DNA from: Nipponacmea schrenckii
Lineage: Eukaryota; Mollusca; Gastropoda; Lottiidae
Assembly (NCBI GenBank): GCA_030562195.1
Contig: CM060201.1
Span: forward strand, 33,338,067 to 33,402,066
Length of the DNA: 64,000 nt
Direction: 5' to 3'
Below the pieces are notes generated by a model. That model worked only from the letters and a program-made list of their open reading frames with translations, was not told the DNA's origin and did not search any database. This document shows, piece after piece, positions 1 through 64,000 of this stretch. Both the position numbers and the translations under genes were made by a program. The stretch's first letter is position 1. Each line of letters begins with the position of its first letter.

Positions 1-1454
1 ACCGATAACCCATCGATACGAGTGTCGACCCGTGCACAACAATCAAATATAATATGACGTACATTGAATATAAATAATGAGCCGGGACGTCGTTTTCAAA
101 TTATAATCTTAGATTTTAATAATAATTTAACAAGAACAAGAATAAGAATTGATGAAGACATGCTATGAATACTGTGAATCAATACTTTAAGTACAGTTTG
201 GTAACATTAAAGGTTAATATATTTATTTGAATTGCTGACTGAGCAAATTAATACCAATTCTTTATATATTTATATATTGTCTCTTTAATATATTGAAATA
301 CTACAGTTCAAGTGCAAGGAATATTCCCAATCACCCCTTACTGCGTGTGTTTAAATTTAAGGTCGTTTCTATGGGTATACGTAGATTATTTGAAGAAGGT
401 CATCATTTACAGATTAGAAAAATAATCTTGAATATAAATGTCGCTTGTATTGAATTTTACCTGGTAGAAAATCGATAAGCGTAAAAACCCAGACTAAAAC
501 ATGCAGTATTTATTACATTATGTCACCAGTTGTTGATTTGTTTTATTGCAAAAGTTCTCGTTGTGGATGTGACGGTTTGTTTTTGTCGTTCTGAAACGGC
601 ATCAATTTATGTAATGTTATTTCTGGATTCTAGATATTAGACAGATGAATTATAGAATCCCAATTATAATAGATGAAAACTCTGGTAAATTTAAAAGTAT
701 ATATTTAACTAGCTAGAAAAATATGATACAAGTACTACATATAAAAGCTTAAAACAAACTGAAGAAAATAGAGTTTACAATCCCATATCATGCTAGATCC
801 CCCAACCATATTTGGTAATGTTTATCTTAGATTCCCAGGTGTACTGGCTCGTTTCCATTGTTTACTAAAAATACCTAGCCAGTGGTCAGTATTATTTTGA
901 CCATCTATACTATTGTATTTAAGAATACCTTGAACGCGTACTGAGTATATCAAAGAAATCTAAGACTACCAATAAACAAGAATATAATATTATATGTATA
1001 CTTTAATTTGCAATAACAATTTAACATAATAACAATGTGAAATGCTGGTAGTATAGTATCGCCTGAGAATACAACGTTATATCATTTATTACCAGCTTCA
1101 GCTTTACGGAATCTGCCGAAGATTGCCGAATTATCTGTCGTAATAAAGATAATAAAACTTAAAGACGCATTCCTTTCCTTTCCCTTTCAAGACAAGAATA
1201 AAGTTTTCGTATCACAGCCTTTGCTTTCGAGTAAATTCCAGGTATTAACATTCATAGGAACAATTTTCCCACCTTAATTTAGAATTGAAATAACTAAAAC
1301 TATGTTTGTATATTACAATTTAACCTTAAACAAAAACACAAATAAAAATCAGGCCAAGGTCAAGGTTACTCCTGGAAAAAGTTAAAAACTATATTCAAAT
1401 ATATTTGGAGCGTGTATTTTAATCGCCCCGTCCGTAAACGTTTTTTCACTCCTT

Positions 1455-1900
1455 TAGCTGTACGGTGCAACTCGTGCTCACTCTCCAGAATTTGATTTTT
1501 ATTTTGTGGATCAGTGTCATTATGATGAAGATCCCTATTGATTTTCATAATGATCCGATAAGATTTCGCAGACTTATTGTGTCTGACTTAGCTTTTTTCG
1601 CCTCATTATCTATAGGGTGCTCACTCTACAAGCTACAATTCTTTATAGATCACTATCGATGAATGGTGTCTGACTTAGCTTTTTTCCCATAGCTGGAGGG
1701 TGCAACTCGTGCTCACTCTAGTGGCAACAGTTCTCTGTGTATTCTTTTGATTTTTATTTTGTAGGTCATGTAGATGATCCCTATTGATTGCCCTAATGAT
1801 ATGATAATTTTTCACCGAAATATTGTGTCTGACGTATGTTCGAGTTTCCATAGTGCAACTCTACTCACTCTACAGACAATAATTTTTTATGGAGTTTTAT
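1455..1900. repeat. Imperfect tandem repeat, about three degenerate copies
   Basis: The phrase GTGCAACTCGTGCTCACTCT occurs near 1467 and near 1698, with shorter variants near 1617 and 1853. TGTCTGACTTAGCTTTTTT occurs near 1579 and 1668, and GATCCCTATTGATT near 1529 and 1768. The copies are diverged and of uneven length, so this is an old local duplication rather than a regular satellite. Confidence 0.55.
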
Positions 1901-2230
1901 TTTTTCTGCTTTAAAATCTCTATAGAATAGACATGAACCAAATGTGAATGAAAAACAAACAATAATTTGTACTTGCAATTAAAGCTGCTGGTGAGCGTAT
2001 GTCAAGTCTATCTTTTTCAAAATGCGTCAGTCTGATATGACGCCTCAAACATCACTTCCGGTTTGAATTTTTCTTGCAAGGGTATTCTTGTAGCATTGTT
2101 ATAATTGATGAATTATTGTTAAGCTCTACTGAATCAAAAGACTCGCTTTTAGTTAAATTCGCACATCTTGGAAGAGGTTTATATCAAACAGATTCGTTGT
2201 GAATCTTATGCCATTAGTGTCACACTTCTT

Positions 2231-2395
2231 ATACTTGAAAAGTTAAAACCATGAGTTGGGTAATTAATTAAGTATTAAGGTACATCTGGTAAGATGTCTA
2301 TCTATTTCATAGGAAAAGATCTTACATCTTTTATCGTCACCTATCGAGTACTTGAAAAGTAAAACCATGTGGGGGTAAATTACTGTAGTATTAAG
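2231..2395. repeat. Two-copy degenerate repeat
   Basis: Two related stretches about 118 bp apart both begin TACTTGAAAAGT, continue with an AAAACCATG-containing segment and end with AGTATTAAGG. No coding content was seen. Confidence 0.4.
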
Positions 2396-5300
2396 GGACA
2401 ACAAGGGATGCATTTTATCTAAGTTCTAACAGATATCCTTAATTAGGGAAAAGGACGGTTGACTGGGAAGAGAAAGGTCTGAGGTAGATCTTTTGATACA
2501 GTAGAGTGCCATTAGTGTTTGATGAAAATAAAGTAGGGTTTGTTTTATGTTTTAATGTGCCTTCAATTCATTGTGTCTTGGGAAGAGAAGAAGTAACCAA
2601 TATCCAGTCTGTAATAGTCATAACTAGCCTAGTAGCATAGGAAACCTACAACAGCAAGGCGTAGCTTGTATCTCCAACAAAATAGCTTGCCTACAGTATA
2701 TCAAAACCTGTCTGCAATATATGCAGAGCGTATTAAGAACTTGTCTGCATTCTTACTATGCATTATAGTCAAAATATATAGTTTTTGTCCACAAATCTAA
2801 ATTACCCCGGAAGTGTAGTCACCTGACGTGAATTTGATGACGTAGTTTTATTTGTATACACAACCTGTTTATATGATGTCATAAAATAACTCATATACGA
2901 CCTCATTCACTTTTTTATTATGAATTTTGGATTAAAAGTTAATTTTGTACATTGGTCATGTCTCTGTGATAATTATATAATAATAATGTATTTGAGCCTC
3001 CGTAGGTTTAATTATTTGATAAATCGATTTTCACGCACTACGATACGAACTCTCTAACATTCACACAGTAGTCAAAATACTACACTTTGTTAATAGTCTA
3101 TATCAAATGAATCTACTATATCCAAATCGTATAAAGGAAGTAAAAAGGTCCACAATGTACATGAATATTGACCTGATTAAAACAACTGAATATATTGAAC
3201 ATTATGTAGTGAAACCATTACTGTAAGGTAACGTTCGAGAACAACTGTGAATGCTAGTTCTGTGTAAATGTAAAATGTACATAAAATCAATAATCGGAGT
3301 CATGTGGTTGTTTAGCCGGTGGATTGCAATAAACGGTAAGCACTAGTTAGCTATGACATTTTTGTATTTTTGCAAATTTAATTTCACATTTTTACGAAAA
3401 ACAAAACAAAAAACAAAAACAAACTAATATACGAGATGATTTACCGTTATTTAAAGTATGATAACGTATGGATTTTAAATAAACCATTTGATCTTAATGG
3501 GATTGCAAAGAGATTTTCTGAATTTTGTATTTGAGTCGGGGACACTGATAACAACAATTTGCACCATTCCAATTTTCAATTGGATGTGTATAATTCATGC
3601 AATTCCGTTAAGATGTCAGCAATCGCGAAGGCCTTATGTGATACTAGCATATTTTGCGATAAGTGACAGAAAAGGGAAAAAAAGGAATTATTGAAATTAT
3701 ACCATTGCACCATTAAGGAATCAGATGCTGCATCTCACACTACTCCACAGATCTCAAATGAGTTAACTTCTTATTACCTTGAATACAGTAAGTCATTTTC
3801 ACTCACAACTCCAGTCCGTCCAGCTGTAAATGGACTTGTGAACCTAAGTTGTTATCCTTATATAGTAGATATAGTTGTTTCTTTCTTTTTTCAACAACAA
3901 TAAGGACGTTTGAGATAATAAAATATTTTGATAGATATGTCAATGGGTAATAATTAAACAAAACATCATCAAAAAGGGATTTCATTTATATTTTGCTGAT
4001 TTTTTACTTTGAGACAATAATTTTTGATATATATGTTTTAGCTTATTTGAATTCGTTTTTAAGAGGAAAGGGTATAACTGATATCCTTGATATTCGTTTT
4101 GAAAAGGTGATATTTTTAGACGAAGGAATTTCAAAACTTACGATGAGTATCATGGGGTGGTTAACTGGAGTTAACGTAGGCCAGGGAGACATTCAAAAAT
4201 CTCTAAAAACATTCGCGGTTTCCCAGTAGTATTTTTTAATTTTTTATGGAGTAGTGAATTGGTTGTATACGGCATCTCGAAGCGTTGCGTATTATTACTA
4301 CTATTCTTCAATTAATAAATGCCACACAAGGAAGTGAATTCAAATACTATTGTTTTGAGAGATTTTTATGTTAATTTTCTAGTGGTAAACGACGGTAAAC
4401 TGTACTGTTAACATTGCTCTGGATAAGTCTTCTCGAGCCAGTTTCATCTTAAGACTTTTAATAAAACCTCATTTACAGGAATCGATCCTGAATGTAATCT
4501 CCATATTTGTTCGAATCACTAATAAAATAATAAAATTGGTTAAAAGTTATAAATGTCCACACTGAAAGCGTCCTTTTGCAATATAAATATAAATTCCATT
4601 TTCACAAGAATCAGATAATAATAAGTTTAATTGTTGTTTAATATAATATGGTTCTATATAGGTGAATAGAAATTATGATTCACAATGGAATTATACATAC
4701 ATTGATTGACATTAACTGTTGGTGTACATCTGTTATATAAACTAGTATTATCAAAGGGAGATAATATACCATCATTGACATCAGGGCTCAGACCAGTAAT
4801 ACATTTGCCACCTATTTCCATGTTAAATCATTTATCCTCAACATCGAACAAAGTAAGGCTTCAAGTGAATATACATCCGGCATGACTTGACCATAAATTA
4901 TAAAAATTATATTAATATAATTGGTTCTATACAATATCTGGTGTATCACAAGTGGTCTAGTCCAGCGATCGTTAAATTTCTTGGAATTGGAAAATTAAAA
5001 ACGAATAGCAGTAGAACAAGTCCATAAAACGGATTGTAAGCGACACAAGCGACAGTTTGGTAAAAGCAAAAGAGTTAAAAGCATATGTACCAATAGCTAC
5101 ATGTCTTACCTAGCAGTGACACATTGATTCAGATTATACTTACTGCCAATTAATTTAGCAATGGACTTGCCATGATTTATAACAATGATCAATTTATGAT
5201 CGATTGATATTTAAGGTGGAACACGGGAAAGACACTAATTTACAAGTGACGAGGAAGCAGCGGCTGGAGGGTCAAATATTCCAATAATTTTCTGAATTAT

Positions 5301-5981
5301 TGCCCAACAGATGGTTACTTTACTCAAACTTTTTAAAGGCACACATATTAAAAATCTGGCAATAAATTATGAGTAAGGGACTCAGGTATGGTAAGGTGCA
5401 GAATTAAAAAATCAATATCGTAGACGTTGAGTAAGGAGAGACTTCTCCAATATTTTCTCCAGCCATGATGCTGTGTCCTTTTGTAGTTTTTTTTTCTGTA
5501 CTTCTTCATCTTAGTTGCTTCTGTATGGTGAAGAGCAACGTGGTCTTCAGCTGTGTTTTCTGTTATTCTTCTTGACAACCCGTCTCAATGATCGCCACAC
5601 CCACAGTAGAGTAGGGCACTCTTCTGTTATACTACTCGTGTAATCATTCCTGACTCCCTTAGAGGAAACAATAATAGACCTTTGGTTGTAAAGTTTTATT
5701 TTCTTCAGTAATACATCTCGCGTTTATAGTTTGAGATATATGTGCAGTGATAATGCGATTTTCGTGCTGAAGGTCTACTTGTTTTTCATACCAGGAAATG
5801 ACGGACCATACCCTTTAAAAACCCGATATAGTATTTTGATCATATGAGAATGTGAACAGACGTCTACAGTGGTGACATTTCAATTTTCGCTAGACTAATG
5901 AATTAACACAATGTTTAGCAAATTTTTTATATTTGTGTAAAACAATATAATTTATTAATATTCTTCATGCCATATTTACAG

Positions 5982-6318
5982 GTGAAGATTTATTGAGTAT
6001 TAAACCGGAAGTATTTATAGAAGGTCAACCTGGAAATGTTACCTGTATCAATAAAAACCCAACCTGGAATCTTTGAAATTTATGGGAGTATCAGTAATCA
6101 ACAGGCTATAACAACATGTTCATTAGAGTCACAAGTACCATGTGTAATTAATACCCAAAGACCTGATTACAGTCAATATTACAGTGTATCTAACACTACC
6201 AACAGTGCAACAATTCATATTAACACTGTCAATAGAACAAGAGATGGTGGTCAGTGGAGGTGTGCTGCTATTGGATCAAATGGTGAAATGAAAGATAGTA
6301 TAACAATAGATGTAAAAG
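5982..6318 (+). CDS. Ig domain exon with apparent frameshift
   Basis: The acceptor is ATATTTACAG ending at 5981 and the donor is AAAAG|GTAAT, both phase 1. The first third reads EVFIEGQPGNVTC in the phase set by the acceptor. The rest reads on in another frame with DGGQWRCAAIGSNGEM, the second Ig cysteine and F/G-strand region. The frames switch between about 6060 and 6085, so one base is extra or two are missing. The split falls inside one clear Ig domain, so a sequencing error or a recent mutation is more likely than two exons. Confidence 0.75.
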
Positions 6319-9300
6319 GTAATTATGATTTTTTGTGTGTACCTTGATATCTGCACGGGGTCTCAAAGGAAAATGGACCATTTCATTTAGTGTAATTATA
6401 ATTTGGCATAGCGGATCGTATAGTGCTGGTAGATTTGACGCTCGATTGTTGTGGAGGGTCTAGAGGATCCGTCCCAAATGTAGGTGCCGATGCCCAGTCC
6501 ATCTAAGGAATTGTAATAGATTTAACCTCTTTATATGACACTGATATATTTATTCAGCCATTACACTGGTACAACATTTCTAACTCCCCTATGAAGAGTT
6601 CCTCCAAGGGAGATAACATATTATGGAAGGGACATAACTCTTTATGATTAAAGACTACAAATAATCATACACTACAATTCCTTCCTTTTTCCTAAATGAG
6701 AAATCATCATTTTCTAAAAATCATTACAATGAACAAAAATCTTTAAATAAACTAAACATTTAAAATATTAACTATATTTCACTTTAGAGTTTATGTTGTT
6801 TGGAGTGTCCTATAAATGTTAATCATTCCGATATCGCAAAGGTCGTCTTCGATTAGTTTAGGTCGTTGATACGAATTGAAAACTTTCATTACTTGAATCA
6901 CATTCATCAATATCCTTATGATCAACATTTGATTGATTTAAAACACTATCAGAATTTACGTTTTCATTTGGCACAATAGTATGATCATTTCTAATTGTAG
7001 CACTATGATCATTTCTAATTGTAGCACTATGACCATTTCTAATTGTAGCACTATGATCATGTTTTAATTGTAGCACTATGATCATTTCTAATTGTAGCAC
7101 TATGATCATGTTTTAATTGTAGCACTATGGCCATTTCTAATTGTAGCACTATGATCATTTCTAATTGTAGCACTATGACCATTTCTAATTGTAGCACTAT
7201 GATCATTTCTAATTGTAGCACTATGATCATTTCTAATTGTAGCACTATGATCATTTCTAATTGTAGCACTATGACCATTTCTAATTGTAGCACTATGACC
7301 ATTTCTAATTGTAGCACTATGACCATTTCTAATTGTAGCACTATGACCATTTCTAATTGTAGCACTATGATCATTTCTAATTTTTAGCACTATGACCATT
7401 TCTAATTGTAGCACTATGATCATTTCTAATTGTAGCACTATGATCATTTCTAATTGTAGCACTATGACCATTTCTAATTGTAGCACTATGATCATTTCTA
7501 TTTGTAGCACTATGACCATTTCTAATTGTAGCACTATGATCATTTCTAATTGTAGCACTATGACCATTTCTAATTGTAGCACTATGATCATTTCTAATTG
7601 TAGCACTATGACCATTTCTAATTGTAGCACTATGACCATTTCTAATTGTAGCACTATGATCATTTCTAACTTTTAGCACTATGACCATTTCTAATTGTAG
7701 CACTATGACCATTTCTAATTGTAGCACTATGATCATTTCTAATTGTAGCACTATGACCATTTCTAATTGCAGCACTATGATCATTTCTAATTGTAGCACT
7801 ATGACCATTTCTAATTGTAGCACTATGATCATTTCTAATTTTTAGCACTATGACCATTTCTAATTGTAGCACTATGATCATTTCTAATTGTAGCACTATG
7901 ACCATTTCTAATTGTAGCACTATGATCATTTCTAATTGTAGCACTATGACCATTTCTAATTGTAGCACTATGATCATTTCTAATTGTAGCACTATGATCA
8001 TTTCTAATTGTAGCACTATGATCATTTCTAATTGTAGCACTATGATCATTTCTAATTGTAGCACTATGATCATTTCTAATTGTAGCACTATGATCTTTTT
8101 GGTTTTCACTTTATAAGATATATCACCCAAATACATTTTTATTTGATGTTTCACTTGTGATTTCCGAATTACGATCACTTTATAATATTTCTTTATGTGT
8201 GAACATTTCGTTTAAAACGCACAAAGGGTTTCTCACGGTTTCCACAATTACCCCATTTCCAAATTTTTAAATTTAAAACCTTTGGTTATTTTAGGATTAA
8301 ACTTTGTTAAAATTTAATTTTTTCTTTTTTCCACTAAAATTTTATAAAATATTGAAATGTTATTATATGTGCACCTTGTTTCATATAAATTTTTTCTTCC
8401 CTTTTCTTTCTGTTGGCTGTCTCGGTCTCTAACTTCATAATCTTCTTTCGCAAATTTCTTTTTAATTCTGTCAATTTTGTTCGCATTTATCTTCCATATA
8501 ATAATTCAGCTGGACTCTTTCCGGTTGTTGTGTGGGGCTACTTCTATAATCATTAGGAATTGATCTAGTTCAGATTTCCAATTCCGATTTTCAGCTTGGG
8601 CTATTCGAATAATTTTCATGATAGAACGGTTTTGACGTTCAACCTCTCCATTGGCTTGAGGCCATAATGGTGTTGACCGGCGATTTTTTTGTTTAAAATT
8701 TCACTTACAAACTGAGGTCCGTTTTCAGTTTGTATTGTTAATGGTAACCCATGCGAAACAAATTTTTTTTCTTTTTTTTGGGGAATTTAGTTATAACTGC
8801 TTCAAAAAATCTACTATAGTAGTCAAAATTACGAAAATATAGTCACCTGAAGGTAATGGTCCTAGTAGATCAGCAGCTAGATGTTCCCATGGTGCAGAAG
8901 GTAATGTTGTTCTACACATTGGTTAAAGGTCGTGTTGTCTGTGATACCAATTGCCATCTATAGCAAGATGAACAAAATTTCTCCACCCAAATCCCCCTTT
9001 TTGTTCTCAAGCGTTGTTTCATACCAATAATATCAGGATGACCTTCATGTGCTAGTTTTAAAACTTGATCTCGTAATGAAGATGGAATTACAATTCGTGT
9101 TCCTCGTAAAACTAAATTTCCAATAGCACATAATAATGATATGATATAATTCTGATTTGACTGGAACATATTCTTTATAGTCTAAATTATACCATTTTCC
9201 ATCTAATAGGCAGTTTCTTACTCTTTTCAGCTCATCATCACATTCAGATTCTATTTCTATTTCTCTGGTTGTCAGGGCTCTTGGTGTTGATTCTTTAGCT

Positions 9301-12300
9301 ATAAGTTTGATATACTCATGATCCGTCTTACTTGTTTTTGGGCAATAATTCCAGTTTATTACTCGTAATCTTGATAAGGAATCAGCAATATTCTGTGACC
9401 CAGGAATATATCGTACTTTGTAACGATATGGCTGTAAGCGTAAAACCCATCTCTCAATTCTGGCACAGGTTGTTGATTTTGGTGAATAGATGCATTCTAA
9501 TGGTTTGTGGTCTGTAAGTAATTCGAAATCTGTAGCATACAAATTCATATGAAATCTTTCACATGCCCATACCAATGCAAGTGCTTCTTTTTCTGTTTGA
9601 GAGTATCTTCTTTCAGTTTCAGTTAAGCTTCTACTGGCATAACAGATTAAATCTGTATTCATGAGGGTGTTCTTGAATCAGGATACCTCCTAATCCCACA
9701 GGACTTGCATCTGCTATGACAAGAGTCTTGGCGTTCTTGTCAAAAAAAGCTAAGGTTTCGGCAGATGACAATCTTTTCTTCAATTCATCAAATGATTGTT
9801 GTTGTTCTTTGCCCCAAACAAAGTCTTTATTTTTCTTTGTGAGTTTTCTCAATGGCTCTGAAACTGTTGATAAATCAGGAATATATCTGGCTGTATAATT
9901 TACCAAACCTAGAAAACTCCTTACTTCAGTTGGTGTTGTTGGTGCTCTGGCTTCAACTATTGCCTTCACTTTTACTTCTGTTGGTCCCACCACCTTCCAA
10001 AATTTGAAAAAATTCTGTTTTCCCCGAAATTTTTAATGTTTAAAAAGGGGGTCCTTTTTTAAAATTACTTTGTCTGCAAATTAAAAGTTTTTTTTCCTTT
10101 TTCAGAAATAGTTTCCCACAAATTGGGATTTCCTTTTATTAAAGTTAGCCCCAAATTTTCCTTTTTTAAATTTATTCTCCAAAAAAAATGGCACCTTTAA
10201 ATTTTGAGAAATTGGGAAAGCTTTTTGATTTTAAATTTCCAGCCAGTTTTCCAAACATAAATTTTGGGAAATTTTTTAAAAAACCTTTGGTTTTAAAACC
10301 TTACCTTTTTCTGAAATTTTCCCCTTTCAAACCCCCAAAATTATCTTTTCTAAAATGGTTCTTCCCTTTTAATCTTGTAAATTTTTTTTCATCTGTTTTT
10401 TGGAATTTAAGGGTTTTCCCAAAACTTTTTTGGGTTTGTCTCCGGGATATTAAATATCTTTTTCAGTGTTCTTTTGCGGTGAAACTACGACTGGTGATAC
10501 CCACGAACTAGGCCCATTTACACGTTCTATAATGTCTAGTTTTTCAAGTTCCTTTAATTAATTGGTTAGTTTCTCGCGTAGTTGATACGGCACTCTCCTA
10601 ACTTGTTGAGCAATTGGTGTAACAGTCTTGTCTACTGCTATTTTAAGTTTAAAGTCTTTCAGTTTTCCTACACCACTAAATAATCTTGGATATTTCTTTA
10701 AATAATAGCTCTTGGTTCTATCAGCTTCACTTTCGGTACTGTAAATTTTCCCAATCTTCAACACCCCTAATTTAATTGCAGTCTCTCTACTAAGTAATGG
10801 TTCTCCTTTTCCATCTATGACAATAAATTCTACTCCTTTCATCTGTTTCTCTTCTAATTTGACATTGGCATAAAATTTACCCAAAACTTTAATGGTTCCT
10901 GTGCTCCATAGGCATATAATTTAATATCTGGTTTCTCAGAATACCAAGTTCTTTTCCTTTTGTTTTGAGGAATTCCCATGAATCTCTTCCCATACAATTA
11001 GCAGATGATCCGGAATCAATGATGAATTGTAATGGTACACCATTTAAGAGTACTTTCACTGTCTCCTTGTTATTGTGTGTTCCAATAGATTGAATTCTAA
11101 ATGCTTCGTTATGTCTTTCATCATTATAGTTGTCATCTGTTTCAACCATTCTTGTTTTCTTTGAATAAGAACGCCTTGATCGGCTTCTATCAGTCTTGGT
11201 TTACACATCTTTTGAAAATGTCCTTTTAATTTACGTTTTCTACACTGTTTGTTTCTAAAGTAGTATTCAATGTTAATTGTGACCCTTTCTCAAGCAGTTT
11301 TATCTCTTTGGCTCAATTCTCAAAAAATATGACGTTGAAATGGTACATTTGATTCGGGATAAAAATATTGATGTAGGGCTCTCTTAGCTCTGTCAAAAAC
11401 ATCATTTATAGTTTGGTCTTCAGTCAGTGTGAAAAAAATTTCTTGAACATCCATTCCAGCAGTATGAAGGGGAAGAGCACGTTTTCTATCTGCATTCATC
11501 TGACCTTTTGATGCAATGTACAGGTCAAATGCCCTCACCCACTTTCTACATCTTGATGAATAGGTTGGTCTATCTCCACAGTCAAAATGGGGTAAACCAC
11601 TTGTTATTTCAGGAAAAGTAGCAACCATCTTATTCTACAGGTTCTTCACTACCTCGTCGCCAATTTTTAGGTGCCGCTGCCCAGCCCAAGGAATTGTAAT
11701 AGATTTCTGATATATTTATTCAGCCATTACACTGGTCGTTGAACAAAACAAAAATTTAAATTATTTTTCTCTTGGAAATACCTAAAAAAAAATTTAAAAG
11801 AAAATTTTTAATGTCTTTTCAAATTAATTGTCTCCCTAGCGAAAAGGTAAGCGTCTATTTCGGGGTGGATTTCATCTGGGTATCGCGTTATTTATATTTG
11901 GATTCCGATACACTGGTCCCCCCAGTGGACCGGGGTTAAGAATAGGTCCACCGTCCTCCATTGCGGGTCGTAAAAGGCGACTCGTTTGCCGTGAGGTGCG
12001 ACCAGTGTCGGTTTGAATGGACTCCTGGTTGTTGAGGGTAACATACTTCCCTATACATAACTTTGGGCCTGGGGATTCCTAGACGGGCGGCCAGTGTGGC
12101 CCACACTGGTCAATCGGCTTGTCGCGTTGAGCTTATGAGTCGGTGGTCAGAACAGATAAAACTTTTTCTAATTACAGATTATATCATTATCCTCCAATTC
12201 AATTCACCGACTCAGAAGCAGCGGCTTGGGTCAATTGGGTAAAAATAAAATAAAAGTTCGGAATTCATTTGCTCCATCCAGAACTTTTATTCCCTTTTTA

Positions 12301-15300
12301 TATCTGAGTATATCTCCCTCCCGATTACCCCTAGGGCGCTGGCGCTGGAGTCCCGCGCCGAGCCTGCACGGAGGTCGTGGTCCGTGGTGGTCGGGGGTCT
12401 CGGGAGACGAATCCTCATACTATTCTTCATAGCTACAATAAATAAAAAAAAAAACAAACGAGCGTAAGCGCCGGTTGACCGAGGCTTCATTTACTGATTC
12501 GTCCAGTTCAGACAAATCATGGCCTCGGTTTCTTGTCATTGACAGTAGTGACCCTGAGAGGCCATTATCATCTTTATCTCCTTTTGCCATTTCTTAAGGT
12601 TTGCCTGGCCTGGCCGGCGAACCGAAGTCAATTAAAAAACTACGTAACGGGTCTTTATTGGTCGAATGTTCTCGTAGAATTCATTTGGATTACTTTTGAA
12701 ATCGGCTAACTTGGCCAACATTCCCATTCAGGTTTCTTCTTTGAACTCTCCCAAGGGGTCATTAGACATCCGGACCTCTATGGATGTTCGTCAGAAGAAA
12801 TGCAGGAAGAATTGAAAGAAATTAGAATCACAAACGTTGACCGAATATCAATCCGTCGTGACGGCCAATTAATTGCAACCAATACTTTCATTATTTTTTT
12901 TAACAGACCCAATTTACCATTTGAAATAAAAATAGGCTATTTAAATGTAAAAATTTCCCATTTCATTCCAAATCCTCTCAGATGTTACAACTGTCAACGC
13001 TTCGGGCACGGAACTCGAACTTGCGATATCCTCTTTTGATCATAAGAAAATTAAGAATATTTAAGTATTGGACAAAGCTTTTGCATGCGGAAAATAAAAT
13101 CTTACAAAACTGTTATACTGAAATGATAAAAAATAATGACTGCTGGATTATAAGCGTAAAATCAGAATTATATAAGATAGGCCTTGGTTCTATTTGGGAA
13201 AACCCTTTTACTCCTTCAACTAAAATAAATTATTGCAGGATTAAGTTTAGAATTTTTGATATTTTTAGACAAGAAACATACTGATATTTGTATCTCCAGT
13301 AAAGGTTTTATTTTCCAACATTTGATTTTAAACAAATTCCAACTCCAATCTTATTTCTGTAAGAATATCTTGTACAAATATCGTCGTGAAATTACTCGTT
13401 TTAGATTATCTAGTCATGACCTAAATATTGAGAAGGGTCGTTACTCGAATATTGAAAAAGAATATAGACTATGTCTCTGCTGTAGTAAAAATGAAGTCGA
13501 GGACGAATTCCATTTTCTTTTTATATGCCCACTTTATATTGATTTACGGACAAACCTTTTTAAAAAATAATTTCGTATCAGACCAAGCATGTACAAGCTG
13601 ATCCAATTTTTGTCGAGTGAAAACACTTCTGAACTAAATAGTCTTGGTAAATATATATATTTAGCAATTAAAAGAAGAAAAGACTACCTTAAATCAATTT
13701 TAAAATAATTATTATATTTATAATCTCAACATTTTTCAGTTTGGTATATTATGTATATTCTTATCTTTCCTAGCTATGTTGTTTTCAATTTAATTGGTCC
13801 TTATATACCAACATACCTATATTCATATTTTGTTCCATATTTGTATTTCGCTCTCCTTTCTTTGTATATCATACTTTTCTGTACATTTGTGTATTATGTA
13901 TATATTCTGTATATATCTGATGAACCAGTGGTTCAAAGAAAATAAAGAATTGAATTGAAGAGTTTGATAAAATGTGCACGGTGCGGTCAGTCCGGATTGC
14001 ACCGAAACGCCTTGCTGTTGCAACTGTGATGGCAAACATGTTGCTTTCTCTAAGGACTGTCCGAAATGGAAAATTGAAAACAAATACAAAAAATAAAAAT
14101 AGAAAATAAAATATCATATTCCGAAGCGAGGAAGGTTGTAGAAGGTGCAATCCCATCTGCTCCTTCAGGACAGACTTTCGCCAATGTTGTAAAGGCTTCT
14201 ACTAATTCAGTAGAATGCCAAACCGACATAACATGGCTGAAATAGGTACCAATAGCATCTACAGCTTTGTAACCACTTGTTCCCTAAGCGACTCCTTGTA
14301 CATCATCGGCTACACAGACTCCTCAAACCGAGAAGTTCCAAGCTGATGATTGTAATGCCAGTCAGTCTGCTAAAGAGGTACAACCGAAAGGGATTGGTAA
14401 ACAGTCAAAACAAAAACAAAGTGATAGTCTTTCCAAAAATGACAAGTCCGGCAAAAAATATGGATCCTCCTCCAGAAAAGGAGGAAGAGATCTTTTGAAG
14501 TCTGCCATATCTGATAGTATAGATATGAAGACTTCAGAGGTTGATGCGGAATATCTCAACCCCCCTTACCGCATCGTAGTCCAATCAAACCGCCCTGACA
14601 ATGCATTCAAAAAATATTATAATGCAATGGAATTGTCGAGGTTTAAGTCATTATTTAAATAAAGTACATCTATTGATCCAACAATACAATCCGTTGGCTA
14701 TTTGTCTCCAAGAGACATTCCTCAAGCCAACGGATTTACATTTAGTGCCATTCAAACATTTTGTTTCCTACCACCATTATGGCACAGGTGATGACAAGGT
14801 CTCGGGTGGTGTTTCTATTATTGTTAATAGAAACGTTGCCCAGTCCGAAATCACACTCAATTCTCCTCTGCAGGTAATTGCCGTGCGAGTAACACTCCAC
14901 GTGCCTATTACCCTCTGCTCCATCTATTTGCCACCTAACTCAACATTAAACCCCAGAGAATTGGATGACCTAGTCCTGATGACATCAGAGGAAAATTAAT
15001 AGCTGACTTCATATATAACAACGATCTTTGTATCTTTAATGACGAATCGCCAACATATTTCTGCTCGAGAACAAAAACTTTTTCTCATCTAGATCTGACA
15101 ATTAGCTCACCATCTTTGTTCCAAGATTTTTCTTGGAGCGTCCACGACGATCTCTGCCTTCACCAGTAGACAGGCCACAAAGATGGAAACTCTCTAAAGC
15201 TAATTGGCCCCTCTTTGAGGCGCTTTGCATATCTTCTTTTCCTCAAGATGTTCTTGATCAAGCAGAAGACCCGATGGAACTATTTACCACCATCTTACAA

Positions 15301-18300
15301 GATGTATCGGGTCAGGTGATTCGTAAAACCTCGGCAACTCCAAAACGATTCAATAAACCATGGTTTAATGAAGACTGTAAGAGCGCAATCGTGCTTTACG
15401 ACTGCTTGAACGTGCTCCTTCCGATGACAACATGGCCTCTTTTCGCATTGCGAAGGCCAGGCGGACTATTCGTCAGGCAAAGAGGTCATGGCAGGAGTAC
15501 GTGTCAAAGATCAGCAGTCGTACGTCTTCCAAATCAGTCTGGGATAGGATTCGTAGGATCAAGGGTAAAGCATATACAATATCTGTGAACCATCTAGAAG
15601 TAGATGGCTCAACACTCACCACTCTTCCAGATATTGCTAATTCTTTGGGAAGTAATTTTTCCTTTAATTCATCCTCAAACTTTTCCTCTGATGCTTTCCA
15701 GAGAGTCCGTCTCCGGGAAGAGAGCAAAAGATTAAATTTTACATCCAAAAATGAGGAATATTATATAATGAAAAATTTAATATATCTGAACTTAAGTAAT
15801 CTTTAAAACAGGCCCATGGTACAACAACTGGGCCTGATGATATTCATTATCAGATCCTAAAACATCTTCTTACCAATCATTAAAAAAAACTTTTACTTAT
15901 ATTCAACCAGATTGAATTTTCGTGCAGGATTGCTACCATTATTCCCATCCCAAAACCTGGTAAAGATCCTACGAATCCTACTAATTATCGCCCTATTGCA
16001 TTGACCAGCTGCATTTGTAAAACCATGGAGCGGATGATCAATAGAAGGTTCGTTTGGCACCTTGAGTCAAACAATCTTCTTACTTACCTCCAATGTGGAT
16101 TTCGGTCCCAAAGGAGCACTCTTGATAATCTCATTAGATTTGAATCGTTCGTCAGGGACGCCTTCATTCAAAATCACCATTTAGTAGCCATAAGTTTTTT
16201 ATTTGGAGGCATATGATACTACTTGGAGATATGGCATTCTTCGTGATCTCTTTGACTTCGGTCTAAGAGGAAGATTGCCATTATTTATCTCCAATGTCCT
16301 ACCTGATAGGACGTTTAAGGTACGACTTGGCTTTATATTTTCGGACTCTTTTCCTCAGGATAATGGAGTTCCTCAGGGGAGCATATTATCCGTTACCCTT
16401 TTTTCCATCAAAATAAATCCATCACCTCGTGCCTTAGACGGGGGGTTGATGGCTCTCTGTATTTGATGACTTTCAGATGTGTTACAGTTCTACTAACATG
16501 CAGACGATCGAGCGTCAGTTGCAGCTTTGCTTAAACAATCTACAGCAATGGGCAACTGACAATGGATTTCGATTTTCGAAATCCAAGACCGTCTGCATGC
16601 ATTTCTGTAAGAGGTTTGCACCTTGACCCAGTGCTACGTTTGGACAATGCTGTCGTTCCTGTTGTTCAGGAATTTAAATTTCTTGGTCTTACCTTTGACA
16701 GCAAGCTTTCTTTTCGTCCACACATTAAAATCCTCAAGAACAAATGTCTAAAAGCTCTCAACATACTGAGAGTCTTATCCAACAATGACTGGGGAGCAGA
16801 CCGTAAGGTCTTCCTCCGATTATATCGAGCTTTGGTTCGATCCAAGCTCGATTATGGGTGCCAGGTGTATGGTTCAGCTCGTCCGACCTACCTCAAAGAG
16901 TTGACACCATACACAAAGAAGGACAAGGCGCTTTTATCACAACTCCAGCTGAAGGTCTGTAAATCGAGGCTAACGAACCCTCACTGTACGACAGACGTGA
17001 CAGACTTTCACTGCAGTATGCTATTAAAATAGCATCTTTGCCAAATCATCCGGCTCACCGCCCCGTATTTAGTCCTTATTTTGAGCATTTGTAAGAGGCA
17101 AAGCCTAGTGCAATTTCTTCTTTTGGAGTCCGCATTCAACCCCTTATGTCAGCGGCTGGTATCAGTCACGACAGTATTGCGGACTTCATAATGACCACAA
17201 TTTCACCGTGATCGATTGCTCCATTTCAGATAGACTTCAGTCTATCAAGCAATAAGAAGTCACAGACAAGCTCTATCGTCTTTCAGTCTAAATTTCTTGA
17301 AGTAAGGACTAAATAATATGGGGATTATGCTCCTTTCTATACAGATGGGTCCAAGGATGGTGATAAGGTAGCAGCTGCAACAGTTACGCCATCCGAAGTC
17401 CTGTCTGTATCTCTTCCATCAGCAGCCTCTATTTTTACTGCAAAACTCGTAGCCATTTTACAGGCACTCGAGTTCTTTCAGTCCTCGTCATCATTAATAA
17501 AAATAATCTGACGTAAATGTTGATCAGTTTTGGACTTACGTGGTTTCACAATTTGAGATATTTTCGTGTTCATTTTGCGTTTGTATAACAATTTGTACGG
17601 TGATATTTCCGTATTTCCGTTGTCTGAAGTTCTTGTTTCCAATTCAAACTGTCAGAGTGAACGGATCTTACTGCTGTATTTAAACTGTTCATAAATTTCT
17701 CTATTTGTCCATTAGCTCTTGGATATCTTGGAGTTATTTTTCTATGATGAAATCTTAAATGTTTAGCATAGTTTTTGAAATGATCACTTTGAAAAGGAGG
17801 GCCATTGTCAGTTCTTATCTCCTCAGGAATACCATATTCAGATAAAATTCTATCCAATTCTGGTATTACTGTTTTAGCAGATGTGGATTTGATGATAGAC
17901 ACAACTGGATATCTTGAATAATCATCCATTATTGCTAATACATATTCACCATTAGGATAAGGTCCACTAACGGCCATTGAATGTTTCTGTCTAGCGTAAT
18001 CAGGTAAATCTTCCTCACTTGACATGGTAGACAATATTCAATTAGATCTTCTACTGCTGTATCAATACAAAAAAAATATATATTTTATCTCTCAAGGTTG
18101 ATATTTAACAACGAATTCATAATCTTGAAGCTTTAGCCTCATACGTTCTATACGTAGCGTAGTTTGTTTCTTAGGATTGTTCAATAACGTTTGAAGTGGT
18201 TGATGATCAGATATGACTTTAAATGGTTCACCAAATAAGTAGTTATGGAATTTAAATAAAGTAATTCTCTTAAAATACCAGTAATATAGTTTGGAATAAA

Positions 18301-21300
18301 TTTTGAACTGTAATTACACATTTCTAGAAATCTGATGCATTCTTGTGTTCTGTAACTTTTTGTAATGCTTCTACTATACTAGGTGCAGGTGAAATTCCAT
18401 TCTGGCTGAACACAAAGCTAAAAAATTCAATTGAAGGTTGGTTAAATATACACTTCTTTGGATTGACTGTCAAACCATCTTTAAGCCCTTTGAAATGTTG
18501 CTTTTAGAGTTTGATTATGTTCTTTCTCAGTTTTTCCATAAATTGCGATATCATCATGAACATTTATTACACCAGGTATGTCACAAAAAGTTTTTCTCAA
18601 AATTTCATGAAATTCTTCCGCTGCTGATTTGGTACCGTAGTTTTGTCTTTTATAGCGCATCAATCCCACGTCTGTCGAAAATGTTGTTATATAACGACAG
18701 CTAAACTAACCTGATGATAGCCATCTTTTAAATCAACCTTTGAGTACGTAGTTAAACCATTAAGTTGATAAGCTATTTCATCTATTATTGGTACAGGATG
18801 TCGAATTCTTTCTATAGCTTTATTTGGTATCTCCATATCTAAAACAGAATCGTATCTTGCCGTTCGCTGTACAGGTTACAACAGGTGGTGTTACTCAATC
18901 AGTTGGACCTGTGACATCTTCTATCACATCATTCTCTTTCAGATGCTTCAATTCTTCTTCTACTTTATCTTGTAAATTAAATGGTATTCGTCTTTGTTTT
19001 TGAGCTAGCGGCGTTATTGTTTTATCAATATGAAGTTTTATCTCAACATTCTTATGAAGGCCAATACCATGAAATATTACATCATATTCTTTCTTCAGAT
19101 TCTGTATTTTGTTCTCCAGATTTATTTTCAATATCATTTGAAGGCTTTTCACTTTGACTCATATTATCTTCTGTTTTTACAGCTTTAACATTGATTTGTA
19201 AAATATTCAGTCTACATGCTGTGTGATAACCTAGTATTGGTGTTAATTTTTTCTTGGATTTTACTACTATAAAATTCTGCTAAAAGTCACAATCTATTAA
19301 TAAAATAATAATAATAATGGTCTAAAATCCAACATGTGTTGCTCTTGGGTTACATTATGGTTAAGAATTACGTCGTTAATTAAAATCAATAAAATCATCC
19401 CACTTTTAAATAACATAGTTTCTGAAAAGGTAGGTTTTAAGATCTCGTTTAAAACTGTCAATTGATGCACTGTTTTTAAGTTCAATAAGAAATCTCCTCG
19501 AATTCCACAGTTCTGCTGCAGCAAAGGATAGAGAGCGCCTACATTATACTTGATGATTTTTGCTGTATCGGTATTTGGTTATCAGGAAAACCTATAATGT
19601 ATATTATTACTATAATTACAGTTCCTGTATCTAGTGTAGAAATCATCAACAACAATGTTTTATTATTATTATAATTACAGTTTCCTGTATCTAGTGTAGA
19701 AATCACCAATAACAATGTTTATTATTACTATAATTACAGTACCTGTATCTAGTATAGAAATCATCAATAACAATGTTTATTATTACTATAATTACAGTAC
19801 CTGTATCTAGTATAGAAATCATCAATAACAATGTTTATTATTACTATAATTACAGTACCTGTATCTAGTATAGAAATCACCAATAACAATGTTTATTATT
19901 GACTATAATTACATTACCTGTATCTAGTGTAGAAATCACCAATAAAAATGTTTATTATTACTATAATTACAGTACCTGTATCTAGTGTAGAAATCACCAA
20001 TAACAATGTATATTATTACTATAATTACAGTTCCTGTATCTAGTATAGAAATCACCAATAACAATGTATATTATAACTATAATTACAGTACATGTATCTA
20101 GTATAGAAATCACCAATAACAATGTTTATTATTACTATAATTACAGTACCTGTATCTAGTGTAGAAATCACCAATAACAATGTTTATTATTACTATAATT
20201 ACAGTACCTGTATCTAGTGTAGAAATCACCAATAACAATGTTTATTATTACTATAATTACAGTACCTGTATCTAGTATAGAAATCACCAATAACAATGTT
20301 TATTATAACTATAATTACAGTACCTGTATCTAGTGTAGAAATCACCAATAACAATGTTTATTATTACTATAATTACAGTACCTGTATCTAGTGTAGAAAA
20401 TCGCCAATAACAATGTTTATTATTACTATAATTACAGTACCTGTATCTAGTATAGAAATCACCAATAACAATGTTTATTATAACTATAATTACAGTACCT
20501 GTATCTAGTATAGAAATCACCAATAACAATGTTTATTATAACTATAATTACAGTACCTGTATCTAGTATAGAAATCACCAATAACAATGTTTATTATTAC
20601 TATAATTACAGTTCCTGTATCTAGTGTAGAAATCACCAATAAGAATGAAGATCTGATAAAAGATAGAACTGTCAATTTAGAATGTAAAACTATTGGAGGA
20701 TACCCTCTACCAAATATCACGTGGTCTATAGATACTAGAATATTGATGACGTCAGTTAGTACAACTACTAGTAGATTACCATACCAACCTGTTGTATCAG
20801 ATCAAGGTCAAAGGTTACAATGTTTAGCTACCAATGGTTATGGTCAATCTCAAACTGATTCATTTCAACTTGATATAAAATGTAAATACGTTTTTATCAC
20901 CAACATCAAATAATACATTTATTGCAATTAAGATATTTATTCAACACAGATAAAAGTACTACCTTAACTTCAATATATAACTGATTATTCATATAATGAA
21001 AAGGTACCCAATATTGCTGAATGAAAATAACTGAACTCTTACTTGATATTTCCAGATAAACCAGTTGTTGATATAAAACCATCTATAACACCTTATAAAC
21101 TGATACAAAATCAGACAGTTCAGTTAGAATGTCAAGTTACCCAATCTAATCCAGTAGTTACAAGTTATAAATGGTATAGAAATGGTAATATAATACCAGG
21201 ATCTAGTTTATATTATACAGTATCTAATGATGGTAGTTATTCCTGTTCAGCTACTAATTCTGTTGGTGAATCTAATAGAAGTCGTGTTATATCTGTAGAG

Positions 21301-24300
21301 ATTTTATATCCACCGACTGTATCTACTCCACCATCACCATATTCTATTATAGAATCTACTACTCTCACTATACCCTGTATAGCTACATCTAATCCTGTAC
21401 CTAATAATTATACTTGGTCTGGACCTAATAACTTGATACAATCTCAACAGAATTTAACTATATCTAGTATCAATAGAGATCAAACAGGACAATATACATG
21501 TACAGTTAGTAATATCATGATATCAACTACTGGTGGACAACAAACTGGTATAGGATTTAGTTCAACTACTGTCAATGTTTTATGTAAGTATTGAATATTA
21601 AAACCTCTATGGCAAGACAACGTCCACTTTCATTCAATCTGTCTCTTCTCATCAACGATTATAAACAAATATCGGATTACCATCCATTCTCCATTAGACC
21701 ATAAGGTGCAGAAGTAAAAGTCCATTCATTTCATTTCATTTCTGATTATCATGATACTTATTAGTATAGTTATATTATATTACAGATGGTCCTGAAGTCA
21801 GTGTATCTAGTGTAGAAACTGATTATCATGATACTTATTAGTATAGTTATATTATATTATAGATGGTCCTGGGGTCAGTGTATCTAGAGTAGAAACTGAT
21901 TATCATGGTACTTATTAGTATAATTATATTATATTACAGATGGTCCTGAAGTCAGTGTATCTAGAGTAGAAACTGATTATCATGGTACTTATTAGTATAA
22001 TTATATTATATTACAGATGGTCCTGAAGTCAGTGTATCTAGTGTAGAAACTGATTATCATGGTACTTATTAGTATAATTATATTATATTACAGATGGTCC
22101 TGAAGTCAGTGTATCTAGAGTAGAAACTGATTATCATGGTACTTATTAGTATAATTATATTATATTACAGATGGTCCTGAAGTAAGTGTATCTAGAGTAG
22201 AAACTGATTATCAATGTGCCTATTAGTATAATTATTCTATATAACAGATAGTCCTGAAGTAAGTGTATCTATTGTAGAAACTGATTATCATGGTACTTAT
22301 TAGTATAATTATATTATATTACAGATGGTCCTGAAGTCAGTGTATCTAGTGTAGAAACTGATTATCATGGTACTTATTAGTATAATTATATTATATTACA
22401 GATGGTCCTGAAGTCAGTGTATCTAGTGTAGAAACTGATTATCATGGTACTTATTAGTATAATTATATTATATTACAGATGGTCCTGAAGTCAGTGTATC
22501 TAGTGTAGAAACTGATTATCATGGTACTTATTAGTATAATTATATTATATTACAGATGGTCCTGAAGTCAGTGTATCTAGTGTAGAAACTGATTATCATG
22601 GTACTTATTAGTATAATTATATTATATTACAGATGGTCCTGAAGTCAGTGTATCTAGTGTAGAAACTGATTATCATGGTACTTATTATTATAATATATTA
22701 TATTACAGATGGTCCTGAAGTCTGTGTATCTATTGTAGAAACTGATTATCATGGTACTTATTGGTGTAATTATATTATATTACAGATGGTCCTGAAGTCA
22801 GTGTATCTAGAGTAGAAACTGATTATCATGATACTTATTAGTATGATTATATTATATTACAGATTGTCCTGAAGTAAGTGTATCTAGTGTAGAAACTGGT
22901 TATCATGGTACTTACTGTATAATTATATTATATTACAGATGGTCCTGAAGTCAGTGTATCTAGAGTAGAAACTGATTATCATGATACTTATTAGTATGAT
23001 TATATTATATTACAGATTGTCCTGAAGTAAGTGTATCTAGTGTAGAAACTGATTATCATGGTACTTATTAGTATAATTATATTATATTACAGATGGTCCT
23101 GAAGTCAGTGTATCTAGAGTAGAAAACTGATTATCATGGTACTTATTATCATAATTATATTATATTACAGATGGTCCTGAAGTCAGTGTATCTAGTGTAG
23201 AAACTGATTATCATGGTACTTATTAGTATAATTATATTATATTACAGATGGTCCTGAAGTCAGTGTATCTAGTGTAGAAACTGATTATCATGGTACTTAT
23301 TAGTATAATATGCTATATTACAGATGGTCCTGAAGTCAGTGTATCTAGAGTAGGAACTGATTATCATAGTACTTATGAGTATAATCAAATTATATTACAG
23401 ATTGTCCTGAAGTCAGTGTATCTAGAGTAGAAACTGATTATCATGGTACTTATTAGTATAATTATATTATATTACAGATGGTCCTGAAGTCAGTGTATCT
23501 AGAGTAGAAACTGATTATCATGGTACTTATTAGTATAATTATATTATATTACAGATGGTCCTGAAGTCAGTGTATCTAGAGTAGAAACTGATTATCATGG
23601 TACTTATTAGTATAATTATATTATATTACAGATAGTCCTGATATCAGTGTATCTAGTGTAGAAACTGATTATCATGGTACTTATTAGTATAATTATATTA
23701 TATTACAGATGGTCCTGAAGTCAGTGTATCTAGAGTAGAAACTGATTATCATGGTACTTATTAGTATAATTATATTATATTACAGATGGTCCTAAAGTCA
23801 GTGTATCTAGAGTAGAAACTGATTATCATCGTATTTATTTGTATAATTAGATTATATTACAGATGGTCCTGAAGTCAGTGTATCTAGTGTAGAAACTGAT
23901 TATCATGGTACTTATTAGTATAATTATATTATATTACAAATGGTCCTGAACTCAGTGTATCTAGTGTAGAAACTGATTATCATGGTACTTATTAGTATAA
24001 TTATATTATATTACAAATGGTCCTGAAGTAAGTGTATCTAGTGTAGAAACTGATTATCATGGTACTTATTAGTATAATTATATTATATTACAGATGGTCC
24101 TGAAGTCAATGTATCTAGTGTAGAAACTGATTATCATGGTACTTATTAGTATAATTATATTATATTACAGATGGTCCTGAAGTCAGTGTATCTAGTGTAG
24201 AAACTGATTATCATGGCACTTATTGGTATAATTATATTATATTACAGATGGTCCTGAAGTCAGTGTATCTAGAGAAGAAACTGATTATCATGGTACTTAT

Positions 24301-27300
24301 TAGTATAATTATATTATATTACAGATGGTCCTGAAGTCAGTGTATCTAGAGTAGAAACTGATTATCATGGTACTTATTAGTATAATTATATTATATTACA
24401 GATGGTCCTGAAGTCAGTGTATCTAGAAAAGAAACTGATATCAAAGAAAATGAGAATCTAAGAATAAATTGTACAGTAAAATCCAATCCACCAACCAATG
24501 ATATAGTATGGTACCAATCTAATGGTGATATTGTACCAAATCAATTTGTGGTTAATTCTGGAGCTAATAGAAGAGATTTAGTTATTAATGATATCAATCG
24601 TAGCAAGTCAGATAATTATACTTGTACAGCACGATTAGATCTACATCCTACAGTTGGTGGAGTTTTACATCAAACTCACAGTCAATCGTCTATTATTAAT
24701 GTACAATGTAAGTGAATTTATATTATACAATGTTTGACATATTAAACTAGATGTAAGAATAGAAAGGGGTATGGTTTTGTTTGGTTTAATATTATCATAT
24801 AATCAGGTTTAGAAATCGCCAGGATGAGCTTATGTTTCATTAAGTATCTGTTACCATTGTTCTTTTCAGATTTTGATGATATAGTAATAACCACCAACCA
24901 AACTAAAGTAAAAGAGAATGATGCTGTATTTATAACATGTACTGTTGATAGTAACCCACCAGCTTCTATCAAATGGTTTAAAGATGGTGAAGTAGAATTA
25001 CCAACATCAAATTCTAATATCTACCTGATATCATCAATATCCTGTTTAGATACTGGAAATTATTCCTGTTTAGCTACAAATCCTGTTTATATAAATCAGA
25101 AAACCAAATCATCAGAACTGTTGGTCCACTGTAAGTATACATTAGTAATTCCTATTCTGACTGACTGGTAGGTGTGGTGTCTGCTACGGTAATCAAATCA
25201 TATCGCATGCTCTTCTGATGTGCTAATAGGTAATCATTCCTATTTCTTTTAAGAAATAATAAACTGATTCACAAATTGCCGACACACCCTCTCCCGTATG
25301 TGACAAAATGTTTTTCAGGTTATAGTCCAGCTTACGTTTATTCAATAAATCGACCAGCGTTTCTTCTTGTGATTTCTTACCTTACCCATCTTTCCTCAGA
25401 CGAGCGACCGACAGACAGATCTGTCGATTGGGATGGTGCAAGATTACTTTACTGCTAATGCTATCGTTTAGTCTGAAGCGAAACGTATCAGCATCCACGA
25501 GAGTTTCCTCCCATGCAGATTTGATGCTCTAACCGATCATGCTCCGGATTTCTGATAAACTGTAGTCTACCGGCTCAATTTCCGTTAGATCTAGTCCTTG
25601 TTTTGCGAGTTCATCTGCAATCTCGTTTCCTTGTATGCCAACATGAGACGGGATCCATGCCAACTCGATTGATTTGCCTTGACTATGTATCAATGAGCTC
25701 GCTTGCCTGATTTCATCCACTAGCGCCGGTTGGGAACTCGAAGAATCGTTGACAATCGACATCAGGCTGCTAATACTACATAATTTGGATTATGGTGGGG
25801 CCCGCGGAATAGTCACCGCATACAGGATTGCAAGCATCTCTGAGGTATACACCGAGCAGTTATTGGGTAATCGCTTGATTATTCTTGTACTACTCGAAGG
25901 GATATAAATCCCCAACCCGGTCGTACTATTTTCCGGGTTATGGGAACCATCAGTGTAGATACGGGTGCTTTCCGACCACCTAGCGTCCATATGAGTTAAA
26001 GCAATCATCAGAGCGATGCAGGGATCGTCCCGTTTTTTTTATCCAATCTCGTAGCGAGAGAGGTGTCACAAGAGGAGGCGTGATCGTCCAAGGAGCAATT
26101 TGGGGGAGAGAAAACGCTCTGATGGGCAACCTATCTAGCCCATATTTCCGAACGGATTCCTGAACTGCCTGACCAAAACTTATATTCTTTTTGGCTTGCC
26201 TGAACCTCGTAATCTCGAGGTAGGTGGGAGATGATTCTCAAATGTGCTTGATTTTTGACAAGTATCTTAGGGCTTGCTCCTCTCTGCGGAGTTTGAGAGG
26301 GACCTCACCAACATCTTGGATTATGGACTCAGTTTTTATTCCGATACCTCCTCCAGGGGCTCCACTGGAGTTATGGATCAAAGTAGGCCCCCCATCGTTC
26401 AATAAGCACGTGTCGTTATCCTCTATGAATTCGAGTAGTCCCTTTCCACGACCATCTTGCTTTTTCGATCCCCATGCGACGTATTTGGAATTGAAATCAC
26501 CACAGAACATGACGTTCCGATGTGATATTTGTTCACGTAGGTTTCGATATGAGCTTGGTTCAATGACATTCTTACCAGGCGGCAGATAAACATTGACTAT
26601 TGCTATTTTCTTTCCATCAGCAAGGGAGAGGGATACTCCGATAACCTCAAATTCATTACTACGTAGTGTTTGATAAGGTATTTCTTCCCTTACGTAGATT
26701 GTAATTCCTCCACCGATACGCTTTTTATGTGAACTAGGTCTATCCAGTCTAGAGTAGAGATACCTGGGCAAGGTTGGATCATCTACTCCAGGATAGAGCT
26801 TGGTTTCCTGTAGTCCGAAACTTGCTGACTCTCTAATTGCATAAATACGATTAAAACCCCCGAACCTGCGGAGGTGCGGAAAATCCCAAGTTTTAGGTGC
26901 TTAGTTTTCTGACTCTTTCTCAGCCATATCTGTCCAAATAGCTATCAGAGGCTGGTAATAGAGTCAGCAAGTATCGGACAAGTATTGGAAACAGAGAACG
27001 TCGTACCGGGCGGTACTAAGAAATTTCCTCAACTCAACAAGCCTAGCCCGAAGACCATTAAGGTTATGGATTTTAAGACTGCGATCCATTGCGACAGTTC
27101 TAAAGATGCTAGTCTTTAACTGTCGAAGTAATTTATTCGTCCTGCCAGTCGTGCCCAGGAGTTAAGCAAGTATTGGGGTCACATTGATCAGATAGAACAT
27201 GTTCTTCCATTACCTCCTCCTCTCTGTCGCTCACTTCTGGACAGGACTCTGCCTCTGAGTCGGAAGCCCTGTGTTTGAAATAGACGCTTAAGTTTAGCAT

Positions 27301-30300
27301 CAGTCCTACTTGAATACAGATTCACTATATTATGTTTATTTGTATATCTGAATAATATGTAATCTGAGTAATCCGACGTTCTACTTAATCCACATGTAAT
27401 ATACACATGCATAGTCAGGTTAGGTACATTTATAGTTTGTATATTTATATAGGTTCACTATGTTTAGTAATTTTTACTGTTTGTTTTTTATATAGGTTCA
27501 CTATGTATAGTAATATTTACTGTTTGTTTTTTATATAGGTTCACTATGTTAGTAATATTTACTGTTTGTTATTTATATAGGTTCCCCATGTATAGTAATA
27601 TTTACTGTTTGTTTTTTATATAGGTTCCCCATGTATAGTAATTTTAAACTGTTTGTATTTTTATATAGGTTCACTATGTTTAGTAATATTTCTTTTTGGT
27701 ATATTTATATAGGTTAAATATGTTTAGTAATATTTACTGTTTGTATTTTTATATAGGTTCACTATGTATAGTAATATTTACTGTTTGTATATTTATATAG
27801 GTTCACTATGTATAGTAATATTTACTGTTTGTTATTTATATAGGTTCACCATGTTTAGTAATATTTACTGTTTGTTATTTATATAGGTTCCCCATGTTAG
27901 TAATATTTACTGTTTGTATATTTATATGGGTTTTACTATTTTAAAAGTAATATTTACTGTTTGTATATTTATATGGGTTTTACTATGTATAGTAATATTT
28001 CCCGTTTGTATTTTTATATGGGTTTCCCCAAGTTTATTTAATTTTTACTGTTTGTATTTTTATTTTGGTTCACTATTTTAAGTAATATTTACTGTTTGTA
28101 TATTTATTTTGGTTTTAATATGTTTATTAATATTTACTGTTTGTATTTTTATATAGGTTCACTATGTATAGTAATATTTACTGTTTGTATTTTTATATAG
28201 GTTCACTATGTTTAGTAATATTTACTGTTTGTATTTTATATGGGTTTCCCCAAGTTTAGTAAAAATTTACTGTTTGTATTTTTATATAGGTTCACTATGT
28301 ATAGTAATATTTACTGTTTGTATATTTATATAGGTTAAATATGTTTAGTAATATTTACTGTTTGTATTTTATATAGGTTCACTATGTTTAGTAATATTTA
28401 CTGTTTGTATTTTTATATAGGTTCACTATGTTTAGTAATTTTTAACTGTTTGTATATTGATATGGGTTCACTATTTTTAAGTAATTTTTACTGTTTGAAT
28501 ATTTATATAGGTTCACATGTTTATTTAATATTTACTGTTTGTATTTTTATAAAGGTTCACTATGTATAGTAATATTTACTGTTTGAATATTGATAAAGGT
28601 TCCCCTGTTTAGTAATATTTACTGTTTGTATATTTATATAGGTTCACTATGTATAGTAATATTTACTGTTTGTATATTTATATGGGTTTCCCCAAGTTTA
28701 GTAAAAATTTACTGTTTGATTTTTATATAGGTTCACTATTTTAAAATTTAATATTTACTGTTTGTATATTTATATAGGTTAAATATGTTTAGTAATATTT
28801 ACTTTTTGTATTTTTATATAGGTTCCCCATGTATAGTAATATTTATTGTTTGTATTTTTAATATAGGTTCACTATGTGTAGTAATATTTACTGTTTGTAT
28901 TTTTATATGGGTTCACTATGTTTAGTAATATTTACTGTTTGTATATTTATATAGGTTCACTATGAAAAAGTAATTTTTACTGTTTGTATATTTATATAGG
29001 TTCCATTTTTAATTTAATATTTACTGTTTGTATATTTATAAAGGTTCACTATGTATAGTAATATTTACTGTTTGAATATTTATATAGGTTCACTATGTAT
29101 AGTAATATTTACTGTTTGTATATTTATATGGGTTTCACTATGTTTAGTAATATTTACTGTTTGTATATTTATATAGGTTCACTATGTTTAGTAATTTTTA
29201 ACTGTTTGTATATTATATGGGTTCACTATTTTAAAAGTAATTTTTACTGTTTGAATTTTTATATAGGTTCACATGTTTATTTAATATTTACTGTTTGTAT
29301 TTTTATAAAGGTTCACTATGTTTAGTAATATTTACTGTTTGAAATTTGTATAGGTTCAAATGTTTATTAATATTTACTGTTTGTATTTTTATATAGGTTC
29401 ACTATGTATAGTAATATTTACTGTTTGTATATTTATATAGGTTCACTATGTTAGTAATATTTACTGTTTGTATATTTATATAGGTTCACTATTTTAAAAT
29501 TTAATATTTACTGTTTGTATATTTATATAGGTTCACTATGTATAGTAATATTTATTTTTGTATATTTATATAGGTTCCCCATGTTAGTAATATTTACTGT
29601 TTGTATTTTTAATATGGGTTTTACTATGTTTAGAAAAATTTTTAACTGTTTGTATTTTTATATGGGTTCCCCATGTTTAGTAATATTTACTGTTTGTATA
29701 TTTATATAGGTTCACTATGTTAGTAATATTTACTGTTTGTATATTTATATAGGTTCACTATTTTAAATTTAATATTTACTGTTTGTATATTTATATAGGT
29801 TCACTATTTTAAGTAATATTTACTGTTTGTATATTTATATGGGTTCCCCATGTTTATTTAATATTTACTTTTTGTATTTTTAATAAAGGTTCACTATGTA
29901 AAATAATATTTCCTGTTTTATATTTATATGGGTTCCCCATTTTTAAAATAATTTTTACTGTTTGTATATTTATATAGGTTCACTATGTATAGAATATTTA
30001 CTGTTTGTATATTTATATAGGTTCACTATGTTAGTAATATTTACTGTTTGTATATTTATATAGGTTCACTATTTTAGAAATATTTACTGTTTGTATTTTT
30101 ATATGGGTTTCCCCATGTATAGTAATATTTACTGTTTGTATTTTTATATAGGTTCACTATGTTAGTAATATTTACTGTTTGTATATTTATATAGGTTCAC
30201 TATTTTAATTTAATATTTACTGTTTGTATATTTATATAGGTTCCCCTTGTTTAGTAATATTTACTTTTTGTATATTTATATAGGTTCACAATGTTAGTAA

Positions 30301-33300
30301 TATTTACTGTTTGTATATTTATATGGGTTTCCCCAATTTTTAAGTAAAAATTTACTTTTTGTATTTTTATATAGGTTCACTATGTTAGTAATATTTACTG
30401 TTTGTATATTTATATGGGTTAAATATGTTTAGTAATATTTACTGTTTGTATTTTTATATAGGTTCACTATGTATAGTAATATTTACTGTTTGTATATTTA
30501 TATAGGTTCACTATTTTAAAAGTAATATTTACTGTTTGTATTTTTATATAGGTTCACTATGTATAGTAATATTTACTGTTTGTATATTTATATAGGTTCA
30601 CTATGTTTAGTAATATTTACTGTTTGTATATTGATATAGGTTCACCACGATTAGATACAAGAGAAGATAACAAACTAAAAGTACCTGGTAATATTGGAGA
30701 AAAAGTAAAAATTAACAGCAGATATTATTTCCTATCCTGGTGCTAATTTTCAATGGTTTTATAAAGATAATGGTAGTAAAATAATGATTGGAAATAAAGA
30801 ACCATATTTGGTCATCAACAATCAAAGATTTATTAACAGTTATAGATCTGTGTTAAGAATAAATATTACATCAATTGATATATACAGACAGTATTATTTA
30901 AATATTACCAATGATGATGGACTGAGTAATAGTTTACAGTTCCACCTTATATCTGGAGTAATTTAAGTATTTGAATGTACATTGTATAAATTTAATTCGT
31001 AAAATAAACAGAGCCTAAAAGCCTTGATCATTACATTATTCCTAAAAACTTGAGAGTCAAATGAATAAAATTTAAGGAAACATGTACCTTATTATTTATT
31101 TTATAAATATTCAATTCAACTTTCAGCTGTGCCAGATAGACCACAAGATGTCAGGTTATTAAATAAAACATCAGATACAATTTGTATAGAATGGACACCA
31201 GGATTTAATGGTGGAGCATCACAAAGTTTTATAGTTCAACATTCTACTGATGATAAAACATGGGTCAATTCGTCCACAATACCAGATAGTACCAATAATG
31301 GTCGAGTTGACTATTGTATAGAAGGATTAGAACCAGATACTAGTTATTATATTAGAGTGATAGCTAGTAATAAATATGGTGAAAGTTTAATTGGTACATT
31401 ATCTCAGAGTGAACTTCCTAAAACAGACCCGCTACAAGGTAGGTCTATTGAGGTTAAAATCAATACTTTAGTAGAGAGGGTGTGGTTCAGAAAATACTTA
31501 CTGGTACATATTTATCTATGTCAGCTACAATGACCGAGATGTACAATACAATGAACGATACAATTTCAATGTACAATTAGTTGCTGCGATCAAGTACATG
31601 GCCTCAAAAGAAAGGATGTACATGCTATGATGATTTGACAAACCAACAACGATAATAACAGACAAAAGACACAACACCTAGCAACAGCAGCGAATGAAGC
31701 ACCTCGATGCAATCAATAAGCTACCAAAGAACAAGGTAAACAATAGTCAGAAAAAATAACCTGATATTGTTAATTATTAAAGCACGTGTTTCTCCTGACC
31801 TGCCTTTAAAATAAAACTTGCGAATGGGATAAAGGGATAACAATGAACGAATTTGAACAATCTTTTACACTTGTATTATTCTTGTTACAAATATTATAAA
31901 TTCATAGCCTTTTCATCTGGGAATGTCAAACAAATTTGAACAATCTTTTACACTTGTATTATTCTTGTTACAAATATTATAAATTCATAGCCTTTTCATC
32001 TTGGAATGTCAAACAAATTTGAACAATCTTTTACACTTGTATTATTCTTGTTACAAATATTATAAATTCATAGCCTTTTCATCTTGGAATGTCAAACAAA
32101 TTTGAACAATCTTTTACACTTGTATTATTCTTGTTACAAATATTATAAATTCATAGCCTTTTCATCTTGGAATGTCAAACAAATTTGAACAATCTTTTAC
32201 ACTTGTATTATTCTTGTTACAAATATTATAAATTCATAGCCTTTTCATCTTGGAATGTCAAACAACTTTGAACAATCTTTTACACTTGTATTATTCTTGT
32301 TACAAATATTAAAAATTTCATAGCCTTTTCATCTTGAAATGTCAAACAACTTTGAACAATCTTTTACACTTGTATTATTCTTATTACAAAGATTATAAAA
32401 TCATAGCCTTTTCATCTTGGAATGTCAAACAAATTTAAACAATCTTTTACACTTGTATTATTCTTGTTACAAATAATATAAATTCTTAGCCTTTTCATCT
32501 TGGAATGTCAAACAAATTTGAACAATCTTTTACACTTGTATTATTCTTGTTACAAATATTATAAATTCATAGCCTTTTCATCTGGGAATGTCAAACAAAT
32601 TTGAACAATCTTTTACACTTGTATTATTCTTGTTACAAATATTATAAATTCATAGCCTTTTCATCTGGGAATGTCAAACAAATTTGAACAATCTTTTACA
32701 CTTGTATTATTCTTGTTACAAATATTATAAATTCATAGCCTTTTCATCTTGGAATGTCAAACAAATTTGAACAATCTTTTACACTTGTATTATTCTTGTT
32801 ACAAATATTATAAATTCATAGCCTTTTCATCTTGGAATGTCAAACAAATTTGAACAATCTTTTACACTTGTATTATTCTTGTTACAAATATTATAAATTC
32901 ATAGCCTTTTCATCTTGGAATGTCAAACAAATTTGAACAATCTTTTACACTTGTATTATTCTTGTTACAAATATTATAAATTCATAGCCTTTTCATCTTG
33001 GAATGTCAAACAAATTTGAACAATCTTTTACACTTGTTTTATTCTTGTTACAAATATTATAAAATCATAGCCTTTTCATCTTGGAATGTCAAACAACTTT
33101 GAACAATCTTTTACACTTGTATTATTCTTGTTACAAATAATTTAAATTCATAGCCTTTTCATCTTGGAATGTCAAACAACTTTGAACAATCTTTAACACT
33201 TGTATTATTCTTATTACAAATATTATAAAATCATAGCCTTTTCATCTTGGAATGTCAAACAACTTTGAACAATCTTTTACACTTGTATTATTCTTGTTAC

Positions 33301-36300
33301 AAATATTATAAAACATAGCCTTTTCATCTTGGAATGTCAAACAACTTTGAACAATCTTTTACACTTGTATTATTCTTGTTACAAATATTATAAATTCATA
33401 GCCTTTTCATCTTGAAATGTCAAACAACTTTGAACAATCTTTTACACTTGTATTATTCTTATTACAAAGATTATAAAATCATAGCCTTTTCATCTTGGAA
33501 TGTCAAACAAATTTAAACAATCTTTTACACTTGTATTATTCTTGTTACAAATAATATAAATTCTTAGCCTTTTCATCTTGGAATGTCAAACAAATTTGAA
33601 CAATCTTTTACACTTGTATTATTCTTATTACAAATATTATAAATTCATAGCCGTTTCATCTTGGAATGTCAAACAAATTTGAACAATCTTTTACACTTGT
33701 ATTATTCTTTACAAATAATATAAATTCTTAGCCTTTTCATCTTGGAATGTCAAACAAATTTGAACAATCTTTTACACTTGTATTATTCTTGTTACAAATT
33801 TTATAAATTCATAGCCTTTTCATCTTGGAATGTCAAACAAATTTGAACAATCTTTTACACTTGTATTATTATTGTTACAAATATTATAAATTCATAGCCT
33901 TTTCATCTTGGAATGTCAAACAAATTTGAACAATCTTTTACACCTGTATTATTCTTGTTACAAATATTATAAATTCATAGCCTTTTCATCTTGGAATGTC
34001 AAACAACTTTGAACAATCTTTTACACTTGTATTATTCTTGTTACAAATATTATAAATTCACAGCCTTTTCATCTTGGAATGTCAAACAAATTTGAACAAT
34101 CTTTTACACTTGTATTTTTCTTGTTACAAATATTATAAATTCATAGCCTTTTCATCTTGGAATGTCAAACAAATTTGAACAATCTTTTACACTTGTATTA
34201 TTCTTGTTACAAATATTATAAATTCATAGCCTTTTCATCTTGGAATGTCAAACAAATTTGAACAATCTTTTACACTTGTATTATTCTTGTTACAAATAAT
34301 ATAAATTCTTAGCCTTTTCATCTTGGAATGTCAAACAAATTTGAACAATCTTTTACACTTGTATTATTCTTGTTACAAATAATATAAATTCTCAGCCTTT
34401 TCATCTTGGAATGTCAAACAAATTTGAACAATCTTTTACACTTGTATTATTCTTGTTACAATATTATAAATTCATAGCCTTTTCATCTTGGAATGTCAAA
34501 CAAATTTGAACAATCTTTTACACTTGTATTATTCTTGTTACAAATATTATAAATTCATAGCCTTTTCATCTTGGAATGTCAAACAAATTTGAACAATCTT
34601 TTACACTTGTATTATTCTTGTTACAAATATTATAAATTCATAGCCTTTTCATCTTGGAATGTCAAACAAATTTGAACAATCTTTTACACTTGTATTATTC
34701 TTGTTACAAATATTATAAATTCATAGCCTTTTCATCTTGGAATGTCAAACAAATTTGAACAATCTTTTACACTTGTATTATTCTTGTTACAAATATTATA
34801 AGTTCATAGCCTTTTCATCTTGGAATGTCAAACAAATTTGAACAATCTTTTACACTTGTATTATTCTTGTTATAAATAATATAAATTCATAGCCTTTTCA
34901 TCTTGGAATGTCAAACAAATTTGAACAATCTTTTACACTTGTATTATTCTTATTACAAATATTATAAATTCATAGCCTTTTCATCTTGGAATGTCAAACA
35001 AATTTGAACAGTCTTTTACACTTGTATTATTCTTGTTACAAATAATATAAATTCATAGCCTTTTCATCTTGGAATGTCAAACAAATTTGAACAATCTTTT
35101 ACACTTGTATTATTCTTATTACAAATATTATAAATTCATAGCCTTTTCATCTTGGAATGTCAAACAAATTTGAACAATCTTTTACACTTGTATTATTCTT
35201 GTTACAAATATTATAAATTCATAGCCTTTTCAACTTGGAATGTCAAACAAATTTGAACAATCTTTTACACTTGTATTATTCTTGTTACAAATATTATAAA
35301 TTCATAGCCTTTTCAACTTGGAATGTCAAACAAATTTGAACAATCTTTTACACTTGTATTATTCTTGTTACAAATATTATAAATTCATAGCCTTTTCAAC
35401 TTGGAATGTCAAACAAATTTGAACAATCTTTTACACTTGTATTATTCTTTACAAATAATATAAATTCATAGCCTTTTCATCTTGGAATGTCAAACAAATT
35501 TGAATAATCTTTTACACTTGTATTATTCTTGTTACAAAAATATAAATTCATAGCCTTTTCATCTTGGAATGTCAAACAAATTTGAACAATCTTTTACACT
35601 TGTATTATTCTTGTTACAAAAAATATAAATTCATAGCCTTTTCAACTTGGAATGTCAAACAAATTTGAACAATCTTTTACACTTGTATTATTCTTATTAC
35701 AAATATTATAAATTCATAGCCTTTTCATCTTGGAATGTCCAACAAATTTGAACAATCTTTTACACTTGTATTATTCTTGTTACAAATAATATAAATTCAC
35801 AGCCTTTTCATCTTGGAATGTCAAACAAATTTGAACAATCTTTACACTTGTATTATTCTTGTTACAAATAATATAAATTCACAGCCTTTTCATCTTGGAA
35901 TGTCAAACAAATTTGAACAATCTTTTACACTTGTATTATTCTTGTTACAAATATTATAAATTCATAGCCTTTTCATCTTGGAATGTCAAACAAATTTGAA
36001 CAATCTTTTACACTTGTATTATTCTTGTTACAAATATTATAAAACATAGCCTTTTCATCTTGGAATGTCAAACAACTTTGAACAATCTTTTACACTTGTA
36101 TTATTCTTGTTACAAATATTATAAATTCATAGCCTTTTCATCTTGAAATGTCAAACAACTTTGAACAATCTTTTACACTTGTATTATTCTTATTACAAAG
36201 ATTATAAAATCATAGCCTTTTCATCTTGGAATGTCAAACAAATTTAAACAATCTTTTACACTTGTATTATTCTTGTTACAAATAATATAAATTCTTAGCC

Positions 36301-39300
36301 TTTTCATCTTGGAATGTCAAACAAATTTGAACAATCTTTTACACTTGTATTATTCTTGTTACAAATATTATAAATTCATAGCCTTTTCATCTGGGAATGT
36401 CAAACAAATTTGAACAATCTTTTACACTTATCATTAAGCCCAGATATTTAAACATGGAAACACTGTATTATTATCACCCATTTCGCGCCCATCCGTCCGT
36501 TCGTCCGTCCACAATTGCTCGTAAACACTCTATTAGGCACAATACTTGACTTTGTGTGAGTGTACGTAATCACCCAAGGATTGTAAATCATCGAAATCAG
36601 AAACTATTTAGTATGAGTTTTTGCTCTTGAATTGCTCGTAAACACTCTACAACAAACAATCTTCTTGACGGATTTTTGATAAAACTTGGTGTGGGCTTTT
36701 ATAACAATTTTCAAGAAATATTTTTGAGCTTTTGTCTGATATATTATTCAAAATTAATGCTGCCAGTGTGCCTACATTACCTTGCCTGGCAAGCTATCTC
36801 TTTAGATTTCAGCCTTTCCATAAGTCTAAGGTGATATTTGATTAAATTGGCAACGCACTTCATAAAAGTTTTCTATTTTTATTCCTACATCATTACTCTC
36901 CATTTCTCTAAATGTAAGAATTTATTTTTTCTCCATTCTGACTAATAAAGTTATTACCATCACATGTTCTATCTACCAGAGCATAATAGTGTAGCTTTAA
37001 TGGAATAATCAACGGAGCTAGGCTTATCTTGGGCCAATTATAACAAAGGTTACAAAAAAAGACTTATTTTCATAAAAAATGAACAATTTATAAGGAAGAT
37101 AGCCAATAAAGATATTGAACTACAATGTTATTTGTTGCTATGCTTTAATTATATATTAGAAAAAGTGATTTAGGTAAAAGCTTGACATTTAGATATAAAT
37201 ACTTTGATTCCAGATGGTCCAGGTGGTACAGATACTGATAACAGTACGGCCTTAATTGGAGGAGTAGTTGGTGCTGTTTTAGCTGTGATAATTATTATTA
37301 TATTTGTTGTGTTAATTATTCGACGAAAGAAAATCAAATCACCAGGTAAATTTTTTTTTATTTATTCTTTTTATGTCTGGTATGTTTTACCCTGTCTCGA
37401 ATGGCATTAAGCATAAATTGAATGAGAATACTTTAAAAACGTTTTACTTTGTTTCTGATCCAAATTTAGAAGTTTTTTGTCTATTTTGATATTTGTTGTT
37501 AAAACACAAAACAATGTTTAGTTCTTAATCATATATAGGCTTATTGTCAATTTCTTTTGATAGGTAAAAATAAAGAGAGCGACTCCCAATTGTAAGTATT
37601 CTATGAATTGAATCAAAAGAGAATGAAAATGAAGACTGTATATTTATCTCCATAATTAAATTAACTTAAATTCATTTCTAACATAAATATATATATAATT
37701 CCAATTTACACTTTACTACCCCATTGTTTTATTTTAGCCTTTTTGTAAACTAGGTTTTATATTTCAGAGTTTTAAATGAAACACCATCATCAAATCAGAT
37801 GAGTATGTTATTTTACAACTTACTTATACTACTCAAAATAAGTATTTCAGAGTATAACGTATAGGTATTAACTGAATTCTGTTTCTTATCGTATTGTGTA
37901 TTATATCTTTCCAGTAATAGACGAGAATCCAGCTTACGTGAGTGTCGATGACCTACAAAATGATAAGCAAGTAAATAATGAAGACTGTGCAACACTAGTA
38001 TCACCTACTTACGCTGCTGTAAAGAAAACCAATAAATCAAAACAAGTAGCTGAAGGTGCAGTGACTAAGAAAAAAAAGAAAGAGACTAACAAGGAAGGTA
38101 TGAATTAAGTTACATGTATACACAGCTAGAATTATAACAATACAATGGATATTTACCAGTTGCCTTTTTTTACAGGAGTTACCCATATATCTTTACCATA
38201 TCATACAATTTGATCTGAACCAGATGAGACTGACACAACCTGCTGAATGTTTCTAACGCGACATTGATTTTAACACATGATCCTGCCCACAGTTAAAGCT
38301 GATAATCCTGATTAATTAAAATGTTCTAAATCAGAAATATATTTCTACAGGATTTTCTTTTTGATTTCACTTTCCTTGTTTTCAAGATAAAAATAAATCT
38401 AAGACAAAGAAACAGAATAAAGTTACCATGGTAGAAAATCAGAATCCTCAAACGAAGAAGCGTGGTAAGAACTAAATTTTAATGACATTCTACCGCCGAT
38501 TATTACTCATGTCACTGATATCTATTATTAGATTATAGAGGACTAATTATATAATTATAAAATATCAACGTGTACATTATTTACTGTTTAATAGATTTCA
38601 ATATGTTCATGAAGTGAATATTGGAGATTTTTAGATTGTGTATTTATTCTAGGTGAAGTCTATGAAAATATTGGAATATTTTGGGAATAAAGTTTATGAA
38701 AATAGTTCTAATGAGGTAAGTTCGAATAGAAGTTTAATGTAAGAATATAATTTAAAAAGTTATCACTATACGCTGTTGACAAGACCGGTAGTATATTGTG
38801 GTTTATACTATAAAGGATGTAATATATTAGTTCTGTGAGAGTAGTTGAATGATTCGTGAAAATACAGTAATCGTGAACATGTGTTAGATAATTCGAGTAG
38901 ATATTGAAACTACAATTTTTAAAAAGAAAAGAGTAAATATCATTTGTATATTATTTACACCAGATCTATCAATATCAGCTATATAAGTTATATTTAAGGT
39001 TTCAGCCAGGCCAATATAGATAAAGTTACAATCAGGTATTTGAAAACAGGATATCAATTAAAACATTAGAAGCAAACTCAAAATTGTTGATTGTTTGTTC
39101 TCTAGATATCGTCGTAAGAGATATTTTAAAGACATTGTCCAATCCGAATAACAATGTTTGATACAAAGATCCCGTTATATTTATATTATAGATTACAAGC
39201 GAGCAAGTCAAAAATGATGACTTGGTATATGTAGATCTGAAGTTTGATAAGAAACCGTCCAATAAGGTGATAAAGAAACCATCTGAAGAAGATAAAGTGG

Positions 39301-39410
39301 AGTATGGTAGTATAGATTATGGTAAGAGAGGACCAACTCCACCTCCAGCTTCTGATAGTAGTGATGATGAAATGGACTATCTTCCACCAAGAAAAGACGA
39401 AACTTCTTAG
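5982..39410 (+). CDS. Multi-Ig, FN3 transmembrane receptor with ITIM-like tail (gene span, exons listed separately)
   Basis: This is a large spliced gene whose 3' exons are all in the window. In order the exons give Ig (5982-6318), Ig (20612-20881), two Ig (21056-21583), Ig (24402-24707), Ig (24870-25130), Ig (30640-about 30960), FN3 (31127-31438), a membrane span (37214-37345) and a tail from six exons ending at TAG 39408-39410. Almost every extracellular intron is phase 1, as is usual for Ig and FN3 modules. The layout recalls nephrin, Echinoid or CD22-like adhesion receptors, but I cannot assign an orthologue. The tail carries NPxY, YxN and ITIM-like tyrosines, so the likely role is cell adhesion or recognition with SH2-mediated signalling. 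The signal peptide and any earlier exons were not found. Three exons carry apparent one-base frameshifts, which may be consensus errors. Confidence 0.85.
6479..6576 (-). repeat. 3' LTR of Gypsy A
   Basis: It begins TGTAGGTGCC and ends near GGTACAACA on the plus strand. It matches 11668-11745 over most of its length. The outer edge is uncertain by a few bases and no clear target duplication was found. Confidence 0.6.
6975..8096. repeat. 24-bp minisatellite, about 46 copies
   Basis: The unit is built from ATGATCATTTCTAATTG followed by TAGCACT. Two main variants, GATC and GACC, alternate irregularly. Because 24 is a multiple of three, long repetitive frames are open on both strands, such as the eight-residue repeats MIIVLQLE and SATIRNDH on the minus strand. 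Three 25-bp units with TTTTTAGCAC or a close variant (near 7380, 7675 and 7840) shift the frame. The array lies inside Gypsy A beyond integrase, so it probably grew in the C-terminal coding or 3' untranslated part of that element. The frames are not independent genes. Confidence 0.9.
8500..9169 (-). pseudogene. Gypsy A integrase, decayed
   Basis: The minus strand from 9169 encodes VIPSSLRDQVLKLAHEGHPD followed by KQRLRTKRGIWVEKFCSSC. This is the HHCC zinc-binding region of a Gypsy integrase. Further left, phrases such as those around 8640-8750 keep the feel of the DDE core (text equivalent to NGQVERQNRSIMK and LPLTIQTENGPQF in broken frames). Indels and poly-T stretches prevent any continuous frame. 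Confidence 0.65.
9045..9993 (-). pseudogene. Gypsy A RT connection and RNase H
   Basis: Two overlapping minus-strand frames (9993-9631 and 9662-9045) cover this part. The first has RSFLGLVNYTARYIPDLSTV and the tether to RNase H with LVIADASPVGLGGIL. The second has CYASRSLTETERRYSQTEKE, LLTDHKPLECIY and YIPGSQNIADSLSRL, the classic Gypsy RNase H and tether. One frameshift near 9640-9660 separates them. Confidence 0.8.
10000..10884 (-). pseudogene. Gypsy A reverse transcriptase, partly unreadable
   Basis: Minus-strand 10884-10558 reads protease-to-RT linker and RT start (KKYPRLFSGVGKLKDFKLKI, PIAQQVRRVPYQLREKL). From about 10500 to 10000 the RT core should follow, but the DNA is full of stretched homopolymers and only fragments resembling an RT thumb can be followed. 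The plus-strand 107-residue frame at 10188-10511 is a shadow of this stretch. Confidence 0.65.
10889..11149 (-). pseudogene. Gypsy A retropepsin-type protease
   Basis: The minus strand encodes VPLQFIIDSGSSANCMGRDS, in which DSGSS is the aspartyl protease active-site motif. Upstream, near 11250-11200, the frame holds CRKRKLKGHFQKMC, a damaged zinc knuckle (one Cys replaced). This is the usual gag-protease junction order. Confidence 0.75.
11320..11628 (-). pseudogene. Gypsy A gag N-terminal part
   Basis: The frame starts with ATG at 11628, about 40 bp inside the right LTR. It reads RKWVRAFDLYIASKGQMNAD and PLHTAGMDVQEIFFTL, the pattern of gag proteins in K02A2.6-like invertebrate Gypsy elements. 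It ends prematurely at ESNVPFQRHIF, where gag normally continues to the zinc knuckle. Confidence 0.7.
11668..11745 (-). repeat. 5' LTR of Gypsy A, shortened
   Basis: It matches the left LTR but lacks an internal segment of about 20 bp. Immediately inside it on the minus strand lies AATTGGCGACGAGGTAGTG, the position of a primer binding site. I do not assign a tRNA. Confidence 0.55.
11925..12484 (+). other. GC-richer leader of the LINE, possibly a SINE-like module
   Basis: The composition is clearly unlike the surrounding AT-rich DNA, with CACTGGTCCCCCCAGTGGAC and GCGGGTCGTAAAAGGCGACT as conspicuous blocks. It leads directly into ORF1, so a 5' untranslated region with promoter function is the simplest reading. 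A separate short element cannot be excluded. Confidence 0.4.
12485..13030 (+). pseudogene. LINE ORF1 (gag-like), first part
   Basis: In broken frames the DNA reads WPRFLVIDSSDPERPLSSLS and KSIKKLRNGSLLVECSR. From 12800 it reads RITNVDRISIRRDGQLIATN and then CYNCQRFGHGTRTC, a CCHC zinc knuckle. This is the gag-like ORF1 of I-type LINEs, an RNA-binding particle protein. It is interrupted after the first knuckle by another LINE. Confidence 0.75.
13030..13970 (+). mobile_element. 5'-truncated LINE 3' end nested in LINE ORF1
   Basis: The insert encodes the C-terminus of another LINE ORF2: a hydrophilic stretch from about 13040, then FRLSSHDLNIEKGRYSNIEK and CLCCSKNEVEDEFHFLFICP, a zinc-binding tail seen in several invertebrate LINEs. 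A non-coding tail ends AATAAAGAATTGAATTGAAG near 13960. TTTGAT lies on both sides (13036 and 13966) and may be a short target duplication. After it, ORF1 of the outer LINE resumes. Confidence 0.75.
13970..14500 (+). pseudogene. LINE ORF1, second part
   Basis: In shifting frames the DNA resumes with CARCGQSG, then CCNCDGKHVAFSKDCPKW, the second and third zinc knuckles expected after the one at about 12990. A Ser/Lys-rich C-terminal part with KPSDSLSKNDKSGKK-like composition follows. Confidence 0.65.
14601..15800 (+). pseudogene. LINE ORF2 endonuclease and linker
   Basis: The frame from 14601 reads IIMQWNCRGLS, then CLQETFLKP with the catalytic Glu, GGVSIIVNR and CSIYLPPN. This is an apurinic-type endonuclease that nicks the target. 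The frame breaks near 14998, and PTYFCSRTKTFSHLDLTISS-like text continues in another. Linker sequence follows in two frames from about 15133 to 15800. Confidence 0.75.
15850..17035 (+). pseudogene. LINE ORF2 reverse transcriptase and thumb
   Basis: Successive frames give IIPIPKPGKDPTNPTNYRPI, then GFRSQRSTLDNLI, then NGVPQGSILSVTLFSIKIN. The YADD box is damaged: the DNA near 16465-16480 reads as a D-D-F-Q-M-C type remnant. The thumb follows with FKFLGLTFDSKLSFRPHIK and RALVRSKLDYGCQVYGSA. Confidence 0.75.
17320..17510 (+). pseudogene. LINE RNase H domain, truncated
   Basis: The frame reads FYTDGSKDGDKVAAATV and then FTAKLVAILQALEF, the first two catalytic regions (D and E) of an RNase HI domain. 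The rest is missing where the next element starts. Confidence 0.7.
17570..18034 (-). pseudogene. Gypsy B integrase core
   Basis: The minus strand reads YVLAIMDDYSRYPVVSIIKS, IRTDNGPPFQSDHFKNYAKH and RYPRANGQIEKFMNSLNTA. These give the D, D and E of the DDE catalytic triad. The C-terminal part is cut off near 17570. Confidence 0.8.
18430..18870 (-). pseudogene. Gypsy B reverse transcriptase core
   Basis: Broken minus-strand frames read MRYKRQNYGTKSAAEEFHEI, INVHDDIAIYGKTEKEHNQT and then the thumb. FGVSSA-type and FADD-type boxes are recognisable but altered. A frameshift near 18670 separates the palm halves. Confidence 0.65.
19300..19555 (-). mobile_element. LINE 3' end fragment
   Basis: The minus strand reads SLSFAAAELWNSRRFLIELK and then SFKRDLKTYLFRNYVI followed by a stop. 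This is the C-terminal signature common to several non-LTR element groups. A short (ATT)n stretch at about 19302-19316 lies at its 3' end and fits a LINE tail. Confidence 0.65.
19595..20640 (+). repeat. 58-bp minisatellite made of the next exon's acceptor, about 18 copies
   Basis: Each unit contains TATTACTATAATTACAG, then CCTGTATCTAGTGTAGAAAT and CACCAATAACAATG. The last unit is the true acceptor and start of the Ig exon at 20612, whose first about 30 bases are the same sequence. The array is therefore a tandem amplification across an intron-exon junction. Small variants (TTCC or TACC after the AG, AGTG or AGTA) are scattered along it. Confidence 0.95.
20612..20881 (+). CDS. Ig domain exon
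   Basis: The acceptor is TATAATTACAG ending at 20611 and the donor is T|GTAAATACG after 20881, both phase 1. The exon encodes one Ig domain: VNLECKTIGGYPLPNITWSI carries the first Cys and the core Trp, and QRLQCLATNGYGQSQTD the second Cys region. The first ten codons are the sequence amplified in the array to its left. Confidence 0.9.
21056..21583 (+). CDS. Exon with two Ig domains
   Basis: The acceptor is GATATTTCCAG and the donor T|GTAAGTATTG, both phase 1. The first domain has VQLECQVTQSNPVVTSYKWY and GSYSCSATNSVGESNRS. The second has TLTIPCIATSNPVPNNYTWS and TGQYTCTVSNIM. Both keep the Cys-Trp-Cys core and the Y-x-C motif of I-set or C2-type domains. Several N-x-S/T sites suggest an extracellular glycoprotein. 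Confidence 0.92.
21735..24430 (+). repeat. 77-bp minisatellite made of the next exon's acceptor, about 35 copies
   Basis: Each unit holds TTATATTATATTACAG, then ATGGTCCTGAAGTCAGTGTA, TCTAGAGTAGAAACTGATTA and TCATGGTACTTATTAG. The last unit is the true acceptor and first about 30 bases of the Ig exon at 24402. The gene-frame reading of a unit is GPEVSVSRVETDYHGTY followed by TAG, so no unit could serve as a through-read exon. Period is constant with few indels, so the array is probably young or homogenised. Confidence 0.95.
24402..24707 (+). CDS. Ig domain exon after the 77-bp array
   Basis: The acceptor is the final copy of the array (TATATTACAG ending at 24401) and the donor is T|GTAAGTG after 24707, both phase 1, 306 bases. 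It reads GPEVSVSRKETDIKENENLR, then INCTVKSNPPTNDIVWYQSN, and SDNYTCTARLDLHPTVGG. There is no ATG near its start, so a simple ORF search misses it. Confidence 0.9.
24870..25130 (+). CDS. Ig domain exon
   Basis: The acceptor is TTGTTCTTTTCAG and the donor T|GTAAGTATAC, both phase 1. The domain reads VFITCTVDSNPPASIKWFKD and TGNYSCLATNPVYINQKT, a standard I-set pattern close to nephrin- and hemicentin-type domains. Confidence 0.9.
25529..26008 (-). pseudogene. LINE RNase H domain
   Basis: Two frames give RIYTDGSHNPENSTTGLGIY, CSVYTSEMLAILYAV and then IELAWIPSHVGIQGNEIADE. The four catalytic regions of RNase HI, including WIPSHVGIQGNE, are present but a frameshift lies near 25765-25790. Confidence 0.8.
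26238..26820 (-). pseudogene. LINE endonuclease fused to post-RT segment
   Basis: One open minus-strand frame covers endonuclease motifs GGGITIYVREEIP, NVYLPPGKN, FCGDFNSKYVAWGS and GLLEFIEDNDTCLLNDGG. It then changes character at about 26340-26380 and continues as SIIQDVGEVPLKLRREEQAL, a sequence located between RT and RNase H in I-type LINEs. The open junction is a simple in-frame internal deletion. Confidence 0.8.
27430..30650 (+). repeat. 44-bp minisatellite made of the next exon's acceptor, about 70 copies
   Basis: Each unit holds TACTGTTTGTATATTTATAT, AGGTTCACTATG and TATAGTAATATT. The final copy (TATTGATATAG|GTTCACC) is the acceptor of the Ig exon at 30640, sharing its first seven bases. 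Between about 27900 and 30420 many units show runs of CCCC, TTTT or AAAA in place of the normal sequence. Frames open in either direction here are by-products of the repeat. Confidence 0.93.
30640..30960 (+). CDS. Ig domain exon with apparent frameshift and unclear donor
   Basis: The acceptor lies in the last repeat unit and gives phase 1, reading SPRLDTREDNKLKVPGNIGE. A one-base excess in the A-run near 30706-30710 shifts the frame. After it the DNA reads YPGANFQWFYKDNGSKIMIG and YYLNITNDDGLSNSLQFHLI, a degenerate Ig domain that lacks clear cysteines. No phase-1 GT donor follows: GTAATT after 30957 would be phase 0. The 3' boundary is therefore approximate. Confidence 0.7.
31127..31438 (+). 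CDS. Fibronectin type III exon
   Basis: The acceptor is ATTCAACTTTCAG and the donor CAAG|GTAGGT, both phase 1, 312 bases. It reads VPDRPQDVRLLNKTSDTICI, EWTPGFNGGASQSFIVQHST and LEPDTSYYIRVIASNKYGES. The EWTPG start and the Y-x-x-R-V-x-A-x-N strand are the hallmarks of an FN3 domain. A single FN3 next to the membrane after several Ig domains is the nephrin and Echinoid type of layout. Confidence 0.92.
31850..36430 (+). repeat. 83-bp minisatellite, about 55 copies, with higher-order structure
   Basis: The unit contains AATTTGAACAATCTTTTACA, CTTGTATTATTCTTGTTACA, AATATTATAAATTCATAGCC and TTTTCATCTTGGAATGTCAA. Unlike the three arrays upstream it does not include a splice site and ends about 780 bp before the next exon. 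A block of marked variants (TTGAAATGTC, AAAGATTATAAAATCATAG, AATTTAAACAATC, AAATTCTTAG in that order) occurs near 32330-32500, 33410-33590 and 36150-36300, so longer segments were copied. Confidence 0.95.
36431..37213 (+). other. Intron end with an unidentified dispersed-repeat look
   Basis: No coding content. AATTGCTCGTAAACACTCTA appears twice, near 36515 and 36633, with a tandem CCGTCCGT-type stretch just before the first. This resembles a short interspersed element or part of one, but I cannot name it. The last 200 bp look like ordinary intron leading to GATTCCAG. Confidence 0.4.
37214..37345 (+). CDS. Transmembrane exon
   Basis: The acceptor is TTTGATTCCAG and the donor CCAG|GTAAAT, both phase 1, 132 bases. 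It reads DGPGGTDTDNSTALIGGVVG, then a run of about 23 hydrophobic residues rich in Val and Ile, then the stop-transfer block RRKKIKSPG. This fixes the orientation: Ig and FN3 domains outside, following exons inside. Confidence 0.93.
37564..37591 (+). CDS. 28-base cytoplasmic microexon
   Basis: It lies between TTTTGATAG and GTAAGTATT. It continues phase 1 from the membrane exon and ends in phase 2, encoding KNKESDSQ plus part of a codon. The phase fits both neighbours, which is the main support. Confidence 0.75.
37768..37802 (+). CDS. 35-base cytoplasmic microexon
   Basis: It lies between TTTATATTTCAG and GTATGTTA. It enters in phase 2 and leaves in phase 1, encoding VLNETPSSNQM. Together with the 28-base exon it keeps the frame into the exon at 37915. 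Confidence 0.7.
37915..38097 (+). CDS. Cytoplasmic exon with NPxY and SPTY motifs
   Basis: The acceptor is ATCTTTCCAG and the donor GAAG|GTATGA, both phase 1. It reads IDENPAYVSVDDLQNDKQVN and TLVSPTYAAVKKTNKS, then a Lys-rich end. NPAY is a PTB-type motif, and both tyrosines sit in contexts that SH2 or PTB proteins could bind after phosphorylation. Confidence 0.88.
38387..38464 (+). CDS. Lys-rich cytoplasmic exon
   Basis: The acceptor is TTGTTTTCAAG and the donor CGTG|GTAAGA, both phase 1, 78 bases. It encodes KNKSKTKKQNKVTMVENQNP and then QTKKR. It has no recognised domain. Composition matches the end of the previous exon. Confidence 0.8.
38653..38715 (+). CDS. Cytoplasmic exon with two YEN motifs and an apparent frameshift
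   Basis: The acceptor is TTTATTCTAG and the donor GAG|GTAAGT. The incoming phase reads EVYENIGI, and the outgoing phase, fixed by the next exon, reads GNKVYENSSNE. One extra base in the TTTT run near 38684-38687 accounts for the difference. Y-E-N-I and Y-E-N-S fit the pYxN pattern bound by Grb2-type SH2 domains. Confidence 0.75.
39192..39410 (+). CDS. Last exon: ITIM-like and proline-rich C-terminus
   Basis: The acceptor is TTATATTATAG, phase 0, and the exon ends at TAG 39408-39410. It reads SEQVKNDDLVYVDLKFDKKP, then EDKVEYGSIDYGKRGPTPPP and SSDDEMDYLPPRKDETS. LVYVDL and VEYGSI match the ITIM consensus (hydrophobic-x-Y-x-x-hydrophobic). The proline block could bind SH3 domains. Confidence 0.9.
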   Translation: MTSEQVKNDDLVYVDLKFDKKPSNKVIKKPSEEDKVEYGSIDYGKRGPTPPPASDSSDDEMDYLPPRKDETS

Positions 39411-40769
39411 TTTTCATATAAAACTTTTATCTTGTATTATTATTGATGTTTAATTCTTAGATTTAGTTTGTAGATAACATCAAATTTATTAATTATATTT
39501 TAGCTTCAGATCTTTCTCTAATTGGAATACGATTTAGTTCAAACAAATCAGTATTCAGCCCATAAAATAAAAATCGCAGTAGATGAGCCTTCTGTGGAAT
39601 TGGATTTGACGATTTTTCGACTACAGTATTCACCTTTTTAATGAAGTTTGGTATGATCATCTAAAATGATGAGATCTTGGTTAATTTTGAATTTGGCTTG
39701 GTACAAACGCTTTAAAATTATAGCAATAGGATGTGTGACATCACGAACAGCTGATCAAGAAAAACTGCCCTTTTCTCGATATATGTGGGTAATGATATGC
39801 TGTTTTCAATCAAAGTTTTCCTCCTGATAACTGGAATATTCGCTTTGTAAATCTTGAACTTGCAGGCCACTTTTAACTGAGTTTTTGACTGGACCACTAT
39901 AAAATTGTTATAATATATAGCTCTGTATTTAATCTAATTAGGTCAAGTATTTTCTTAATAACAATGTAATATAGCAGTATACAGAGTGTGGGACTGCATA
40001 ATGTTACAATGCTGTCCTCCCATTGATCATACGATAGTTTAGTTTTATTTAATATTTAATATATATATCATTGTACATATATATATCATAATATTAATGT
40101 TTATTATATTATTTATAGATAAGTTTATAGTTTATTGATGTTTTAAGTTGATAATGACAGTTGTAGTTTATAATAAAATGAAGACGGTATTAATATTGTA
40201 ATACAGTGTATTAGTAATAAGCCTGTCGGTATATCAGTGTATATATATATCATAATATTAATGTTTATTATATTATTTATAGATAAGTTTATAGTTTATT
40301 GATGTTTTAAGTTGATAATGACAGTTGTAGTTTATAATAAAATGAAGACGGTATTAATATTGTAATACAGTGTATTAGTAATAAGCCTGTCGGTATATCA
40401 GTGTATATATATATCATAATATTAATGTTTATTATATTACTTATAGATAAGTTTATAGTTTATTTATGTTTTAAGTTGATAATGACAGTTGTAGTTTATA
40501 CTGATGTGTAAAGCCTCAATATGTAAAAAATAATTTGCTGTATTCAGATTGTGCCAGGTTGTAGGGTAACCATATTACAATATAGATAGTAAAAAGCTGC
40601 AAGTAAACAAAATAAACAAATGAGATACAGGAATCAACAAACATCTGAGAATAACGTCACAAAACGTTTACAAAAGTAATACTTGATAGAAGTAATTATT
40701 ATATGCAGGACTTAAACTTACTCTATGGGGGCTCAAATGGAAATGGAAGTGAGAAAATGCTAGATTCAT
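39411..40769 (+). other. 3' UTR of the Ig gene and downstream spacer
   Basis: A canonical AATAAA lies at about 39566-39571, roughly 155 bp after the stop. Further AATAAA copies lie inside the 164-bp repeat that follows. No open frame of interest was seen before the assembly gap. Confidence 0.5.
40075..40505 (+). repeat. 164-bp tandem repeat, about 2.6 copies
   Basis: CATAATATTAATGTTTATTA occurs at 40087, 40251 and 40415, an exact 164-bp period. The third copy stops after GACAGTTGTAGTTTATA. Each full unit contains ATAATAAAATG, an AATAAA hexamer. Copies are almost identical, so the duplication is recent. Confidence 0.92.
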
Positions 40770-41269
40770 NNNNNNNNNNNNNNNNNNNNNNNNNNNNNNN
40801 NNNNNNNNNNNNNNNNNNNNNNNNNNNNNNNNNNNNNNNNNNNNNNNNNNNNNNNNNNNNNNNNNNNNNNNNNNNNNNNNNNNNNNNNNNNNNNNNNNNN
40901 NNNNNNNNNNNNNNNNNNNNNNNNNNNNNNNNNNNNNNNNNNNNNNNNNNNNNNNNNNNNNNNNNNNNNNNNNNNNNNNNNNNNNNNNNNNNNNNNNNNN
41001 NNNNNNNNNNNNNNNNNNNNNNNNNNNNNNNNNNNNNNNNNNNNNNNNNNNNNNNNNNNNNNNNNNNNNNNNNNNNNNNNNNNNNNNNNNNNNNNNNNNN
41101 NNNNNNNNNNNNNNNNNNNNNNNNNNNNNNNNNNNNNNNNNNNNNNNNNNNNNNNNNNNNNNNNNNNNNNNNNNNNNNNNNNNNNNNNNNNNNNNNNNNN
41201 NNNNNNNNNNNNNNNNNNNNNNNNNNNNNNNNNNNNNNNNNNNNNNNNNNNNNNNNNNNNNNNNNNNNN
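40770..41269. other. Assembly gap (500 N)
   Basis: Exactly 500 undetermined bases. The round size suggests a default gap, so the real distance between the Ig gene and MAP10 is unknown. The frame that spans it is an artefact. Confidence 0.99.
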
Positions 41270-41447
41270 AGTTTTTGTTTACATCGCGAGTCGAAACTTG
41301 TAAAGTTTTTAGTGGGATTTAATCAGTCATCCAAATTTGTGTTATTTTTGTGATTTTTATCTATTTTAAGGACTGTTTATATATTTATATGGATATTTGC
41401 TATGTTTAAAGCGAACAATTATCAAAATTTGTGACCAAATATCCAAA

Positions 41448-42101
41448 ATGCCGGTGCCTGAAGTCGAAGAATCGTTGTTTTCGTTGGAATTGGTGATCGA
41501 CAAAATTTACATTCCACACGTCGTGTGCCGATTTCCTGCGGTGGCCTTCAGACTTTTAGATTTTCCAACCATTTTGATTAACCATGTTGATCAAGAACTT
41601 GGAGAAAGAATCAAATCCAAGATTTCAAGAGACCCCCATTACATTCCCCCTGATCAGTTTAGTGAACTACAGGACAATCATGGAAACTATATGGTGAAAA
41701 AGGGCAAATCATGTCTTTTTAAAACAAGTGTGGATTCTCTAAAAACTCATTTATCCAACACACCTTTATATGTGATGGCTCTGGACATGTATCCGGACAC
41801 TCCAAAGCTAATTGGAAATAGCAGCGTACCTCTGGATAGCCTGATGAAACATATTTGTGTGGATATTGCTAAAAAAGGTCTGACCGTGCCCTCTGTACAC
41901 GGGGATAAAGGGTTGTTTAAAATCTACAACCTCATGGGAAAAGAAATCGGTTACATCGTTCTTGGGTTTCGAATATTGTGTCTTGGTCCCAGCATGGCAG
42001 GTCACATTCCGAGCAAAGCTGCTGCAACCAAAATACAGGTACCAGGGCGCCGTTTCACTAAGGTCCGTAAGTATTTACGTATGTTTTATACTTACGCTTA
42101 A
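41448..42101 (+). CDS. Truncated MAP10 reading frame ending inside the MITE
   Basis: As assembled, translation from 41448 runs through the C2-like domain (LDMYPDTPKLIGNSSVPLDS, KGLFKIYNLMGKEIGYIVLG) and enters the MITE. There it adds RRFTKVRKYLRMFYTYA and stops at 42099-42101. The product would have 217 residues and lack the whole disordered tail. Confidence 0.75.
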   Translation: MPVPEVEESLFSLELVIDKIYIPHVVCRFPAVAFRLLDFPTILINHVDQELGERIKSKISRDPHYIPPDQFSELQDNHGNYMVKKGKSCLFKTSVDSLKTHLSNTPLYVMALDMYPDTPKLIGNSSVPLDSLMKHICVDIAKKGLTVPSVHGDKGLFKIYNLMGKEIGYIVLGFRILCLGPSMAGHIPSKAAATKIQVPGRRFTKVRKYLRMFYTYA

Positions 42102-45100
42102 CGTAAGTATTTACTTATGTCCGTTTCACTAAAGCATGCGTAAGTATATTTTCATACTTACGTACATAATTTTACCTAAGTAAAAATATCAGTGACGTAA
42201 AATGCATAAATGATGACGTCTCTCACACAAAGAGTGATTTTTTACCATTGACTATTCGACAACATAATTCGATTTGTATCGAGTATTCGAAGATATTTTC
42301 AGTTAAAAGATTGATTTGAAAAATTTTCTCCCTATTTTTATTTATAAATTATTTTTATTTACATTCTGGTTGTATCTTCGGGTAAATAAATAAAATCGAA
42401 GTACCAAAATAATAGAAAGCCTTCGGAAGAAAACATTCTTTCATCTGATTGGACAATAAAACGTTCCTATTTATACCAGCTAATCAAAAGTTAAATACTT
42501 TGATTATCCAGCACTAGTTATGTAAACGAGATGCGACACTCAGAGACTTGACAACACAACCTACATATAACTTGGTACGGGGATTATCTCGAAATAATTC
42601 TTAATAGAATGCCTAAAAAAAGTTAACAAAATTACTCTCTTCATAATCCTGTGCTATCCAAAGTGGTTTGTATTTCCAGGCATGAAGGTGTCTACATTTG
42701 GTTAGGAAACTAGTGGTTTAATCCTTGAAATCTTTTTTTCACTCCAATAGGCCTACTTATATGCACTGCGCGTTCGATATGACCACATTGATTACGGTTG
42801 ATTCGTCCAATATACGGGTCGGTTCGCCTACATAGATATTTTCCACACACAACTATTAATTTGTAATCTAAGAACTAAGATAACCGACTGTAGTATTCAA
42901 GAACTATAGTGTGTCCAATTTTGAAATATCAGTAGGTTAGAGATGTCGCCAATTGCCTTTGGACTTTTGGGTTATTTCGAGTTAAATATTTGTTAACAAC
43001 TCTCTTGTTGACTGCCATAACATAATTTTATTAAAAGAGAAGTTCAGAATATAGCTTTTCAACCTTGTGAATCAACGTATATGTACGAATAATCGAATGG
43101 TAAAAAAACTTATTCGCGAAATTAGCTTAAAATTCTTCAAATGGATGAGCTGAGCACAAGACGCCTGACACTGTCGAGAAAATGGCTTCCTACATTAGCC
43201 TTCGGGAAAACCTATACTCAGACTGGTCGAACGGTCAAATATCGTAACTTGTGAAGAAGTAACAAAACATCATAAAACTATTCAAATTATTCGTCGATTA
43301 ATTCTCTCTGCTCGGTTTGGTAGCAATTTTCAAACCCTAATCAGACGAGAAGTCGTGTGGGAAAATACTTACGCCTGCTTTTACTTGACGTAGGATTTAA
43401 GCATCATATTAACGTAAGTAAAATCTTACGTCTTTTAGTGAAACGCAATTTCAACCTACATATATACTTACGTAAATTCTTCTACTTACGTACCTTAGTG
43501 AAACGGGGGCCAGTAACTCAAGTCCAGAAAGAAAATTGCGAGAATGGGATCAATGTTATCAATGTTCAACCAAACATGAACAGTAAACCGACAGCCAATT
43601 TAAGCTCGAGACTCAGTAAACCATCCGAAAAAGAACAAAACCTGCGTCATTCGCAAGAAATGGGGTCAATGACAGATGCTATAACACATGACGTCATGTT
43701 GCAGACTGTTCAAACAGAAGAAAAGTCAGTACATGTTGTTATTTCGGAGCCAGAGAAGCCTAAAAATCCTCAATCCAACATCTCAACTCAGACTGAGAAA
43801 AAAAAGGGGAAAAAATCATCATATTTTACAAAAAGATTTCGACATTTCAGCGGAGGATGATGGAGTTAATTTTCTTGATGAACCGAATATTTTCTGCCCC
43901 CCTCCCTTATTTTATAATAAGTATGCTGAACCTAAATTACAAATAGAGCGTCCTGTTTATTACACAGACGAAGAAAGTTTCGACGATTTGAGTGAAACAG
44001 GAAGTGTATGCGAAAAACTTTCCAAAATTAAGGATCCTGCCAAACCTGAGCAAGGTCCATCACCAAGAAAATCTGATGTAAATGTGCCTTTGACTGTTCG
44101 AGACTATCGGAAATCCAAACAAAATAGAATAGTCAACATTCAAAGCCCTGTGGTTCAAAATAATCCAGTGTTTCCAATTTTAACTGCCTTATTAAATGAA
44201 CTTGTGGGGATTCAAGGTTCACAGGGGCTTGAAAATGTCCTTCAAAAAGTTGGGCATGTATCTTCCCTAGGACATTCTCCACATCAGTTGACTCATCAGA
44301 AGGTGAAGGATGCCCCCACTGTAAATGTTGCACGGTCAACACTCAGCTCCCAAAATAAGAAAAGCCTAAAGAGGGATGATGAAATCAACATGTCAACTAA
44401 AAATAAAAGCTGGATAAGAAAAGCTCCACAGTCCGTCCCAAAAACTGGAAAACTCACATATGGGTTAACCAGGACACAAAAATTGAGGATTGCTAAGAGT
44501 AATCCAAAATGGCTGCAAGAGAAGGAGAAAGTTGATGAAGGTCACAAGCCAAAGCCGCCATTAACAGTCGTTTCAGAAGAGGACCAGAGCATCACCAACT
44601 TTTCAGACACTTTGACAGAGGTACGAAGACTGGCTGAAAAGGAACTAGCCAACGAAACACTTGATTCTGTCCATGATTTAGGGTTATCAGAACGGAGTTC
44701 TCACCCCAGCCCAAAACATAAGAGAAAGCATCTCCAGAAGAAGAAGACTAAAGGTCAGCAAAGTCCTTCCAGAGTCCAAAAATCCAAACCATTTGATTCA
44801 CAAATGCCTATAACACCACAGTCAAACCCTAAAACATCAGTTTCAGCATTAGGTGTCAGCCCTCTTTTAACTAAACAGGATACCAAAGCCAACGGTTCCT
44901 CAGTGAAAACCGTCCAAAGTTCTCCCATGATCATTGAACACGATGAGTCTCATCCTCGGCAAGAAGCAATGGAACCTGAACTGCGAAGATTTATCTCTAA
45001 ATCCGGCAGTGACGAGTCCGTGGATTATCCTTCGGATTCCAAAGACCATGTTGGTGTGGAAGTCCAGCTGCCAAAATATCCAGTGGATGATGACAGCGAT

Positions 45101-45859
45101 GAAGACATTTCTTTACCAGATAATGATGAAAAAGGAAGAAAAATGTCCACAGGATTGATAGAGAGGAGCACATCGTTCCGCGAATCAATTTTGGGAAAAT
45201 CACACGATTCGTTTGACATGAACGATCCAGGCCCTCTCGAATCCACTAGAACTTCTCAGTCGTATCAAACAGATTTCACTGATTCTCCAAGAAAGCCTAA
45301 AAATGATCCAAAAGAGGTCACTGATTCGAAGATCTACCAGTCCACAACAGATAACGACACTCGACAGTTTTTGTCCACGGAAGAACCCGAACTTCAAGAA
45401 TTAGTCAGCGGTGGAGAATCCGAGTCGGCCGAGTCGCCGCGATATGTACCAACATTTGCTGATACCAGTAGTAAACCAAGTGTGCGTTCTTCTATGAAAT
45501 TTCCAGTGCTGAATCCGATTTCGTCTGAGCAATCGCCGATTCCAGCTACTAGAAAATCCACCGCCAAATCAGAAGGTAGACCGTCCAAAACGTCTGAAAA
45601 CGCGGATTCTGTAGGAAGCTCTGTCATACCTACGCCTAGATCTCGACGATTTCCCCGAGTGCGAGAAAGCATCCATACGGAATCAGTGAGTTCATACGTA
45701 CCATCTGAAGACGGAGTGGTCACATTGGATAGTGAAGCTAACTATTCCGATGACTTTCATAACACGGCAAGTATCGGCAGTGTTTCCGACCTCTCTCCAT
45801 CACCAGACATTCTTCCTCGGAGAATTCCCACCACCAAACTAGGTTATACTATATCGTAA
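41448..45859 (+). CDS. MAP10: MAP10-like microtubule-associated protein, interrupted by a MITE
   Basis: The start ATG 41448 has an A at -3 and gives MPVPEVEESLFSLELVIDKI, then FPAVAFRLLDFPTILI. This is the MAP10 (KIAA1383) N-terminal signature. The C2-like N-terminal domain runs to about residue 190. After the MITE (42046-43510) the frame continues, and FCPPPLFYNKYAEP, a second family signature, follows at about 43890. A long Ser/Lys-rich disordered region ends at TAA 45857-45859. Without the MITE the coding length is about 980 codons, near the roughly 900 of vertebrate MAP10. It is intronless, as in mammals. MAP10 binds and stabilises microtubules and acts in cytokinesis. A further one-base frame change lies between 43798 and 43855, near runs of eight and six A. 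The assembled allele therefore encodes a truncated protein. AATAAA lies at 45951. Confidence 0.88.
42046..43510 (+). mobile_element. Harbinger-type MITE copy 1, inside MAP10
   Basis: The 1465-bp element starts GGCGCCGTTTCACTAAGG and ends with the inverted copy CCTTAGTGAAACGGGGGC. It is flanked by CAG at 42043-42045 and 43511-43513, a 3-bp duplication of the CWG type used by some PIF/Harbinger elements. Its outer about 190 and 140 bp match the ends of the full element at 46155-52882. The interior has no transposase. Near 43180 it keeps GAGAAAATGGCTTCC, like the start of the full element's Myb gene. Confidence 0.92.
43514..45859 (+). pseudogene. MAP10 downstream part, cut from its start
   Basis: The frame resumes right after the MITE (TQVQKENCENGINVINVQPN) and keeps open to about 43840. 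It then switches frame and stays open for some 670 codons. Recognisable stretches are FCPPPLFYNKYAEP, TRTQKLRIAKSNPKWLQ and SYVPSEDGVVTLDSEANYSD, with PRRIPTTKLGYTIS at the end. Preservation of this long frame argues that the gene was under constraint until recently, or that an uninterrupted allele exists. Confidence 0.8.
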
Positions 45860-45950
45860 TAATATTAGATGATTTTAATTTTAGTTCATGTTTTTAGGAA
45901 CAAAGTAGTCCAGAAATTTGTTTTAAAGGGATAATAGGTCTTAGCATGAA

Positions 45951-45956
45951 AATAAA
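45951..45956 (+). terminator. Polyadenylation signal of MAP10
   Basis: An AATAAA hexamer about 90 bp after the MAP10 stop codon. It is the first in the downstream region and lies before the Harbinger element. Confidence 0.5.
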
Positions 45957-46154
45957 AGTTCTCAAGAAAGGTCAATATGAGTGTATATCCATCAGAGAAC
46001 TTACCTGGTGTTTACACCTCTATTTGGCCAGGTAAGACCTAAATATGCTATTCAAAGCATTTAATACTTTAAAAAGAGCAAGATGGTCATTCCACCTTCA
46101 ATAAGATAGACAATTACATAGTGTATCTGATGAAGCTTCCTGTACACGCCAATA

Positions 46155-46345
46155 GCCCCCGTTTCACTAAGGTACGTATGTATTTACGTAAGTTTTATAC
46201 TTACGTTTAACGTAAGTATTTACTTACGTCCGTTTCACTAAAGCATGCGTAAGTATGTAAACATACTTAGGTAAATATTTTGACTTAAGTATAAATATAC
46301 GTGACGTAAAATCAATTAATGATGACGTAAATGACGATATTATCG
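46155..46345. repeat. Left terminal inverted repeat and subterminal region
   Basis: It begins GCCCCCGTTTCACTAAGG. Several copies of the palindrome-like core ACTTACGTAAGT-type sequence follow, with the second CGTTTCACTAAAGCATGCG at 46231. The two MITEs share this region closely. The repeats are plausible binding sites for the transposase or its Myb-like partner. Confidence 0.8.
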
Positions 46346-46367
46346 TCTGACACTAGCACTTGTCAAA

Positions 46368-49300
46368 ATGGCTTCCGTTACCAAAAAAACCTAACTGGTC
46401 CACTGAAGAGGTATCGGCCTTGGTAGAAGCCGTAACAGCCCGCCAATCGACCATTCGAGCCAAGTTCAACCCGGGTGTGACGAGCAAGAACAAGCAAGAT
46501 GCATGGTTGATGGTTGTGGAAAGGTACGTGTATTAAAAGTATTAATAGGCCTAGAGAAGAGTAGGCCTAAAGCAGGTCCGAACCTAAACTAGCTTAAAAA
46601 ATGTTTTCCTTTTTGTCCTTGGTTAACCAAATAAAAATGATTTAATAAAATAAGAATCCTCAATAAAACCGATGTGCTTCGAATGTACTTCTATTTATAA
46701 ATAACCAATGAATGTTCAAATAAACCACTTTCGTTTTGTTACACTATCTTCTTTTACGCAAAATTGCGTCTACTGCCATTGGCTTGTCAAATTCAACATC
46801 TGTTTGCACAGATTTAAGAATGGTTCACAATATCATTCTATAAGGTAAGTGATTAAACTTTAGGTAGCATATTTTCTTATTTCATTACTTTTTTATAGAG
46901 TGAATACAGTAAACGGGTCATCAGTCGAAAGAAACTTAAATGATTGCAAGAAAAAATGGAATGACGTACAGTCTAGTTTGAAGAAGAAGGAGGCTGGGAG
47001 GAGAAGAGAGATTGTCAAAACCGGTGGTGGTCCGAAGCCCGACGATTTGAATGAGTGGGAGAGGAAGGTAAAGGTTTTGCTATTCAATATCTCTAGACAC
47101 ATGTAGTCTTAGCTTGGCTAGTCATGTGCATCAACATTTGGGAGAGTGTGTCCAGTTATTATGTCTTGTTTTCAAAATTGTTTTTTGTATACTAGCTATT
47201 TGACAGTACTTTCTTCCCGTTGACCCTATTTTATTAATATGAACAGAATCTCAAGAGCCTGTGGTATGCCCTATAATTAATACTCCTACTATTTGAACAA
47301 CCTTAGGCTATATCAACAGTGACTGTAACAGCATGTTTCAGGTTCAGTTTAAATATTGGTAATATTTCTGTATCGTTTACTGAGCACCATTTTAACAGTG
47401 GAAATATTTTATTGTATTGGTTGTGAGTGGCATATGTGGTGGTGTTGATTCCTTAGATATGCCTGCCAGTACACCTGAAGGTTACTATACAAATTATTAA
47501 CTTATTGTGCATTGAAATAATCAAATTTGCACTTCAGAAATATATTGAACAACATATCCATACTTACGTCCCTCAACATCAACACCTATTTATGTTTATT
47601 TATTTACTTAAGATCAATCCATGAAAAATTAAATATTGTATATTGGCTATTTCTCTGAAGTGTCTTTTGCCATAAGCAATTTGATTGGATGTTGCAGGAA
47701 CTGTCTTACGAACTTAGTGAAATCTAAAAGCATATAATATGTTTTTTCAGATATTCAATTTGTCACATTTGAAACTGAAACTCCTGAATGCTCAAGAACA
47801 TCAGGTATGTAGCCTATAATGTTAAACAGCACACATATCCTTCAGCCTGTGAATGTGTACACAAGTAACTTTTAAACTAAAAGTTCTGCTTGAATAAACC
47901 ATTGAGAATAAAAAAATCTTTATATGCTTAGTTCATGTTAAAAAATAATAATTTTTTTATTAACATTTATGAATACTATATTTATACAAGCTTATACACA
48001 ACCATCCTTATATTTACTAAAAAAAACTATGATATTGTCATAGCACACTAATGACTTGATCTAAAATTTGTGGCATAATAAAAAAAAAGCTCACATAAAA
48101 CATATCTGAATGTAAATATAACAATTTAAGTTAATAGCATTATTGTTGTGTAAAATGCAATAGATCAAGCTACAAACATACATAAATGACTTTGTCCTTT
48201 ATTTAATTTGTGGCGTGATCTATTGCATTTTACACACCAATAATGCTATTGAGACCAACATTTAATCCTTGTATGGATTTTTATGGGTGTAAAACCTTTG
48301 AAGTGTTTATATATCTAATAACATTTTGTACATTTTATGATTTACAGAAAAAAATGAAACATCAAATTCTACATGGGAGGTATCTACAGAGAAAGGTAAG
48401 TCAAATCTTCTATATAATAGGGATTGTTTGGAGTTTGTCTAAATTTTGTATGTGTATTGAGAACACTGGTAGCTTCAAATTTGCACTGTTCCAATTTTCA
48501 TTCCGACTTCTGTGGTTCTTGCGATTCCACTAAAACTAACGCGTTTTATGACTTTTGACAATCACTTAAATATTGCAAAAATCATTTACCTCAAAACTAG
48601 ATTAAACTTTTGAATAAAATTGCATTAAAAAGAAGGCGGTAGAATTGATATCAATTGCTATATATACAATAATACAATAATAAAATACTTTCACTGTTAA
48701 GATGGTGCTTTAATATTTTTAATATTTGTTCATACATGTAATAATTAATCATATTATCCAAAGATTCCTAATGATTGAGCATAATGTTACTTTATTTCTA
48801 GAAGAAAAGATGAAACCCAAAAGAAAGGGTTTTAGAAATGGCGACTCAGAAGGTTTGTTGAAATAATTACAATACAAGCAATTTTTTTTCATCACCAGTC
48901 TAATTAAAATTATATCACAATTTGGCTTTTTTTCCACCATCTCTATGTGATCTAACAAGATTTATATGGCAACCATTTTCTGGTAAATTTAATTTCAACC
49001 AATCAAAAAGTGGCAGGAAGATGCGTGTCTAAATAAGGCCTGGGGTATGCATTACTTCTCCGACAATGCATAGTTCTTATTAAGACACGAAAGTTCTACA
49101 TATGCCATTTTTTGATTGGTTGAAATGGAACTCTACCAGAACACACTTGCCTTATTAATCCTGGTTGATCACAAAGAGACGAGAGAAAAAAGCGAAATTG
49201 TGATCTAATTTAAATTAGATTGGTTCACCAGCAGCCTTTTTCGAGGTGAATTAGTCCACATAGAAGGTCATAATAATGAAAAGAATTATGGAAACTAGAT

Positions 49301-49692
49301 AATTGACATTAAGGGGGAACAGTCGACATTTTCGTGGGTTGATTTGGGTTTTGAAAACATGTAAAAAGTCTTCTACAAATAAACAAAAATCGCAGCTATA
49401 CTGGTATATTTAGTATGTCTTTCCAATATATCGCATAGTCTCACTCTATATTTGATGTATCAAGCCTTGTTTTTATTATTGGTCTGCTTAATGTATTATT
49501 ATATTAATTTTAGATTTACAAGGTGCTGCATATGCTGATTCTTTGCTAATGATAGAACGTGAAAAACTAGAAATTAAAAAGAGAAGACTTCAGCTTGAAG
49601 AAGAAAAGGTGGAGGTTCTGAAAGAAATTTTACATGCCTTAAAGGGATCCGAAAATCAAAATGAAGTCTTGCCTGTGATTAAATTTTTATAG
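46368..49692 (+). CDS. Myb/SANT-like DNA-binding partner protein of Harbinger (spliced)
   Basis: Exon 1 (46368-46523) starts MASVTK and, after an A-run with one base too many (46383-46389), reads NWSTEEVSALVEAVTARQST and KQDAWLMVVER. Exon 2 (46899-47067) continues with VNTVNGSSVERNLNDCKKKW and GGGPKPDDLNEWERK. Together they form the Myb/SANT-like trihelix domain. Likely further exons are 47751-47804, 48348-48396, 48801-48852 and 49513-49692. The last reads MIEREKLEIKKRRLQLEEEK, a coiled coil, and ends at TAG 49690-49692. The last four join in phase 1. Exon 2 ends in phase 0, so one exon may be missing or misplaced. In this family the protein helps nuclear import and DNA binding of the transposase. 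Confidence 0.75.
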
Positions 49693-49990
49693 ATAAAGTT
49701 TTCGTTTTTTTTAAATCTATCCGGTGGCTCAGAAAAAACAATAACACTTTTCATTTCAGGATTATTCAAAAAGTAGGTATCAAATCTAAGAAGTTATAAT
49801 AGCTTCATAGTTTGGAACACAAATAGCAGCATTTTATAAAAATTCCTTGTCGAAAATATAATGCCAATTATTTATTTATTTCTTTATGAGAAATTAAAAA
49901 ATGTTGTATATTGCTATATATTAGCTGTGGTACTTAATGAATAATGAAGAAATGGGAAAGTGTTGTTGTTTCTTTGGTACTTTTTTTAGC

Positions 49991-52698
49991 TCAAAATCTT
50001 TGGATAATACGATTTCTTATTACATGCCCATCATCATTCCTTTGCACATTATGATGCATGTTGTCATCCATATCTTCATTTTGCTCAATATTTTCTTCTA
50101 AGGGTATGCCACCATCTATGCACATGTTATGTAAGATGAAACAAGTAGTAATAACTTGTACACATCTGGTAGGAGAAAATGGTAGGCATCCTCCAGTCTT
50201 ATGTAAGCACCTAAAATTATACAATAGTGCATCATCTTGTTAATGGTGTACTAGTGTGTTAGGTTGAGTGAAAATAATAATTTAAACATACAAAAGCCAT
50301 AATCACCCAGGACACAAAAACCTACTTATTTCCAAAAATGTCCTCATTATTTAATATATAAAAAAGTATAAATAATAATATAACCTCCATTGAATATGTT
50401 TTGGTATTGATTTATTACATATTTGGTTATATAAACATATATACATGTATATATTGCCCAACAAGATCCTAAAATACCTCATCTACTAATAATATACAAG
50501 TCTCCGCAGGGCCAGTAGCCTTTACTGGCATCAACAACACATCAAACCAGCTTTCTCACTGGCAAGGACAAACTTGATGTAGAAGGTGAGGGAATGTGGC
50601 CATATTATGTTTCAAGCTGTATGAGAAATGAGAATATAACTTATTCAGAACAAATATTTGAATAATACCTGAATCTAGATTTCAGGACACCAAAAGCCCT
50701 CTCTATCACAACTCTTGTCTTGGTATGAGCTTGGTTGTATCTTTGCTCCTGTTCAGTGTTTGGGGTCAGCAGTGGGGTCATCAGCCATGGTTTCAGTGGG
50801 TACCCAGAATCACCCAACAGCCAACTGGATCCATTATCATGTTCAACCATGGTATCCATGAGACTGGAGTTCGTTAGAACAAAGGAATCATGTACTGACC
50901 CAGGCCATTTGCACACAAGGTTTGTATATCTAGAAATAGATATAAATATGCCTAATTAAGAAGTAGTCTAATATTCATATGATATACAATATACAAATTG
51001 TTTCATTTTTCATTTTCATTGGACATTTTTCACTCGTATTTCCCACTAGCGGACATTGTACACTTGTACATAATCTTATTTTTAATTTCATGAACTTTCC
51101 ATTCTATTTTTACCCTCTATCATTTACAATTCCTGGAAGAGCTGATACTGTTGATATTTTGATGTTAAATACCAGTAATATTTTGTTCCAAAGTTGAACA
51201 TACCTATATGGAGGGTATAGAGGGGTGTTGATCATCAGTGGGAATGGTTGGATACAAGTTAACAAAACAACAAGTTTTGACAGCTATGATATCAGTCTTT
51301 GATCAGTGTGCTTGGTATTTGCAATGATACAGGTCGAAACTCAAAACAGCATCTAATGGGTGGATCAACTCCCAACAGTGTGCCAATGTAATAATTATGC
51401 TTGAATTTTGGAAGACATTTCATCCATTTGGTAATAGATGGCATGTCCATCCAATTCGTCAGTAGATGGGATTACCATCCATTTTGCTTTGGATGGATTT
51501 TTTCTTCCGAACAGCAGATTTTGGAGTTGAGTTGGGATGGTTTTCCATCTTGAAACTGACTGACAATACGCATATATAAACTCCATTGAATACACTATCA
51601 AGGACGCTACTATAAGCCTGAACTGACACTTGTTTGAAAAAGTTTAAAACTGCTTCTTTTCGTATTAGGACCAAATTCATTAAATAAATACCTCATCTTG
51701 CTGTTGCATACAGCTTGCACGTTTATAGCATGGTACCCTTTTCGACAAACGTAGTCTGGTTCATTTAATGATGGTGCTAATATTGGTATTAAAGTTCCAT
51801 CAATGGCACCAATCGTATTTGGAAACTTAGCCATTTTGTAAAAATTTTGTTTTGTAACAGCAACATCTTCATCTGGTGAGATTTTGTCCAGCAATTTTAA
51901 ATTTATAGCTTTAGTACATGAATAAATGCAGCGACTGGCAGAGGATCTAGATATTCCATGTATGTCAGCGACTTCCGACAAAAAATCGCCTTTGGCCAGG
52001 TATCTTAGTGTAACTAACACCTATAAAATACATATTTCATTTATTTTGGATTTATAAAGTTTTATTAAGTGAAATGTTTAAGCGAGTAACATAAAAATAA
52101 TATTTGCTTTTCTTTATTTTATTTTAGTTTATTATTTTTAATGTTATATTTGTTATGTACAATTTGACCTGATAATAACGTTGATCTAGGTCTACAATAA
52201 AATATTATCTTATTTTATCTTATCGTTAATATAACACAAGTAATATTATGTAGACCGTGTGAGCTGGAATACCTTAGCCTAATAATAATAAAATGCTACT
52301 ATAACTGGGCCTATATGCGGTCATTATCGAAAGTGACGAAAATCATTTTTACATCTATCTATTATTAGATTTATATTTAGTATTCTATTAATAAACTCGT
52401 TTGTATTGGTTAATAAATGACGGGGATTTCCATATCTATAAATAAACAACCAGTCATTGGTTGATGTTTTGTTTACCTTTGTGACAGTCGGAATAGAGTG
52501 ACTTCTATTTGTAACCGGTCCAACCACATCCTCAACCTCATCCACCAACTGCAAAATCTCCTGTCGAGGAAACCTGTATTTGCTGATGAGTTCCTTGTCT
52601 GTATAGGTATCCAGAACTTGGGTCCGGTCGCGAAACACCCGCGCTCTTCTTAATAGTCGCCGATTTAGTCGCTCTACTAAAACCATGTTGGCTGCCAT
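49991..52698 (-). CDS. HARBI1-type DDE transposase of Harbinger, four exons
   Basis: Exons on the minus strand are 52698-52477, 52020-51692, 50929-50669 and 50210-49991. They total 1032 bases, so 343 residues plus stop, close to the usual HARBI1 length. All junctions are GT-AG and the frame is continuous. Exon 1 encodes the N-terminal region (FPRQEILQLVDEVEDVVGPV). Exon 2 gives LVTLRYLAKGDFLSEVADIH, a helix-turn-helix, and TIGAIDGTLIPILAP with the first catalytic Asp. Exon 3 gives WPGSVHDSFVL, LLGDSGYPLKPWLMTPL with the second Asp, and RVVIERAFGVLKSRF with the Glu. Exon 4 gives CVQVITTCFILHNMCI. No stop or frameshift is visible, so the gene looks intact. It would cut and paste elements carrying the matching ends. 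Confidence 0.9.
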
Positions 52699-52739
52699 TT
52701 TCTTACGCTAATCAGACGACAAGTCGCGAGAAAAAATAC

Positions 52740-52882
52740 TTACGCCAGCTTCTTAGTTGACGTAGGATTTAGGCAACATATTTACGTAAGTAAAATCTTA
52801 CGTCTTTTAGTGAAACGCAATTTTAACCTACATTTATACTTACGTAAATACTTATACTTACGTACCTTAGTGAAACGGGGGC
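52740..52882. repeat. Right terminal inverted repeat
   Basis: It ends CTTAGTGAAACGGGGGC and contains the inverted subterminal TTTTAGTGAAACGCAA at about 52805-52820, as in both MITEs. It begins about 40 bp before the transposase start codon, so the terminal region may also serve as the transposase promoter. Confidence 0.8.
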
Positions 52883-52940
52883 CTGAGCTTGTAGCCAGTT
52901 AGGCCCTATAATGTAGGGTGATGTAAATTGATGTATCATA

Positions 52941-53115
52941 TTATGACGTTATTTGATTATTACGTCATTGTACTGTTGAGCCGTGTGCAAATCACTTCCG
53001 CCCAACTCGAAAATAAAGACTGTTCGCCTACAACATTCTCTTCTTCTTTTATTCAGGTAGGGAGATGTCAAGTCAGTCAGCTGTGTAATGTGCCAGTAGC
53101 CAAGGGGTGGTAACA
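52941..53115 (+). repeat. 5' LTR of Gypsy C, incomplete
   Basis: From TATTATGACGTTATTTGATT to GGTAACA it matches the 3' LTR, with a short deletion after ATTCAGGTA. The first about 65 bp of the 3' LTR have no clear match here. That part is lost or diverged next to the Harbinger right end at 52882. AATAAAGACTG in the LTR may hold the poly(A) signal. Confidence 0.8.
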
Positions 53116-53119
53116 TTTC

Positions 53120-53136
53120 TGGGGGCTTTCCGGGAT
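53120..53136 (+). promoter_or_regulatory. Primer binding site, tRNA-Pro-like
   Basis: TGGGGGCTTTCCGGGAT lies five bases inside the 5' LTR. It differs from the well-known tRNA-Pro type primer site by one base missing and one change in the centre. This is where reverse transcription would start. Confidence 0.6.
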
Positions 53137-53198
53137 TATATTAGAAGATATTTAGAAGAAGAAAGCAGTAGGTGTAAACTTACATCATATAGTTTCTC

Positions 53199-54080
53199 AT
53201 GGCGGAAGGCGATGAAGACCACAGACCAGAGGTCTCCTACAAAGGATGGCGAAAAGACCTGAAAATAAACGGCATCATTGGAGAGGTTTCATACGTTAGC
53301 CTTGTTCGACAAATAGACTTTGCAAGGGAGAAGGGCTACCCTAACAATGAAGTAGTTGAAGCCATCATCAAAGCTATTCCAGCAAAGAACCACTTGAAGT
53401 CATAGCTTGAAGGAAGGGGGTCACTTTCTTTATCGGAAATAACCCACATTATCAAATCATTTTACAAAGAAGAAAATCCAACTGATTTATTCCAGAAACT
53501 GACTCTTTTATCACAACAACCGAAAGAATCTGCTTTGGATTTTGTACTAAAGGCATTGGATTTCATGCAACGTATCCTATTTTCCTCTAGAAGCAGTCCA
53601 GTTAAATATGAAGAAGGTCTTGTCAACAGTCTCTTCAAACGCACTGTGTACACAGGATTTTCGAATGACAACATTCGTAGGGATATGAAAACACCACTTG
53701 ACGAAGATTGGTCCGATCATGAACTTTTAGCCAGTTTAACAGCAGCTATGAGTCAGGAGGAAGAGCGCACCTCAAAAATCCAAAAAGCAAAAGTAGCTGC
53801 AAATGCAATTCAGCTGGAAGATGAAAACAAATCTGGAAAAAAAGAAAACAATCCAAACAAGATCAAAGAGGGTGTCGTGACCGAAGTAAGGAAAGAAATT
53901 GCTGACCTCAAATTTGTGGTGTCAGAATTACGTCAACAAAAACAGTCGCGATTTCCTGAAGGATGTGACGTCTGTGACCGAAATGGAAATGGTAAATTTT
54001 GTAGTCATTGCTGGTTATGTGGTGGCAGTGACCATTTTAAATATCGATGCCCTTCCAGGCAACAAAAAAACTCACGATAG
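53199..54080 (+). pseudogene. Gypsy C gag with in-frame stop
   Basis: The ATG 53199 frame reads MAEGDEDHRPEVSYKGWRKD, then stops at TAG 53403-53405. The same frame continues downstream with NPTDLFQKLTLLSQQPKESA and a Lys-rich coiled stretch. CWLCGGSDHFKYRC, a CCHC zinc knuckle (C-x2-C-x4-H-x4-C), comes near the end. A single base change explains the internal stop. Confidence 0.85.
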
Positions 54081-54230
54081 CTAACCACGCTGGGGCAAGG
54101 GTAGCTAGTGTTTTGACAGCCCCACCACCGGAAATTATGTTAAGGAATTGTAAGAACAATGAAAAATTATTGAATAAACGGATTTGTCAACTAGAGACTG
54201 AAAAAGTGGATAAACTTTTAAAACAGTTCA

Positions 54231-55097
54231 TTGTTCACCAATCAAGTCGCTAACTTAATAGGAAAAAGATGCTTAGTTGAGTGCTATTTAAATAACAAAC
54301 CTGAGACAGTATTGTGGGACACCGGAGCTCAAGTTTGTGTTGCGAGTGAGCACTGGGTCGAAGAAAAGTTGAAAGTAGACATTAAACCCCTCAGTGAACT
54401 TTTAGAAACTGTAACTGTGAAGGCAGCTAACAGTGAGAACATTCCGTTTATTGGTTTTGTAGAAATCTCATTTCAACTAAAACTGAATCAAGAAATATTA
54501 CAGGTGCCTATTTTGATAACCCGTATAGACGTGGAATACCCCATAATTGGTTATAATGTTATCGAACTGTATTACAAATCTAGCACCGCCTCTCCAGTGG
54601 CAATTACAGAGTCCCTTCAAGCTTTGAATATTGAACAACCTGCAGCTGTCAGATTAGCAGAAATAATCAAGGGAGACAACTCCATTGAATTTGAAGTAAA
54701 GTCAGGAAACAGAAATGTAGTTATCTCCCCTCATCAAGAGACATTGGTTAAGTGCAGAATAAAGAGTGACAATTTATATCGGGGCAAGATGATGTTCACA
54801 CCACATATAGAAACGGTTCTGCCCGAAGGTTTGATATGCCGAGAAACTCTAGTCATTTTAAAACATAGAAGTGTTAATTTCATCAAGATTCTTATTCAGA
54901 ATGTAACCAATAGAAGTATAACCCTTTTCAAGGCTACACTGCTTGGAATATTAGAATCCATTTCATCTGTAATTAAAATACCTATGGAAACCCTCACTGC
55001 TAAGAATAATACACACCCAACCCAAATGGAGATCTCCGTAAAAAAAGCTACTGGAAGAAGAGCATCAACAGGGAAGAAAGGATCCAAAGGGAGATAA
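54231..55097 (+). pseudogene. Gypsy C protease region
   Basis: It is in the same frame as gag but separated by the stop at 54078-54080. ETVLWDTGAQVCVASEHWVE holds the D-T-G-A active site of a retropepsin. The following about 230 residues (IPFIGFVEISFQLKLNQ, VEYPIIGYNVIELYY) link protease to RT. The frame ends in [12 protein letters not shown] just before RT starts in another frame. Confidence 0.85.
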
Positions 55098-55122
55098 TGA
55101 GTTATGGGACCCACCAATCGAT

Positions 55123-55915
55123 TTGAGTCACAGCCAGTTAACTGAAGATGAACAGAGACAGGTTAAGGCTTTATTGAAAGAAGAATCGGCAGTATTCTCC
55201 AGAACAGAGGATGACATTGGTTGTGCCCCTGAATTGAAACTAGATGTTCAGCTCACAGATAACATACCAGTTAAGAGGTCATATCTATCTATACCTAGGC
55301 CACTTTACGCAGAAGTGAAAGACTATCTAACGAATCTCATCAATCAGGGTTGGATATTGAAATCACACTCTTCATATTCTAGTCCTATTGTTTGTGTCCG
55401 GAAGAAGAATGGGACTCTCCGTCTGTGTTGTGATTTTCGACAAGTGAATAATAAAACTATACCGGATCAGCAACCAATACCGAGAATCCAGGATACTTTA
55501 GATGAGTTGATTGGTAGCAGGGTGTTCTCATTGTTAGATCAAGGCAAAGCGTATCATCAGGGTTTCATGGGCGAAGAGTCAAAGAAATACACAGCTTTCG
55601 TCACACCATGGGGCCTATATGGATGGAACCGTATACCATTCGGCCTTAGCGGAGCACCAGCAGCATTTCAACGTTTCATGGAGAATAGTTTAGAAGGGTT
55701 ACGAGACAACATCTGTATGACATACTTGGACGATGTTCTAGTTCATAGCCAGTCATTTTCTGACCATCTGAATCATCTTAGAACAGTATTGAGGCGTCTT
55801 CAAGAACATGGTATTAAGCTCAAACCTGCTAAGTGTGAGCTTTTCAAGCATTCAATCAGATATTTAGGACACATCAAAAGATGGTTACACCATGGACCCG
55901 AAAGGTACCCAGGCA
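55123..55915 (+). pseudogene. Gypsy C reverse transcriptase
   Basis: It reads [40 protein letters not shown] and [24 protein letters not shown] is the catalytic box. Near 55880 the frame changes: YLGHI should be followed by a typical spacer and MDPKG, but the DNA between is a few bases short. Otherwise the palm and thumb are well kept. Confidence 0.9.
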
Positions 55916-56465
55916 GTTAGAGATCTGAGGAAGAAAACTCCAAGCAGAGTCGGAGAAGTACGCCAACTTCTTGGGTTCATAGGTTATTACCGTCGCTACA
56001 TTCCTGATTTTTCACGAAGAGCAAAGCCATTGTTCGAGTTATTGCAGACGAAGAATGACAGTTGTGGGACTAAGAAGAACTTTACGCAGAAGAGGAACAT
56101 GAAAAATCAGAAATCTTCAAATACTCTGGTTGATTGGACTGAACAACATCGGAAATGTTTAGACGACCTGATCGAACTACTAGTATCTCCACCAGTAATG
56201 GCCTTTCCAGATTTTGACAAGAAATTCCAACTACATGTTGATGCATCGAACGAAGGACTGGGTGCAATACTTTACCAACTGTCTGTAGAGGGAAAACTAA
56301 AAGTCGTTGCCTATGCCTCTCGTACTCTAACACCAGCTGAGAAGAATTACCATATGCAATCAGGGAAATTGGAATTCCTGGCGTTAAAATGGGCTATCAC
56401 CGAACGATTCAGAGACTATTTATACTATGCACCAGGATTTGAGGTTTATAGTGATAACAACCCAG
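55892..56465 (+). pseudogene. Gypsy C connection and RNase H, upstream of the MITE
   Basis: It reads RQLLGFIGYYRRYIPDFSRR, FQLHVDASNEGLGAILYQ, VVAYASRTLTPAEKNYHMQS and EFLALKWAITERFRDYLYY. It is cut right after the conserved Ser-Asp-Asn-Asn-Pro stretch by the MITE. The RNase H catalytic D and E are present. Confidence 0.88.
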
Positions 56466-57937
56466 GCCCCCGTTTCACTAAGGTCCGTAAGTATTTACGT
56501 ATGTTTTATACTTACGCTTAACGTAAGTATTTACTTATGTCCGTTTCACTAAAGCATGCGTAAGTATAGTTTCATACTTACGTACATAATTTTACCTAAG
56601 TAAAAATATCAGTGACGTAAAATGCATAAATGATGACGTCTCTCACACGAAGAGTGATTTTTTTACCATTGACTATTCGACAACATAATTCGATTAGCAT
56701 TCGAGTATTCGAAGATATTTTCAGTTTAAAGATTGTTTTGAAAAATTTGCTCCCTATTTTTATTTATAAATTATTTTTATTTACATTCTGGTTGTATCTT
56801 CGGGAACAATAAATAAAATCGAAGTACCAAAATAACAGAAAGCCTTCGGAAGAAAACATTCTTTCATCTGATTGGACAATAAAACGTTCCTATTTATACC
56901 AGCTAATCAAAAGTTAAATACTTTGATTATCCAGCACTAGTTATGTAAACGAGATGCGACACTCAGAGACTTGACAACACAATCTATATATAACTTGATT
57001 ATCTCGAAATAATTCTTAATAAAAATGCATAAAAAAAGTTAACAAAATTACTCTCTTCATAATCCTGTGCTATCCAAAGTGGTTTGTATTTCCAGGCATG
57101 AAGGTGTCTACATTTGGTTAGGAAACTAGTGGTTTAATCCTTGAAATATTTTTTTCACTCCAATAGGCCTACTTATATGCACTGCGCGTTCGATATGACC
57201 ACATTGATTACGGTTGATTCGTCCAATATACGGGTCGGTTCGCCTACATAGATGTTTTCCACACACAACTATTAATTTGTAATCTAAGAACTAAGATAAC
57301 CGACTGTAGTATTCAAGAACTATAGTGTGTCCAATTTTGAAATATCAGTAGCAGGTTAGAGATGTCGCAAATTGCCTTGGACTTTTGGGTTATTTCGAGT
57401 TAAATATTTGTTAACAACTCTCTTGCGTAAGCCGCCATATTAGTTTGACTGCCATAACATAATGTTATTAAAAGAGAAGTTCAGAATATATAGCTTTTCA
57501 TCCTTGTGAATCAACGTATATGTACGAATAATCGAATGGTAAATTATTCGCGAAATTAGCTTAAAATTCTACAAATGGATGAGCTGAGCACAAGACGCCT
57601 GACACTGTCGAGAAAATGGCTTCCTACATTAGCCTACGGGAAAACCTAACTAATCGAACGGTGAAATATCGTAACTTGTGAAGAAGTAACAACACATCAT
57701 AAAACTATTCAAATTATTCGTCGATTAATTCTCTCTGCTTGGTTTGGTAGCCATTTTCAAACCCTAATCAGACGAGAAGTCGTGTGGGAAAATACTTACG
57801 CCTGCTTTTACTTGACGTAGGATTTAAGCAACATATTAACGTAAGTAAAATCTTACGTCTTTTAGTGAAACGCAATTTCAACCTACATATATACTTACGT
57901 AAATTCTTATACTTACGTACCTTAGTGAAACGGGGGC
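56466..57937 (+). mobile_element. Harbinger-type MITE copy 2, inside Gypsy C
   Basis: This 1472-bp element is flanked by CAG at 56463-56465 and 57938-57940. It begins GCCCCCGTTTCACTAAGG and ends with its inverse. It is nearly identical to the copy at 42046-43510 throughout, apart from small indels such as the extra GCCGCCATATTAG-type stretch near 57430. It interrupts the RNase H domain without removing bases: the frame on the right continues the frame on the left. Confidence 0.95.
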
Positions 57938-57940
57938 CAG

Positions 57941-58400
57941 TCACCTACGTTCTGTCCACAGCAAAGCTAAGTGCAGCGAGAATGAGATGGGTCGCAGAAT
58001 TGGCGGATTTCAACTTTCGAATATTTTACAAACCAGGATGTCAGATGTCAAACACAGATGACCTGTCTGGAGTTGAAGATCGATTTTTAACACCTATCTA
58101 CACTCTAAGCAAAGAAGAAATAGTTCAAGCGCAAGTCAATGACAAGAATATCGGGAAGATTAGGAAGTTTATTCTGGATGGAAATAAACCAAAACGGGAA
58201 GAAGTCTCACAGGAAGATGCAGAGTTTCGACTTCTATTAAGAGAATGGTCAAAGCTGAAGGTTGATGGAAAAAATTTGCTGATTAGGAGAGTGAAGTGTC
58301 AGGATGATCAGTCCGAACGTCAACAATTAGTCCTACCTGTAGAATTCAGAAAAATGGTCATAGAAGAACTACATTGCAAAATGAGTTCTGTCTTTGATTA
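57941..58400 (+). pseudogene. Gypsy C RNase H end and integrase N-terminal part
   Basis: After the MITE the frame reads TYVLSTAKLSAARMRWVAEL and FYKPGCQMSNTDDLSG, the RNase H to integrase tether. A linker follows, and then VEFRKMVIEELHCKMSSVFD, where the zinc-binding HHCC region should be. It breaks there, so the zinc finger is damaged. Confidence 0.85.
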
Positions 58401-59524
58401 GGGAGAGGTTTTATTGGCCTAAAATGTCAAGCGAAATTGACTTCTTCATCACACTTCAATGTCAGTACATTAAAGATAAGAAACCAATAAGAACAGAGCG
58501 AGCACCTTTAAAGACCATCAAAACCACCATGCCATTTGAATTACTATCAATAGATTTCATGCACCTTGAAGAATCAACTGGAGGTTACGAATATATACTG
58601 GTTGTGATGGACCACTTTACCCGATTCGCCACTGCATATGCAACAACTAATAAATCAGCCAAGACTGCAGCCAGTAAGATCTTTGACGACTACATTCTCA
58701 AGTTTGCTTTTCCTCACCGTTTACACCATGATCAAGGCCGTGAGTTTGAGTGTTCTCTTTTCCATGAACTTCAAAAACTCTGTGGCATTGGAAGATCCCG
58801 TACCACTCCTTACCACCCTGAGGGTAATGGCCAAGTAGAAAGATTTAACAGAACTCTATTGAATATGCTGAGAACCTTACCTAAAGACCACAAATCCAAC
58901 TGGAGAAAACACCTCAACAAAATGGTACATTCCTACAACTGTACTAGAAACGATGCTACAGGCTACAGTCCACACTATCTCATGTTTGGAAGACACCCTA
59001 GACTTCCGGTAGACTTTATCTTTGATCTGAACACAGGTAATGTTGAAGCAACCACTGGTACAACCAAAGAGTATGTCAGAAAATGGACTGATGGTCTAAA
59101 AGAAGCCTACAAAATCGCTCAGATAAACAATGACAAGTCAGCACAGAAGGGGAAGAAAAATCATGACAGAAAGTATTCCAGTGTTTGTCTCGAAGAAGGT
59201 GACAGAGTTTTGGTCCGAAACGTATTGGAGAAAGGAGGCCCTGGCAAGTTAAGGTCCTATTGGGAAAACAAGATCTACATCGTACAACAGCGTATTGGAG
59301 AGTCGCCTGTCTATAAACTTCGACCTGAGGATGGTGTCGGGAGAGAAAGAACCCTTCATCGAAATCTCTTACACCAGTGTAATAATCTACCTGCGATTAG
59401 TGATGCCAAGGAGAAGATACCAACAGGAAGAAGAACACATAAAAGTAATAGGAAATCCGACAGTCATAACCAGTATCGGACAGTTCATCAGATGAGAGTG
59501 GCCCAGATTGCTACATTCCGTTAA
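58394..59524 (+). pseudogene. Gypsy C integrase core and C-terminal domain
   Basis: It reads RERFYWPKMSSEIDFFITLQ, then ELLSIDFMHLEESTGGYEYI (first Asp), LHHDQGREFECSLFHE (second Asp) and PEGNGQVERFNRTLLNML (Glu). The C-terminal domain reads YSSVCLEEGDRVLVRNVLEK and PVYKLRPEDGVGRERTLHRN. The expected last residues (a DQRPERRRRPPHRLTFD stretch near 59565-59615) are in another frame after the stop. Confidence 0.9.
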
Positions 59525-60244
59525 ATGACCCGATCCTCACCAGCAGTAATCAAGCAAACAGTGATCAACGACCAGAAAGAAGAAGAAGACCACCGCACCG
59601 TTTAACGTTCGATGTTATAGGACAACCGACTTCAACAGTATGGAGTCAAAAGTTTAATTATACTTAACCAGTGTGATCCATGGTATGAGTATTATAGCGA
59701 ATGTTACAATGGGGACAAGTTGTAATATTCGTGTTAAGTGAAATAAGAAGTGCCGAGTGTACCGTACTTATAAGAATTACAACGCGGACAAGTTGAATTC
59801 TTAAGTGTTGTGATAGCGAGACAATCCGTTAATGAATAAAAAGTATCGTTCGAACTTTCCTTCAGTGCCTAATCATAGTCAAGAACTATAGAATTACTGT
59901 GTTATAATTCACAATTGGTTTGAAAAGTTTATTGTTTTCAATGTTGATGTATTTTAAAAACGTTCATTTGTCAGATGTAAAAAAATAGCATAATAGGTTT
60001 AAAACTATGTTCTAGAAGCATGATTACAGTCGATATGCAAGATGTTTAAGTTATTACTCGGCCAAGTAGTAAATTTTGTACATCTTAGTTAAGACTAATA
60101 CCCTAGGTATTTAGAGTAATAAGGAAATTAGACCATTAGCTATTTTAAGTACTTTAAAGACAAAGTAACTACATCACATATTAATGTAAATATGTTTTGT
60201 TGAAATGTCGCGGACGACATTCATTAAGGGGGGGGGGGGGGGAG
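59525..60244 (+). other. Gypsy C 3' untranslated region and polypurine tract
   Basis: There is no further gene. A run of G bases at 60228-60242, with flanking A, directly before TGTTACC at 60245 is the polypurine tract that primes plus-strand synthesis. Confidence 0.7.
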
Positions 60245-60493
60245 TGTTACCATCGGTACCAATGGGGCATAGGCCTACATTTATTGAGGCTGGAAGTCCA
60301 TGGCTATTATGACGTTATTTGATTATTACGTCATTGTACTGTTGAGCCGTGTGCAAATCACTTCCGCCCAACTCGAAAATAAAGACTGTTCGCCTACAAC
60401 ATTCTCTTCTTCTTTTATTCAGGTACGGTAGTCAGGTTGAACCCACCAAGTCAGTCAGCCGTGTAATGTGCCACTAGCCAAGTGTTGGTAACA
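60245..60493 (+). repeat. 3' LTR of Gypsy C
   Basis: It runs TGTTACCATC to GTTGGTAACA, 249 bp, with short inverted ends (TGTTACCA and TGGTAACA). It matches the 5' LTR from 60306 on. No target duplication can be tested because the outer end of the 5' LTR is missing. Confidence 0.85.
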
Positions 60494-60837
60494 CATTATT
60501 AATTTGAATAGAAGTAAGATTACAGTTTTTCTACCCTCTCAAATATGGTGTATTCAGTGTATTAAAATATAAAGACGTGTTTAAGAAAATGAGGTATGAA
60601 TGAAAGTATTTGTTGTCTAGGTCTATGGCATGGTTCAAACACAAATTGTGTAACATGTCGTTAAATGATAGAGGAAAAACTAGCCATTGTATTATTATAA
60701 TGAAATATTTATTAGTCTAAACTTTTCCAGCAAACCTATTATACGGCATACACAATAAGCAAATGTTTGCATTTGATCTACAACTGCATATGGAAATGCT
60801 TAAAGAAAAACACTTTGAAAAATAAAATAAAACATAC

Positions 60838-60946
60838 CTGTTAAGAGAAGCCCATGATGATGAATCATCTGTTTGTTTTAGCCACTGTTGTTGAATATTA
60901 TTAACATTTGTTAAAACAGATGTTATCAAATGGCTCGACAACTCAG
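60838..60946 (-). CDS. Unrecognised gene, exon 2 of a minus-strand pair
   Basis: The acceptor (minus) is CGTAATATAG and the donor CAG|GTATGT. The exon enters in phase 1 and leaves in phase 2. It encodes ELSSHLITSVLTNVNNIQQQ and WLKQTDDSSSWASLN, probably helical. No stop occurs in this frame. I do not recognise the family. The next exon to the left was not found before Gypsy C. Confidence 0.5.
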
Positions 60947-60959
60947 CTATATTACGTTG

Positions 60960-61031
60960 AATTTGGTCTCCTTAAATAGAAAGTGAAGCTAACAATTTGG
61001 TCTCCTTAAATAGAAAGTGAAGCTAACAATG
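60960..61031. repeat. Short tandem duplication of about 35 bp
   Basis: TTTGGTCTCCTTAAATAGAA followed by AGTGAAGCTAACAA occurs twice in succession, in the intron between the two minus-strand exons. Confidence 0.9.
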
Positions 61032-61252
61032 AGGTCTTCAGTTGATAACTTTAGTTTACGGTGAGCTTGTTACACTTCAATTCGCATTTAGATCTATTTC
61101 AAGTCATCGAACTAAATGTCAACATGGCATCCATTTCAGAGATTTTTGAGCTTTTAATCATTGGAGAACTGGATGCCATCTGGGCGTCATTTAAATTTAG
61201 ACAAAATAAATTATCAGTTAAGATACATGTACCTTTATATATTGAAACTTAC

Positions 61253-61374
61253 CCTGGAGATAGGAGCAACTCGTCTGGAAGGTTTCACTTTCCTTCTGTA
61301 TTGTTTTAGCCATATCCAAATAAGCATTGCTTACATTTTTAGTAAATTTGGTCCAGGCTGCAAGATGGTCATGC
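61253..61374 (-). CDS. Unrecognised gene, exon 1 of a minus-strand pair
   Basis: The acceptor (minus) is TTCTTTTTTAATAG and the donor CAGG|GTAAGT. The exon is 122 bases, phase 2 in and phase 1 out. It encodes HDHLAAWTKFTKNVSNAYLD and MAKTIQKESETFQTSCSYLQ, helical and hydrophilic. The phase matches the exon at 60838-60946. Composition and splice sites support a real gene read right to left. Further exons to the right were not identified. Confidence 0.5.
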
Positions 61375-64000
61375 CTATTAAAAAAGAAAAAAAAAATTCC
61401 AGTCAACCGAGTATTCAAGATACCCTGTACCCAAAGCCTCACGCTGGACCTGCCTAATCCACCTCACTGGCATGAAAATTATCTTCAATTTCAGAATTAA
61501 ACTTATACGGGTTTCAAGTTTACACTACCCCTACATATATCATACCAGGCTAGTGTTTGAAAAAAATGTAATTATGATATGCCTAGATCTATTCGAGAAC
61601 CTAAGAGTCTTTTGTGGGGCGTGTTTCAGTGCCAGAAGCCTAGATCAGCCTTGAACTTTAAGCTTCTATTTTTTAGTTCTATTTATAATAGTAAAAAATA
61701 TACCACTTACAGTTCCTGACCATTTTTTAAAGAAATTGCCTTGTAGGAATTCATATTTCCCGTGATTTAGCTGAAATTCTATCAAGATTTAACACTAATC
61801 TTCGGAGAAAGTAAATCTTGCAATGGTGCTAAGCAACTTAAAGCGAGATTACGTAGTATCACGTGGTATTATTCTACAAATACGATTGGCTGAAGGTGAC
61901 GTCACATGATGATGCCACATGGCCAAATAGGCTTGGGTTATTGAAGAATTTTATTCCAACGGCATTAGAAAATGGCTTAAGATTGTTCTTTATATTTTAG
62001 TATTGACTTATTGTAAGATTTTTTTGTATAAACAATATTTATTTATAGATTAGGATTGGGGAACAGGTTTACGCCTATAGTACCCTCTCCTTATTAGTAA
62101 CTCCATCCTTATTGTAAGATGTTATATTGTTACCCTGATTGTTATAAAATTATATAAATTCTACTCTCAGGTTTTTTTTGGTTTCAATAAAGTTTGAAAT
62201 GCCACCAATTGTGTGGTCATTCATTCGCCTGGACTTCGACCCTAAAAATTTATTTTCACATAACGTCATTTACATGTGAAAATAAACTTATGATTGTGTG
62301 AGAATTTTGGTGGCCTGAAGCAATTTGAGAAATCACAACCTGTGTTCTTAACCTTGAAATGTATGTTGGAAATTGAAAATGAAAATTGATATAAATTGAG
62401 TTTATACGTGCTCTTCTGCACCTAGTGAGCTAAAGAGAACTGGAAACGCCACTCAGTGGTCATGTGATCATGCATCATGCCGGTGTAGCAGTGCGAGATG
62501 ACCACCAGTTTGAGATGTCCAATTTGTATTACGCATGCGTTGATCGAACGTCATCGCGTGTGACGGTGAACCTTTTATTTCGCCAGTTTCAGATGTCCAA
62601 TTTCATAGATAATTTACATTTTCTCAAAATATTTAGTTTAAGTAATGTTGAAGGGTGACATGAAATCATTTCATACTCAATTTTATTTTAATAAAAACTT
62701 TTTACAATGCCAAAAAAAAAACCTTAGTATTCAACTTTAGGCAAAATAAGACGATCGTTTTTTCACGACTCAAGGTAGTTGCTAAATGCTACATTTAGAA
62801 ACTTTCAATCAAAAATTTCCGAATCATTTTAAGCCTTTCCTTTTCATCGTGATATTGAATACTTCTTGCTTTTATTTTTTTTTATTTTTTCAAAACCTTT
62901 CTAAATGAAAAACAACTCTGCACAATAACTTACAAAGTTAAACGACGTAAACTTTGATTAATCGACCTTGAACTTGTACGAGGAAAAGTAGTTACTCAAT
63001 AATAAACAGAGAAACTGACGATCAACGAGGACCGCTTATCTTTTCTATTTTTAATCTGTTTCATCCCCAATTGATAAAGATCGCAACCTAACAATCTTTC
63101 ATTGTTTTCTATAAAAGTTTTATTTTTTAACAGCTGCTTGGGCTACAGTCATAACTGAGATTTTCGAAAAAAATGACTATTCCGAGCAATCAAACTTAGG
63201 CTAGGCCTACTTTTTAACTCCTTTTCTGTAAACAGGAATTGACATTATTGAAATTTGGCGTTTGGATTAATTTGACAATAGTGATATTGATGTATGTGCA
63301 TGTGGGCCGACTTGAATAAAACGTAAATTACATACATGTATATTTTATCATGGGTTATAGTAACTTGCCACCTAACCAATGGCCTCAAATATTTGATAAA
63401 GGTGCCATTGAAGATGTAGCATAGCCATTGTTCTTTTCAAGTTGAGAAAATTAAAGAATGTATTAAGATATGTTCCACCTAAATGGTTAATAGATCGAAT
63501 GCCCAACATTTTATAGTTTTTTGAGAGCCCTAGTAGTAGTAACCAGCCTTGTCTGATTATTAATAGAACAACACTGTAAAAGCTATGATTATATCTTTCC
63601 AGCTAGATTGTTCTAGATTCCAGTTTATATCAGGTCCGATGTTTTTTGGCAGCTAATTGTACCCTTGACATTGACTGTTCAGCAGAGTAAATTCGTAAAA
63701 GCACAAAACTCTGGTTATAATGCATGTTTATTGACCGTTTTTACAGAACATGTAATGTCTCTTTAAATATATTAAAAACATTATTATTAAATGACATCAA
63801 TAGGATATTTTTAAACTTTGGAAACCACAGCATCTGGACAGTCTGTTGATAAAGCACAATAAAGGTCTGTAAATGTAAACAGATTACATGCACTGACACC
63901 TAAGGCACATCTTTCACTAATATAGGTTCTAGTCATTTTTCAGTATCATTCCAATGGCAAAGTTTGTACTTCTTCACAAATACTTTTCTCCAATAGATCC
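61375..64000. other. Region with no supported gene
   Basis: It may be the 5' part of the minus-strand gene whose exons lie at 60838-61374. A minus-strand candidate exon near 61711-61771 has splice-like ends, but its phase does not fit. Short plus-strand frames (61472, 62464) lack any recognisable content. No repeat of note was seen. Confidence 0.5.

Follow-up and report, generated by a model that had tools for sequence, protein, structure and literature searches.

The gene considered here, an immunoglobulin-type receptor gene of the limpet Nipponacmea schrenckii, has three introns that end in minisatellites containing their own 3' splice site, which raises the question of what such arrays are and how a transcript crossing them could be spliced correctly. 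The locus offers a natural test of how the spliceosome chooses among 18 to 73 near-identical acceptors. We analyzed a window of 64,000 nt (contig CM060201.1, positions 33,338,067 to 33,402,066, forward strand), and all coordinates given below are positions within it (Table 1).

Table 1. Exons, arrays and other features of the receptor locus.
Feature	Position	Strand	Remarks
Exon Ea, likely Ig-type and the first such exon in the portion seen	5982..6318	+	N-terminal part of P0001 similar by eye
Array A1	19596..20647	+	58 bp x 18: last 27 nt of the intron (acceptor TTACAG) joined to about 31 nt of E1
Exon E1, Ig domain	20612..20881	+	likely true acceptor is last A1 copy; donor GTAAAT; splice joints, Pfam, relatives
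Exon E2, two Ig stretches	21056..21583	+	acceptor TTTCCAG without array; intron 174 nt
Array A2	21742..24443	+	77 bp x 35: last 39 nt of the intron (acceptor TTACAG) joined to about 37 nt of E3
Exon E3, Ig domain	24402..24707	+	likely true acceptor is last A2 copy; splice joints, Pfam, relatives
Exon E4, Ig domain	24870..25130	+	no array at acceptor; intron 162 nt
Remnants of a non-LTR retroelement (fragments of endonuclease and RNase H)	25532..26900	-	in E4–E5 intron, upstream of A3
Array A3	27428..30645	+	44 bp x 73: last 29 nt or so of the intron (acceptor ATATAG) joined to about 15 nt of E5
Exon E5, end approximate	30640..30957	+	likely true acceptor is last A3 copy; P0004 match (SPRLDTRED...)
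Exon E6, fibronectin type III	31127..31438	+	acceptor without array; intron about 167 nt
Exon E7, transmembrane segment	37214..37345	+	acceptor without array

Tandem Repeats Finder resolves A1 into 18.1 copies (95% matches), A2 into 35.1 copies (94%) and A3 into 72.7 copies (85%), counted here as 73. In all three the unit is composed of the 3' end of its own intron, the AG and the start of the next exon, and a wraparound alignment shows the copies to be in phase with the junction, with the final ones passing into the exons at their first bases. The exonic share is weakest in A3, where it holds three mismatches and only the first six bases are exact. At their exon end the last copies diverge from the unit; on the intron side the last acceptor of A1 and that of A2 are identical to the unit consensus, and that of A3 differs from it at one base. 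The mean pairwise identity of internal copies is 0.958 in A1, 0.949 in A2 and 0.881 in the noisier A3, in which 58 of 72 full units are distinct. These alignments bear out the statement of a first-pass annotation that the unit consensus crosses the AG into the exon in each array and, together with splice joints, Pfam matches and Lottia gigantea relatives, that the last unit is the real intron–exon junction. That every repeat carries an acceptor is correct for most copies: an AG directly precedes 104 of 126 acceptor positions (16/18 in A1, or 17/18 if a one-base shift is allowed, 33/35 in A2 and 55/73 in A3).

The splice joints of E1–E4 yield one open protein, and Pfam returned Ig and fn3 matches for E1–E4 and E6; the E5 piece, also scanned, matched no Pfam family. 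Ea would join E1 as AAA G|TT CCT. In a search of solved structures the Ig protein carcinoembryonic antigen (1e07) came first among the best 60 of 155 matches, which gave no information beyond the Ig assignment. As assembled, apparent 1-nt frameshifts are located at runs of A in Ea and in E5 near 30705, which could be long-read errors or signs of a decaying gene; were the gene decaying, its splicing need not be right.

The reading frame discriminates between the copies. Only three of the 126 acceptor positions, the last one of each array, are open into the exon, as read to 20881 for A1, to 24707 for A2 and for A3 only to 30700 (61 nt, before the E5 frameshift). The other 123 lead to a stop codon, which in 122 cases lies entirely upstream of the last junction. 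Since no copy but the last opens into the exon free of stop codons, it is this one that splicing would have to pick, and the near-identity of its intron side to the unit consensus means that nothing local favours it.

The first-pass annotation knew of no named class for such arrays, but one exists. Mirages, as presented in passages of two amphioxus reports (PMC3087553, PMC3902484), are minisatellite-like duplications of intron–exon boundaries in Adh3, BflGb6, BflGb9, troponin C and PGBD5, and they are reported there not to disturb splicing. Like A1–A3, they are tandem repeats over the boundary with AG/GT signals in many copies, and the authentic junction sits at the border of the cluster and has escaped homogenisation. 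All three limpet units cross the exon–intron boundary (A3 with the weakest exonic share), their lengths fall within the 10 to 160 bp given in one of these passages (PMC3087553), and the frame is open only at the edge, in the diverged last copies; a last copy departing from the unit at its exon end is likewise described for BflGb6 (PMC3087553). The present case differs in that it concerns a limpet, an Ig-type receptor gene and three acceptors in one gene, read from the genomic sequence of one haplotype, and in copy number, which reaches 73 here and is 3 and 6 for the two haplotypes of BflGb6 in those passages. Judged by their sequence, A1–A3 are apparently mirage-kind arrays outside amphioxus. 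In the literature searched, at the level of listings and passages, mirages were found by that name only for amphioxus, and neither mirages nor acceptor minisatellites were reported for molluscs; the passage on an abalone minisatellite in intron 3 (PMC6905558) does not state its position relative to a junction, and in the passages available from a paper on SAG12 (PMC8309469) the word appears only in a reference title.

Based on these observations, we propose with good confidence that A1–A3 are mirage-type junction minisatellites that grew in once-short introns and are tolerated as splicing would use the last copy, and that they are most likely non-adaptive. A founding duplication of the intron–exon junction, presumably neutral, would have been followed by equally neutral growth in once-short introns, likely through slippage or unequal exchange. 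The last acceptor would win because it is the sole one standing before a full exon with its donor, and use of an earlier copy would place a stop codon in the mRNA and likely lead to its decay. The arrays would thus be tolerated because the last acceptor is retained.

The closest proteins are L. gigantea gene models (90% identity), and the comparison with them is one of predicted gene models, not DNA. Model P0001 contains VPVSSVEITNNNVYYNYNYSSC before SVEITNKNED, which matches A1, and P0004 contains three unit-like peptides before SPRLDTRED, which match A3; in both cases 0 of 60 shuffles reach the score. These peptides sit at the same junctions as A1 and A3, in models from other contigs, which indicates that the arrays are probably genuine and came by descent. 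They likely predate the divergence of these genes, and the comparison suggests that mirages are found in a mollusc as well and are transmitted along with a gene family. By eye, the A3-like unit of L. gigantea retains more of the exon start (GSPW vs GSPR). A peptide of 17 residues resembling VIINTEPNELVDGESGQ is found close to where the first Ig domain begins, in 4 tandem copies in P0030 and in 8 tandem copies plus one apart in P0032. The peptides in these four models hint that units turn coding in some family members and that repeated peptides lengthen the starts of Ig exons. We regard this as unlikely, however, since open frames are what gene predictors prefer, a comparable model of amphioxus PGBD5 was set aside by its authors, and no upstream copy in the window is open into the exon. 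Similarly speculative is the broader idea that acceptor minisatellites supply new protein over long periods in a limpet family of Ig receptors. The arrays would endure for the lifetime of the paralogs and exchange units among the acceptors of a single gene; now and then, once the unit length had become a multiple of three, they would be included in the exon, adding 17–18-residue repeats at Ig domain edges; the unit lengths deduced from the L. gigantea peptides are 54 and 51 bp.

The first-pass annotation had further held that the duplication occurred three times independently and took this to suggest something special about the locus. A single common origin was rejected, as A3 is unrelated to A1 and A2 (116/300 and 68/300 shuffles reach the score). 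The A1 and A2 units are alike (0/1000 shuffles), mostly via a 17-bp exonic block; their exonic parts alone are also alike (0/1000), and their intron-side likeness is weak (18/1000). The exon bodies of E1 and E3 are unlike (182/300 shuffles), and among 28 pairs of real junctions E1–E3 barely comes top, its intron ends scoring 25 vs 24 for Ea–E6 and its exon-start score of 19 equalling that of E4–E5. The 17-bp block common to A1 and A2 makes three independent origins doubtful. Two may suffice, with A1 and A2 derived from one array or having exchanged sequence, a weaker inference than those on array growth and acceptor choice above.

Three of the five arrays with at least 10 copies in the window cross an acceptor, and under a chance model of the present 21.8-kb single-copy span three crossings have P = 7.6e-5. 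Acceptors could accordingly be hot spots of tandem duplication in this genome, for instance because intron ends have a motif in common or form R-loops, and exon-start peptide repeats in the first Ig exon of two paralogs are consistent with this. The introns without an array, however, are only about 162–174 nt long, which points to a compact gene in which crossing an acceptor is common (about 0.02, not 1e-4): with 165-nt introns P is 0.017 for three events and 0.053 for two, if A1 and A2 count as one, and with introns of 200 or 250 nt it is 0.011 or 0.006 for three. Considering also that A3 is not similar to A1 or A2 and that the window was selected for this very feature, a hot spot appears improbable, and the case for a special locus is weakened. 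Short repeats shared by the array edges, looked for as slippage seeds of the founding duplication, were not significant (P 0.26 to 0.83).

More doubtful still is a role in tuning expression, in which part-time use of upstream acceptors would produce early-stop transcripts and array length would set the receptor level. The frequent AGs, the 123 positions leading to a stop and a last acceptor whose intron side is no stronger than that of internal copies would all fit. Nevertheless, the fraction of full units that retain the acceptor A and G is 1.0 and 0.94, respectively, in both A1 and A2, and 0.75 and 1.0 in A3, against all-column means of 0.974 (A1), 0.971 (A2) and 0.928 (A3). The AG is thus kept no better than an average column and the decoy acceptors are without sign of selection, and the amphioxus mirages are reported harmless to splicing in the passages cited above. 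Were upstream copies used some of the time, the dosage of the receptor would depend on array length, or peptides would be added by it; were they unused, the locus would show how strongly the downstream exon governs acceptor choice. An assembly artefact, or inflation of the arrays by assembly, is very improbable even though A3 is noisy and apparent indels occur at A runs in Ea and E5, as A1 and A2 are cleaner and L. gigantea models on other contigs again show peptides resembling the units.

Two other systems resemble the proposed junction minisatellites in part. Human internal tandem repeats at exon–intron boundaries in segmental duplications, as outlined in passages of PMC2812944, also represent minisatellite expansion, sometimes at such boundaries, in recently duplicated genes, but they have 30-bp units in 4 copies on average, half of them lie in coding sequence, and they were proposed to form new introns. 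In the Rogers model (as cited in a passage of PMC3087553), an intron is gained by tandem duplication of a proto-splice site; the duplication across a splice site and the GTAAGT in some A2 copies are similar here, whereas in the limpet gene an old intron was merely lengthened and no new intron is seen. A1, A2 and A3 start 13277, 158 and 2297 nt past their donors (A2 in an intron of 2818 nt), which leaves the 5' boundary without a copy, and repeat copies do not bound both sides of the intron. GTs that reach the score of the lowest-scoring one among six real donors number 6/254 in A2, 7/320 in A3 and 0/80 in A1, and no GT of the unit consensuses scores like real donors. New introns inside the arrays were rejected, the donor-like sites being without evidence of use. 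Scanning with a simple branch-point pattern was uninformative. Two further large arrays in the same gene, with a 24-bp unit at 6980–8099 and an 83-bp unit at 31846–36429, were rejected as mirages, as neither ends at a seen exon or is related to A1–A3. Where GTAAGT occurs in A2 copies, it lies 11 nt after the AG.

Joined exons E1–E4 of the receptor gene (Table) form a single open protein of 455 residues whose top match, among 28, is the Lottia gigantea gene model LOTGIDRAFT_174458 (90% identical across 80% of the query length); further L. gigantea models match shorter parts at 88, 83 and 73%, and two Patella vulgata models named 'CD22' match at 44%. These matches make a lottiid limpet the probable source of the DNA. 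The window has 33% G+C over 64 kb and a run of 500 N at 40770–41269. Apparent 1-nt frameshifts occur at A runs in Ea and E5, which may be long-read errors or the mark of a decaying gene.

Table. Exons of the Ig-type receptor gene and the tandem arrays crossing three of its acceptors
Feature	Type	Position	Strand	Unit × copies	Unit composition
Ea	Ig-type exon	5982–6318	+		
A1	array at E1			58 bp × 18	27 nt intron end + about 31 nt of E1
E1	Ig-type exon	20612–20881	+		
E2	Ig-type exon	21056–21583	+		
A2	array at E3			77 bp × 35	39 nt intron end + about 37 nt of E3
E3	Ig-type exon	24402–24707	+		
E4	Ig-type exon	24870–25130	+		
A3	array at E5			44 bp × 73	about 29 nt intron end + about 15 nt of E5
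E5	exon	30640 to about 30957	+		
E6	fn3 exon	31127–31438	+		
E7	transmembrane exon	37214–37345	+		

Counted with copies in register with the junction, the units of A1, A2 and A3 cross the AG into the exon start, and the last copy runs on into the exon in all three, as the first-pass annotation had claimed on both points; the exon share of the A3 unit has 3 mismatches to the start of E5. An AG directly precedes the acceptor position in 16/18, 33/35 and 55/73 copies of A1, A2 and A3, respectively. Mean identity among full copies (0.958, 0.949 and 0.881) is nearly constant with distance along each array, the pattern expected of homogenised arrays. The acceptor arrays are real and well observed.

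The same annotation knew of no named class for such arrays, but one exists: A1–A3 can be classed as mirages, agreeing in all three features tested with the amphioxus minisatellite-like repeats that span an intron–exon boundary. The amphioxus mirages are further described as unstable and as leaving splicing undisturbed. According to PMC3902484, amphioxus troponin C and PGBD5 also carry mirages. What differs is the animal, the gene, the presence of three such acceptors in one gene, and copy numbers of up to 73. In the portion of the open-licence literature searched, we found no report of mirages under that name outside amphioxus, or of acceptor minisatellites in a mollusc. The mechanism is, as far as can be told, ordinary, and the interest of the arrays lies in their size, their likely place outside amphioxus and their likely inheritance in a receptor family.

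We modeled chance by random placement of the five window arrays of at least 10 copies, with at least three crossing one of eight acceptors. The probability was 7.6e-5 when only the 21.8 kb of single-copy gene sequence was used and 5.8e-6 for the whole window, but much of this length is retroelement DNA. Remains of LTR and non-LTR retroelements lie in the long introns (8500–19200 and 25200–27300), where five of seven scanned pieces have Pfam matches to integrase, RNase H or endonuclease and two have none. Introns without an array measure 174, 162 and about 167 nt, and the A2 intron minus its array is of similar size; we infer that the array-bearing introns were once short. In a compact-gene model with 165-nt introns, 21–32% of tolerated units cross an acceptor, and P is 0.017 for all three arrays and 0.053 for two events (0.011 and 0.039 with 200-nt, 0.006 and 0.027 with 250-nt, and 0.0002 and 0.002 with 1000-nt introns). 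Three acceptor-crossing arrays are thus only mildly unusual, in a window picked for them, and the suggestion of a special locus is weakened.

Nor does the assumption of three independent duplications sit well with A1 and A2. Their units are alike across the exon–intron joint (score 37 versus a shuffle maximum of 29; 0/1000), chiefly through a 17-mer, TGTATCTAGT(G/A)TAGAAA, that has no further match in the window outside these two arrays at up to three mismatches. For the intron parts alone 18/1000 shuffles reach the score, and the exon bodies behind the two arrays are not alike (182/300). It is likely, if not proved, that the two acceptors exchanged sequence or that both arrays stem from a single one. 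At the real junctions the E1–E3 pair stands out little: it ranks first of 28 pairs for intron ends (25, with Ea–E6 at 24) and ties with E4–E5 for exon starts (19). This weak signal slightly lowers our confidence, still good, in explaining the arrays as tolerated mirages.

In L. gigantea model 174458 (P0001), VPVSSVEITNNNVYYNYNYSSC stands immediately N-terminal of SVEITNKNED and equals a translated A1 unit except for two residues; in 174356 (P0004), a peptide like SPWFTILSNSHSLYIYIG occurs three times before SPRLDTRED. The scores of the P0001 piece on A1 and of the P0004 pieces on A3 are each reached by 0/60 shuffles. Control comparisons gave no match for the P0004 pieces on the four other arrays tested or on a retroelement stretch, where 8–59 of 60 shuffles scored as high. 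The P0001 piece likewise failed to match A3, this stretch and the arrays of 24 and 83 bp (8–51 of 60). Its weak match to A2 (2/60) is consistent with A1–A2 kinship. From these peptides, L. gigantea genes probably carry arrays at the same junctions, where the A3-type unit has 18 residues (54 bp if contiguous) versus 44 bp in the window. P0030, a more distant family member, has no unit-like peptide at E1 and, read by eye, a short stretch at E4–E5 resembling a retained short intron. In P0030 (four copies) and P0032 (eight in tandem and one apart), a 17-residue peptide like VIINTEPNELVDGESGQ is repeated close to where the first Ig domain begins; it may mark a fourth array at an exon start, in paralogs.

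When translation was started from every acceptor position with the leftover base of the donor, 3 of 126 positions stayed stop-free to the end of the tested stretch, namely the last copies of A1, A2 and A3; in A3 the reading extended over just 61 nt of E5, because an apparent frameshift follows. The stop lies wholly upstream of the last junction for 122 of the other 123, and at or after it for one, in A1. None of the unit lengths is divisible by three. On its intron side, the last acceptor of A1 and of A2 is identical to the unit consensus, and that of A3 deviates by one base. If the last copy is indeed chosen, the downstream exon must therefore determine the choice; such exon-driven choice would follow the general principle of exon definition. 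Certain A2 copies (22171–24030) are altered to GTAAGT 11 nt past the AG, and a tiny exon could be definable there. Beside the tolerated-mirage explanation, that the arrays feed exon growth seems unlikely, and that they tune receptor expression via splicing more doubtful still.

Other repeats occur in the window. A 24-bp array of 46 copies (TATGATCATTTCTAATTGTAGCAC; 6980–8099) lies inside the 14.3-kb Ea–E1 intron, with no exon seen beside it. A 164-bp repeat of 2.7 copies (40064–40500) has TTATAG inside, and no exon was recognized by eye downstream. An 83-bp array of 55 copies (31846–36429; 96% matches) occupies the intron before the transmembrane exon and ends about 780 bp from it.
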